Below the pieces are notes generated by a model, which was given only the letters and a program-made list of their open reading frames with translations, did no database searches and had not been told where the DNA came from. 64,000 nt of DNA from Heterotrichella gracilis (taxonomy: Eukaryota; Sar; Xanthophyceae; Tribonematales; Xanthonemataceae): the NCBI GenBank assembly GCA_032358255.1, contig JAULBX010022852.1, forward strand, positions 1 to 64,000. The letters are read 5' to 3'. This document shows positions 1-64,000 of this stretch, in pieces. Position numbers and translations under genes: made by a program. Positions within the stretch are counted from its first letter, which is position 1, and the number at the start of each line of letters is the position of its first letter.

Positions 1-171
1 CGGAAGGAGATTCTCCAGACAGCTTTTTGTGTTGGGTCAAAAACCGAGGCGCCAATGGCTGTTCCAACTTTGCTACCGTCAGTGTAAACAAATTGGGACT
101 TGTCATATCTCAGCTGTGGCGGTTGGGTGAAGGCTGCTGGCAATGGTATTGAGGGTGGAGCAGGGGGTGTT
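1..171 (-). mobile_element. LINE-type RNase H domain fragment, cut by window edge
   Basis: On the minus strand about 57 codons are open from a stop at 172-174 to the window edge. The translation contains FVYTDGSKVGTAIGASVFDP, the first-strand signature of RNase H1-like domains (aspartate followed by GS and a glycine-rich strand). The TDGSK form is the one usual in non-LTR retrotransposons that carry an RNase H domain after the reverse transcriptase. No methionine opens the frame and I see no reverse transcriptase to its right, so this is a fragment or an element interrupted at 172. It could instead be a domesticated RNase H exon; the rest lies outside the window. Confidence 0.55.
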
Positions 172-979
172 CAAACGTAATTATGCTTCATCCTTAGTCC
201 TAATATAATTTTTACAAGTGGTTATAATAACTCTGTACCATGATTTTGGAACCATATGTTGTGTAACTCAACCAACTTGGCTCCATGTTCATAAACCGTA
301 TGATACGATTACACCAGGCATGGTACCGCGGGGATGAGGTCGGGGATCGGGGATTCGATACCGGCCCGGCTATCAGAAATTTTATGTTAACGCGCTCCTC
401 GCAGTGTTGCAAACATACAAAGCAGCAAACACACTGCTGCTGCTTTCATCTCAAGCGCAGATAACCCTCCTTCGCGTTCACGCCCACCTGTCTCTTTCAC
501 GACTTCGTCCTGACCTTGTCGGCGAGCCCCACTTGACGCCAACGCATTCACACTGTATCAGCAGCAGCAGCAGGTTGCAACCTACGTCGTTGTATTGTAT
601 CCAGTGTGTTGAACCTTATAACGAAACGTTTCTAGAAGCTCAAGCCGCTGTACCGTAGCTCACAGCACTTGCACGTCTGCAGCAGAGCGCTCAGTTGCAA
701 CTGCATGCTGTGGGGGTGACCTCACTCCGCAAACCGGAACCCATCACGAGATCCTCAAGATTCAAAGGTAGGTCTTCGCCATTGCAACGCATTATTAGCT
801 TCTGTTGGTTTGTAGTGCAGCCACCTGGAGTCAGGTATCTGAATGTTTGTGTGAATAGCCAAAGCTTGCATCGTTTGGCCAAACGTGTGCACTGTGCTGC
901 AGGGCACCATCTCGTCGCTCACCAATACCAACGTGTGCCTGCAGGACTAACAACCCAAGTAATAGAGTACAGCAATACA
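172..979. other. Intergenic stretch, no supported gene
   Basis: No reading frame here resembles a known family or joins by phase to a neighbour except the first exon of the next gene at 980. A tRNA T-arm-like string (GGGGATTCGATACC) lies near 345 but no A box or cloverleaf accompanies it. The upstream part of the next gene's 5' untranslated region presumably lies near the right end. Confidence 0.4.
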
Positions 980-3900
980 ATGGCAACACGTCGGACAACA
1001 CCGCTGTTGCAAGTGCAAGTTGCAACCGCGATGTTCCTGGTGGCGTGTTTGTCCTGCTTCGCCACCAATACCACCCTTCAAGGGTTGCGCACTGTGCACC
1101 GCGTCATCTGCGGTAAGCCACTCGATGCTTGAAAGTATAACCTTGTGCACGGGATCGCATTCCATCTCCTCCTGCGTTTGTTTCGGCGCAGCTTCATGTT
1201 GCGACAACATGCATGCATGCAATGTGTCCCAATTGCACGTCGGGCATCCCTCTGCCCACGCCCACCTCCACCAACTCCACGCCAGAGATTTAAACCACGT
1301 CCATAATGCTCACAAAGTGTGCTGTATCCGTTGCGTAGGTGGTGCAGGAAGCATTGGCCGATACGGCTGTGTCACACACCCGCCCCTTGTGGGTTTCAGA
1401 AACAACACGACGATATCCCATGCCTTGGCCAACAACTTTGGAACTTGCGATCCCACGCGTGCTAACGGCACACACTGTGGTGCCATGCAACGGGTGAGTC
1501 ATCGCAAAATCCATTGCCACAATGCATGCACTTCTTAGGGTTTCTCCTAGGGTTATTGTGCACGCATGCCCAAAGAGCACTGCCCACACCACAGATCCCC
1601 CTCGTAACCTTTTTCCCTGCTTACCACTTATCCCCCCCCCCCCCCCCGCCCCTTGTACAGCCCAGAGCCACCACCCTGTCCGCCATCCATCCACTGAGCG
1701 AGGGCATCTCCCACACCTCCACCCACACCATATGCATGAACTTTGTTTTCCCCATCGAGGAGAATAGGTTCAACCCAAACCCCATTCAGGTATGTCTGAA
1801 AGGATTTTGGCCTACCATGATTCAAACTGGTCTCAAACTGACCAGGCAGTCACAAGGGCGCAGGCATGCGTTCAACCTGTGCTGTGGATCTGCTTGAGGC
1901 CCCACTAACCTCCGCATATCACCTGGGTTCTATAAACGATTGGCATTCTTACACGAATCGGCATTCTTACACAAATCGGCATTCTTATACGATCTAACCA
2001 ACCTGACTCCTCATCCCCCTCCTAAAATCTGATACTCAGTTCAACCTGGTGTCTATCTGTTGCGCAGTGCCATCGCTTCTCTAAACCCTAAACCCTAACC
2101 TGATCCCTACAGCTTCTTGGTTCAAGTCCTTTGAGCGTCTGCCATCCCCAGCATCCCCCTAACACTCCCCCGCCCCTACATGTGCAGGGCCTTTCCACCA
2201 CCCCCACCGTGCGCATATTCACCACCTCCCACAGCCAGGAAGCCCACACCACCATTACAGGAGACACCAACGCCAGCAGTGCCAAAGACACCAGCACCAG
2301 CGCTGGTGAGATTAAAGAGGCCAAGCTTGTGCAGCGAGCCAACCTCACGCAAAGCATCTACTCCCTGGCGCTGGTACCAGACAGCAGTGCTAGGGTAAGT
2401 GAATGCAGGCAACAAAACCCTACAGGGTTGGTAGATTGAGCATTGCCTGGGCTCAACAGCATGACATCACCTTTGCTTGACCATCCTTGTTACCACATCC
2501 TGCCCCGTTTCCCACGCTGAACACGTATCCATAGCCCCAACTTCAACCCCCTAAGTCCTAACCCAAACCCTAAACTTGCACACTTCCTGCTGCCCCAGTG
2601 TCCCAGAACCTAAACCTTAAACTGTGCACAAGCCCCAGCACCCTCCCACTGCCTCACACCCCTACCATCTCTTGCAGGTTGATGACGTGAGCGGACACCG
2701 CCTTGGCTCCTGCAACCAGCTGCAGGCCAGCATGTACCCGGACAACCACACCTCGCCCCCCCAGGCCCCTATGCGCAAGGGTTACGCCAGTGCAACCGCC
2801 AGAGCTGTGGGCACCATCCTCATGCGCCTGCTCGCCGCGTGCTGGGCCATTCTGTGGTGGTTTGCCAAGCGTGGGGCGACTGTGGTCAGGCTCGGCGTGC
2901 GCTTGCTCGCCAAATGTTGGGCCGCCACCTGCTGGGTCCTCGCGCGCGTGGTCAACATGTCCTGGGCCAACAGGGCCCTGGCCTTGGTCAGTGCCATGGT
3001 ATCCTGTGTGAGCATGGCCTGGGTATCCGTCATGGTCTTGATCAACATCCAGGACTCCCTGGCCTTTGCGGCGGTGCTTCTAATGTACTGGAGCTCCAAG
3101 CGCGTGGCTGCAACTGCATGGGGCTTCATGAGGGGCCTCGTGGTGCGCGCGATCGCCCAGTTCCTGGTATTGATGGGCGTGGTCAGCATCACATTGCGCG
3201 TGAGCTGGTTCTTGACATCCCTGGTCATCACGCCTGTGGGCAACATTGCGATGGCACCCCTGCGGTTGGTCTTCGCGGCGTGCGCCTGGCTGTGCATGCG
3301 GGTGGCCTTCTCGTCCTGGATCGGGATGTCCATGATCTTCTCGGGGGTAGTCAACATGTCCTGGCTATTGGTATCCTCGAGCTACAAGTGCGCAGCCAAC
3401 ATGGCCCTGGCACTCGTGCGCCTGGCTATCGTGGCCTGGGTCTGGTTGTCCTTGGCCTCCTGGGTGTGGGTGGCCTTGGCAGTGGTGCGCGTGGTGGACA
3501 TGCCATGCCTCTTCATCTGCATGGCCGCCATGTCCTGTGCCTGGATGTCCCTGGTCGTCCTGCGCGCGGTCTTCAGGCGCCTGCTTGCCATGAGCTGTGC
3601 ACTGTTGGTGTTCCGGGTTGCGGTGAGTGGACTTTTCACGAAAGCATCTGTGTCTGCATGACAACTGCCATTGATGCATTTGCATACCTGTCCATGCTTC
3701 TGAATTGTGGTGCACCATGTCATGATCAGTGATGTGGGTCATGTGCCAAAATTGCATTGAGTTCCATTCAGAGTTGTTCATGCTTGCGCATCAAATTTGG
3801 TTTGTATTGGTTGGATGTCTGTACGTATATGCAGCACCTATGTGGGGCACCACATGTTTTTCCCCGCTTTTATGGTAGTAACTGTGTTTCATTTTCGTGT

Positions 3901-4065
3901 TATGTATCTATGTATTATATATTCAATTGTGCTATGTTGCAGGCTGAACCTGACGTCTGCCAACAGGAGGCCATCAGCGCGTCACTCAAGGGGAACGTAA
4001 TCAATGACCTACAGAACCGGAAGGACAAGCTGGCGCCCGGTATACAGCTGACCGTCAGCTGCTGA
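980..4065 (+). CDS. Unrecognised secretory/membrane protein, very hydrophobic
   Basis: Six exons keep phase throughout: 980-1112, 1339-1493, 1661-1789, 2188-2394, 2678-3622, 3943-4065 (1692 nt, 563 residues). I do not recognise the family. Residues 1-30 (MATRRTTPLLQVQ then a hydrophobic run to about 28) look like a signal peptide or anchor. Exons 2-4 encode an ectodomain-like region with several N-glycosylation sequons (NNTT, NGTH, NLT, NHT) and a few cysteines. The large fifth exon encodes about 280 residues rich in A, V, L, W, M and C with scattered basic residues, resembling many membrane segments. The last 40 residues are hydrophilic. The fifth exon is oddly open in other frames and on the other strand too. 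The start at 980 was chosen because it gives the signal-like sequence and the phase matches the intron at 1113. Exons 1-2 are the least certain. Confidence 0.5.
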
Positions 4066-5303
4066 CCAGTTGCCGCACTGCGTCCTGGGTCGGCGCAGGC
4101 GCTCTCAGCCACGGGCAGGGAGGCTGTTTGGGTACAGTTGCTACTATGGACCCAAGGTGGAGAGCATAGAGCCTTTGCAGAGCGATTTTTTTTCTAGGCT
4201 GGCAGAACCCCACTTTGTTTGTATAGTTACAAGCCTTTACGAGGAATAAAGGCTTCCGTACCACCTTTTGCAAACTTTCTTCCTGCCCTTCTTGATGTTC
4301 AATGCTTTGGAGCAGGCATTGGGTTTCAATAATTGATTGATTTTTACAGGCTGAGCGTAAGCGAAGACCACTTAGTTATGAAAATTTTGAACGCCGTTAT
4401 ATAACGTTTAGTGCATAATATGAGTTTGACTGCCAGCCGCTGGCAGTGCACAACGCAACGCTTTGCGCCACTTTGGCCTGAGCATGTTTCAATACGTAAT
4501 AAATAACCCTGATAAGGTTCATTGAAATTGAAACCCGCGGGAAGTTTTCCCATTGCGGCATCTGATCATGATGCTAGCTGACAGTGTTCATTATTAATTG
4601 CTCCATTTTGTGACAGTTGGTTTCCCTAGGCTAGGCTGCAGCATCTGATCATGATACTAAGCATAAGGTTCCAAATGTGAGTCTGTTGAATTGTTGTCTC
4701 TGCCAGGTCACGGTGTAGATATCTACACTGCTGTGTTTTCAGCTTAATACTATTGTTACACGTGGTAGGTTCATAGCTAGGTCTAGATCCATTCTGGCAG
4801 TTATTATATGGTACAGTACGATAAGCTACGTGGTACATACATGTAGCCTACATGCAGTGCAGCCAGATAAGGGGGCACAAACTGGTCCGTGCCCACACAC
4901 GCCCAGGGCTAAAGTGCCACTCGTGGCCAGCAGGCGGCTCAAAACCAGGATGATACACTAGTTTACCTACTGTTAAATATGCGGAAAAAGAAGTGAAGGC
5001 CCACATCCTATTCTGTAGCTATTAGCCATGATTCTGACCAACTGGCTTGTCTACTACCTAGGTCTCTGAGCTAGTCCTTGCATTGGACCAGGCGGGAATT
5101 AATCCCCAGCATAGCAGTGTAAACCAATATATGCCCAATACATCATGTGCTGGGGAAAAAAACAAAAGTGAACAATTGTACAAAAAATGGCCAATCCGTT
5201 CCAGTACGATGGCTTTATCTCCACCTTAAGATGCCCTGCAGGAAGCTCCCCCCCTCCCCACCCCCCTCCACCCCCTCAAACGCCACCTCCACCAGCCACC
5301 CCA
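4066..5303. other. Convergent intergenic region
   Basis: This lies between the 3' ends of the hydrophobic-protein gene and the deaminase gene. AATAAA occurs at 4245-4250, about 180 bases after the upstream stop, and could be part of its 3' end. The stretch is more AT-rich than the genes around it. I see no coding potential on either strand that can be tied to a family. Confidence 0.4.
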
Positions 5304-8194
5304 CTACAGCCCCTCCGCCCGCCTGAACGCCTCAAAACACCCATCCAGCCGCGCCATCTCCTCCCCTCCCAGGAAGCAGCAGCCCACGGCTCGCTGTGCC
5401 AGCGCCAGCAGGTCGCCAGGTGTCAGCCCAGCGGCGCGCGCAGCCAGCGCATACTCTCGGCTCAGGCTGGTGCAGAACACGCCCGAGTCGTCGGTGCACA
5501 GCACGAGCGGGAAGCCTGGAGGAGATGTGGGTGTGTGTGGGTGAAACAGGTGACAAGTATGGGCGTTCCAGCTCATTGGAGGTACGTGGGTGGAATTGCA
5601 TATAAAAAACACTGGTGGTTTATCATTGTCAAGTACCATGTCATTAGCAACCACACACCTGCAGTCATAAAGGTAATCACAAGGTTGTCACCATAGCCGT
5701 CCAATGTAAAGTTACATCACATCCCCACGTCACATTCCAATGTAACTCCACACCTGCATTCCTGAAGCTGATGAAGTGGTGGTCATCATAGCTCATCACG
5801 CTCTCAGTGATCACATTGCTGCTGAGGCAAAGCTCAATGGGGATCCCCAGAGTTTCCAGTCGGGATTCCAAATCGTCGTCCAGGCAGCACATGTGGCCCA
5901 GGCGGTCGGGGCGCAGGTCAAGCATGGCATGCGTCTCCTCGGGGTTCCACACCTGCAAGGGTTTTAGGGGTTGGGCTGTTCATGCATGGATTTTAGGGTT
6001 TTAGACGTACATGGGCTGCGATTTTTCACACTACATCAAGTACCGTATGTGTGCATACACGTTGTTCGCACAACCAGTTTCAGCCTCAGCCGCTAATCAG
6101 CCGCCAACATCAAGCAATGAGCACAGAGCACGCATTTGTGCCACCACCTCTGGTGCATGCAGTGTCGGCTTGAGCCTTTGCTGTCGCATTTAAAGTTTGC
6201 ACAAGGGTTTATGCAATGGTTTGTGCACCCACCTCCGCCGCATGCGGTGTGAGCTTGAGCTCCTGCCATTGCATTAGGGTTTGCACAAGGGTCTGCCCTA
6301 GGGTTTGTGCACCCACCCACGCAGCGTGCAGTGTGAGCTTGAGCCCCTGCCATCGCACAGGGTTTGCACAAGGGTTTGCCCTAGGGTTGTGCACCCACCT
6401 CCGCCGTATGCAGCGTGAGCTTGAGCCCCTGCCGCCTCATTAGGGTTTGCAAAAGGGTCTGCCCTAGGGTTTTGGAACCCACCTCCGCCGCATGCAGCGT
6501 GAGCTTGAGCCCCAGCCGCCGCGCCTCCTCCAGGGCAGGGCGCCAGGTGGCGAAGCACCCTACTGAAGGGTTTCCAGACAGGTCGATGCCCACCACACCC
6601 TCAGACACCAGCCCTGCCGCCAGTCTGACAGTCTCCATTGCATCCTCGGTACTCTCCCGGCGGTCGATGCTCAACAGCAGGTGCACCAAGATGGCTGCAT
6701 AGGATTGTGGTGGGTTGTGTGAGGGAGGGGTTGTACTGTGGGCGGCCGGGGGCAGTGGAGGAGGGGGGCGGGAGGGGTTCGAGGAGGTAATGGGATGGCT
6801 GTAGGGTGGCTGTGGGGTGAGTGACAGGTTTATGTGAAGCTAGGTTAAGCTGCATTTGGTTCCGCGTATGTGCAAGTTGCAATGCAGGGCATGGAAAAAT
6901 GGGATGACAACAGTCCAGCCACATTTGGGTGGCGGTGGTAGGTGACAATATTCCACGATGTAGCTGGCAGGCACACACCACAATTGCTGCAATAAAAATC
7001 AAAACCACACCTTTGCTGCCTGGTTGTTGTGCGTACTCATGTATTCCCTTGAGTACGGCCTCCGTGTATGAGCGCTTGGTCATGCCATGCTCGGCTCGGT
7101 GCTACGCATGTTGAAAACGCATATCAAGATAGGCCTAATCCCCAAGCCAACGCTTGACCCTAACAAAGGCCTCTTTGTATAATGCTTGGTCAGCACAATT
7201 TAGTGCTGCACACATGGTGGCAATATTTGTGTGCACAAGAAAGCAGCACAATGGTCATGGCGACCCAATGGCGATGACCCACGGCGAGCGCCATGTCATT
7301 GAAATGCCCATGCGATAGCAAAGTCACCGGTTGTGGCACAGAGTTATGTATAGTAGCTGAAATGACCCATTTCAAGTTTCAATCAGACGCAGGAGACTTC
7401 CCAAGCTGGCGAGCAATCGTTAGGGTTCCTGTTAGGGTAATTGGCAAACCTTTGGTGTGGTGCGCAGCTCCAGGTACACGACGTTGTCATCGGCAAAGTC
7501 CTCCACCACCTCCCTTGTGATGCGCGTGATTGTTTCGTGGTCGGTGGTGATTTTGTGGATGAGGTCAAACAGCTGGAAGCACTCGGCCAGTGTGCGGGTC
7601 CCTGAGGGCACATAGGGGCTGTTGTGCTGGAGTTGAGTGCACAGTGGGTTGTATCTGAGGCTGCAATTATTCAGTGATCTGAAGAGCAAAGTGCAGTAGT
7701 GGCGTATGATAGATAGGGCACGATTTAAGAGACGACTGGCTTGAATTACGTGGTGAATGCCATCATGGTGTGAGTGACGTTGGTGCCTGACTGGGCTGAA
7801 GTGTAGGTGATAAGGGTAGTTGGACTGGGGGGATGATAGAAGTGCAGTGCATAGTAGTGGTGGGTAGCCAGAGGTTTGGTGCTCTACCTCTGTGTGTGAG
7901 CTTGTGGGCATCTTCGGCTATCAGCTCACACTCCATTGCTTTCAGTTGCGCAAGCTCCCTGTACGAGCCAGAAGCACGCAGTGCGAGTCAGGATCTTGAC
8001 AAATTGTGAGGGATGCTGACGCCTACTCCAACATCAAAAGGAGTTTATTCACCAGTCAGCCCATCTGTTTTGGTGTGTGGGTACCTGATTGTAGAGTCCC
8101 TGATCGAGCCGTTGAGATGCGCGTGCAGCTCTATTTTTGGTAGACGGCGGCAAAAAGCAAGTATGTCAGGACACAGCTCCTCCTGCTCGGTCAT
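5304..8194 (-). CDS. ADAL: N6-methyl-AMP deaminase (adenosine deaminase-like)
   Basis: Seven exons in transcription order: 8194-8085, 7958-7888, 7601-7450, 7101-7011, 6694-6483, 5952-5754, 5515-5304 (1047 nt, 348 residues, against about 355 in human ADAL). Family members deaminate N6-methyl-AMP to IMP in the cytosol, clearing methylated adenine nucleotides released from RNA. The metal-binding HAHLNGS lies at residues 24-30. Other conserved stretches are [65 protein letters not shown] and [10 protein letters not shown], so the catalytic His, Glu and Asp positions are kept. The usual GHG after DRI is GHM here. The order and wording match ADAL more closely than classical ADA. The start is the ATG giving the short N-terminus typical of ADAL. 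Intron 5 carries four extra copies of the exon 5 end. The gene is divergent from the SGR2-like gene. Confidence 0.93.
6137..6480 (-). repeat. Four tandem copies of ADAL exon 5 end with donor site
   Basis: The string GCTTGAGC recurs at 6168, 6253, 6337 and 6419 and then in the true exon at 6503, a spacing of 82-85 bases. Each unit holds about 37 bases from the end of ADAL exon 5, including the sequence across the donor (GCGGCGGAG|GT on the coding strand), and about 45 bases of intron with TTTAGGG-like words (AGGGTTTGC, CCCTAGGGTT). The copies diverge progressively away from the exon. The outermost, exon-proximal donor at 6483/6482 keeps the protein in frame with exon 6. Confidence 0.85.
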
Positions 8195-8717
8195 CGTGGT
8201 TGTGGGCAGTTTGTATTTGAAACACTTTAAATGCATGCATGGCATAATGCATGCATAGGCAGAAACTTGTGTTGAAGTACGATACGCCAAGCAAAATAAA
8301 CGGAGTGTCCGTCGTCATGGACAGCTTAACCCACTGTAGCAGCAACGTCGCGCAGCTTGCAACTTCGGTGCTTTCGGGTGACGAAGCATAAATAAGTGGG
8401 CAATTTAGCTGGGGGGTCACTCCCGCTATTTTTGGATGGTCTTATGCAGGTTACTAAGTTGCGACAAAAACTTTTACAACCTACGCTTGTGCCCACAACG
8501 AACCTATTGAGTTGCGTACTGCACACGTTATAGTGAAGTTCCGAGGCCTATTTGGGTGCAGTGTTCGCAGCGTCACTGCGGAATGTAGAGCATGTGAAGT
8601 CCAACACCAGCGCTGTTGACAGAGGGCACCTGTCAGCTAGGTAAACAGGCAAAGCAGAAAAATGATCCGCGTAAAACTGGTTGAATAGACAGCGTGCCGT
8701 GCAGCTGAAGCAGGATC
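8195..8717. promoter_or_regulatory. Shared upstream region of ADAL and SGR2-like gene
   Basis: About 520 bases separate the two divergent start codons, so both promoters must lie here or inside 5' untranslated regions. It contains two ATGCATGCAT palindromes near 8230 and 8247 and no clear TATA box. Assignment as a bidirectional promoter is inferred from gene arrangement only. Confidence 0.35.
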
Positions 8718-11700
8718 ATGGCCTCTTGGACTGAGCCAGCGCCAAACCCCAAAGAGAAGCTGCTCAGGTCTTCTTCAGTCGAGGAGCAGGAAGACCCAGA
8801 GAAGCCAGTGCCCTGGGAGTATGAAGCCCTACCTGCCAGCAGGATCAGGTGGTATTGGTACAGCAAGGCGCAGTCCCTGAAAGGTGTGGGGTGTGTTTGC
8901 CTCGTGCCTGTCAGCTTCTGTGCCCCGTCCTGCCAACCCTCACAGCACGCCTGTCACCACAGAGGTCTACACAAGCCAAGAGGTGGCCAAGGCTGGGGAG
9001 TTGAAACGCTTCTGTGACACGGACAATAGAAAGCTCGAGCTGTCTTACAGGTACACTGCACACCCTGCAAAGCATATCATTCCCCTCGTACTACTGGCTA
9101 CCTTTCGCACACCTGTGAACAGTGTCCTTGCTCCCTGTCTCTTCAAGTCTGTTCTGCTGTACCGTTGTGACTTCTTGACGTGCGGCAAAACTTTTGAGGA
9201 GCACTCGCAGCAGCACTCACGGCAGTGGATTAGTGAGGGGCGTTGTGGCTCTGTGCAGGGAGAATGCGGACGAGTACGAGTCCCTGTGGTGGAAGGAGCA
9301 GGCTGAGCTGGGCGCTGGGCCCTCCCCGGGCAAGAAGTCGAGCAGCGCTGCCAGCCTCCCAACCAGTGACAGCTGGCAGGTGGGCAGTGCACCTTGTCCA
9401 AGCAGTTGAAAGACAAGCATCACTGGCAAACCTCCTCAGAAGTACTCGGAGTGCACTATGAAAAATAGATAAACAACAAGCACTCTGCGAGGCCAGGTTC
9501 ACTCAGAATTTCATGCAATATCCACACGCACGGGGCTCACACCTGTGCCCTGTAATGGGTATCTGGGCAGTGGAACCCTTCACGCCGCACACCTCCCTCA
9601 GAGGAAAATCCCCGGTTAGGGTTTAGGGGTGTGGTGCACCAAGGGACCAAATCCCAAGGGCCCGATGTACCTCCTGTGCAGGACTTTGCCACCTGGAGCA
9701 AGGCCGCCGATGTGGGCATCACCGTGCGTGGCGGGCTATACGAGGTTGACCTGAAGCACAGGCAGATGGGTGCGTGCTACTGGCCCGAGACAGCCACACA
9801 CAGGGTGCTGCGGGGCACGTGGTTTGTGGAGTCGGGCGGGCACTGGATCCCACTCAAGGCAAGTGTGGTGTAGCAGCTTGGGATTAAGGAATAGGGTTTA
9901 GGGATTAGGTTAGGGTTTGCCCCTTGCCTCACCCGGGCACCTGATACGGGTCTGCAGTTGTGGCTCACGGAAGAATTTGGCCATATGGAACACAACACAC
10001 TGGGAGAAGATTACATACCCCTCCACAAGGAATGCATCAATCATCGGCATTTGAGTGCAAGGTGATTATCAATGGCATACCATCATATAAGGGCAAGGGT
10101 AATAAGATAATAAAAGGATGTTATTATTATTATCTTATTACCCTTGATAAGGGTGTGGAGAGGAATTAGGGCATTTCACCTCCTCCCCGCCTGCCACCCA
10201 CAGCTGCGCCATGGTGTTTCCTCAACGGACCTCCAAAACCCTGCAGGAGGGTTTGTCCGATCAGCTAGAGGAGGCGTACAAGTCCAAGATTTGGGACCGC
10301 GGCACGGAGCGGGTACAAAAGCAGACACACGGCGTGGACGGGGCGCGGGTCAGCCTGTCCTCCCCTACGACACCGGTATTGTCCCCCCCCCGCCCTTTTT
10401 CCTGGTGCTGAGGTCCTAGCTTAGGGTATGCTGGATCCACTGCCAGGCTGGTGGGCCTACCTCCTGGTGCACACCGCCTGTAGCCATGCCATGTCACTAT
10501 CATCATCATCGCCATCAGCATCATCAGCATCATCAATGAGCATCAGCATCATTGTCAGCATCATTATCATCATCCTTATCATATCATCAACATCACATGT
10601 TGTGCTAGCGCAACACATTTCACGTGGTGGCAGCATATGCAGCAGGCAATGGGGGCTGCTTTGACCCCCTTTAAATCAAGCCATGCTCGCCAATCCCCAA
10701 TTCTAAACCGATTAATGCTGGGCTCGCAACTTCAAAGGTTCATTATGCATGCTGAACCATTGATCGTGAAACCTTGCACAGGAAAGCGCAACCGATGGCA
10801 GGGCTCAATTGGGAGCCAGTGGGATGTGCGCCAGCTGGAGGCTTGTCATCCCAAACAAATTGGAATATTTCAACCTCCCCTTTCCTCTCTATATTCCACG
10901 GCAATTATGGGTCTGGCTGTGCAGGGCTTGTACGCGGTGTTTGGGACTGAGAGCGAGGTGCTGCTGTGTAGAGATTCATCGCTGGCGTGGATCACAAGGT
11001 AAGCGCCTCGAAGAATGTATTTTACCCCTTGCACGTGGTGCACCGTCTAGGTTTCCACCCCCTGCAATGGACCACCAGGCTTACACCCTGGAGTTGGCTC
11101 TGTTATATGAAAATATGACTTAAAATATAACATGTGCTCCTGTTGGTGACAGGCAGAGTAGAATCTTTGTCATCTCGTTTTGGCTGGCGCATCGATGCAC
11201 TCACTCTACCGTGTGCAGTGTGCACCTGTGTTTAGACCACTGGCATTACACCCTTGTGATGCCCATGTGGCTTGCACATGGTCAACAATATCTCCCCCAC
11301 TTACATCCACCCTCCACCCTGGGTGCAGGACCATCAGCAAGGCCAGCCCAGGTGCCAAGCTGCGGCGGGGCTATGTGGCGCCAGCCACTCCGGTAGGTAC
11401 CTTTGCATGGATGTGTGGATACACATGTGCATACATCCATCCATACACCCATACATCCATGCTATATCGTAGTAATCCTGTATCAATCATCACAAAAGTT
11501 CCGTGGAACATAGGTACGTACAGTTCTATCCTAAACCCTGATCTACACCCTACAAACGTTACCCCGCAGGCCGCCTTGGCCCATGAGTGCGACCCCAAGC
11601 AGGAAGCGGTGGACAACTACTGCGGCTCCACCCCAGTCACCCGACTGGTCCTGGTCATCCACGGCGTGGGCCAGAACCTGGCCGCAGCAAACATCGCGCA

Positions 11701-14700
11701 CGACGCAGCCAACCTGCGCGACCTGATGAACGGGCTGGCGCAGGAGCAGTTCAGCGAGGAGGAGCGCAGCGGTGGGAGGGCGGAGTGCCTGCCGGTGCAG
11801 TGGCGCAAGCAGCTGGACCTGGATGTAGGGCCTGAACCCTGAACTCTAAACCCTGAAGCAACTGGAACTGGACGTGAGGCCATGCACCCTAAATCCTGAA
11901 CCCTAAACCCTGAAGCAGCTGGACCTGGATGTGAGGCCCTGAACCCTAGAGTCTGTACCCTAAACCCTGAAGCAGCTGGGCCCGAATGGGATGCCCTGAG
12001 CCCTAGCTCCCAGATTGTTTCCATTCCCTTGAGCACCATACACTTGGGCGTCCATCCTCTCCCTAGTGCTGCAGTAACCCTCATACCTGCTCCCCCACTC
12101 CCAACCCTGCACTTTACCCAGCGGCTTGCCCTCTCCCACCCTCCCTCTCACCCCCTTGTCATTCCTCCCCACAGTTTGACCGGCTGTCCGCCTCCATCAT
12201 GCCAGCTGGCGTGCTGCCCTTCCGCCAGATCCTGCATGCCACAGCGGTGGAGGTGCTCCTGTACCTCACACCCACGCACCGCAAAGACATGCTGGACTCG
12301 CTGGCAGGCAGCGCCAACACCGTGTACAGGAAGTTCATGGAGCGCAACCCTGACTTTGCAGTGAGTGGGGTGGAGGGTGTGTGTGACCTGTGGCGAGGGT
12401 TATTTTAACTCGCCACAGGTGGGGGGTTCACATGGGGAGGGTGTTTTGTGTGGGTCTTGCTGGCTGGCAAGACATTGCGTTATGAGGGAGGGTGGCCACA
12501 CGTGAGGGGTTGGCGATGGGAGTGATGGGGTGTGCATGTGGCCACCGATTTAGGTGTGTTTACAATGAGCAGTGGTTGGCGTGGGGCCAGGGAATTTGCA
12601 TTTAGGATCGGCGAGGAATTTTGTGAATGGATATGCTGTGTTCAAACGCTACATATGAGGAGGCATCTTGGTGTGTTTTACCCTCTCCAGGGGTTTGAAC
12701 TGCCACCATTTACCACAGGGCAAAGTGCCCATCATCGTCCACTCGCGTGGGTCTGTGCTGTGCTACAAACTGCTGCTCAATCAGCCAACCAGCTTACCCT
12801 TGCAAATTCTAGGGTCAACCTGCCATCTTTCCGCAGGGTAAAGTGTCCATCATCGCCCACTCGCTTGGGTCTGTACTGTTCTACAACCTGCTCCTCAACC
12901 AGCCATCACCATACCCTTGCACACCCTAGGGTTTGACTGCCACCCTTTCTGCAGGGCAAAGTGTCCATCATCGCCCACTCGCTGGGCTCTGTGCTGTGCT
13001 ACGACCTCCTGCTCAACCAGCCGGCAGCTTACCAACACATACTAACACAGCAACAGGAGCAGCAGCAACAGGATAGGCCCCCATCAGCTGGCAAAGGCGG
13101 CAGCTTCCACAGCAGCAACCTGATTGACCTCCCCTCGGAGGGACAAGCAAGCATAGGACACCAGCAGCAGGCACAGAAGGATGACTCCCCCTTTGCTGTC
13201 AAGGGGGGTAGCCCTAGCTACCGCAACCTGATTGACCTGGCTGAGGGGGTGGATGGCGAGGGGCAGGGGGGGCCAGGTGGCGGCGCCATGGGGAGCTTGG
13301 CTGGGGCTGGGGTGGTTGATGGTGCGCCAGGTATGCAAGGGTGTGTGTGTGCGCATGCATGTGTGGTGTGGTGGATTGCGTGGAGGGAGGCTGCACAGGG
13401 TGCTGCATCATGGCGTTGCGTACACACCGTTCCAACACCTGTTGCATTGTGTCTCTGATGAGTGACCGCTGGTTCTGCAAACTCCTCGTCTTGAAGGGTT
13501 TGCTAGAAAATCAAGTAATGGTATCATCCTCATATCCAATATGCCCCCTATCATGTAGGGTCTGTGTAGTGCATTCAACTCAAAAGTTGCCGGTGTTATT
13601 GAACGAACCCCTTATCCCACAGGCACATCACCATCCACGCCCACAAGCTCTCCACCACCACCCATGCCTGCCCCGGAGGCCGCCCCCCTCCCCCCTTCAC
13701 CACCACCACCACCAGCCCCTGACACCGACCTCACATCCATCCTCACCCCCAATCCCACCCCCACCCCCAATCCCACCCCCACTGCCAGTGCCAATGCCAG
13801 TGCCACCAGGGCCCCGTCCCCCCCGCCCCCAATCCGTACGGGCATGTTTGGCCTGTTCCCCACCCGTGGGTTAAGATCGCTGTGGGGGCAGCCAAAACCG
13901 CAGCCAGAGGCACAGCCACCTGCAACAGAGGCTCTGCCGGAGGCGGAGGTGGCAAAGGATGTGGCTGCTGGTGGGGATGCGGCAGCGGCTGGTATTGGGA
14001 GTTTGGGACCGGCTGGTGGTGGGGATGCAGCAGGGGCTGGTGGTGGGGATGCTGAGGAGGAGGAGGAGGAGTTGCCATGGGAGTCTCCCCCCCTCGAGCT
14101 GCATTCTGAGCCATCCCTAGCAATGTATGCGCGAGGAGGCTCGGCAAACCAGGTGGACCAGGGACGCAAGCCGCAGGCATTGAGCTCGGGAGACCATGCC
14201 ACGGATGGTGCTGGTGTGGGGGATGGTAGTGGCGGTGGTGGTGGTGCTGTGGGTGGTGGTGGTGGGGGTGCAGAGGCTTCAGCGTCAGGGCAGCATCACC
14301 CAGCCGATGATGACCTCATCACCTTTGCAGTGCACCAGCCCCTCCCCAACGATAGCGACCCATTCACCCCTGGGGGACCGGATCAGGCAAACCGCCTCGC
14401 ACCCACAGTCGACTCTCGGGGTTTTAATGATCCATCCACATCCGCAGCCGCAGACCCCCAACCCAGCCCCTTTGGCGCTTCCTCCTCCCCTTTCCCCACT
14501 CAGCACACCTGGGGACCGCATGAGTCCCCAGAGGGCCCCTCTGCAGCAACCATGGCTGGGCTGCTGGAGGATCTGGATGCGCATCCCTTTTCGTCATCCC
14601 CACCTATGCAGCATCCCATCCCCAACAGCGCTGAAAAGCCCTCTGGGGATTGGGACCACGACCTCATGGTGTTTTCACCCCTGGAGAACCCGCACGTGCA

Positions 14701-17463
14701 GCCCGCCCCGTCCCCTTCCCTTGATCCTGCCTCTACCCCCTTGATGGAGCAGCTGGCAGCACTTAGGTCAGAAAACGAGCTGCTGAGGACGAGGCTGAGT
14801 GCTGCAAAATCTGAGGCGCACCTGCTGCATGCAGCCCTGGGTGGTGATGGGGAGGGGGCGCAGCTACGGGGGGATGGTGGGGGGGGTGGGGGTGCCCTGT
14901 CCCGGGGCGGCGTGGTTGGGGATGCAGGCGGTGTGGCGGGGATGCTGCAGGCGGTGGATGTCAAGCGACTGGATTTTGTGGTGGACAAGATGCTGGCTGT
15001 AGGTGGGTGCTGTTGGGGGTTGATGGCGGTTGTCAGTGATAGTAAACATTGGCAATCCAATCATTGTTTGGCTGTACTTTTGAACCCCACCAGTTTACGA
15101 TCATAAATCGCCATGCAAGGGGAAACCAGTCACTCTGGTCATCCCTTCATACCCCTACCCCCCACGTCACCTCCCTCCTATTCATTAATTCCCACCCCCA
15201 CCCCACCCCTGCAGGCTCCCCCCTTGGCTTGTTCCTTGCCCTGCGCGGCATCAACCCCGACAAGTCCTGCCCACTGGGTGCACCCGGCGCCGCCTCACTC
15301 ATGCCTGGCAGCTGCCTCAACCAGGATGGCCTGCCAGCTGTGCAGCGGCTGTACAACCTGTTCCACCCATTCGACCCGGTGTGCTACAGGTGGGTGTGCT
15401 GGGGCTGGGGTGTGGATGCTGGGTGGTGTGTGGGTGTTTGGGTGGACTAGGCCCTGCACTTGGTGTGTGTGGGGTTGGGCTACAAAAGATGAGGCACATG
15501 CTTCCAGCTAGTTTGAATTTAATTTCTGCAGTGGTCTGTGTGATGCAATACTCCCCCATGCAACACCCCACCCATGACATGCACGTTGCAGCCACTCCGC
15601 CACCTGAGAAAATCACCCTCTCTGACTCTTCTGCCGGCTGCCCCACCCCCCACACGCACGCACCCCCTCCCCCCAGGATCGAGCCCCTGATTTCCAGCCA
15701 ATCCCGCACCCAGCGCCCAGTATTTGTGCCCTACTACAAGGGGGGGCACCGATTCCACATAGGCATGCAGCGCTGGGGCGAGGACGCAAGTGCTGCGGTG
15801 GGGCGGCTGGGTCAGAGCTTGGTGGGTGCGCTGACGCTGCGGGGGGTGCGGGGGGTGGTGGCCAAGGAGGGGGGGTCGGAGCTGCTGGGGATGGCGGGGG
15901 AGCTGGAGGGAGAAGGTGGGTGGGGATGGGTGGTGGGGGCCGCCTGCATCCACAGAGTTGGCTTGCGTTATGCTGCGTTTTCTACATTGCCAATGAGATC
16001 ATCACATTGTGGAAATCCCTATAATATATTGCACTCCAAATAATTGTTTATGCAATTTGCATTGGTCTCTACACACCGGTGATCATCATTATCACTCTTT
16101 GAAACCCGCTGAATCTGCTGCTCAATTTTCGAGCGATGAGCATTTGCTTAGAAGTTGAGTGCTTTGGATCATGCGCCACATTGTCCATCATGCACCCTCT
16201 CCTTTGCTGCCAGGTGACGAGGGGAGCGATGGCGCCTCTGGGTGGGGGGACAGCCCACGGGTCGGGGGTGGGGGTACCAGCTCCACGCATGTGTGGCGGC
16301 TGACAGATGGTGTGGGGCACAAGGGGCAGAAGGGGGCGCGGGGGAGGATCGACTTTGTCATCCAGGTGAGGTTATGGGAAGCTAGGTGGTGCAAGCTGCG
16401 CGTGGGTGGCTGCTACACGGGTGGTACTGCTGCAACGCATGTCGTTGAGGGAGAGAGTTCAGAAAAAGCGGTTCGCATTGCCAGTTGCGCCCTGTGCGGC
16501 ACTGTGGCAGCATGCGTGGGTGCTTTTGGGTGGGGTGCTGTTGGACCCTTGGCATTTCCTATAATATTTACTGGGTGTGGCGTTGCTGGGATCGAGCATG
16601 TTTGCCCTGTCTAGTCACTTTCTCAATGGAATGGCATCACCCCATGTGCCCCGATCCACGCACAGTCGCACACACACCGCCCTTAACCTCCACCCCCCGC
16701 CTTCCTCAGGAAGCTCCCACCGAGACGGCCCTTTTCAGCACCCTCACATCCCACTTTTGCTACTGGACGCACCCCGATGTGGCGCTCTTCCTGCTGCGGG
16801 CTGTGCACGACCTGGATGTGGTCACAGGCACTGCGGTGGACCAAGAGCAGGTACATCGGTTTAGGGTTTTAGGGTTTAAAGTTTCAGGGTGTGGTCACAG
16901 ACACAGCAGTGGACCAAGAACAGGCACAGCACCTGCCCCCTGACTCGTTTGAGAACCCATTATATATTTTTAATTATCTCTAACACAATGAATAGGTAGT
17001 TTTACCCATTTTTAAATGGAGAAGGCTTATTGCTGATTTTATAAAGACGGTAAATTAAAATAGATTTTTCTTCCTGTTTTAATACTTTGTACATGAAGTG
17101 ATTGGAAAATGAAATAAACCCTGACAAAATGGTGCATGCAACAGTTAAGCTTAAGAATCAGAATTCATGGTTGGCTAATGTGCACAGCCCAGTGAACTTG
17201 ATTTTCGTCATGTACAGGCGTCGTTACAAGAGGGTTCGCAGACAGAGAGCGGGGGAGGAGAGAGCAAGCCCGTTGCGGTGGAGGGGAGGAGAGAGGGTGG
17301 GAGGCTGGGCCGGTCGCCTGGGTCGGCGGGGGGGCTGGGGAGCTCTGTGGGCAGTCCTGGGGGGGGGTTGCTAGGGGGTGGGGCGCAGGATTTCTCCCCC
17401 GAGAAAGGGGGCATTGTGGCGGATATGTTTGAGAAGCAGTGGCATGGCGCGGGGAGCTACTGA
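8718..17463 (+). CDS. SGR2: DDHD-domain phospholipase A1, SGR2-like
   Basis: Sixteen exons keep phase: 8718-8883, 8963-9050, 9259-9379, 9682-9858, 10247-10375, 10925-10998, 11329-11392, 11570-11824, 12175-12360, 12955-13330, 13623-15002, 15215-15389, 15677-15915, 16214-16365, 16710-16850, 17218-17463 (3969 nt, 1322 residues). It matches plant SHOOT GRAVITROPISM 2: RWYWY, YESLWWKEQAE, GGLYEVDL, RVLRGTWFVESGGHW, KLRRGYV, LVLVIHGVGQN, LPVQWRK, then the lipase motif IIAHSLGSV with nucleophile Ser429. The DDHD part has AVGSPLGLFLALRGI, FHPFDPVCYR, YYKGGHRFHIGMQ and CYWTHPDVALFLL. The family acts on phosphatidic acid at vacuolar and other endomembranes. Odd points: the lipase motif is AHSLG rather than GHSLG; a proline-, glycine- and alanine-rich insert of about 500 residues separates lipase and DDHD parts; the intron after exon 4 is GC-AG; the last 82 residues are low complexity and less certain. 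Confidence 0.92.
10095..10145. repeat. Perfect 19-bp inverted repeat in SGR2 intron 4
   Basis: Arms 10095-10113 and 10127-10145 are exact reverse complements (AAGGGTAATAAGATAATAA) around a 13-base loop. It lies inside the GC-AG intron at 9859-10246, so the pre-mRNA could fold here. No terminal duplication or transposase is seen; it may be a small MITE remnant or chance expansion of a TTA-rich tract. Confidence 0.6.
10497..10590. repeat. Imperfect CAT/CATCAG microsatellite
   Basis: A run of CATCATCAT, CATCAGCAT and CATTATCAT units in intron 5 of the SGR2-like gene. It reads as open protein on the minus strand (methionine-rich) but this is a by-product of the repeat. Confidence 0.8.
11850..11995 (+). 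repeat. Three decayed copies of SGR2 exon 8 end
   Basis: The exon end AAGCAGCTGGACCTGGAT|GT begins at 11807. Near-copies start at 11856, 11913 and 11970 (spacings 49, 57, 57). The first two retain GT after the exon-like part (GGACGTGAGG, GGATGTGAGG); the third has lost it. Between copies are telomere-like words such as CCCTAAACCCTG. All lie in the intron downstream of the true donor at 11825. Confidence 0.8.
12719..12954 (+). repeat. Two 118-bp copies of the SGR2 catalytic exon start
   Basis: The exon that carries the lipase nucleophile begins at 12955 after CTGCAG. Copies begin at 12719 after ACCACAG and at 12837 after CCGCAG, each exactly 118 bases apart. Each includes an intact-looking acceptor and about 78 bases of exon. 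Copy 1 reads HSRGS and copy 2 HSLGS at the catalytic site. Copy 2 runs into an in-frame TAG after PCTP; copy 1 stays open to the first codon of copy 2, where GGGTAA stops it. Neither copy has an obvious donor, so they look like decaying exon duplicates rather than alternative exons. Confidence 0.85.
16888..16923 (+). repeat. Copy of SGR2 exon 15 end inside intron 15
   Basis: The sequence GTGGTCACAGACACAGCAGTGGACCAAGAACAG copies the last 33 bases of exon 15 (ending at 16850) with a few substitutions. The donor GT has become GC in the copy. TTTAGGG-like words (TTAGGGTTTTAGGGTTT) separate the two. Confidence 0.75.
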
Positions 17464-18118
17464 AGGGGAGAGGCGTGTCATGGGGCTGGATCACCAACGG
17501 TCAGCAGTTGGGGTCCGTTGGGGTAGGGTGATGGGTTGGCTTTATTCATGACGCAAATTTTGGGTGCCGTTCAGGCTGGGGCCCACATTGATGCGGTCAG
17601 CAAGGATTGGCTTATACTGGGATGGGTGGAGAGATTGATGGGATGGGATAGGATTGGGTTTGGGGCGGGGGTGTGCTTTGGTTTCTTCTTCTGGGCATAG
17701 TTGGGTTGTTGCAAAGTCTACATATTAGTCATGTCTCCTGTTTATTTGGCCGTATTAGGATGGTCATGTTTTGTGGCTGCAGACCTGCAGATCTGCACGT
17801 CACAACGACGCAACTCTGGAGTGTACATTATCACCTATCCTGTAACAGGTGGCAGAACATATCATGACTCTTCAGATTTTTGTCTCCAAACTCTTGGAGT
17901 GCTTTTCCTCGTCTGTTCTCTTAGTTTGAATAGGTAGTATAGACAGAGTAGAGACGCCTTGTTTGCTTATTTGACGTATCTCTACTACAAGTGTCCCGTT
18001 TTGCTCCGCATGCCACCCCATGTGCCTAGCCACGCTGTCACCGTAGCCACGCTAATGTAACGTTTTGAAGAAACAATTGAGTTGATGTAGTTGCCCCTCT
18101 TCGGGGTGACCACACAGG
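17464..18118. other. Intergenic region with SGR2 3' end
   Basis: This lies between two genes transcribed in the same direction. TGTAA, the usual chlorophyte poly(A) signal word, occurs in CCTGTAACAGG near 17839 and could end the SGR2-like transcript. No coding exon is supported. The right end should hold the promoter and 5' leader of the potassium channel gene. Confidence 0.35.
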
Positions 18119-21100
18119 ATGGAGCCGTTGCTGCCTGAATCGTACATCGAGTCACCTGTCCAACGAAGGCGAAGCTTGTGCTTGTCAAAGTACGCAGCCC
18201 CTTGCACCTATTTACAATCTCGTGCCTGCAGCATGGTTCTCAAACATCTTCTTGGCAGAAAGAGGTTGACCATCTTCCAAGCACAACGTCATCCCTGCCA
18301 GTCTTTTAACCTAAACCACAAATGAAAAGTGACCCCCAATCTGATGGTTACATCGCCTCCCGGTAGTTTCCACTTCCCACAGTGGTAAAGGAGTCGCCTT
18401 GCACCAGCCACTCTGCGGTATTGCTGACGAGGCGTGCTTCTTTGCAGGTCCCAGCACAAGCTTGAGCTTGTAAGGTTAGGGCTGCCAACACGACGCCTGT
18501 ACAGCAAAGACCTCTTCCATACGCTACTCAATGTATGAACACACACACCCTTTCCACTGCTTTGCTCCATCACTGCTCAACCAGCAAAGCTCAGCCACGA
18601 AACGGCTGGAACACTGGGGACTGAACACCTTGTTGGTGGTGTGCAGGTACCCTACATCCGCTTCTACTCCCTCTTTTGGGCAACCTACTTTGGCTTGGTA
18701 GGTACCTCCTCCCCCCCACCACACCACACACCACTTGTCCTGGGAATCAACTAGCCCCTGGATCTGCGGCGGGTTTTTTAACATTCATTCCTTTGTTTTT
18801 GAATGTTACGTTTTCGGCGGGCCGTTTAACATTCGTAAACCTGCCAACTCTGCTTGACATGGCAAAGCCAGACAACACCACCACACGCAGGCCATCTGTG
18901 ACTGCGTGGTTCACCTATCTGGATATCCTTACCCCAGTACGGAATCCAAACCGTGTGCAGTTACCGTGCCCCTCAAACCCTCCCTCCCCTGTGCAGTTTG
19001 CTGGGTTTGCCCTCTTGTACATGCCGCTGCCTCAAGAGTGCCTGCCGGGTGTGGTGACCTACCTCAATGCCTTATGGTTCAGCGTGCAGACAGCAGCAAC
19101 CATAGGGTATGGAGCCGAAGGGATGTCTCCCAACCCAGGTGCGTGGTTATGGCTCTGTGGCTGTACCCACAAAGACTGAAATTTAGGGTTTCTATGGTTA
19201 TGGGTTTGTTTAAGGAGTACGCAGGAGTGTCAGGCTCCCTGCATCAGCGGCTTGCACCTCAAGTGACCCCTATCATGGGTATATATACACATGCACGATA
19301 CATGCACAGCTTGCAAAGCTTTGCAGCAGGGCCTTAGAAGGCCAGCAACCCCGCTTGGCCCCATGTTGTGTTGGGGAACATGGAGTGGCCACCCAGTAGC
19401 ATGGCATCCTGCCACCCTTGTGTCATCCTGGAATATTTGAGCACACCAGTGCCAGCGTCAGTGCGTTCCTGGAATGTTCAGCACACTAGTGCCGGCATCC
19501 ACTGCGTTCCTACCCTCTGACGCCCCCACTATGCCCCTCAGACTGCCCCCTCACCAACTTCATCATCACGCTGCAAGTGGTGATTACCTCCATGGCCAAC
19601 ATGAGCCTGCTGGGCCTGGTGTTTGCACGCTTCGCAAACCCGGAGCAGCGGTCCTCAACCATACGGTGCGTGGGTGTTCACCGTGGGTGCGGCAACACAA
19701 TTATTGTATGTCATCTGTTATGCATTGCGGGTAAAATGGTTCTGTCAGCAGTAACATAGCAAAAGCATGCATTGAAAGTGAAAGCTCATGCTGAAGAATA
19801 AGCCAAAGTGAACGTTTGACATTCAGATGGGATGTCGGAGTACATCATATGCATATTAAATATACAAAATTTTAATTGAATACTCACCAAAAAATTACAT
19901 TTCATTAAATACTTTGTGCTTCCCTCTGCCACAGTTTCAGCAAAAACGTGACCCTGTGCCAGCACGGCGGCAAGTGGTGCCTCACCTTTCGAGTGGCAAA
20001 CGTGCGCAAGCACCAGGTCCTCAAGCCCAGGTAGGTGGAAGGGTGGACAAAAGGGCAGTTCCTTCCCTTCATCGTCCTCCCTACCTTTGCTCATCAATGT
20101 AGTGACATCCTGCATGGTACGTTCTTTTATTGTATTTTAGGAATTTTGAAGGTTGATGGTAAACGCCAGCTTCTTTGTTTCTGCCCAACCCAGGCTCACC
20201 CTGCTGCTGCTCACCTACAACCCCACCCACCCCACGCCCGACGGCTACGAGTACAAGGCCCTGCGCATAGAGGTCATGGGCGCGCCCCCGCACGAGATGC
20301 TGTGGCTGGGCCTCCCTGTGTCGGTCACGCACGTCATTGACTCGGCCAGCCCGCTGCATGGGCTGAGCCCCGAGGACATGGAGGCCTTGGACCTGGAGTT
20401 TGTGGTGCTCATGGATGCGGTGGACTCCTCCACCAGCGGGATCATGCAGGTAGGGGGGGAAGGGGAGGGAGGGAGGAAGGGGAGTGATGTGGTGTGGTGG
20501 TCACTGATGCGGCATTTGCATTCACATGAGCGAGATTGAAAAAATGGCGCAAGAGAGGAGGGCAGAGGGGGGGGAGTGATGTGCTATGGCGTTGGTGGAT
20601 GGACTAGTTCACATCCATATATGCATATTGCACATGGAGAAGATAAAGCAGTGTGAGTTTGATTGGTAGATTTAAAAAAAAAAATTTTGAATCTGGAATC
20701 CAATGTAAAAAAATAATATTGGCGTTTGCATGGTTGCCTCCGTGACCCCATCACCAAAAGGCATGTCATTTCACCCCCTGCAAGCAAGCCATTTGTTCCA
20801 TCGCAACCCTAAACCCTTCTAAACCTTCCCTGCAGGCGCGCCACTCATACCAGCCGCCTGACATCCGCATGCACCAGCAGTTTGCACGCATCATCCGGCG
20901 CAACGCAGCGGGGCTGGTCACAGCGGACTTCTCGGCGTTTGACACAACAAGGCCGGCAGGTGCGGGGCTGGTCATGGTGTCCACAGCGGGTGTAGGGTGG
21001 AGCAACGAGAGTTGAGGGTGCAGGGAGTAGGGTGGTATAGTGTCAGTAGCCTGCTGGCGTGTAATTGAATGGGGTTTTACTGGACTATCATGGTATCAAA

Positions 21101-21745
21101 GTCCACTGTAGCTGACACGTGCTCAGGTGATAGACTCTGCACACGTGTCACCACCACCACTAGGGCATGTGCCATGCCCACCAGCTCAGGAGCAATACTG
21201 ATTGTGTGGAGATGTTTTTACAAATATGGTCTACACAGGCAATCACCATCACTTCATGACGTGTGCCATGCACGCAATCACCAGTTTGTGGCATGTATTA
21301 AATGCACGTGTGACGCCTCATCACTGCCTAATGACAGGTGTCCCCATGCCATGCAGGAGATGATGACCTTGGCGGCAGCCCAGTACCCACCTCCTCCAGC
21401 GCTGGCGAAGCTCGGAAAAGCCCAACCACCTTTGCAGTACCCTACCCCGCATGGCTGCCAGGTGGCGTCTCCTCAGGCCACGGCCACCGGCGGCGGTCGG
21501 ATGCAAACCCTAGGCAAGGGCCTGTGGTACGGCTGCAGCACATGGGCCCAATGCACCACCACCACCACCGGCAGGAGGGAGCGGAGGGGGTAGAGGGGGG
21601 GGCGGAGGGAGCACACAGGTATGTGACACCACCCCAGTGGCAGGAGGGTGCTAGGCAGCTATGCCAAGGGGTGTTGATACAGCCGGGAGCAGGGGAGGAG
21701 CTGCAGCAACTGGCACGGGAGGTGCTTTCGCAGCTTGCGCAATAA
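18119..21745 (+). CDS. Inward-rectifier (Kir-type) potassium channel
   Basis: Nine exons keep phase: 18119-18189, 18448-18532, 18647-18697, 18997-19138, 19542-19665, 19935-20030, 20194-20449, 20836-20959, 21357-21745 (1338 nt, 445 residues). Kir layout is clear: a cytosolic N-terminus with YSKDLFHTLLN just before the first membrane helix (about 55-80), a pore loop with selectivity filter TIGYG at 104-108, a second helix (FIITLQVVITSMANMSLLGL), then the cytosolic immunoglobulin-like domain with LTFRVANVRKHQVL, PLHGLSPEDMEALDLEFVVL and ARHSYQPPDI. These are the conserved blocks of animal Kir channels. It would pass K+ across the plasma or an internal membrane as a tetramer. The C-terminal 130 residues are low complexity with a run of five histidines. 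No gating ligand can be inferred. The start at 18119 fits the phase of exon 2; an earlier 5' exon cannot be excluded. Confidence 0.88.
19429..19512 (+). repeat. 41-bp tandem duplication in Kir intron 4
   Basis: Two adjacent copies beginning TCCTGGAAT and ending TGCGT, about 41 bases each and some 85 percent alike, lie in the intron before exon 5. Unlike the other local duplications in this window it does not reach an exon edge. Confidence 0.55.
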
Positions 21746-22831
21746 TGTACGTGAGGGAGGTAGCTATTGACTGCTTTCAAAGCACTGCTGGGTGCTGTTA
21801 ACGTGCTTTTCAGAGCATTGCTGGGTGTATTTTATTGGTGTGCTATTTCATTGCCAGTTATCTCTTATGTACCCCCCTATTACCCACAGCGGGTGACATG
21901 GCCTTTTGCGACAGCGGTACAATCCATTGGGTACCTGTACCTGACTCATATATCCTTGCATTCTTCAAAGTTTATTCAACCTCTCGACCTGCAACCTGGC
22001 TAAAATGAGTTAAATTGATTTCAAACAATTCATTAGCTGGTGCTTTGCCGTCTGTGCATACCTTGGGTTGACATGTCATGTCATGTCAGCTGCCTTCCTT
22101 GCAGTATGCTTTAATGCTGCCTTTGGAAAACTTGCTTGCATATGACAGTGCGCCTCAGCTCTCAGACGGCTTGAGGGCGTCATAGCTCCCACGCATCCAC
22201 GAAAGAAACAGGACAAGCGTTGACGTGCCATGGCATATTGACACACAGGACGCTTGAAGTGCAATACACAGACGCAGGAAGAAACCCATTGCCACATGGG
22301 TGCGTTTGCCGGTGTGCAGTTGCATGTATACTATGCTATTAGGCTAAGCAGCTTAGTGGCACTGTATAATAATGCACAATAATTGTACAGCCAGGATATT
22401 CTCAGTGATGACATTTTTGTAATTGCCACTGTTTACAGTTACAACGATTTTGTCCCGATCATAAAATAAAATAACTGTGCCACGCCATGGCATTGCGTGT
22501 GCGTTTGCCTACCAATTGCACTGGCTGGCCACTGGCACACAGTCAAAGGTGACTGCCGCCACCAGCTGGTCCAGTGGAGTCTACACACTAAACCCTAGAT
22601 CCTACATTCCAGACCCTACATCCTAGGAGCTAGCTTCTAGACCCTGAGCCTTAAGACCTTACAGCCTGGGGGACATTGTCCATTCCTGCTGCCACACGTG
22701 TCTGCGGCCTCCGTCACCAGGTGCCTCTGGTTCTTGCACTTGGAGCAAATTCTAAACCCTACGCACTGGATTCCACACTCTCGCCCACCGCCACCAGCTG
22801 GCTCTGGTCCTTACAGTAAAACCCCTACACC
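21746..22831. other. Intergenic region with decayed tRNase Z last-exon copies
   Basis: The 3' ends of the Kir and tRNase Z genes converge here. From about 22540 to 22815 the sequence contains degraded copies of the tRNase Z last exon: TTCCTGCTGCCA... with CACCAGGTGCCTCTGGTTCTTG (22684-22745) and CGCCACCAGCTGGCTCTGGTCC (about 22787-22809) correspond to coding sequence near 22920-22975. Words such as ACTAAACCCTAGATCC separate them. Nothing else is recognisable. Confidence 0.55.
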
Positions 22832-25662
22832 CTAAGCATCACCCTCCACGCTCTTGCCTACCGCCACGAGCGGCCGCTGCGGCACCTTGATGGTGAAAAG
22901 ATCAGTAGCAGCAAGCACGTTCCTGCTGCCAAAGGTATCCGCAGCCTCGGCCACCAGCTGGTTCTGGTCCCTGGAGTTGATCCCCCCGCGGATCTGCCAG
23001 TCGTGCTGGTGGAAGGTGTAGCGCGCAGAAAAGTGGGTGAGGACCAGCAAGCGGGCGGCAATGCGGGCTGCGAACGCGCCCGCCATGGCTGCGGTGCTGT
23101 GCTGGGCGATGGCTGCTTTCTCCTCCATGCCGCGCGTGAAGGTGGCCTCGTGGGAGAGCACGTCGGCGCCATGGGAGACGCCTGGGAGGTGGGGGCAGGG
23201 GAAGGGTTATCAAGGGTTTCAAGGGTGTGTGTGGTGGGGTCAGGGAGTGTGGGAGGGCACGTCGGCGCCCCAGGCAACATGTCAGGTGCACCTGGCGGGG
23301 TGTGTGCGAGCCCCAGGGGTTGCGGTAAGGAGGTAGGGAGGAGGAAGGAAGATTGCACGCCAGCATTGCAGATGCCACACAGGACACCACTCCCATGCAG
23401 GTTTCGCAATCCCTGCCGCACCTGCTATCCCCTCAGAATCGCACGTATCCCCAAGCAGCACCACCCTCCTCCCGGCGCGCGCCACCCCCTCCACCACCCC
23501 CTCCACCTCCTCCGCCACCGCCCCGCCCCCCCCCTGGCGCAGCCACCCAGACAGCTGCTCGGGTGTCACCCCCCTGGCCTCAGCCCGCTGGAGGTCGCCA
23601 GGCGAAACCTGGTCTGCCTCCTGGAATACGTACCCCCAGCAGGGTAACCGGTGCTGCAGGGGTGCTGCGGTCACCTTGAGGCCCGGCTCGGCTTGGATGG
23701 TCCAAATGGGGCTGCCTGACAAGGGGGGGAAGGGAGCAGAAAGCTATAAAAAAAACTGCAAGGAGTTTCTTATTTTATTCTTGTCTTTGATTTTTCATTT
23801 ATTACTTCATTTACTTCATTTATTATCCTTAATGAAGCTCCATCTGGCTGGTTGGGGTGCTCCTGTGTGAGCTTTTTGGCTTGCACGGGTACCCCCTAAT
23901 TCCGCCACTTTGGGTTCCTTTGCCGTTGTGACCATGCATTTGGAGTCTGCAATCGCCTCATCCAACGCACCTTTCCCAGCATCCGGCGCCTGTGCCGCAA
24001 ACATGACCGTCTGCAGCGAGGGGTCCACAGGGCGGGGCGGGTGCGCGGCCGCCCTGTCCCTCACCAGCGCATGCACCACCAGTGGCATGGGGGGGCGCAG
24101 GGCACCGATCTGGATGGACACCCCCAGCAGCCGCTGGATCTCTGCAAGGGGCAGAATGGGTTGGGGGGTGGTGATGGGGAGGGAAGTGGTGGCGACAGGT
24201 GGGGGCAGAGGCGCCACACATGGATGAGTATTCAAACCAACATCAGAATCCTGCAATTGGATGGGCGTTTAACTGTGCAGAGTACGCCAGGGATTTAGGT
24301 TGTAGGATTGAGAAATTCATCCCCGCCCCCCACCAGGGCCCCCGTACATGTGCTGCGGCTCCCCAGCCAGTGGCCAGCATGCAACATTAGAGTTTAGGGT
24401 TTAGGTCAGGCCCCATCCCTCACCTGGGGGCCCGTAGATGTGCAGCGGCTCCCCTGTAAGAGGGGTGCCTTGGCGCAGGTTTCCAATGAGGCGGATCACA
24501 CCGGGCAGGCCGAAGCAGTGGTCGCCGTGCATGTGGGTGATGAAGATCCTGAGAAGAGGGGGGGAGGGGAGGATTTTGAATTTTGGCACCTTCGAGCAAT
24601 TCAATACTTTCATTTGGATTTACTTTTAGTTCCATGGACACACTATCCATTGTAAGATTTGTTATTCCTTTGACGCTTGCATTGAGGGAACCCCATAATG
24701 TGTTCACACGAATAGGTAGTGTGCGTGTGCACGTGCATGATGGACTTCCTTGGGTGGGTGCGGCAACGGGACCTTGGCTAGGGTCCATGAGGCATTTGCA
24801 AGTGGAACCCTATAGGCATAGCCAAGCACCCACCTCTTGACAACCGCTGCGTCCATGCGCGCCTTAGTCATCTGCGAGTAGGTCCCCTCCCCGCAGTCAA
24901 CAAGGTACATCCGCCCCGGCAGGCGCATGGCAATGCACGACACATTACGCCGGCCAGTTGGGGCACCTGAGATGGAGGGGGGGGAAAGCGATGAACAGGC
25001 TACCGCAGGTCGAAAGAGCCAATGCCAACATTTGTACGGTGCGGTATCCAGACCCCAGGCGAGACATGCGACAAAACACTGTGTGATAAACAAGCAGCCT
25101 TGAGGGTGCAAAGGTATCAGGAAAATTACCAAGCAAGTTAGCTGGTTACATGCATTCCAGCAAAACAGCCAGGTTAGCAGTCTTGCACATGCGGCGCCAG
25201 GAAAATGCATACCCCTTGTGAATGAACACAGCAATCACTAAAATAATCCGTACCTGATGAGGTCCCCAGCCATGTGACTGCCATCCCCGTTTCTGTGGCT
25301 GGGTCTTCCACAGCCGGCGCCTCCACCGACTCGGCCTCCGAGTCTGACTCAGAGTCCGAGGGAACTCCATCGTCCTCTGGGTCCAGCAGCTCCCCTGTCT
25401 CCTCCCCTAGCTCTTGTTCAGTGGCGTACCCCCTTTCGGGAGCCAGCGTGGCGGGGTGGGAGGTGCGGGGACGGGAGGCAAGGAGGGCGAAGGAGGCCCG
25501 GGTGGTGGTGTGGTGGGGTTGTAGGTAGTGGGGTGAGCTGGTGGAGGTGGTGGGTGGTGGGGTGGTGGGTGGCGGTCTGACCATGCCCCATGTGGCAGTG
25601 GGGATTGCCGAGGTGGGTCGGTGGGTTAGGCGGTGCAAGGGGGAGTTTGTAAGGGCTGCCAT
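22832..25662 (-). CDS. tRNase Z (tRNA 3' endonuclease), probably organellar
   Basis: Six exons in transcription order: 25662-25254, 24966-24834, 24548-24424, 24141-23971, 23715-23422, 23181-22832 (1482 nt, 493 residues). The enzyme cuts the 3' trailer from pre-tRNAs. The metallo-beta-lactamase motif THMHGDH sits at residues 185-191, preceded by [18 protein letters not shown] and YLVDCGEGT and followed by a [13 protein letters not shown] strand, the metal-binding GDT, SHEATF and LTHFSARY, so all ligand positions look intact. The catalytic motif in the first half and the single-domain size indicate the short form. About 120 extra N-terminal residues, rich in Thr, Pro, His and then acidic Ser/Glu runs, suggest a plastid or mitochondrial targeting peptide as in plant TRZ2, but I cannot tell which organelle. 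It is divergent from USB1. Confidence 0.92.
25148..25187. repeat. Short dispersed repeat, copy 1
   Basis: ACATGCATTCCAGC followed by AAACAGCCAGGTTAGCAGTC matches 57868-57907 over about 38 bases with a handful of differences. A shorter relative (ATGCATTCCAGC then GTGCAGTCTG) lies at 58521-58543. This copy is in tRNase Z intron 1; the others are in introns of the SMAP gene. No ends or coding part can be defined. Confidence 0.5.
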
Positions 25663-26544
25663 GGCTGGGGAGGAGACACACCCCTGGTGGTGTGTGCTGG
25701 CTGACGGTATGCTGTGTTGGTGTGAGAGCTGGGAGGTGGGGGCTGCAACTTGTGAAACTACCTTCCTGCGAGTGTCAAATCAGATTCGCTGTTGGCAGGA
25801 CGATACCAAGCTGTATCACAACAGACTGTTGCCTAACAGTGTTCGCAGCACCAGCACTAGAATTATGCAAATACTGCTCAATGCAACGTTGCACGTGCTG
25901 CAGCTCTAATAAAACACTCACATAACCACTATTTGTATTACTCTGTTGTGCTGTGGGAGCCTACCTTAAAAAAGCAGCTTTCGGAAGCCGTGCCTAACAA
26001 TGCATGCATATGCACCACAACGCACCAGCCACGCTGCCAGGCGCAGGTCAGTTTCCGGAAGCGCATGACAACCACTGAATGTGTCTCGTATTGCACATCG
26101 TGCGCTGCGCTTCTCAAGTATCGACCGTTTGGGTGCGAGCAACTGTGTAGTGTGTGGTGTGGTGTGAAGAGCTAGATGCCCACTAGTGTTTTCACGCCCG
26201 CACGCGTACCGGAGAATGAACTGGCAATGTGTAGGAATACTGCAATTCTTCCTAGGCTGCGGTGAACTCGTGTCTAGCTGTTGGCGAGTCGCAGTATCTG
26301 CGAAGAAGAGTTATGCATGCCTTGAGGCGGCGAAGAGCGGAAACGTGAGTTGCCAGGTGGCAGGCGTGGAGGAACCAAAAGTTTTACCGCCATCGCCAGG
26401 AATCAATACTGCACTGGGCGAAGCTTCAAAACACATTCTTTTGCACCAACCCTGCAAGTATTGCTTCGCCAGCGTATGTCCTTGCTTCGATCCACTAGAA
26501 CGGCCGTTGATGTACATGCATGCATAATAGGGTGCATATATGCA
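25663..26544. promoter_or_regulatory. Region between divergent tRNase Z and USB1 starts
   Basis: About 880 bases. The right end carries GCATGCATAATAG and a TATATGCA run just before the USB1 start at 26545. Purine-rich GGTGG runs at the left border the tRNase Z start. No separate gene is supported; a bidirectional promoter role is inferred from arrangement. Confidence 0.3.
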
Positions 26545-28264
26545 ATGGAGTGCTTAGCCCAATATAGCTCTGACGAGTCTGAGGATGAAGCACCCGCTGC
26601 AAAGGAAAAATCCCATCTTCCCTCTGTCAGCAAAAGACCTAGACTGGGGGTTGCCCTCCCTTCAGCACAGCAGCTTCTAGAGGGCTCATTCGACACATTC
26701 CCTGTTCTGCAACAAGGTGCACCCCCTCCACTTCACGCCAGGACAGTGCAAAACGGTAAGGCACACGTCTTCTGTATTACTTTGTGACAACCTGTCTTTC
26801 AGCTGCCATCTATGTCTAGTTGATGGTTCAATCCCAAACTGTCAACGCCATACAAGCACTGCCTTGACTGCTTTTGCTGGCACCAGGTGCCTCGCTAGCA
26901 CAGCTGCAAACAGACCACCTGGGAAAGGTCAGGAGCTTTGCACACGTGGAGGGCAACTACGCAACAACTGTTTACATACCAGGTTGGTGTTGCGTGTTCT
27001 TAGATCTTATTCTCATGAACTGAGATGTCCGATGTGGGCGTTTCTTATAAAAAAAAATTTATTGCGCACTGCAGTGAAGTTTGGCGGGATCCCGCACAAG
27101 CAACTGGAGGAGCTATTTGTGCAGGTACGCATCCAACAAATCTAGCCTTGTAATGCGTGAATTTTTCTTGCACCCCCAAGCATTGTGTCATACCAAGGGT
27201 CCGGCGCATACCTCAATAATGAAATGGCTTGCCAGCACTGAACTCAAAGGCTGCGCTGTGCTCATTGCAGATCAAAGAGGAAGTTTCTGGGCTGCAACCT
27301 GTAATAGAAAACATGTCGAGCCAAGCTGAGGTATGTGCCTGGTGCCCTTCCTGCTACCACACGCCCTCCAGCTCTAGGTGGACAGCTCACAGTGGCGGGC
27401 CTGATTGTACAGGAGCAGTTATTGGACAGTGGCTTCCCCCAGGCGGCACACTACCACTTGAGCCTGTCACGGACCGCGCCCATCAAGTTCTACCAAATAG
27501 AGCCGCTTGTGGCTGAACTGCGGCCAACACTGCGAGGCTCCACCAGGTGAGTAAATAGCGAGTCGCTAGAACTTGTGCGAGTGGTCACGCATGCTTGGCG
27601 AGGCTATATAACGCTCGTATGCTGTGAGGAAGGCAGTGGTCTGTTTCTGATGCCAGGATGTGCTGGACTTGCAGCTTCCCTCTGCAGTTTGAAGGCTTGG
27701 AAGTGTTTGTGAATGATGATAGAACAAGAACTTTTGCAGCAATCAACGTTGGCATAGGGCTGAGAGAGGTGAGTGCATCGCTGTGCATATTGACTTCCAC
27801 CCTGCACAAGGCCCAACCTCCTTGCAATTTGACTCCCAAGGTGTGCCAGGTCTGTCAGCTCATTACTCGAGTAGACAAAGTTGCCAAATCACAAGGCTTG
27901 CCTACGTATTACAAGGTGAGGCGACTCTACACTTCCTACTGCAAAACTGTTCGGTGCATCCGGCAACAGAATCACTGTCCAACCCGCAGCTGGTCCCACA
28001 CCACTGGTGCCCTTAAGACCCAGGTTGTTACTGCTAACTAAAAACTACTGTGATTTTGACCTTGTGCGGTGCTGGCAGCAGGACCCGAAGCCTCACGTGT
28101 CTTTTGCGTGGGTGGCTGGTGATAAGGAGAGTGAACTGCGTGCAGCACTGGCAACTCTAATCAAGGACAGAGCACATGATTACTCAGGGTTCCAAACACA
28201 GGTGTGCAAGTCGGGGAAAATCCATGCCATAACTGCGTACTTCTCGACAAAAAATAGGCACTGA
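26545..28264 (+). CDS. USB1: U6 snRNA phosphodiesterase USB1
   Basis: Eight exons keep phase: 26545-26755, 26914-26982, 27075-27124, 27271-27330, 27413-27546, 27657-27768, 27850-27915, 28082-28264 (885 nt, 294 residues). USB1 is a 2H phosphoesterase that trims the oligo-U tail of U6 snRNA in the nucleus and leaves a protected 3' end. Both catalytic H-x-S motifs are present: HLS at 145-147 (in YHLSLSRT) and HVS at 239-241 (in PHVSFAWVAGD). The start MECLAQYSSDESEDEAP matches the acidic serine-rich USB1 N-terminus, and VRSFAHVEGNYATTVYIP, FVNDDRTRTFAAINV and the end TQVCKSGKIHAI match the human protein in order. The last exon reads through a GT at 28201 to the stop at 28264, which keeps the conserved tail. 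Length is close to human (265). Confidence 0.92.
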
Positions 28265-28716
28265 TAGCAGGGCGTGCGCAGGTGAACGTCATTGAATGCA
28301 GAACCGGTCAGCGTCGACATGTTGTATGGTCAGCACCGCGCCAACGGTGATACCCAAACATGCTATGCGCGCTGCATCAGTGCAGCCACTACGTGGTCAT
28401 CGGATGGGGACGTGCCTGGTGGTACGCCCCAGCCACAAAAATCCGGCTAAACTGTCCAGGTGCGCAGTGGTTGATATGGCGGGGCTCCTGTGAATGGTGT
28501 GCTAACGCGTGTCACCTCCCCGGGTCCCCTCCTCCTCCCTCCACGCCATGCAATCTGCTCAGCATGCCTTTGCCGTCCTAGCAGTTGTTGACCTGGGCTG
28601 CGTTGGGGTGCAGGGCTGATGGAGCTTGCAGGGCTATCAACCCCCTATCAATCCCAGCTGGACACCATTGCTGCACAACATTGCCATGCGCCGCTGCCAC
28701 CGCACTCGCTGTGCAC
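28265..28716. other. Convergent intergenic region of USB1 and RER1
   Basis: About 450 bases between two stop codons facing each other. Open stretches exist on both strands but none resembles a family or has splice partners. I see nothing else. Confidence 0.4.
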
Positions 28717-29629
28717 TCACTTGGAGTCCTTCTTGGGCGCTTGCCCACTGCCCTTGTACTTCTGGCAAGGACACAACACCCCACGTTGATTTGTGCCGCT
28801 GGGCATGCGGGTGACTTGTTGATCAAAGAGGAGCTTGATTCAGAGCCATGGGGTATATTCAGTGACTAGCAGTGGGTACTAGGTTGGTCAGATGAGTGTC
28901 CTTGAGCCATGACCACGAGTGCGCGGCAGTGGACGTAACAAACCATGACAATGTGTAACAGCAGTGGCTCTATTACCTTCTTGCCGAGGGTGAATGGGAT
29001 GTACTTGTACTTGATCATGTGCCGTATTTGGCGCTTCATGGTCACCAAGAAGAGCACCAGCCAGTACATGAGCAGGATGGGCCAGAACACCGGCACGTCG
29101 AAGATGGGGAAGAAGGACATGACGAACCCAATCAGGAACGCCTTTGTTGACGAATACCTGCACACACGCAGCGGTCAGTGAGCTGCCATATGCATGCATA
29201 TTGACGCATTGCACATCAAAGATGTGTTCCTCAGCCAAGGTGGTGCAAAAGCCAGATAAGGAGGAAGTGCAACAAGTGCTTTGGTTGAAGGGTTACACAC
29301 CAGAATTTGAACTCTGGCAACCTCCTTGCGAAAGGCCTGAACTCGTCATCCTTCCTTGATGGCAGCGTGGGTGCCTCTAGCTCAGGGTCCACTTGAGGGG
29401 AGAGGAACCCAAGCAGCAGGTTGAGGTTGTAGATACCCAGCGCGTATGTGATGATGTAAAACCCTTGCAGCAGGTACACCCTGAGGGCGTATACTAGCAG
29501 GACTGCCAGCCACCCCAACCACCTGTAGGTCACTAGTGGAGTACTCTTATCGAGTAAGATCTGTAGTTTTTGTGGGACTGTAAAAGAACTCGGCCCTGTG
29601 CTGACACCGTTGGTGTTCATACCGTCCAT
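28717..29629 (-). CDS. RER1: RER1 ER retrieval receptor
   Basis: Three exons in transcription order: 29629-29301, 29157-28977, 28761-28717 (555 nt, 184 residues, usual length about 190). RER1 is a four-helix membrane protein of the cis-Golgi that returns ER membrane proteins in COPI vesicles. Diagnostic strings: [74 protein letters not shown] and [20 protein letters not shown]. The short last exon encodes [14 protein letters not shown], a basic tail of the kind that follows the Tyr-Ile-Pro-Phe motif in plant RER1. The start is the first of two methionines (MDGMN) that give a normal short cytosolic N-terminus. Confidence 0.95.
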
Positions 29630-30245
29630 ATTGGGCAGATCACTGGCTGCAACGGCTGATCAGCCTTTTGAGTGGTTTGGAGTGCAAAGTCTGCAAAGGA
29701 GCAACGTCTCTCAACAAGTGGATAATAAAATGCCACCGAGGTCGGCTTTCTACACGGACTGTGAAAAGAGAGCTTGCAAACGTGAGTCACAACACACAAC
29801 CAGTCGTGCCTACAGGTCAGGAGAATCCTACAATGGCGACATGAAAAGTGCTGAAAAGTGCCAGACAGCGCCCAGGCCAGTACGGTGCAGCCGAAGATAA
29901 GCGACCTCAGGTTCTGAAGCACTGCAAGGACACCACAACTTGAGGCTCAAGCCTGTTAAAAGCCAATGGCATCCTTTGGCCCAAAGTTTGGGGTCCAATC
30001 CAGGCCTAGAAAACGGCCAAGTAGGCGGGGAGGTCAAGGCCTAGCATGCAAACCGGTCAAGTGTAAACCGGTGCTTATTTGCTACGCAAGCTGCAGCAGC
30101 TCTCAAAAACCTTCATCAGACAGCCTGCGCACAACTTACACCTTCACTTGCAAACCCAGCCTTGTGTCTGTCTGTCTTGAGCGTTGCACCTGGGCAGCGT
30201 CACTTTGTGCAAGCTTGCTGCGGGAAACCTCGGAAGCACAAGGAG
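29630..30245. promoter_or_regulatory. Region between divergent RER1 and ATG3 starts
   Basis: About 615 bases between head-to-head start codons. No TATA box is evident. Short open stretches occur but have no family match. Shared promoter function is inferred from arrangement only. Confidence 0.3.
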
Positions 30246-33200
30246 ATGGACGGAATACGACACGCGCTCCACGAGACGTTCAAAAGCACGGCCGAGAAGT
30301 TCATCCCCACTCGGTCACAGTCGGGGTTCCGGGAACAAGGGGTAGGGTCGACCACTGGGCACCTACTGGGCGTTGATCCCCGTGTGGAGACTGTTATTCC
30401 ATAACGCGCTGGCTTTTGCAGGTGCTGACGCCGGACGAGTTTGTGGTTGCTGGGGACTACCTCGTGCGCATCTGCCCGACGTGGTCTTGGTGAGGCACTG
30501 CCTTGCTGTATGCATGCATATGTCCGAGCATGCTATGTGTACCCATGTGTCGTACAAGGTGCAAGGCACATAAAGAGGTTGTGCACTCACTGGGCGACAG
30601 AGAAAGACAGTCATGTTGCCTGAACCTTTTGTTTTTGGTGCAGGGAAGCCGGCGACCCCAAGAAGGCAAAACCGTACCTCCCCAAGGACAAGCAATACCT
30701 TGTCACACGGAACGGTAGGATCCACAGAAAACACACTCATGGACAGCCCATGCATGTATCCCAGCTCCCCAAAACAACCCATTTTGGTCCACAGAGGTGG
30801 CACTGATCAGTTGCTTCCATATGCTGCTCTTTTGCAACCCACGTGGCGGTAGGCCCTCAAATGGCTGACCCTCTGCTGTGTGGCCCCAGTCCCCTGCCTG
30901 CGGCGCGCAGCCACTGTGGAGCAGTACGGCGGCCAGGCGGGGGAGCTGCTGGACGTGGGGGGCGACGAGGAGGGCTGGGTCACAACCAGGGACACAGGCA
31001 AGCTGCACACACCCTAAACCCTACACCAACCCTACACCTATAGAGCCAGGCTAGCTACCAGCCTTGCAAAACGAGGTGTCTGTGGGACTGAATTAGTCCC
31101 ATTTCTATTTTTACTGGCGGCGCCAAGCAGTCATCCTGACTGCTTCCTTCCCAGACTCTAACACTTGAACCCTAACTTCACCCCTGCTCCCAGCTGACTG
31201 CATCCATCCCTAACCCTTCCACCCTAATCCCCCACCCTTACCCAGGCGCCGGTGCCGCTGGCAGCATCGAGGACATTTCCTCCGAGGTGCCGCACAGCGC
31301 ATCCCCGCTGGGGGACTCCGTGGCGAGCATCGTGGGTGACGAGGACGTGCCAGACATCGATGACCTGGACCTGGAGGACGATGCGGAGCCAGACGAGGTG
31401 GGTAGGGTCTAGGGGTGTAGGGTGCAGGGTTGAAGGGTTGTAGGGCGATGTGGGAGATAGACGAGGTGGGTAGGGTCTAGGGTTGTAGGGTTTAGGGTGA
31501 TGCAGAGCCAGACGAGGTGTGTAGGGTTACAGGGTGCAGGGTGATGCGGGAGAGAGATGAGGTGTGTAGGGTTTAGAGTGTAGGGAATCATCCAACAACA
31601 GCAGCACTATCACCCATGCATAGGGTCAATGCAGCATGCGTGTGAAGGAGGTTTGGGATCACATGGGATTATATCAGCTCTTGGCGCCGGCGACCCGCCA
31701 TGCCCTGCCATGCTAGATCATTGGGCTGCTACACACACAGGCGGGCACTGCCCCTATCACTGATCATGCGCATAGTGCGCCGCCCACCGCTCCCACCCTC
31801 CACCTCATCCCACCGCACCCACCCACCCACCTCATCCCACCGCACCCACCCCCTACCTCATCCCACCGCAAACCCTAAACCCCGCAGGCCGCCCTCCCCG
31901 AGGCCGTCCCTGACGACGACATCCTTCGCACGCGCACCTACGACCTCATGATCACCTACGACAAGTACTACCAGGTGCCCAGGTTCTGGCTGTCGGGCTA
32001 TGATGAGCAGCGGCACCCGCTGCAGCCGGTCAAGGTGCGCACCAGCGCGCTGTGGTGCATTGCACTCGCCTTGCTTAACAAGAAAGCACACCTCACGATG
32101 TGATCATGTAACAGTACTTGCCACGAAGTTACGCTTCATTTTGCGATGGGCGTCGCAGTAGGTGCGCACCATTGCTTGACGCTGCGTTACAGTGCATTCA
32201 AGATTACCCATTACATGCTTGGCACGACATTACCTTGGCTCTCTGTGGCCAGCTGAGCGTAACCGGGTCCAAAAAAAGCGCATATTATGTTACATCACGT
32301 TTCACTGCGTCTCGGCCTGTGATCCTGCCATCACCCTCGCTCACCCTCGAGGACTCGTGTGAGAATCGTTCTGCACAAGAACCGTTGACCCATCACCCTG
32401 ACCCCCAACCAGTGAATTGTTGCTGCTTGTTTTGCAGGCCCTTGAGGACGTGAGTGAGGAGCATGCGCGCAAGACTATCACCATCGACCCCTTCCCGCAC
32501 GGCTCCGTCCAGGTGGCGTCCATCCACCCCTGCAAGCACGCGCACACAATGAAGCGGCTGGCAGACCACATGGCGGAGGGGGGGGTGGAGATCACTGTGG
32601 ATGGGTGCGTGTGATGGGTGTTCTGGGGGGTGGTCTGGGGGGTGCGTGTGGGTGGTGGGGTGGTCCGCAGAGTCACGATTGGTATGGCCACGGTGGCTTT
32701 CAATGGAAGTAGAAAAATGCTTAAAAATACTGGTCGAATGCTCAGGGGATTATGATGAAGGAAGCTACCTTATGCCGCATGGGAAAACCAATCACTGCCT
32801 GAGGGTCCATGGCAGTAGCTGGGTTGCATGGTACCGGGGCCTGGCCAACCCCTGTCTGCTAGGAATAGCAGTGACGGCACCATTTGCTGTGGTGCCAAGC
32901 GTCACAGCGCCGCAGGCATAGGGTATTCCTGCTGCGGCTTGATAAAACCCTAAATCCTAATCGTTCCCTGTGTGTTTGGTGCAGGTACCTTGTGCTCTTC
33001 CTCAAGTTCATCGCGTCAGTGGTGCCGACCATCGAGTGAGTTCCATGCACCCCACATGCACCTCCTGTCAGGGGTTGATCTGTCTTGTTTTTGCGCCATC
33101 CTGGCGTGTGTGTGGCCCAGCTGCAGTGCTTGCGTTGGCACTGTGATGAGCGTGCACTGCGTCAAGTGCACACTGCACCTCACATGTACCATATCTGGTT

Positions 33201-33344
33201 AATAAGAGCCGGGCTTTGTTGCAGCCAACCCCATATATACCCCCTGGTCAATTGCAGCCTGGCTGTGTTGCTGGGGTTTACGCAATTAAGTATTGAGTGC
33301 GGTGCCGCAGGTACGACTACACCATGTCGGCTGGAGGTCAATGA
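30246..33344 (+). CDS. ATG3: ATG3, E2-like enzyme of ATG8 lipidation
   Basis: Nine exons keep phase: 30246-30341, 30422-30489, 30644-30714, 30890-30997, 31246-31397, 31888-32034, 32438-32604, 32985-33035, 33311-33344 (894 nt, 297 residues). ATG3 accepts ATG8 from ATG7 and passes it to phosphatidylethanolamine on the phagophore. Conserved strings in order: [50 protein letters not shown], an acidic flexible region, [50 protein letters not shown] with catalytic Cys246, and [20 protein letters not shown]. The intron after exon 4 is GC-AG (AG|GCAAGC). Intron 5 holds extra copies of the exon 5 end. All key residues are present. It is divergent from RER1. Confidence 0.96.
31440..31590 (+). repeat. 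Three copies of ATG3 exon 5 end with donor
   Basis: The exon end GAGCCAGACGAG|GTGGGTAGGG (anchor GACGAGG at 31392) recurs at 31460, 31511 and 31556 (spacings 68, 51, 45). The 31511 copy keeps GATGCAGAGCCAGACGAGGTG almost intact. TAGGGTCTAGGG and TAGGGTTTAGGG words lie between them. Use of the first donor keeps frame with exon 6. Confidence 0.85.
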
Positions 33345-34426
33345 TGGGCGGGCCGTGATCTGAAGTTCAAAGGTGCCTGGAGTGCGCCCGGGCGTTTTCA
33401 AAACCAAAAAACATGGCTTCAGCTTTATGCCTTTTTTTGTGGGGGGTGGGGTGGGGAGGGGCATAGCCTCAGGGGGACTGGGGGAAGGGGATGTACATTA
33501 GGAGCCAACAGGTTGGATGACATGCACTGTGGGGTCGCACAGGGGCACAAAGGGTCTGGCATGACGCTTGGATCTTTCGCACACACTTGCATCTGCTAGC
33601 ATGATCATCATCCAAGTTGGCACTGCAAAGCTGTGTGGAGGTGGCACTGCCACACATAGCATGACGGCAGTGAATGCACGCAAGAGGACTGTAGCATGAT
33701 GCCCACACAGTGGTATTTGGTCTTACTTTGTATCAGGGTCTTTTGATACTGTGTTGCTTGGAGATATTGCCAATGACACATCAACAGCACTTGACAATGT
33801 CTGCATAAAGGTTGACGTTGACAAAACAATAAATCATTAAATGAAAGGCATGCAAGGCAATGCCACACTGCAGCCTACTGAAATCTGCACACCGTGTGCG
33901 GCACAGAATCTGATCTGAATGCAAGGTTACATGTCAACGGATCGTTCGGTTCCCCCCACAGAAGCGCTGCGGGGGAGGGAAATGAGGGGCCGCAGTTGGA
34001 AGGCACCACCCCACATGGTTGCTCGAGTGTGCCTGGGTTGGGCATATGGCCGGGGTGACATTTACACAATCATAAATTTAGATGCGTTTGTGTGTACGCT
34101 GTGGCCAGCTAAGGACACAAGCAATAATTAATGCTTGCAAAGGAAACAGTCGGCCGTCAACATGGACCATTAAAAATAATGCATGAAAACTTCTTGAACA
34201 AGGCATGCATGCATTGACAATGACGTTGTGCCCGTTGCTCTTCTGTCTCATTCTGTAAACAGTCAACCATTTGTTTCTTGTCAGCAGATACTTCGACAAC
34301 AGGCCAATGGCATGCATGGGCAGCGCCGCATCAATAGACGCCCCTCAGATGCCCAGCAGTATATAATCCCGTGGTCGCCAATATCCTGTTTTGGCGCCAC
34401 TTCCTGGCAGCATGTGCGTGAGGCTG
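33345..34426. other. Convergent intergenic region of ATG3 and LUC7
   Basis: About 1.1 kb, partly AT-rich, with GCATGCATGCAT near 34204. The right end abuts the short last exon of the LUC7-like gene. No other gene is supported. Confidence 0.4.
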
Positions 34427-37400
34427 TCACCTGGATCTGCTCCTGCTGCGCTGCCTTCTGGGCCTGTGGCAGGGAAACGTCGTCAGTACATGCTAAGCTC
34501 GCATATTTACCTGAATTTCACCCCCAGCCAACGGCCAGGATGCAGGGACCCTTCCGTACACATAATATGGGTAAAATGATGTTATCAGGCATGCTGACCT
34601 GGCTTTAAAGCTGGAAAGCAAATACTTAGTTACTTATCAGGCATGCTGTATATGCTGTATCAACCTCGTCACCGCTATTGGAGACCCATAGATGCGCATG
34701 GCCTGTGCACATTCCCCGGACAGTGACAATTGACGTCTGCCCACGCATCATGCAAACCCGATGGCATGACACCAACCCTTACCTGTCCCTTTCCCTGTCT
34801 CGATGCCGTTCCCGATCCCTGTCCCCTCCCCTCTCACGTTCCCTGTCGCGATCCCGTTCCCGCTCCTTGCCCCTCTCCCGGTCCCTGTCGCCATCCCTGT
34901 CCCTCTCCCGTTCCCTCCCCCTCTCCCTCTCTCTACTGCGACCCCCCTCCCTGTCCCTCTCCGTATCTCCATCCAAGTCCCTCTCCCTTACCCTCCCCTT
35001 TTCCCTCTCTCTGCTACGCCCCTCCTCCCTGTTCCTCTCCCGTTCCCGATCCCTGTTGCGGCCCCCCTCCCTCACCACCTCCACAGGCCGCGCCTGTGGG
35101 GGCGGTGGGGGCAGCGGGGGCGCGTCCCTCTGCCTCAAAATCTCCACCAGCTCCTTATTCTTCTCGTGGAGCTTCACCCAAGACCTGAGGGGGTGGCAAG
35201 AGAAATGACTTGAGGCTGAGGGTTGAGGCTCTGGTAAAGCTTCACAAAAAACTCGAGTGGGAGGCAAGGGAACACCTATCACTTTGGATGATTGCTGCCA
35301 CACCGCAGTCAACCATGAATGGCTGGGAAATGCAAGCTTCAACAACTCCACCAGATCCTTCTTCTCGTGGAGCTTTACCCAAAACCTGAGAAGGGGGTTG
35401 GAACGACCTAATATGGCATGTGAAAAATACTGACCCACCCCATACTGCACCCCCAGCCCTCCCCACCATCCCCATCCCCTTTACCATCTTCATCACCACC
35501 CACCCAGCATCCGTCCATGCAATTCCCTTCCCTCCTCCCTTGCCTCTCCCAACTGTGCCCACCAGAACGTCCTCCCCTACACATGCACCCTTTTCCCTCC
35601 CCTCCCTCCCCACCTGAAATTCCTCCCCTCCCTGTGGTCCTTCAGCCGCGTCTCGTCCCGGTTGATGATCAGGCCAGACAGCGGGCACACCTCCTGCATG
35701 CCAAACTTGTTGGCTTTGTCACCGGCGCGGTGCGCGGCCTCGCGCTCCAGGTGGGTCTTCTTGGCCTGCAAGCATCATTTTTTCATGTCATTATGCATGA
35801 AAAACGAAAAAGAAAGCAGCATTGCCATCAGCAGGTGTGCGGCTCCAGATCAGTCTTATTAGCGTGCATTGATTGGTACCTACTTCAGATTTTAAGGATA
35901 TGAATAAAACCAAATTGTTGGCTTTGTTATCAGCCCGTTGCACGGCATCGCGCTCCAGATGGGTCTTCTGGGACACAGCCTGCACACTTTTTACAAGGAG
36001 GGATTCCAACCCAAGCACCTACGCATACCCACTTCCGGTGTTCCCAACCCACCTTCATGGCATCCGCCTGCGTGGCTGCCAGCTGCGCCCCGTCAATGTC
36101 CCCTTGCTCGCCCAGCTGCTCGCTCTGCGCCAGCAGCTCGCGGATGTGCTCGTTCATCTTGTCGATCTTGAGCTGTGCATGGGAGGAGGAGGAGGGCAGC
36201 AGTCAGCAGCGGGTTGTAAAACGGTTTGGTAGGACCCCGCGGCATGGGCATGGGCATTGTGGTGAGGGTGTTCCAGTGCTTAATTTTCAGTGCGATCACA
36301 GCGGTCCCAAGAAACTACTTAAAGCCAAAGAGGGCGGTTGATGCTTGCAAGGGCATGGTGCTGGAAGTGTTTTGCAGGTAAAACAGAGACACAGCATCTG
36401 TGTCTCTGTAGTTGTGCAAGCAGCAGAATATGTTATTAATACAAGCATACCAGCAGCAAAGCCAGATCCGTAATCAGCCATGCACAAGCAGAAAATGTAT
36501 ACAGTTAAAAATACAGCGATACTAGTATACATATTTGTCTACTCTAAAAATTTCTCTTTGCAGCAGTCACAGTTTTAGGGTATATGTTGTAGGGCCCTGT
36601 GGGGTTCTGGGCCCACCTGGTCATCTGTGGTGATGGTCGGGTCCTCCGTCACTGCCAGCCACTAGTTTAGGGTTTAAATTAGGGTTTTGCACCCACCTGG
36701 TCGTCGGTGGTGATGGGCGGGTTCTCCGTCACCGCAAGCCGCTCAGAGTTCCTCTGGATGCGCTTCTGCAGGTCATCCACCATCCTGTCCAACCACCGCT
36801 TGAGGTCCCGCTCGTACCCGTAGCGCGCCTTGTCGGCGTCCGGGAGGGCCTCCCAGTCGGCCTTGCACTCGTCGTCGTGGTCAAAGGGGCAGGGCCCGTA
36901 GTCGTTCTTGGTGCGCTCAAACTCCTGGTAGGGGCAGAAGCCGCACAGGTGGTGCTTACACACGGCCTCCTCGGTGAAGCTGCGCCTTTTTCTGGGGGCC
37001 AGGGTGGAAATCAAAGGTAAGTACATAAGGGAATCATATAATTATAATTATAAATATTACACACCGCCTCCTCGGTGAAGCTGCGCCGCTTCCTGCAGGC
37101 CAGGGTGGACATCAAAGGTAAGTACATAAGGGATTTATATAATTATCATGCAAATAATGAAAATTGCATGCACACCGCCTCCTCCGTGAAGCTGCGCCGC
37201 TTCCTGGGAGGGGTGGGTGGTGGCGTGGGGATTGTGGGTGGTGTGATGGGGTTGTGCGGGGTGACTTATGTGCAGTGGGACAGGCATGGGAAAGGTTTAT
37301 CTATGGCAGACGCCCAGGTGGTGTCTGCTCCCGTCTCCTGTAATGTGATGCTGCGCCTTTTCCTGGGGTGCACGTCGGGAGGGTGGACGGTGGGGTGCGG

Positions 37401-37756
37401 TTGTGACGGCGGTATTTGGGCCAACCACAGGCCGTGGGGCAGCTTGGGGAAGGAGTGTTGCAAGGGTTGTGAGGCTCAAAGGTTGCGCCATAGCTGGTAC
37501 CATGTCCACCGCAGGGAGGTACAGGAGGGGCAGGTGGCAGGCGTGGTTGCACAAGGTCCTTTGGTTGAGGGAAGGGGTTTGGCAAGGTTGTGCGGCTAAT
37601 GAACGCGCCAGAGAATGGGTAGCGCGTTGAGTTGGTGGCTGGTACCAGTCCACCCCTAGTGAGTGTGGGTCCTTACTTGGGCTTGGCCTTCTCTTCGGGA
37701 GGGAGGTCCCTGTCCGCTCCCATCAGCTCATCCAGCATGGCTCGCATCTCGTTCAT
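34427..37756 (-). CDS. LUC7L: LUC7-like U1 snRNP protein with RE/RS tail
   Basis: Six exons in transcription order: 37756-37677, 36991-36697, 36172-36053, 35765-35614, 35184-34783, 34463-34427 (1086 nt, 361 residues). LUC7 proteins sit in U1 snRNP and influence 5' splice site choice. The N-terminus MLDELMGADRDLPPEE precedes zinc finger 1 (VCKHHLCGFCPYQEF then CPFDHD), a coiled coil (NEHIRELLAQSEQLGEQGDIDGAQL), and a second zinc finger region (MQEVCPLSGL, RLKDHREGRNF). The tail is arginine-rich with Asp/Glu, and a 37-base last exon adds PRRQRSRSRSR before TGA; without splicing the frame ends at TAA inside the donor at 34782. Exons 2, 4 and 5 have duplicated edges in the flanking introns. It is divergent from the ALDH gene. 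The second finger is weaker than the human one. Confidence 0.87.
35225..35400 (-). repeat. Copies of LUC7 exon 5 start in intron 4
   Basis: The exon start and acceptor region (TTCTTCTCGTGGAGCTTTAC... CCTGAG on the plus strand, true copy 35157-35190) recurs closely at about 35358-35393 and in degraded form at about 35230-35260 (GGTAAAGCTTCACAAAAAAC). The farther copy still encodes KLHEKKDLVELL-like residues on the minus strand. Confidence 0.75.
35905..35975 (-). repeat. Copy of LUC7 exon 4 start in intron 3
   Basis: The minus strand reads QKTHLERDAVQRADNKAN, against KKTHLEREAAHRAGDKAN at the start of the true exon at 35765. About 70 bases are shared, including a plausible CAG before the copy. 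The reading then diverges. Confidence 0.8.
36612..36665 (-). repeat. Copy of LUC7 exon 2 end in intron 2
   Basis: CCCACCTGGTCATCTGTGGT and onward copies the last 45-50 bases of exon 2 with its donor (true copy from 36692), 80 bases downstream in transcription. TTTAGGGTTT separates the two. Confidence 0.8.
37062..37370 (-). repeat. Copies of LUC7 exon 2 start in intron 1
   Basis: The motif GCCTCCTCGGTGAAGCTGCG at 36965 recurs at 37066 and 37177, and its core CTGCGCCTTTTCCTGGGG at 37351. The first copy also repeats the flanking intron (AAAGGTAAGTACATAAGGGA) and ends in CTGCAG, giving a usable acceptor and KKRRSFTEE in the right phase on the minus strand. Spacings are about 101 and 111 bases. 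Confidence 0.85.
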
Positions 37757-38500
37757 CTTAGCTGGTGTGGGGGCCCGCAAGGCTGGTCTCCTTGGCGGTG
37801 TTTTGCAACTGACTAACCCTGGCTTGTGATCAGTGCCTCGTCGCGCTCGTTTAAAAAAACTCCGTGTGCGCTGGCGTGTTGGCACAGTCAAGTGCAGAGG
37901 TTGGTGTGACCTATTGCATCTAGTTGGCACCGCATTAGTTCTCAGCGCCGCTTACACTATGCATCCTAGTCCTTGCGCAATGCATGCATATTGAGTGCGC
38001 CCACCACCTTTCGCATGCATCGCGTGTGTGCAAAAATGGTGTTGATGCCGTTCGATAGCTTGCGAAAACGTGTATGGTTACAACATTGAGCCGTCATTAC
38101 GGAACGTGGCGTTTAAAGGAGGAAGATAAGGGGTCGTGTGGAACTCGGCCCAGCAGGCACTGTGGCCCATGAATGTGGGCAGTGGAATCGTCCGACTCAG
38201 TCGGCGACTGCCTCTTCTTTGCAACACGCAAACAGCATCAGTGATACAGTTTGTTTCTTCCAAACCCTACTAGGTCGTCGGGACCTTCCTGCTTTTCCGT
38301 TTCTACCGGAACACTGGTGGCATGCCCGGGTGATGAGGCATGCATTGCACGTCAATGTTGCATTGCCTTCGCATCTTGTTGAACGCTGTGGTTGCACAGG
38401 AAAGACCATACCATATATAGGTGTAGTTCATGTTTGAGTGAAATATTTCCAATAGCAGAGTACACCGATCACTTCTCTCCCCTGCACCCATCAAGGAGCA
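37757..38500. promoter_or_regulatory. Region between divergent LUC7 and ALDH starts
   Basis: About 745 bases between head-to-head start codons. TATATA at 38414-38419, roughly 85 bases before the ALDH start codon, is a possible TATA element. GCATGCATATT occurs near 37981. Function is inferred from position. Confidence 0.35.
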
Positions 38501-41500
38501 ATGTGCAACTGGCAGTCAACCATGATAGGGCTCGGCATCGACCGGGTCCTGCCCCTGATGCTGGTTCCGGCGGCCGTGTTCAGCGTGCTGTGGTTGGTGT
38601 ATTGGGTACTGCTGGGGCAGCGTGTGCCCACCATCACAGTACTGTTTAGTGAGGGTGAGCATGTCCCCCCAATATGGTTAGCTCTTGTCTGCTGTGCAGC
38701 TATTGGGCTCCTGGCTCCAGCAGTTAACGTTCTATGTTTTCAGGCGATGAAGACGCTGAACAATATGACCCTGCCAGCAAAGCGCCAGCCGGGAAGATTC
38801 CCTGCTACAACCCGGGCAACAAGAAGTTCCTGGGCTATGTTCCAGCCATGACAGCAGATGAGGCAAGCAAAGGGTCGCTTTTCCACTCTAATGATCTCCT
38901 TGATTGTGCGGAATTCTCGGCCCAATAGCCACTAAGTGGTTGACAACTTGTGCTGCGGTCGCAGGTTAAGGAGCGCATCAGGAAAGCCTCTTTGGCAGCC
39001 GAGGTAGGGAGGCAGCCCCAGTGCATGTTATGCAACAGTTGCAACAACGCCATGTCACGTTGCACGGGGCGAAGGTGTTGGGCACTGCATTCCTATCATT
39101 TAATCATACCTTATTGACAAAAGGTGGTTTTGAGCACCTTGACTTCTTGCGGCACCAAGAACGCCGCAGTATGTGGTGCCACCGGGCCACCGTGGGAAGG
39201 AAACATATTTGTGCTTGTGCAGCAATGGAAGCATTCCAAATTCAGCCAGAGGAAGCTCCTACTCAAGGTCATTGCCAAGTTCATCGTCAACAACCAGGAG
39301 GATATCTGCAGGTACCCGCGTGTACCGCCAGCCTTTTTTGGCACATACTGTATCCCCCTCAACACTGCAGAATAACCAGCATGCTGCAAGGAAACATGTG
39401 TACCTTGAGCATGGATTGCAAAACATATCGCTGCGCAGAGGGCAGCACATACAGACTCCTGCAGGGCCTCAGCAATCTGTGAACCCTAAACCCTAAACCC
39501 TAAAAGACACTGCCCTCTGAGCACAACACACTGACTCGTGCAGGGCCTCAGCGATTGATTCCGGTAAGCCGGTTGTGGACGCAGCGTTTGGCGAGGTGAT
39601 TGTGACGTGCGAGAAGCTTTGGTGGCTCATCCGTGAGGGCGAGCAGTACCTGCAAACAGAGTACAGGTCTGCCGGACTCATGGTACGTGCCGGGTCCTCA
39701 CAACACATGACATGGAAAGGCATTTTATAATTTATACAATACTCACAATTTTTCCAGAAATCAATGGTTCAAAAACAATAAAGCTGTTACGTTCCATGCG
39801 GACATACAACGAGTCAATAAATCATTATATCTATGTCTTGGGCCAAGGCAGTGATCAGTCTGTTCACTTGATCATGTCACCAGCTCAACACAAGCTGTAC
39901 TGGTCACGTGCCGTAGAGCTGCGCACATCCCTGGGTAGCAAAGCGTGGTGATTGTTTCTCGGACGCGCAGAAGGTCCTTTTGGTAGCTTATCTAGACCAT
40001 GCCCCCCATCGCTGTCCCCTACCAAAGGGACCTCCTTTGATCCCGCCAGACAATTGCTACCCTCTGTTACCTGGTGATGTGTGTGGCAGTACGCCGCATG
40101 TCCAGCACAGCTTGTGTTGGTATGGCGACTTGATTAACTTTTGGCCTCTTGGGTCCATGTCATTCCCATGGGAGGAATTTTGCTCAGGAATATGCATCAA
40201 ATGCAAATGAAATCCTTCCACTTTTGGCAAGTAGCACCTCATTTGTACCTCTGTTCAGCTATTCACACGCTCACCCTGTCATCATCGATGGTGCTAATGG
40301 GCACCCGTTGGCCGCAGATGATGTACAAGGCGCCTCGAGTGGAGTACCACCCCCTGGGAGTGGTACGTGCTTACTGCGTGTGCCCCCGGCTCTGATTTAT
40401 TCCTGCATGCCTGTACCCCTGCATGTGGCAGGGGGGATTGCTGTGCGCATCTCACTGAGGCTTGGAGACCTCTCCTTCCTTGAATGCCCGATGATGGCAT
40501 TCGCATCGCTGCGGCTGACATCTTTTTGACGCATAAAGTCACAAGGGCTTTTTACATCAGTGTATCTGTTTTCGTGTGTATCTTTTCGTGGGCGCCTCGC
40601 CATGCTGCTGATTTGTTCGTAGATTCCAAACGCGCGGTGCATTCTTTGCGCAGGTTGGCGCCATCGTGCCCTGGAACTACCCCTTCCACAACATCTTCAA
40701 CCCCCTCAGCGCCGCGGTGTTTGCTGGCAACGCCATCGTCATCAAGGTGGGGGCCGCGATGAAGTGCACTGTGGCGCTGCACTGCCAGTAGCACACGGAT
40801 GGTGGCGAAGAATGCAGGGGGGGTTGTTGCAGCGGCGGCAAATGGCGCTGTGTATTCTAGGTGTACACCACGCTGATTGCGGCGTTCATGCTCTTCAAAT
40901 TCCACCAAGGCTTGTGTTGCGGTAGTCCCATTTATTTATGTAACAGGATTGAGGGAAAAGGAAAGTGGACACATTGATCCCTTACATGCACAGCCTTGAA
41001 GTATCTACGAATCCTTTTATCCATGCCACCCAAGGGCATTACAGCTTGACCCCATACATACCCAGCCACGCAACACCCTCCCCTCGCAGGTGTCAGAGCA
41101 CGCCTCCTGGTCCGCCACCTACTACGAGCAAATCATCAAGGCGGCGCTGGCGGCAGCAGGTGCGCGGCTTTAGGGTGTAATGTTTATGGTCCTGGTGCGC
41201 GGCTGTAGGGTGTCGATTTTAGGGTTTGGATGCGCTGCACAGCAGGGAATTCTAGTGCTGATGCTGGATGCAACATGGTATATATTCATGGACCACTGTG
41301 GCTAGGCGCTGTGCTGTGTGCACATACTATGAACGCATCATGCTGGGCAGCGTTGTGGTGTGGTTACTGTTAATCATCATTACGTCTAGTAACGGGAACA
41401 AAATTCAATCCAGACGGACCCCCACACTTCCCCCTAGGTGCCCCTCTTAACCTGGTGCAAATCATCCATGCTACGGCGAGGCGGGCCAGGCGCTAATCAA

Positions 41501-43562
41501 TTGCGGCGTGGCCAAGGTCACGTCTGTACTGCCCATGACCCACACCCGCGCCACACGCATTCAGCACCAATCTCTTGACAACTGCAAAACAGATTCACTG
41601 AAAAAAACCCTTTTCCCCTTCCCCCCAGGTGCCCCCCTTGACCTGGTCCAGATCATCCACGGCTATGGCGAGGCGGGCCAGGCGCTGGTCAACGGCGGGG
41701 TGGCCAAGGTCACGTTTGTTGGCTCCACGGCTGTCGGACGCAAGGTGCTGGAGGCTGCTGCTGTCACCCTCACGCCTGTGGTGCTTGAGCTGGGTGGCAA
41801 GGACCCCTTCATAGTGCTGGATGACGCGGACCTAAACCTGGTGAGGGGGAGGTGGAGTGGGTGGAAATGCCGCCAGGGTGAGTTGCAAACGGGTTGAGAA
41901 TGCGGAGGTTATGGTATATTGTTGTTTAGAAGGGGCTGTGCTGCGCTACTGCCTGTGCTTGCTCGTTGAGTCGCCACAGTGTGTTGCAAAAGGAGCACCA
42001 ATGCATTTCCTTTTCCTTGCAAATCTGCATCCGATGGGTTGGGAAAGTAGAGGGGAAAGTACTCCCACAGTAGGGTGAAGTCACCTTGTTTGGACTGCAC
42101 CGCGGCTCATCTCCATCGCGGTGCACACCACCCACAGTCCATAAAACACTCATCTCATATACATGAATATAATGGGTTTCCTCCTCCCTGGCAGGTGGTC
42201 CCCACCGCCCTGCGCGGCACCTACCAGGGCGCCGGCCAGAACTGCATGGGCGCGGAGCGCTTCCTGGTGCAGGCCAAGCTGCATGATGCATTTGTGGCGC
42301 AGGCGCTGGCCACCACGCGGCGCATGCGCCAGGGCGCGGGCTCCTCCCGGTCTGTGGTGGACATGGGGGCCTTGTGCATGCCCGGCCAGGTGGCGAAGCT
42401 GCAGGCGCTGGTGGAGGACGCGGTGGCCAAAGGGGCAACGGTGGGGATTGGCAGGGCGCACATGGGGTTTTGGTGTCGTGAAGTGACATGTATATTTTGT
42501 TGGCCTTCAGGGTCATGTGTATACGTGGTGGTCAAGGGGATGCAATACACACATGGAGCTATGGTTGTTGTTAACGTCATGTCGTTGTTCATTGGGTTTA
42601 TTCGCATGCATGGCCAGTCTTTTATGTATATATGTATATGGTCAAGATACAATATTTCATAATGAAATGATTCAGATTACTGGTGCCGCTTCTGCATGGT
42701 CCGACAATGCGCGGCGCCCCTCTCCATTGCTAACCACTCCACCCCCCACCCCACCCCCCACAGCTGCTGGTGGGTGGCAACCCAGACCCCTCCAGCCCCG
42801 GCCAGTTCTACCCCCCCACCATCCTCACCGGCGTCAGCAACACCATGCGCATCTGGCAGGAGGAGGTGTTTGGCCCCATCATGTGCATCACCTGCTTTGA
42901 CACCGACCAGCAGGCGGTGGCGCTGGCCAACGACTGCCCCTTTGGACTGGGGTCGAGCGTGTTCTCGGGGAGCAAAAGGAGGGCCAATGCGGTGGCGCAG
43001 CAGCTCAAGGTGGGTTGTAGGGTTTAGGGTTCGGGGTTGAGCGTATTGATGGGCGGCAAGAGGACGGCGAACGCTGCGGTGTTGCGGCTCAAGAATATCT
43101 ATATGGGTACATGATAACTATTTTCGACATGACTGATATTGGCAAGAAATTTCTGTACAAAAACTTCCAATAAATTTCCCTGTACATTGCCTTTTAATGA
43201 GCTTTTCTTCCTGTGGATTGTTGCAGGCTGGTGCCACCTCCATCAACGACTTTGGCGCCACCTACATGTGCCAGTCGCTGCCCTTTGGAGGGGTCAAGGA
43301 GAGCGGCTTCGACCGCTTCGCGGGCATCGAGGGCCTGCGGGGCATGTGCCTCCCCAAGGCGGTGTGCGAGGACCGCCTGTTCTTCAAAACCGCCATCCCC
43401 CCCCTGCTCCAGTACCCCGTCAGCGACAAGGCCTTTGCGTTTGTGTCCGCCCTGGTGGCCATGTTTTACTCCCCTGGGTGGCTGGGGAATGCCAAGGGGC
43501 TGGTCAGGCTGCTCAAGGTGATGGTGCTGCCGGCCAAGAAGGGGGGTGAGAAGCAGCATTGA
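38501..43562 (+). CDS. ALDH22A1: ALDH22-type aldehyde dehydrogenase, membrane-anchored
   Basis: Twelve exons keep phase: 38501-38654, 38744-38862, 38965-39003, 39223-39311, 39544-39682, 40318-40362, 40654-40746, 41090-41159, 41629-41840, 42195-42440, 42764-43009, 43227-43562 (1788 nt, 595 residues; the Arabidopsis protein is about 596). It oxidises aldehydes with NAD(P)+. An N-terminal hydrophobic helix (about 15-38) matches the anchor of plant ALDH22A1. Signature strings: [45 protein letters not shown] with the general base Glu, [10 protein letters not shown] with catalytic Cys337, [31 protein letters not shown] and [12 protein letters not shown]. The intron after exon 2 is GC-AG (GAG|GCAAGC). 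Several introns and the 3' flank hold exon-edge duplicates. Physiological substrate is unknown. Confidence 0.95.
39459..39505 (+). repeat. Copy of ALDH exon 5 start plus telomere-like run
   Basis: CTCCTGCAGGGCCTCAGCAA at 39459 copies the acceptor and first bases of exon 5 (CTCGTGCAGGGCCTCAGCGA at 39535). Immediately after it is CCCTAAACCCTAAACCCT (39484-39501), the longest telomere-like run in the window. The offset is about 76 bases. Confidence 0.75.
41438..41530 (+). repeat. Decayed copy of ALDH exon 9 start
   Basis: After CCCCTAG at 41437 the sequence GTGCCCCTCTTAACCTGGTG and onward to GTGGCCAAGGTCACG copies the first 90 bases of exon 9 (true start 41629), offset 191 bases. A one-base loss shifts the frame within the copy. 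A fainter copy of exon 8 (ACATACTATGAACGCATCAT against ACCTACTACGAGCAAATCAT) lies at about 41321-41340. Confidence 0.8.
43030..43095 (+). repeat. Copy of ALDH exon 11 end in intron 11
   Basis: GGGGTTGAGCGTATTGATGG and onward to GGCGGCTCAAG-like sequence at 43091 resembles the last 65 bases of exon 11 (ending at 43009) with many changes. GTAGGGTTTAGGGTTCGGGG links exon and copy. Confidence 0.65.
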
Positions 43563-43780
43563 GTGAAGGGGGGTAGAAGGAGCATGGGTGGAGGGGGGTG
43601 CTGCCGGCCAAGAAGGGGAGTGAGAAGCAGCATTGAGGGGGTGCTGCCGGCCAGGAAGGGGGGTGAGAAGCAGCATTGATTGAACAGCGGTGCTGTCAGT
43701 CAGGAAGGGGAGTGATATTGTCACTCTAAGCAGCGTTGAGGGGGGTGCTGCCAGCCAAGAAGAGGGATTGAGTGAAGGGG
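43563..43780 (+). repeat. Repeated ALDH stop-codon region in 3' flank
   Basis: The coding end GTGCTGCCGGCCAAGAAGGG through GAGAAGCAGCATTGA is followed by about four variants: 43598-43635, 43640-43680, 43690-43740 and 43745-43775. Each keeps GTGCTG(C/T)C(G/A)G(C/T)CA(A/G)GAAG, and most keep the stop-like TTGA. They lie downstream of the stop and do not alter the protein. Confidence 0.8.
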
Positions 43781-44838
43781 GGGTGACAGACTCGAGTGAT
43801 TTTGGGCTGCAGGTAGCCAGCTGCCTGGGCCATGGCCTGACGAGAAGGACTTTTGCGGGGAGTGGTTTTGGGAGTCTGGTGATTATAGCCGGTGACATGA
43901 ACAGACACCGAGTGCAGTGCGTTCAAAAGCGGCAGTAGCACATTGGCATGCCCCCTTGCATGGCCCCGATGCAGTTCTTTGTGATGTTTTGGGGAGCTAT
44001 GTTGCTAGCAGCTGAAGTTTTGGCAACTCCCAAGGAGGGCAAAGAATTTTGGTCCATTGCTGAGTGCCAATAGTTCAATTGAATACCTGTGAGCGCAGTG
44101 AGTACTGCTGTGCAATGGTTGTGAAACCTAGTGCTTTATTTTATGACAATTTATTCCTGGGAATGGTTTGATGCTCTTTAATCCTGGAATGCTGTGGCTT
44201 GGAGAAGTTTTTAGTGACTTGCTGTGGGTTGGGCTGCGTATGAGCCTGCGCAGCCATGCCCTTGTACTCGCACCAAGCCCATCAAGTGGAAATTGTAACA
44301 ACTTATAGCAATTAGTACCCAATGTGGGTAACAATGGGTAACCCACCGCCTAACTTGCCAAGCTGCTGGGTGTTAGCAAGCTGGGGGATCATTGGCAGCA
44401 AGGGGAATGTCATACTGCGAAACACAACATATCAAGATTCTGTCTACATCTGTCTCCATCTTTGAAGTAGTGAGGGTGTAGTTATTAATAGCTAAGTAAT
44501 GGCTGTACTTAAGCACTTTTTTTTGCTCGCATCATCCCTATCTGTTTAGCTCACTGTGCAAAACACACTTCCAAACGTGCCAAGAGTCTCGGGTTGAACT
44601 ACAAGTATCTTCAGCTCTGGTTTTCAACAGGAACGGCGAAGCAGTAGATCGTTCGTTCCAGCAAAGCTTTTTTGGTTACCAACTAGAGCTGAGGTGGGTG
44701 GCGGCAGCAGGGCCGCACCTATGCCACATGCATGCATGCATGCAAATGCGACACTTGATGTACAAGGCGGTTGAAACTCATGGTTGGTCTCTTTTATTGC
44801 AGGCCTGCTTAGCACCCCCTCAACAACCAGCAGGAACC
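43781..44838. other. Intergenic region before F-box array
   Basis: TGTAA in AATTGTAACAAC near 44295 could end the ALDH transcript. TGCATGCATGCATGC lies at about 44730. A TTATTGCAG acceptor near 44802 may splice a 5' untranslated exon to the first F-box gene. No other gene is supported. Confidence 0.35.
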
Positions 44839-46306
44839 ATGGCCAGCAGCAGCAGCAGCAGCCCAGCCCAGCTGTACAAACAGACCCCCATCCACTCCCT
44901 CCCAGACGACCTGCTGCAGCGCATCCTACGAGGAGTACCATTCCAGGACTACTGTGGTAATAATTCTCGCTACAAAGCAGAGCTGCCGCTGGTGTGCAAG
45001 GCCTGGCGCAGGGCGCTCTCGGGCCCAAGTGCGGCGTGGCCACACATGGTGCAGCGCAACTCCAGCAAGTCTTTCCTGGACTGGCTGTGCCCCAGGCTGG
45101 CAGCAAGCAAGTCCCTCGAAAACCTGCATGGCACCCCAGAGGACAAGCTGCGGGTGCTCAACAGCCTCAACCCGTCTTGTCTTACTGTCCTCACTCAGTA
45201 CAGAGCTGCAGATAACTATGGAGATGGGGGCTGTGTCGGGCAGCTGCTTGAGGCCACTTTCCGCCTCACCTCCCTGCGCTCCTTGCAGCTCAACATGCCC
45301 TGCACTCCGGAGCAGTTGGCGCCCTGCCTGCCAGCCATGGCAGCCCTGGTCAACCTGGAGGGCCTGAATCTTGACTTCAGAAATCCTCAGCCCAACACCC
45401 GTCAAGGGTGGCCGGTGCTCCCTTGCCTTCCAAAGCTTTCCAGTGCAACACTCGTGGTACATGGGGAAGAGGTTGTCTCGATGCTGGCCAACCAGTCTGC
45501 ATTGACCAGCTTGCATGTCCTTGGAGGAAGGTATGTGGATGATGAAGTGAGTTTCGGCACCTCCATGCGCCCGCTCACCCAACTGAAGATGCTGGAGGTG
45601 GATTGCTGCTGGCTGGTGTTCCCGCCTGGTTGCTTCCCCACCTCACTTGAAGAGCTTACCACTCACGACAGTCAATCGGAGGTTGATGCCATGGCCCTTC
45701 TCCCCAACCTCGTGCACCTGACGTCACTTGTAGTTGATGGTGTACAGCGCTTGACCCCTGCACTGGCCAGCCTCACCAACCTCCAGGAGCTGATTGTCTG
45801 CGATCTGGTGGAGCCGCTGGTGCTGCCAGTCATGCCCAACCTCACGCTGCTCTCGGCACTGGATGTGCACAGCGTACAGCTGCAGGTGCCCGAAACTCTG
45901 AAACCCTAAACCCTACATTGGTGCTCAAGATAAGACCATGCGTGCAGCTGCAGGTGCCCAAAACTTTGAAACCCTACACCCTACATTGGTGCGCAGGATA
46001 AAACCATGCGTGCTGCTGCAGGTGCCCATAAACCCCAAGCTGTGGTTGTCGCAGTGGGCGGGGGAGCCACTCGAGGAGCCAGCACCGCGCGATGGCGTGA
46101 TTAGCATCAAGGGGCGGCACGGCATGTACAGCATGGGCGTGGATGCAGACAACTGTGTTGTGGTCAGCATGTCCCAGCGCCTGCCCCCTGATGGCGGGAC
46201 TCCATTTCATGCTGAATGGGCGCGTGAGGCAAGGGGGGAGTGGGAGCAATGCGTCGGGTGGCTGCACACCGCCGCAGCATCATGCGCACAGAGTGAACGT
46301 GAGTGA
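44839..46306 (+). CDS. F-box protein, tandem paralogue A, with paralogue-specific intron
   Basis: Two exons, 44839-45885 and 46022-46306 (1332 nt, 443 residues). The F-box is PIHSLPDDLLQRILRGVPF followed by LPLVCKAWRRAL at about residues 15-60; the rest is a leucine-rich-repeat-like region (NLEGLNLDF, LTSLVVDGV, LASLTNLQELIV). F-box proteins usually bring targets to SCF ubiquitin ligases; the target is unknown. Reading without splicing gives a stop at 45909. The sister gene at 50133 is uninterrupted at this point and continues with VPINPKL, exactly as exon 2 does here. Removing 45886-46021 restores phase 0 and full length (453 residues in the sister). The intron is made of two 68-bp repeat units. 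The start matches the MASSSS starts of the sisters. Confidence 0.85.
45880..46021 (+). repeat. Two 68-bp units forming a nascent intron
   Basis: CTGCAGGTGCC occurs at 45880, 45948 and 46016, exactly 68 bases apart. Between occurrences lie AAACCCTAAACCCTACATTG (unit 1) and AAACCCTACACCCTACATTG (unit 2), then GATAAGACCATGCGT or GATAAAACCATGCGT. Because each junction contains CAG|GT, the first copy offers a donor and the last an acceptor. The intron 45886-46021 is 136 bases, exactly two units. Confidence 0.9.
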
Positions 46307-47644
46307 TGGTTCGCGCCGTTGTTGCCGTCATGCTCCCGCGGGATGCTTTACCAATTTGCTTTGTTTTGTTAACATCCGTTTTACTTTTGTAGCTTTACAA
46401 GTTTTAAAGAAAGAAGAAGCAGACCCTTGCAAAGCTTGTTCACGTCTAAGTCGAGCAACTGGAAAAATTGCGCAAATTCCTGTAGGTGACGGTTATTTAA
46501 GTAGAGTTGTTAACCCCCGCCTAATGCTTGCCAGTACTTCAGCATGAAGAGCCTAGCATTCCTGCTACTTGTGCTGCGTTTTAATCACCGTGACATATAC
46601 ACTGGAACTTGGAGGTGTATATTAGGTGGAGGTGGCTATGCTATTTTGTTACTCATGCCATGCTTCAATGATTGCGCACTTGCTGTCGGTATTTAATATG
46701 ACATATCTGCTTGGTGCACATGCTATCTTCTGTAAGGATACTGTCCTTTTATGTTTGTTTCTGCTGCTGCACTATATTGGAAGTGGGTCTTGCCGCCTGG
46801 AAGGACAGACTACTCGTCGGCATTACACTGGATAGGGCGCTTTCTACAAAAAAACTGTCTTACATTTCTGGCTTTTCCTTAGGCTATGGCCTGTGATCCC
46901 CTATTTTTTGTGCCTTTGAAGCACACGTGGTGCGTTTGTACCTGGCTTGTCTCCTGCGACTGTTTCCTTCCTTCTGGGCATGACCATTGGGGGAAAATTG
47001 TCAAGGGGTGTATCACATGCATGTGAGAGTTAGAGAACGTCACTGCGCAGTGAGCTTCTAGAAACCCTGCTCGAGGTTCTAAAGAAGATGTAAATGAGAA
47101 AACATGGAACTGAGAATACTGCTTGCTCCTTAATGTAGAAGCAGTTTACGTAGCTGTGTGTGGTGTACTGAGTACTGTTACAGTACAATTGCTACAACTG
47201 TGTTATCTGCCGCACTCCACAGACAGAACGCACCATACTGCTCGCACCACCGCCAAGAAAGTAGGTCTCTCTTTTAGCACTCCCACTTCAATCGAGACTG
47301 CGAAGTGAGTTGCTGTATATCGGCAGCCAAACAACTAGATCCCAGATGGGTGACGACAGGTATTTGGCAGGCCATGATTGGCATATGCATGCATACCACA
47401 GGCAATGCCTATGCATGCAGACGTACCTTTCAGCCCTTTGGCAAGAATTTACTTGGATAGAACCCACTTCAAAGGCAGCAGGACAGTTGCATGCTGTAGC
47501 GCATTGACAGCATTGGCTTTGACGTTTTCCAAGTGTGGTGCATCAGGTGTTTACCTTGGTAGTTGCTGCAGGGTTTGATAAGTCGTGCTTGGTTCTGCCC
47601 CTGCAGATACACAGCATCCACTCAGCACAAAGTCAGCAGGAATC
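46307..47644. other. Spacer between F-box paralogues A and B
   Basis: TGTAA at 47089-47093 is a possible poly(A) signal for paralogue A. From about 46600 the spacer resembles 49240-50130, for example the GTGGCTATGCTATTTTGTTA string (46633 and 49262), GTACTGAGTACTG-like sequence (47167 and 49601) and the CTGCAGATACACAGCA leader (47601, matched by ATGCAGATACACAGCA at 50084). So promoter and leader were duplicated with the genes. Confidence 0.5.
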
Positions 47645-49110
47645 ATGGTCAGTAGCAGCAGCAGCCCAGTGGTGCAAGCACAGCGGTGCAAACTCACCCC
47701 CATCCACTCCCTCCCTGATGACCTGCTGCAGCGCATTTTTGGTGAGCTACCCTTCCACTGGGAGACAAATACCTTTCCTTTCAAGAAGCATTACAAAGCA
47801 GAGCTGCAGCTGGTGTGTAAGGGCTGGCACAGGGCTCTCTCGGGCCCAAGTGTGGCGTGGGCAGACGTGAGTTGCCGACCATGCTCCGACCCTGGTCGTT
47901 TCTGGACTGGCTGTGCCCCAAGCTGGCAGCAACCAAGTCCCTCCAATATCTTGGGGGCGAGCCAGAGGACATGTTGCGGGTGCTTAACAACCTCAGCCCA
48001 TCCTGCCTCACTACTCTCACACAGTATGGGCGTACTGCCTGGTCCAAGCATGCATACCGCGGAGACCTTTTTGGGCAGCTGCTTGAGGCCACCTTCTGCC
48101 TCACCTCTCTGTCGTCCTTGCAGCTGCAATTGTGCTGCATGCCGGAGCAGTTGGCGTCCTGCCTGCCAGCCATGACAGCTCTGGTCAACCTGGAGAGGCT
48201 GGAGCTTGGTGTCAGGGATCCAGACAACGGTGCCCAGCAAGGGTGGCCACAGCTTGCATGCCTTCCAAAACTGTCCAGCGTAATTTTCACAGCAAACGGG
48301 GAAGAAGATGTCCTAATGCTGGGCAACCAGTCTGCATTGACCAGCTTGTACGTCAACGAAGGTTTATATCCAGACGGGGGACCCTCCTTCGGCACCTGCA
48401 TGAGGCAGCTCACTCAGCTGAAGAGCTTGGAGGTGTGTTGCTGCCGCAAGATTTTGTCGCCTGGCTGCTTCCCCACCTCACTGCAAAGGCTTACCATCGA
48501 GTGGGACGCGCAGTGGGGTCAGGAGGTTGATACCATGGGGCTCCTCCCGGAGCTGGTCCACCTAACATCACTTGTTCTGGGGGGTGAAGGCATGCAGGGG
48601 GGGAGGGTCACCCTGCTAGGGTTGACCCCTGCCCTGGCGAGCCTCACCAACCTCCAGGAGCTGAGCATGGCCTGTTTTGCGGAGCTAGTGGTGCTTCCGG
48701 TCATGCCCAGCCTCAAGCTGCTGACGGTATGGGAAATGGACGGCGTGCAACTGCTGGGGCCCATCAACACCGGGCTGCGCGTGTCGCAGTGGGCCAGGAG
48801 ACCGGATTTAGTGCCACATGATGGTGTGCTCAGCATTGTGGGGCACCATGGCATGTACACCTTGGGTGTGGATGAAGATGACTGCGTTGTGGTGGGTATG
48901 TCACAGCGCATGCCCCCTGGTGATGCTTCGCCTTCCGCTGATTGGGCGCTTGAGGCAAGCAGGGAGTTGCAGCAATGCACTGCGCACCGCTGCAGCATCG
49001 CGCTTACACTAGTATTGTGGACAGATTTTTCCGCCGAGAGTGACAAGTACACTGGCAATGTGGCGGCACACCGCCGCAGCATCAGCGCACAGAGTGGACA
49101 TGACTGTTGA
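47645..49110 (+). pseudogene. F-box paralogue B, frameshifted
   Basis: It begins MVSSSSSPVV with F-box PIHSLPDDLLQRIFGELPF and runs in frame to SGPSVAWADVSCR. Between about 47870 and 47905 the sequence is 13 bases shorter than paralogue C, so the rest (FLDWLCPKLAATKSLQYLGG to the end) lies in another frame that stays open to 49110. No splice pair restores the frame. Apart from this, similarity to paralogue C is high over the whole length, and the end differs: after LQQC it reads TAHRCSIALTL rather than IGWLRTAAAS. It may be a recent pseudogene, or a shorter protein could start at the ATG at 47881. A sequencing error is possible. Confidence 0.7.
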
Positions 49111-50132
49111 TTCTGGCCATTGTTGCCATTGTGCTTAAGCGGGATGAACCGCACCAATGCTCATAACTGCACATGAAGATCCTAGCCTGTCCTCCTACTG
49201 TCCTATGTATTTTGCCCCCCGTGGTATACCACTGGTACTTGGTAGTATATATGAGGTGGACGTGGCTATGCTATTTTGTTACTGGCGCCATTCTCCGCTT
49301 ATTGATGTACTGCCCGCCAGTGTTTTATTGTCACTTCTGGTTGGTGGCACTGGAAGATGTCTGTGAGGGCATTTTTTTTCCCCTGCTGTTTCTGGTGCTG
49401 CTAATCTCCTGTAAATGGGTATCTGTGAATGGATACTGACGTGTTGGAGGGCCAGACTGCACGAGACCAATTGCTGGCATGGACCCACCTGTAAAAAAAT
49501 TGTAAATGACGACTAAACGGGGAGTATCACACTGTGGACGTGCATGTAATCGTGGGCAAGCAACAAGCTCTCACCTCGGTATAAGCAGTCTGTGTGGTAT
49601 ATACTGAGTACTGACACATATTTTACCATTATGTTATGTGCCGCACTACGCACAGCAAGCATCTTTTACCTCACTTGCACCATTGCAAGCATAGAGTACC
49701 TTCATCAGCACTCTCACTTCAAGCCGAAACGGCGTAGCAACTTGCAGCATATCAGCAGTCGCCAGCAGGTGGGTGACGGCGCCAGATTTGGCGTGTGCAG
49801 CCTCGACTGGCCCCAAACATAGCCTGCAGGCCACGCATGCATGCATGGCACGTGCATGCATGCAAGCTTGCCTCTTGGCACATGTGCAAGCAGGCGCGTC
49901 TTTCAGCCCTGTGGACGTTGGCAAGAGTGTATTTCGGATAGAACCCAATTGTTAAACGCAGCAGGAAAGTTTGCTTGCTGTAGTGCGTTGACAGCACTGT
50001 ACTTTCTCACGAGGGGTGGTGCATCATGCACTTTCACATCGTTGGTTGCTGCATGTTTTGGAAACTCATGCTTGGTTCTCCCCATGCAGATACACAGCAC
50101 CCACTCAGCATACACCACGTTCATCAGGAGCT
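49111..50132. other. Spacer between F-box paralogues B and C
   Basis: TGTAA occurs at 49490-49494 and 49501-49505 and may end transcript B. Alternating GCATGC palindromes cluster at 49838-49866. The last 120 bases resemble the leader of paralogue B, including a CATGCAGATACACAGCACC string that may be a 5' untranslated splice acceptor. Confidence 0.45.
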
Positions 50133-51494
50133 ATGGCCAGCAGCAGCAGCACCCCAGCAGTGAAACCCCAGCGGTGCAAACAGACCCCCATCCACTCCCT
50201 CCCAGACGACCTGCTGCAGCGCATCTTAGGGGAGCTACCCTTCCACTGGGAGAAAAGCCCGGGTAGAAAGCAGTATAAAGCAGAGCTGCAGCTGGTGTGC
50301 AAGGGCTGGCACAGGGCTCTCTCGGGCCCAAGTGTGGCGTGGGCAGACGTGAGTTGCCGGAAAAGCTGCCTTCCTCGTGCTGATAGCAAGCCATTTCTGG
50401 ACTGGCTGTGCCCCAAGCTGGCAGCAACCAAGTCTCTCGAATGTTTGGGAGGCGAGCCAGAGGACATGTTGCGGGTGCTCAACAACCTCAGCCCATCTTG
50501 CCTCACTACTCTCGCACAGTATGGGCGTATTGCCTACTCCAAATATGAAATCCACGGGGACTGTTTCGGGCAGCTGCTTGAGGCCACCTTCCGCCTCACC
50601 TCCCTGTCGTCCTTGCAGCTGCAACTATGCTGCACTCCGGAGCAGTTGGCGCCCTGCCTGCCAGCCATGGCAGCCCTGGTCAACCTGGAGAGGCTACAGC
50701 TTGGTGTTAGGCATCCAGACAATGGTACCCAGCATGTGTTGCCACAGCTTCCATGCCTTCCAAAACTCTCCAGCGCAACATTCACGGGGCTGGGGGAGCA
50801 CAACCTCTCAATGCTGGCCCACCAGTCAGCGCTGACCAGCCTGCATGTCAACGAAGGGTGCTATGCAGACGGGACAGGCTCCTTCGGCACCTGCTTGAGG
50901 CAGCTCACTCAGCTGAAGAGCTTGCAGGTGGAGTGCTACCGCACGACCATGCCGCCTGGCTGCTTCCCCACCTCGCTACAAGAGCTTCACATCCAGTGGG
51001 ACGAGGAGTGGGGCCAGGATGTTGATGCCGTGGGACTTCTCTCAGACCTTGTGCACCTCACGTCGCTTGTGCAGGAGGGCGATCGCCTACGGGGCCTAGG
51101 CTCTGCCTTGGCCAGCCTCACCAACCTCCAGGGGCTGAGGGTCGCCTGCGTGGCGGAGCCGCTGGTGCTGCCACTCATGCCTAGCCTCACATCGCTCTCG
51201 GTTTGGGAAATGCGCAGTGTGCAACTGCTGGTGCCCATCAACCCCAAGCTGCGCGTGACGCAGTGGGCCAGTATACCATACTTAGTCCCACAGGACGGGG
51301 TCATTAGCATTGTGGGGCAGCACGGCCTGTACACCATGGACGTGGATGAAGATGACTGTGTTGTGGTGGGTATGTCACAGCCCGTGCTCCCTGGCGATGC
51401 CCCGCCTTCTGCTGATTGGGCGCTTGAGGCGAGCAGGGAGTGGCAGCAGTGCATTGGGTGGCTGCGGACCGCTGCAGCATCACGCGTGCAATAG
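50133..51494 (+). CDS. F-box protein, tandem paralogue C
   Basis: Single exon, 1362 nt, 453 residues. F-box at about residues 18-65 (PIHSLPDDLLQRILGELPF, ELQLVCKGWHRALSGPSVAW). The body has leucine-rich spacing: FLDWLCPKLAATKSL, LTSLSSLQLQL, LPAMAALVNLERLQLG, LTSLHVNEG, LTQLKSLQVE, LASLTNLQGLRV. The C-terminal 110 residues (VPINPKLRVTQWA, DGVISIVGQHGLYTMDVDEDDCVVVGMSQ) are shared by all three copies and may form a small beta domain. The protein probably recognises a substrate for an SCF E3 ligase; target unknown. It is the intact reference for judging the intron in paralogue A and the frameshift in paralogue B. The start is the ATG aligned with the sisters. Confidence 0.85.
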   Translation: MASSSSTPAVKPQRCKQTPIHSLPDDLLQRILGELPFHWEKSPGRKQYKAELQLVCKGWHRALSGPSVAWADVSCRKSCLPRADSKPFLDWLCPKLAATKSLECLGGEPEDMLRVLNNLSPSCLTTLAQYGRIAYSKYEIHGDCFGQLLEATFRLTSLSSLQLQLCCTPEQLAPCLPAMAALVNLERLQLGVRHPDNGTQHVLPQLPCLPKLSSATFTGLGEHNLSMLAHQSALTSLHVNEGCYADGTGSFGTCLRQLTQLKSLQVECYRTTMPPGCFPTSLQELHIQWDEEWGQDVDAVGLLSDLVHLTSLVQEGDRLRGLGSALASLTNLQGLRVACVAEPLVLPLMPSLTSLSVWEMRSVQLLVPINPKLRVTQWASIPYLVPQDGVISIVGQHGLYTMDVDEDDCVVVGMSQPVLPGDAPPSADWALEASREWQQCIGWLRTAAASRVQ

Positions 51495-52427
51495 TTGGTG
51501 GGCGGGTGAATTTGCCCTTAAAGGGGCAAAGTTTGTGACAATACACTAGCGTTTTATTTACACATTCTAGTGCGTAGATACTATATTTATATAAGGCAGA
51601 TAGTGCGGTGTTTAGGGATATGCCTTTGCAAGTCACGCCATTTGCCGTTGGTTGCTGCCCTGCCTGTCCTTGATCAACAATATCAGATTGGATGAAGGCT
51701 GAATGCACGCCGCCGTTTGTGGGGCTTCGACAATGTGCAGCAGTAAAATATTTGTTTTTCTGGTTCTGGTGAGACCCAATTGGGGGTGAGTTGTCACCCT
51801 CTATGCGCTGAACAACAGGCGGATGCATCGGACTGATCATATGACTGCCAGGCTGCCTCATGCAGCGTCAGTGACACCCAGCTCAGGTGTTAGTGCATCA
51901 CAATCACAAGTGCTAATGTTTTGCATCACGAGGCTATTGCGGCCAGACTGGGTGCGGCTCACGATGACTCAGGCTAACCGGTGGTGGCACCTCGTTGGGT
52001 TCCCAACACTCTGAACCGAAGGCCTGCTTCCACTGTTGAACAAAATAGAATCATTGCTGGTATTAACCTTAGTGCATCTGTCACATGTGTGCCTTTGTCC
52101 CACCCAGTAACTGCGATAAAGAGTTCAGCGCCGCTTGTGTGTGGAATACAGATCCTGCATGCACGGTGACCAGCAGCTTTGACAATGTTGAGCTTCGCCC
52201 TGCTGATTTGTGCAAATAGTGGGCCTGGTCCTGGGCACCTAGGCCACATTGGAAGCTGGTGTCCGTTCATGAATCAAGGTCCTGGACTGATATTAATATT
52301 GCTGCCATGGGACAGCGAGGGCCTCCTAAGCCATTGCTGTGGTACTCACAATATTTACCCGCTTCCCTGCTGATTCAGCAAAGGTTATCCCCACTAAGGG
52401 TCTGCAAATAGTCCCCAGCACGCCACA
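51495..52427. other. Intergenic region, no supported gene
   Basis: It lies between the convergent ends of F-box C and the SRP54 M-like gene. A perfect 7-bp stem TTTGCCC/GGGCAAA around TTAAAG lies at about 51510-51529, just after the F-box stop. Several short open stretches on both strands have no family match. Confidence 0.4.
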
Positions 52428-54666
52428 TCACACCCCGTAGCGCTTCCCACAGCATGACTTGTATGACTTGCGCGATGCCGGGCACTTGGCGCTACGGCCA
52501 ACGCTCATGCCCGCCAGGGGGCAGGGCATGCCCTTTGGGCCCCGCGCATCCGCAGGCACTGTGCACGCCCCACCCGCGGGAGCCTCTACAGCTGTGGACA
52601 GGGGTTTAGGGTTAGGGTTTCACAGGATGCACACAACATTGTGAGTGTGTACCCAGAAACCTCCGCCGTGCCATTTGTTCATTTCGTTGCATGCACAACA
52701 CATGCCACATTCTTATCGCCACGCATTAGCAAAATATCTGCTCTCACCTTTGCCAGAGACACCCGCTTCACTCGCTGTGGCAGCCGGGGTTGCCTCCTGG
52801 TACTGGCGCCAGTTACCTGCACATTGGGAGGCATGTGGGGGATATAACATGTGGACAGGGAGGGAGGAGCATGAGCGCAGGCATGTGGGCAAGCATGGGG
52901 GCCACCAGGCATGTGAGGCAAGCATGGGGGGCATGGGGAGCAATGTGGTTGGTATGTGGGGCACATGGGCGGGCATGTGCCTCAAGCATTTGATGGGCAT
53001 GTTCTCACCCAGGGTTGCTCCTAGGCCGTGACTGCTTAACCCTAAGCGCTCACCTAGGGTTCGCTCCAGCTCGTCCACGCTCTTGGGCATTGGCTTGCCT
53101 TCCTTGCGCAGCTGCGCCACGCGCGAGGCAGTGGCCTTCATCCACTGGTACTTGGCGATGCAATCATCCACCTGGCAGAACAATTGCACAATTTTAGGGC
53201 TTAGCAACACATTGTTTTTTTTGTTTTACTTGCAATCGCGGCAAAAAATGCGAGATCAGCAATCAGCCGCCCTGGCATTGCCTGTACCACTTATGCGTGT
53301 CAGCAACACATGCCATACCACAACCATCCTTCCCCTGCCCAAATCACAGCATCATGACGCCAGTGCACCACCAGCGACAGCCTCACCACCACCACCACAA
53401 CAACAACCTCCACCCACCTGTGCCCTCGAGCAGTTTGCCTCCCCCGCCACCCTGTTCCTGGCTGAGCCTGTAAACAGCGCAAGGTCCTTCCGCTCCTCGG
53501 GGGTCATGGCGCTGCAACACACACAAAAAGCATTTTGTGTCAAGATGAGGTGCACTATTGTTACTTAAATATATATATATATTTACTAAATAAAATACAG
53601 TTAGTGTGATTGGACAACCTGCAGACTAAACAATTGGCGGTCTGGGTACGGAAGGTAAACCAGGAGGGAAACAGGACTCAGCTAAACTTTTCCCACTAAT
53701 AAAGCTTGAACGCAGCGCCCATGCATAGGGCGGGGAGGCATTGTAGGGATGTGCAATAGGGCGAGCGGGGAAATACCGGATGATCTCCTCGTACAGCCGC
53801 AAGTGGCCCGTGGCAGTTGTGTCCTTGGCCTTGCCAGTGCCGGCAGCAAACCCTGTCAGGGACCCCAGCTGCCGCGCCCGCTTCAAGTTATTGGCGTATG
53901 CTGCGCCGGGGCAACGTCGCCAAGTCAGAAAAAATATACCGTACATAATAAGAGATAAACATACAATAGAAAAATGAAAACTCTCATCCAATTGTGCGCC
54001 ACTGTGGTTGCCACCACGGCACATTTAAGTGCAGATGTGGTTAAAAAAGCTTGTGTTGTCGCCACTTACTGTCTAGGTCTAGGTTTTCCAGGTCCTTGTA
54101 TTCAGACTCCCCCCCGAGGGCGCCTGCAAGGAGCCAGCACACCCAGCTTGAGCCAGGAGTTGTCCAGTGCACATGGCACCAAGCAGTGCAAGTAACACAG
54201 AGCACGCAACACAGAGCAAGCCAGGCAGGCAACAGGGCAAGGGCAAGCCGTCGGATGGTGCAGGGAAGACAAGCAGCTCGCTAAAATTCAAGTGGCCAAT
54301 GCATGTTGTATTACATTACATTACACTACATGCATGCCCCCGGGGATGCGTCCACCGTTGTATCGTAACTTGGCAGTTGAGGAAGCATGGTGGTGACAAC
54401 AGTGCGTTTTCAGGCTACCTGGTATCCGTGACTTGAGCCAGTTTGGCATCCATGACGACTTTGGCTTTGGATCGGCTGCGGTGGGCATGCCACAGAGGTG
54501 TCAGCACACAAAAATGATGGTTGGCTTTGGTCAGGGCATGAGGAGACAAGCCTGCACCTGCTGAGTCTGCAAAGCTGCGTATGCAGGGCTGTAACATTGC
54601 TGGGGCCCTGGACCCTTGGCAATATCTGCAGGCTGAAGTGAGCAACAAGCGCTGGCACCGCTGCAT
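52428..54666 (-). CDS. Mitochondrial-type SRP54 M-domain-like protein with SEC-C-like tail
   Basis: Eight exons in transcription order: 54666-54558, 54475-54419, 54123-54070, 53900-53777, 53511-53418, 53171-53054, 52816-52748, 52591-52428 (789 nt, 262 residues). Residues 1-36 are rich in Arg, Ser, Ala, Cys and Gln without acids until RSFADSAG, a typical mitochondrial presequence. Residues about 70-165 follow the Ffh/SRP54 M domain: LDLDTYANNLKRARQLGSLTG, LRLYEEIIRAMTPEERKDLA, SARNRVAGEANCSRAQVDD. There is no NG GTPase domain. The tail KCPASRKSYKSCCGKR resembles the zinc-binding SEC-C motif. M domains bind signal sequences and SRP RNA; without a GTPase the role here is unknown. Resemblance to plant organellar proteins of similar layout is from memory. 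The exon chain is supported by phase at all seven junctions. Confidence 0.75.
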
Positions 54667-55281
54667 TGTATTGCTCGCTGTGTGAGCAGGGTGCAAGGCA
54701 ATAGGCTTAAACTATACCCACGGCCATCTCAGAAAGAAGACGTCTTCAGCGGAAGTGCAGTGTGGCAGGGAGGTTTTAAGGGCAGTGCAAGCTCTCTTGT
54801 ACGGTCCTAGCTACGGCTGGCAATAACTGGTACCTAGTGCCAACAGCAAGATGGGAAGCAATTCCAGTGAACAGAACCTTTGGGAATACTGTGAACTTCC
54901 TTTGTGGCTTAAAGCAAGCAGTATACACGAGCTGCTGCGCATGCATGCATACTTCATTTGCCGCCAAACAGCACTCGTGCATGCACCACCAGTCCCCGTC
55001 TCCCACGTTCCCTATCTCTCCACACCTATGGCATGTCCCGTTGACACCAAAGCCTGCCCTTCATAAGCCTTCATGCGTAGCTGATGGGCTACACACGGCT
55101 ACGTCGCTGTGTTGCAAAGCCCAAAAACACACTTTGTGGGCAGCAGGTGGATAAATTGGGTTGCACTTCATGCCCAGGCTGTCAACCCTTTTTCGTCCAA
55201 GTGGGCACCCGGAGAGGTGCTATTCTCCACGTTGAGCATGGGTTCGCAGTACTTCTGAGTTTATCCAGTGGGCTTATCAAG
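54667..55281. promoter_or_regulatory. Region between divergent SRP54 M-like and SMAP genes
   Basis: About 615 bases between head-to-head starts. It includes GCATGCATGCATAC near 54941. No TATA box or other gene is evident. Promoter role is inferred from arrangement. Confidence 0.3.
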
Positions 55282-58200
55282 ATGTCGGGCATTGACAGGT
55301 TGGGAGGCATGCACGAATCATACGAATCCATGCTCGTCACGGTTTGTGCACGGGTTGACGTGCCTCATCGGTTGTCTGCTGCGTTTAGTAAAGGTTGAAT
55401 TACACATTGCACGGCAATGTGTTCACCTGAGGGTTTGGTTGTATGTTGGAGTGGCGTTTTCAAACGTCGGTGTGTATGCATGCATTGTGGCGCTGGCGAT
55501 GTATGCAACCCAACTGCTTGCAACCCACAGGCCCGCCGAGTCTAACAAGCCAGAAGGCTCCGGGGTCGGAGTGAACAGAAATTTTGGAGCCGGATACAGC
55601 GAAGGCGACCGCAGAGGCAGGGATCAGACCACCAGCTTTGACTCAGAGGGCAGAGGGAGCAGGCATGCAAGTGGTGGCAGGGGACAGTACAGGGATGACA
55701 GCCATCAAGGGGACAGGTACCACCAGGGGAGGGGCAGGGGGCGAGACTTCTACCCTCGTGGGGAGTACGGCAGGGGCAGAGGGGGCAGGTTCGGTGACAA
55801 CACCCGGGGGAGGGGAGGGTATGGTGGGGACTTCGGCCCCCCTGGGCGAGGCAGGTACTCCAATGGGGATGGATTCCGAGGGCGCGGCGGCTATCGCCCC
55901 TACGACCAGGGTGGGGGGTATGGTGGCAGGGGGCGGGGAGGGCGAGGCGGACCCCCCACCCATGACCCCGCAGCTGACAGATGGCGCTTGGATGATGACC
56001 TGGCATATGAGCTGGAGGCGCCCCGGCCCTCGCCCCCGCGCAGCCCCGATGGGGATCCTCCGGGTCCCCAGGATGGAGCTAGGAGCAGGGGAAGGAGCGC
56101 ATCACCACCTGCGACGGGGAGGGCGGGCAAGGGGGAGGGCCTTTGGCCAAAAGTGGTGGTTGCCGAGCACAACGTGGCGGAGTGGACGGGGTGGTCCCCA
56201 CCCAGGGGGTCCGAGTCCCCACCGAGGGTGCAGCGGTCCCCAGCCAGTGCGTCCCAGTCCCCACGTGGAGCGCCTCAGTCCCCACCTAGGGCACCACAGC
56301 CCCCAGTCAAAGCACCACACTCACCACCGGCAGCTCGCCAGCCCCCGCCGGCAGCACCACCATCACCACCTGCCGCACCACAGCTTTCTCCAGCAGCACC
56401 ACAGCGACTCACAGCATCACAACCCCGACCCGAAGCACCACAGCCCACTCCCGCCGCGCCACAGCCCACTCCCGCAGCACCTGAGTCCCCACCCGCAGCA
56501 CCTCAGTCCCCACCCAGTGCGTCCCTGTCCCCAGCTTTGGATTGGGACACACACGTGGGGAGAGCAAAGCGCGCCGTGCCCAAGCCTGAAGCGGTGTCTA
56601 AGGTTGCCAAGTCTTCAAAGCAATCCCCAGCTGCCAGCCCAGCGCACCCCCACCGGCCGGACCCTTGCTTTGAGGATGCGGATGCAGGTAATGTTTTCCT
56701 TTCTTTCAATTAATTGTGTTTCCCCCGCTCCCCCCCCCTCCCCAAGGATAATATTTATCTTACCTGTTCTTAAGAGTTTTGTTTTGCACTATGCATGGCT
56801 GTCGCAATGCGTTACTTATGGGTTTGTAAAGGCTGCGGCAGGTACTATCATTATCTCAATATTAATATCAATTAATTCATCTTATGCAGGCAAGGACATT
56901 GCTGATGAAACAAAGTTAAGGGCTCCCAGCGCCAAGCCTGGTTCCCGCCTGCAGCATCCTGCCCCCAGCAGCAGCAGCAGCAGCAGCATGAGCAGGAGCC
57001 CATCCCCCAGGGCCAGCAACCCCATCCCTGGGGTTGGCAAGCGCCATCCCGCATCTCCACGAGCCAGCAGCCCCGTTTCTGGGGGTGGCAAGTGCCGGCG
57101 AGCATCCCCAAGTGCCAGCCCTGCAGCCCGCGGCAAGGGTGGGGAGGCGCGCAGAGGCGAAAGGGACAATGCTGATCGGGGCAGGCCCTTCTCTCCAACC
57201 TACAGCCCTGCTCGGTATGGCAAGAAGGCAGAGCCGCGGAGGGGCGAAAGGGACAACGGGGATCGGCGCAGTCCCCCCCGGGGTGGTGGGGATTTCAGCC
57301 GGGATCGGCGCCAGGATGATTATCCTCGGGGCAGGGGTCCACCTCAGGATCAGGGGAGGAAGGGAGGGTATGAGGGCCGGGGGCGTGGCGGCCATGATGG
57401 GTATGGTGGGCGAGGAGGGGGGTATGCGCCCCGGGGCCGGGGCTATGACAGGGGGTATGATACACAGCGGCCACAGGGGAGGGATGCTTATCGGCGAGAT
57501 GATCAGCGAGGGGTTGATCGGCGGCAGCCAGGGGATCGCGACAGGCGGATTGACGATAAGAGGGACAGGCGGGACGACTCCAGGTGAGGCAAACCAGTCT
57601 TTCATTTGTGTGACTTGTATTCACAGGGCATGGGTGGCGCACATGCGCACACATACATGCATGCGCAAAAAGTGACCCATCTATGCACATGTGCCACTGC
57701 TGTGACGCATGCCACGCGTATGGTATGTGACACATCATGCTTGGACATCATCCATGGCCAAGGAAAGCACGGCTAATTTCCTAAGCCTAGGACGGAAGTA
57801 ATTATGTGCATTCCAGCTTTGAAGCCAGACTAATTTTAAGCCCTATCAGTTAGGGGTATCGATAGTCACATGCATTCCAGCAAGACACCCAGATTTGCAG
57901 TCTGTCCCAAACCCTGTAGCAAACCCTTGACTGTGGCCCAAACCCTGGGCAGGGACATGCGGCAGGGCGGCCGGGATGACCGGGAACGCAGCCGGCAAGG
58001 GGCACGTGACAGCGGCCGCAACACGGCCCGGCCGCGCAGCCCCAGCCGCAGCCCCAGCCGCAACCCCCGGGACAGCAGGCCGCGGTCCCGGTCCCCAGCC
58101 AGGCGGCCCCGCTCGCCCCCTGCCCCGGAGGCCAAGCGTCCCAAGGCTAGTGGGTTCAGTGTGCCTGAGGTCAAGGAGGCAACCAAGGACCCCCTGTCTG

Positions 58201-60128
58201 TGGGTGAGTGGTGCGGCATGGGCATGTGTCCTGTGGCTGAGTCATTTCAATGGTTACGTGCGTGTTCCAGCAGAAAAGGAAGGTTGTGCCTTGTTTCGCT
58301 GGTCAGTGCTGCGGCATGCACATCATGTGATGGATGAAGGGGCACGGTGGGGTACAGCGCTACCCGCCATGTTACATGATTTATGCGGTACCTAAATCCC
58401 ATAAGTTATTGGGAGTATGGGATCCCAATGATTTTGTTACATTCATGTTAGCAATGGCGATACATCAATTTAGTTACATGCATGTGAGCGCTGAGCTTGC
58501 TGATGCTTCTTCGTGGTAGTATGCATTCCAGCTGTGCAGTCTGATCATCTAGACCAGCAGTCAGTATTGGACATGGGTCGTTGTAAGTGTGTGGGTGACA
58601 CTGTTTGCTGTGTGGGTGCAGTCAAATCAATGATGGGGATGCCCGGTGGCATGCCGCTGCCAGGTGGCATGCCTCTGACAGCGGACCAAAAGAAGAAGCT
58701 CCTGTGGGGGGGCAAGAAAACCGAGGAGGTCAAGGTACAGCTAACTCACCAAAACCCTACACCCTAGATAGCCCTAATTCCTACACAGCTCGCAGTGGTA
58801 TCGATGCATTCCTTGGCCCGTGTCTGCACATGCGCACATCTCAGCATAGAAAAATAATACATTTGAACAATACGGCTGGACCAGCAGTTGATCTTATGCG
58901 CCCAGCCAGCCCTGTCCTGGCACTGCTTGTATTTTTGGCATTTCCATGGCAGCAAAGTTGCGCAAGGCATGATTGGCGCCCTTGCCGGTGTTGCTTGATG
59001 CACATTTTAGGCGTGGTGTGGGTATGTGCTGACTGGTGGTGTGCGTGTGCAGAAGGCTGCTGTCTTTGGGACCAACCGCTGGGATGCGGCTGAGTTTGGC
59101 AACGAGAGGGAGAAGGAGAAGTTCCTGCACCTCATGGTGAGCCCCTGGATGTGTGGCTGGTACCTTGAAATGGCAGGGCTGTACTATGTGCAGTGGTTGG
59201 TTTTGTTCTACGAGCAATGTAACATTGCAAATGCGATTGTGAGCAATGTGCATGTTGTAAGCACAAAGTACAAATGTACATCCACGTGCTGCCATGTAAC
59301 ATGGTATATTATGCAGGTGCAAGATTTTGCCCCCCATCCTCTCCACCATCACTACTGACCAATTAAGTTCTGTGGAAACAAAAAGTCACATTGCGTTGTA
59401 TGCATGCCAACCATGGCAATGGCCAGCCAAGGGCCTACTTGGTGCATGTGGGTGACCTTTCTTGGGCTGTGTGTGCAGGGGGTGAAAGAAACAAGAGCGG
59501 CCCCGGAGGGTCCAAGCATGGATGTTGACCCTGAAGCCGCCACGCGGGAGGCCTTGACAAGTGCGCACTTCTAGGGTGTAGGGTTCTCAGGGTGCAGTGT
59601 GTGCTTGTGACCCAGGGAACCGAGTACTAGTCCCATCCTAATCAATCCAGTCGTGACAGTCTACCCTTTGCTTGGGACTTGGGTGGAGCATACTCACAAT
59701 GCCATGCAAGCCACTTGCTGCGTGCCATGCACCGCAAAGGCGCTGTGGCCATGTTGCTGATGCGTACCCATGTGCTTGTCAGACGCAGTAGCATTGCTGC
59801 AATGAGCCAGTGCTATGCGCTGGAACCCTTGTTTGTGCACACATGCCAGCGGCTGCTGAGTGCACCCTTGCCCTGGGCCCCAATACCCTTTGCACAGATC
59901 CGCAATACCCTCTACATGGCCCCCGATACCCTCTACACTGGCCCCCGATACCCCTTGGCCTGATCCCCAACAACCCCTCCATTGGTCCCTAATACCCTTG
60001 CGCACTGATCCCTGTTGGCCCCTGTCCATGCAGAGGACAAGCAGGATGCTGTGCTGAGCCAATTGGAGCAAACCTTCATGGATGGACTCAGGCGAAAGGA
60101 GGGTGGTAAAGTGGGGCTGGGTCTATGA
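55282..60128 (+). CDS. RGG- and RS-rich protein with C-terminal SMAP domain
   Basis: Eight exons keep phase: 55282-55298, 55531-56687, 56890-57583, 57953-58203, 58622-58734, 59053-59136, 59479-59560, 60034-60128 (2493 nt, 830 residues). Exon 1 is 17 bases (MSGID plus two bases). Residues about 40-150 are RGG/RG repeats, then a proline-serine stretch with PQSPP-type repeats (about 240-370), then SPSPRAS repeats, a second RGG block and an RS block (PRSPSRSPSRNPRDSRPRSR). The only folded-looking part is the end, LTADQKKKLLWGGKK, NRWDAAEFGNEREKEKFLHLMGVKE, which matches the small acidic protein (SMAP) domain. The layout suggests an RNA-binding nuclear or condensate protein in splicing or mRNP assembly, but this is inference. 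Two frames are open across exon 2; the one used is fixed by the phase at 55531 and 56687. Confidence 0.85.
57868..57907. repeat. Short dispersed repeat, copy 2
   Basis: CACATGCATTCCAGC then AAGACACCCAGATTTGCAGTC matches the copy at 25148-25187. It lies in intron 3 of the SMAP gene, about 50 bases before an acceptor. A third partial copy is at 58521-58543. Confidence 0.5.
59868..60012 (+). repeat. Minisatellite in SMAP intron 7
   Basis: Degenerate units of about 20-24 bases built on CCCCGATACCCTCTACACTGG and similar variants (CGCAATACCCTCTACATGG, CCGATACCCCTTGGCCTGAT, CCTAATACCCTTGCGCACTG) repeat about six times just before the last exon. Confidence 0.7.
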
Positions 60129-60885
60129 CGTAAAACACACCATTTACATCATATTTTTACCCCTAAAGTTTTTTTTCTGGGTTATGCTAGCGTCCCACTG
60201 CAGCAGGATCTCTCGAGCTTGGGGGGTGGGGTTGGTGCAGCGCATGGCGGGTGGGGTATGTGGCAGCGCCCTTTGTGGCATGCATCTGCATGAGTAGTGG
60301 TGGCAGTTGTATTGAGTGTCCAAATTGGTGCTTGTTTGTGTGTGGCTGTAGCAGTGATGTGCCGGGTCCGGATGCAAACTGTGTGGCAGCCATTGCTGGT
60401 TGCATCAAGGAACCTACTCAGTCTATCTGCCTGTCTGTGACAGTCTGTCTTGTGGTAAATGTAACATCCATATGCGGTGCTCATCTTAAACAACAATTGC
60501 AGCACACTGACGATGCTACATGTAGCATTGTTGTTGACCCCCATCATTGCACCTAACCAGAAATCCGCTTCGCGGTGACGGCACCGATAGCAAGGAAGCT
60601 AAAACACAAGAAACCAGCGTGAAGAGCGAAGCAAATTTGCCTTTAAAGGCAGTATGTACCTTATGATTACTAGGAACCATACCTCGCCCCCACCATATAA
60701 CCCTAGACCATCTGCTCTCAACCCAAAAGCCTGTGCTGCCTTTAAGTCAGACTGAGTGACCATCATCAGGGGTGGTGTAGAGATTCCAGAGGAAATTGCC
60801 CCCCTCAGCTGTCCGCCAGCAGCTGCGCCTGTGCTGCCTTGACCATTGCCAAGGGGAAACGATTGAGAAGGACAAGTTAGCCTCC
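60129..60885. other. Convergent intergenic region with decayed DUF3611 exon copies
   Basis: TGTAA in AAATGTAACATCC near 60461 may end the SMAP transcript. At about 60800-60845 CTCAGCTGTCCGCCAGCAGCTG and GCCTTGACCATTGCC copy the end of the DUF3611 last exon (true copy 60884-60935), stop codon included. A fainter copy (GCCTGTGCTGCCTTTAAG, GAGTGACCATCATC) lies at about 60730-60770. Confidence 0.55.
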
Positions 60886-63480
60886 TCAACTGCCTGCGGG
60901 GAGCTGCTTCTGTGCGGCCTTGACCATCATGAGCACAAACAGGATTGAGAAGAAGTGCGCCATGATGGTGTTGCTGGCGGCCTGCGGGAGGGTTTAGGGT
61001 TTAGAGATCAGAGTTTGCAGCACCACCGATACCATCATCAGCGATACCAACGTCAAGCACCAGAGACCATATCATGCCTCATGTGAGTCCTAACATGGTG
61101 CCACACTTTGCACCACGTGATGCACCATCTGCTGTCCCCAAACCATCTCCTAATGCCCCACATGCACTGTACATGATCCAGCTCGATCCCTGCGCATGGG
61201 GTCACGCAACCACGCCCAAGGCTCACCTGCACTCCGAAGATGTCCAGGGCCACCGGCGGTAGGGATCCCCCGGCTGTGTAAGGGTTTGCGGTGGAACTGG
61301 AGAGGGTTTTGGCAACCAGGCCGCCCACAGTGGCCTGCACAGGAGGAAGTTGCACGTTCCCAACAGCACAAGTTTGAACCCTATACTAGCATGTGATGAA
61401 GGTACGTACAGTGACAGTGACATGCTGTCAATAAGCACGCACGCACATACAACACTTCCCATGCCTCCTCAATCCCAGGCCCGCTGTGCATGGAGGAGAT
61501 CCCCACATGTGCAAAGCCTCCTGCTGCACACTACACCCCCTCTCCCAAAACCCAAAAAAAACTGCCCCCCACCTGCAGTCCCAGGATTGCGCATCCCATC
61601 CACAGCAGGTTGAGCTGCAGGTTGCGCAGCAGGTAGGACTCAAGGGACTGGCGACCCGCCTTGCCCTCCTTGCGCATCTTGCGGGCAATCCTGGATGCAA
61701 ACGGGGTGGGAGTGGGCGTGATCAGGTCGCAAATTCAAAGGGAGGAGATCATGATCAGGTTGACATCCAGGGGAGGGCACTCACTAGCTTTCACCGCTGC
61801 AACCTCAAGTAGAGGGTGGCCTGATCAGGCTGCGTCATTGCTGCCACTCATATATTTGCAAGGTATAGACAAGGCATCAGCAACGCAATGATATTGCACC
61901 CTTGCCATTCAGCAACGGGCAGGAGTCTGACCGCCTTCTACCGCCCCATGCCCAGTCACCCTCACCCACCTGGGGTATGTCCATGCGATGAATGTGCTGA
62001 TGAAGGACGCAGCCACGCCAGCGATGGGGAAGGCTGCCAGGACCGCGGTGGCCGCCCCACGCTGCACATCAATGAGGATTGGTGTTCATGATTTGGAATT
62101 CACGGTTTGAGATCATGTTTTCATGGTTTCATGGTTTCATATTTGCAGTGCAATGACAAATGCTGTATGTATGGGTGGTGCAGTGGTGCTTCGACCTTCC
62201 AGTGCCTCTGCATTGTCAAAGAAAATCCACCGCTCAAACACACTCGATAGCGCAAGCTTGAACCCTGATCCCTAAAACCCAACCCCCGAATTCTTACACA
62301 CTGTACGCCAGGTTAAAACCCTAACCCGTAAGCCCCAGACCCTCCAGCGCCCCACACCTGCAGCGCCGATGAGAAGAAGAACACCACCGCCGACACGATG
62401 GACAGCACCAGCTCAGAACCCTCAACCCTAAACCCTGACACAGGACAGCGCCAGCTTCGGAACCCTAAACCCTAACACCCACACCTGCAGCGCCGATGAG
62501 AAGAAGAACACCACCGCAGACACGATTGACAGCACCAGCTGCGCCCAGAAGCTGATCCACCCTATGCGGGACAGGTTGTTGCTCAGGCGGATCACGCCGG
62601 GGGGGGTGGGCTCGGCGCCGGATGGGATGAACACCCCGGAGGCGTAGGGGAGGTCTGCGGGAGGCGCGAACGTTGGCATGCGGGAGTGTGTTGTTGTTTT
62701 GGTGCAGCGGCGGGCGTTTATTTATGACCATCGTACTGTTATTTTGGCTACACATGCTCACATGATGTGGTTAAGTAGTGCATGGATGCACCATTGGATT
62801 GCCTTGTCGATGGCTTGTCGTTGAAGCATTTGGTGGAGCAGATATACTGTAACGTTTAGCCATCACCACTCTCTTGTTGGGGTGAGTGAGGGGTGCAAAG
62901 TGCAGGTGGGATGCTGTGGGAGAGGTGGTACATAAACCAAATCCATACTGGACCCTACCTGGTGTGGTTCCTGACTTAGCTTGAGCTGCAACCTGAAGCA
63001 CAGAACAACGCAAGTGATTATGTTCCCAGCATCAGGTGTACACTTGGATGCCAGAGATGTATGAGATGGCATGGTGCACAATATGCATGCATGCACAAAT
63101 TGCTTGTGCACACACCAGCGCTGCGCACGCACTTCGCATCGAGGAAGGGGCAACAACATTGCATCTAGCCATCGACACTGCCTGCCAGAGGTTTGTGCGT
63201 ACAAGCGAGGCCTCTACCAGAGTGGGTTTACGTGCACATCAGTTGCATGCATGCATCTACATGTCCCTAAACACACCTTGATGCACACCCGCCTGGGCGT
63301 GGAACGCGCGATGCCGGCTTGCCACGTGCTGGTTCGCTTGGAGGGCACGCTGCCGAGCTGTGGCGTGCAGGGCGCGGCCCTGTAACAGCCGTGGTGGCCT
63401 GTGGGCGTAGCACTCCGAGATGGCTGTGCTCCTCCAAGAGCGCTGCTGCCAAGTGGCTTCGCAGCCTGCATCGTGAGCAT
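60886..63480 (-). CDS. DUF3611 family membrane protein, chloroplast-targeted
   Basis: Seven exons in transcription order: 63480-63289, 62992-62959, 62654-62485, 62061-61970, 61690-61573, 61334-61227, 60981-60886 (810 nt, 270 codons, 269 residues). DUF3611 proteins occur in cyanobacteria and plastids; their function is unknown. The first 64 residues (MLTMQAAKPLGSSALGG, rich in Ser, Ala, Arg and poor in acids, ending STPRR|VAAQAK) form a convincing chloroplast transit peptide. The mature part has four likely membrane helices: RIGWISFWAQLVLSIVSAVV, FPIAGVAASFISTFIAWTYP, LLWMGCAILGLQATVGGLVA and NTIMAHFFSILFVLMMV. IARKMRKE after helix 2, the LVAKTL motif and LDIFGVQAASNT are family hallmarks. The first methionine (63480) or the one three codons later could be used. 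Intron 3 and the 3' flank hold duplicated exon ends. Confidence 0.88.
62359..62416 (-). repeat. Copy of DUF3611 exon 3 end in intron 3
   Basis: CACCTGCAGCGCCGATGAGA through GACAGCACCAGCTC at 62356-62413 repeats the last 55 bases of exon 3 and its donor (true copy from 62482) almost perfectly, 126 bases away. Between them are CAACCCTAAACCCTGACAC and AACCCTAAACCCTAACACCC. Confidence 0.9.
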
Positions 63481-64000
63481 AGCGGCAACTGCACGCAGTC
63501 AAGCAAGCTGGTCCGTCAGGTGCGTGCACAATACTGTATTGAATACACTGTTCACACGACGTTGCGTAAGTATTGAAGGGGGTGGGGGTGGTGCCGGGAC
63601 CCACGACCTCTAAAGGGTGCTAGGAGTTTCAGGTTGAAAATAGGACAGAGTGGGTGCGTGTTGTCTTCAGTTGGTAGCAAAAATGCCAGCAACAATATGT
63701 TTTGAGACGATGCAAGCACAGCATCTTCCTTTAGTGCACCTCAACTGCAGCTTTGAGCAATGCAACGCTGAGCTTGCACATTGAACCAGCGTGGATGCCG
63801 CACATATTACACCGCGCTGCGCTACCCTCAACAGGATAGATGGCTGGTAGACTGACAGTTTTAACCCGTTTTGAACAAGGCATGGCGTTATTCAGCCTGA
63901 GCACTTGCCGCAAGCCGTTCACAGGCCACGCATGGTGTTCGACCTGTTGCCAACGACGAACCGGGCAAAAGGTAACCGCACGCCTGCGTCACACGGCATC
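63481..64000. other. Upstream of DUF3611 gene, no supported gene
   Basis: This should contain the promoter of the DUF3611 gene. Degenerate text near 63585-63615 (GTGCCGGGACCCACGACC) faintly recalls a tRNA-derived element end but cannot be confirmed. No coding exon is supported. Confidence 0.35.

Follow-up and report, generated by a model that had tools for sequence, protein, structure and literature searches.

The origin of introns is still debated, and fresh cases whose history can be traced are few. The closest described systems fall into three groups. A review (PMC3443670) describes introns gained when an exonic segment bearing AGGT is duplicated in tandem in the genome. In Daphnia pulex, direct repeats attributed to staggered breaks are reported for 55 of 90 new introns, and parallel gains at one position are common, at 43 of 90 (PMC4202315). 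In mammals, telomere repeats, sometimes with extra bases, have been inserted at double-strand breaks and have sometimes duplicated the target (PMC2246262, PMC7215372). In the horse, 3 of 66 cases showed duplication alone and 2 of 66 duplication together with other changes, while 3 more were complex, with inversions; duplication was seen in 6 of 130 cases in rodents and 4 of 25 in primates, and none of the human cases is in an exon. Intron birth by AGGT duplication or by staggered-break repair, and telomere insertion at breaks, are known as separate processes; a search of the open-licence literature, judged by titles and the starts of abstracts, found no paper that combines telomeric filler with intron gain.

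The window, i.e., the whole 64,000-nt stretch of DNA analysed here, is contig C229 of a genome of 68.5 Mb in 903 contigs. It includes a gene for an F-box/LRR-like protein (gene A) with an insertion that is real, young, and specific to this gene. Splice boundaries are marked by a slash.

44839 to 45885, plus strand: gene A, first coding part, F-box/LRR-like protein, codons 1-349 (open reading frame).
45886 to 46021, plus strand: 136-nt candidate intron of gene A, CAG/GTGCCC...CTGCTGCAG/GTGCCC (missing from paralogues B and C; removal restores a 443-aa frame).
45886 to 45953, plus strand: 68-nt unit 1 of the insert (61/68 identical to unit 2).
45954 to 46021, plus strand: 68-nt unit 2 of the insert (61/68 identical to unit 1).
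46022 to 46306, plus strand: gene A, second coding part (open frame after removal).

The F-box-like match in A (PF12937) has an E-value of 1.6e-4 and 21.8 bits, below the curated cut-off of 24.3 bits, and no homologue of A was found in the protein collection at E <= 0.001 among 7,993 scored candidates. The initial annotation had placed CTGCAGGTGCC at 45880, 45948, and 46016, so that 45886-46021 would comprise 136 nt in two units of 68 nt. We found the same three copies at the same spacing. TRF reported an array at 45872-46033 with a score of 259 (reporting minimum 50), and 45872-45963 matched 45940-46031 at 90% identity in this locus (L004). The claims about the reading frame held as well: with both units removed, the frame is open for 443 aa, and with the insert kept it meets a TAA stop at 45907. 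Taking out a single unit still leaves an early stop (364 or 356 aa). The insert has GT...AG ends and can be removed exactly in frame, AGGT is duplicated at both of its ends, and the 136-nt intron was the best-scoring model against paralogue C.

The two sister genes lie downstream of A in the window.

47645 to 49110, plus strand: paralogue B, uninterrupted at the codon of the insert, with frame breaks of its own (alignment).
50133 to 51494, plus strand: paralogue C, intact single-exon open reading frame without the insert (alignment).

The alignment of the three paralogues proposed in the initial annotation was performed, and both sisters were indeed uninterrupted at this codon; the distance of 5.3 kb given for one of them was right, while the other starts about 2.8 kb away rather than 2.5 kb. 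Since the frame of B is itself broken, close to the beginning of the gene and, through an 8-nt deletion, towards its end, A is best compared with the intact C; B may be a pseudogene.

Searching the genome at the protein level yielded 105 matches to the F-box/LRR-like family, many of them gene pieces, and most of the 105 were taken in as family loci. The family is large, and many of its members have a single exon; a number of members are broken by apparent simple frame breaks. Codon 349 of A was uninterrupted in 54 scored members, i.e., B, C, and 52 others, all of them paralogues rather than orthologues and one of them, in L044, poorly aligned at the codon. Truncated or indel-adjacent members, such as L034, L037, L041, L043, L045, and L051, were unscorable there. 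Among the members scorable there, only A and the distant member L023 (C277:17378) are interrupted, both exactly at this codon. The candidate intron of L023 is 169 nt long (locus positions ~2593-2761), sits at the same CAG/GT codon as that of A, and is AT-rich, with zero telomeric 7-mers. A tree of 60 members built with FastTree placed A as sister to B+C and L023 as sister to the uninterrupted L006. Since the sister of L023 is uninterrupted, two independent gains at the same CAG/GT are the simplest reading; a single ancestral intron would call for many losses.

Within each repeat unit of A, an exon-derived piece and a filler can be told apart.

45872 to 45891, plus strand: ~20-nt exon-derived repeat GCGTRCAGCTGCAGGTGCCC, left copy (sequence and alignments with B and C).
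45940 to 45959 and 46008 to 46027, plus strand: further copies of the ~20-nt exon-derived repeat (in the one at 46008, the seventh base is T instead of A).
45901 to 45915, plus strand: telomere-type block of unit 1, containing the TAA at 45907-45909 (CCCTAAA, the repeat of the contig-start arrays).
45969 to 45976, plus strand: decayed telomere-type block of unit 2.
45916 to 45939, plus strand: non-telomeric 24 nt of the filler in unit 1, repeated in unit 2 at 45984-46007 and otherwise absent from the genome.

Arrays of CCCTAAA, 42 nt long, lie no more than 10 bases from the starts of contigs C70, C140, C526, C609, C717, and C770, and TTTAGGG is therefore the telomere repeat of this genome. The filler of unit 1 carries the telomere-type AAACCCTAAACCCTA near its start. 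Thus, the telomere-like filler that the initial annotation had noticed consists in part of the genome's own telomere repeat. Its account of an intron born by duplication of an AGGT segment stands as regards a recent, gene-specific gain with AG/GT at both ends, but not as regards the unit as a duplicated exon segment: only ~20 of the 68 nt are exon-derived, and the remaining 48 nt are filler with no counterpart in B or C in the alignment. As with interstitial telomeric sequences, the filler of A carries the organism's own telomere repeat and empty paralogous sites exist; as with introns attributed to staggered breaks, a direct repeat flanks novel filler and the site is empty in the sister gene. 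The filler of A (45911-45920) and that of a C99 member, L048 (about 5460-5475), have the 9-mer CCTACATTG in common.

This anatomy suggests an origin in two steps. In the first, a staggered double-strand break at GCGTGCAGCTGCAGGTGCCC would have been repaired with telomere-containing filler, which would have doubled the ~20-nt target and left one copy on each side of the filler. In the second, the resulting 68-nt unit would have been doubled in tandem. Considering that units 1 and 2 differ at 7 of 68 positions, against a dS of 0.48-0.54 between A and C, the doubling of the unit postdates the A/C split. Since the duplicated target contains CAGGT, each copy gives both an acceptor (CAG/) and a donor (/GT), and the insert is therefore exactly removable as an intron with the protein kept, as far as the frame shows and provided that splicing takes place. 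Judged from the sequence, we give slightly better than even credence to break repair with telomeric filler and later doubling of the unit as the origin of a spliceable insertion in A.

Twelve interruptions were modelled in 11 genes chosen from the split members of the family; a thirteenth, short gap (L034) gave no model. At least four telomeric 7-mers were present in 6 of the 12 best-scoring models (A, L048b, L046, the second in L050, L034, and L049a) and, for L051, in a lower-ranked option only. There were none in L023, L048a, L040, and the first interruption of L050, and one in L049b. In L048b (C99, ~82.9 kb), an insert that is missing from its sister consists of a duplicated exon stretch and degenerate telomere repeats; the homologous splice option fell outside the frame filter and was judged by eye to be frame-inconsistent. 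L034 (C12, ~88 kb) has a 20-nt, mostly telomeric exon insertion at 2067-2086 on the minus strand relative to its sister L020, with no clear flanking duplication and next to a poorly aligned stretch. Further split points, read as short pieces, had telomeric inserts in 0 of 10 cases. At 5220-5560, L049 carries an insert that resembles a MITE: its ends are inverted (GTAAATGGACCGT...ACGGTCCATTTAC), two copies of GTAAATGG flank it, and it may form a 271-nt intron.

The insert of A is a candidate that is probably an intron, as its ends and the restored frame suggest. The alternative that survives best holds that it is an unspliced telomere-filled repair scar and that A is a recent pseudogene or encodes a truncated protein of 356 aa. 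This view draws on the weak donor of A, GTGCCC, which scores 1.25, the median being 3.49 among the eight donors of the ALDH gene described below, from which the score was built; one of those eight, GTACCC, scores below it (0.60), and among all GT in the window GTGCCC stands at the 87th percentile. It also draws on the branch site, neither CTRAY nor YTNAY being found within the 136 nt, on the apparent simple frame breaks in some family members, and on the short telomeric insertion in an exon of the C12 member. However, a scar does not account well for an exact CAG/GT at both ends together with in-frame removal, and the second part of A shows no loosened constraint: dN/dS against C is 0.45 after the insert and 0.54 before it, and thus not raised downstream, and before the gene end only two indels, of 6 and 3 nt, separate A from C. 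Because a simulated neutral exon stayed stop-free by chance in more than half of cases at 5% change and in a third at 10%, the stop-free second part of A argues only weakly for function. On balance, we regard an unspliced scar as rather unlikely.

The 18-mer CCCTAAACCCTAAACCCT occurs 1,889 times in the 68.5 Mb, and its reversed control does not occur. The first 40 merged places of this 18-mer, in contig order and not as a random draw, were taken as a sample. Up to 200 nt on each side were compared with telomere-like letters masked, and a site passed if it scored over 25, the 99th percentile of 1,560 mismatched pairs. Results showed duplicated flanks at 13 of 40 telomere sites versus 1 of 20 control loci, which lay 3 kb away from sites 1 to 20 (another of these controls scored exactly 25), and the flank test detected no duplication at the other 27 of 40. 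Random positions in family loci passed in 73 of 2,210 cases (3.3%; Fisher 8e-10 against 13/40). At a stricter score of at least 36, 9 of 40 sites, 32 of 2,210 random positions, and 1 of 36 family clusters passed. The family loci had not been selected for their telomere repeats; of the 36 telomere clusters in them, 5 passed (p = 0.007), and these lay in four loci, including A. Within the window, 13 of 35 clusters, forming 11 arrays, passed their threshold, versus 11.7% of random window positions. Judged by the sample of 40 sites, telomere filler has repeatedly appeared in this genome together with a flanking duplication. Since the same arrangement recurs, the telomere-like filler looks like the key feature of the insert in A.

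The duplicated copies on either side of the telomere filler were 13 to 63 nt long, as in the following sites of the window.

62351 to 62540, minus strand: 63-nt duplication with telomere filler at 62424-62475, ready-made CTGCAG/GTGTGG on the minus strand, 127-nt period.
16820 to 16928, plus strand: 36-nt duplication with TTTAGGG filler, ready-made GAGCAG/GTACAT ... GAACAG/GCACAG, 73-nt period.
36612 to 36743, minus strand: 52 nt duplicated around TTTAGGG filler, with a period of 80 nt and a ready-made minus-strand pair.

Two other tandem arrays were seen in the window: at 12698-13033, a 118-nt unit repeated 2.8 times consists of an intron end, an exon piece (GKVSIIAHSLG-like), and CCCTAGGGT filler, and at 36956-37206, an exon-like piece, a GTAAGT donor, and AT-rich sequence together make up a unit of 101 nt, present in 2.4 copies.

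The 13 sampled sites and 11 in the window, A included, gave a set of 24 junctions. A ready-made pair, i.e., GT in the left copy and AG in the right copy at the same position, with either strand counted, was present in 15 of 24. Random segments had a mean of 8 (95% range 4-12), under a criterion slightly stricter for the random segments. AGGT, on either strand, occurred in the left copy at 16 of 24 junctions and in either copy at 18 of 24; the figure for adjacent segments was 16 of 48. Within genes, the surviving insertions would be those in which AGGT or an existing acceptor is duplicated. An open-frame test across the junctions, covering 17 possible removals at 15 sites, gave no separation between cases and controls (median of the controls, 86 codons).

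A telomerase-polarity rule, by which G-rich filler touches the left copy and C-rich filler the right, found no support over the 24 junctions, since 11 agreed, 11 disagreed (A among them), and 2 tied, with some of these assignments hinging on differences of 1-3 nt. Because polarity is evenly split, telomeric DNA capture or a later rearrangement is as likely as synthesis on a broken end. A register preference of the telomere blocks was also rejected as confounded, many sites having been picked by the 18-mer. On DNA not chosen for telomeres, the phase of block ends was uneven for blocks of at least 13 nt (n = 24, p = 0.015), at least 11 nt (n = 37, p = 0.03), and at least 9 nt (n = 72, p below 1 in 3,000), and that of block starts was uneven only for the shortest class (p = 0.25, 0.38, and 0.001, respectively). 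In the window and the family loci, TTTAGGG blocks stop after GGGT, GGGTT, or GGGTTT above expectation. The uneven block ends may reflect TTTTAGGG slips and were therefore set aside as evidence. Non-telomeric sequence common to the flanks of 51 blocks amounted to little beyond degenerate repeats, and no 6-mer was present in more than 7 of the 51.

The window also contains an ALDH22A1-like gene, at about 39.2-43.4 kb, whose protein shares 72% identity with its Chlorella sorokiniana counterpart over 447 aa; Micractinium, Chlorella vulgaris, and Coccomyxa provided other top matches. By this single protein, the source resembles a trebouxiophyte green alga; a RuBisCO search gave no match. Its nine exons and eight introns were placed by eye and by open frame. 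The joined protein has 2 gap positions relative to C. sorokiniana, neither of them at a junction, although one lies seven residues past the seventh, and from this alignment the introns are very probably removed. Duplicated copies were found in three of them.

39312 to 39543, plus strand: intron with a duplicated acceptor region, 39447-39476 resembling 39526-39555 (the second copy runs into the exon), and telomere repeats at 39482-39504 between the copies.
41160 to 41628, plus strand: intron in which 41436-41527 is a decayed duplicate of the beginning of the following exon (41627-41719), 86% identical.
43010 to 43226, plus strand: intron with a copy (43033-43093) of the end of the preceding exon (42949-43009), 72% identical, and TTTAGGG repeats at 43018-43031 between the copies.

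Telomere repeats therefore lie between duplicated copies in 2 of the 8 introns, 39312-39543 and 43010-43226. In the intron at 41160-41628, the TTTAGGG-type blocks (41169-41176 and 41218-41227) are inside the intron and outside the copy interval. A fourth copy comparison among these introns found nothing, and the remaining introns had no cluster of at least three telomeric 7-mers.

An insertion of telomere repeats could have come first, with replication slippage then duplicating the neighbourhood. The telomeric insertion of L034 relative to L020, which lacks a clear duplication, agrees with this order of events, as does the doubling of the A unit after the telomere repeats were already present. 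Many of the sampled cases, however, consist of two single flank copies around the telomere repeats, which fits one repair event, and we consider slippage after insertion improbable.

Still less probable is that the 68-nt units of A are a plain tandem duplication of exon sequence. Two tandem units with AGGT at their edges would be expected from such a duplication, and the non-telomeric 24 nt of unit 1 marginally match the 71 nt upstream of the repeat in A (p = 0.04). The unit 2 copy gave p = 0.35 in the same comparison, though, and both copies were at chance level against the whole upstream CDS of A (p = 0.23 and 0.91, respectively); against the 73 nt downstream the values were 0.74 and 0.40. 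Moreover, 48 of the 68 nt are without a source in B or C. Telomere-filled repair duplication describes the insert better than plain exon duplication does. Finally, a mobile intron-like element (introner or MITE) that brought telomere-like sequence and duplicated its target is hardly credible, for although a direct repeat flanks the insert of A, L049 holds a MITE-like insert with its GTAAATGG repeat, and the 9-mer is common to the fillers of A and L048b, the non-telomeric 24 nt have no copy genome-wide beyond the two units at up to 3 mismatches, a 201-nt query matched exons only, the excess of CCCTACATTG (160 genome occurrences versus 62 for the reversed control) could be explained by CCCTA-rich telomere repeats alone, and duplicated lengths of 13 to 63 nt are unlike a fixed target duplication.

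For gene A, a single gene family, dozens of whose members are uninterrupted at the codon concerned, lets one read the empty site, the duplication of the target, the filler, and the doubling that followed. Part of the filler has a recognisable source, the telomere repeats, which thus provide a searchable tag for candidate young introns. These findings may point to a DNA-repair route by which new introns arise. A wider reading, that telomeric filler with flank duplication in break repair is a standing genome-wide source of new spliceosomal introns, is put forward tentatively, as a possibility that falls short of an even chance. Under this reading, telomeric filler tends to bring stop codons, so that the survivors in exons would be the copies that duplicate a proto-splice site; if true, telomere biology and intron birth would be linked, and telomere repeats could serve to locate young introns.

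Compared with the system described in PMC3443670, the donor and acceptor of A would likewise come from two copies of one AGGT, and the coding sequence is unchanged after removal. Unlike in that system, the unit of A is mostly new telomere-containing filler rather than exon, and no word in the main text of that review begins with 'telomer'. The direct repeats of A, and the gains at the same position in A and L023, resemble those described for Daphnia pulex (PMC4202315), whereas the filler here is telomeric, and 'telomer' and 'filler' each occur 0 times in the main text of that report. With the mammalian interstitial telomeric sequences (PMC2246262, PMC7215372), our sites have in common telomere repeats at a presumed break, with target duplication occurring here too; the 13 of 40 sites were obtained by a similarity test and not from empty orthologous sites, so that the rates are not strictly comparable. 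Some of the telomere-filled sites in this genome lie within genes, and their copies bear splice sites.
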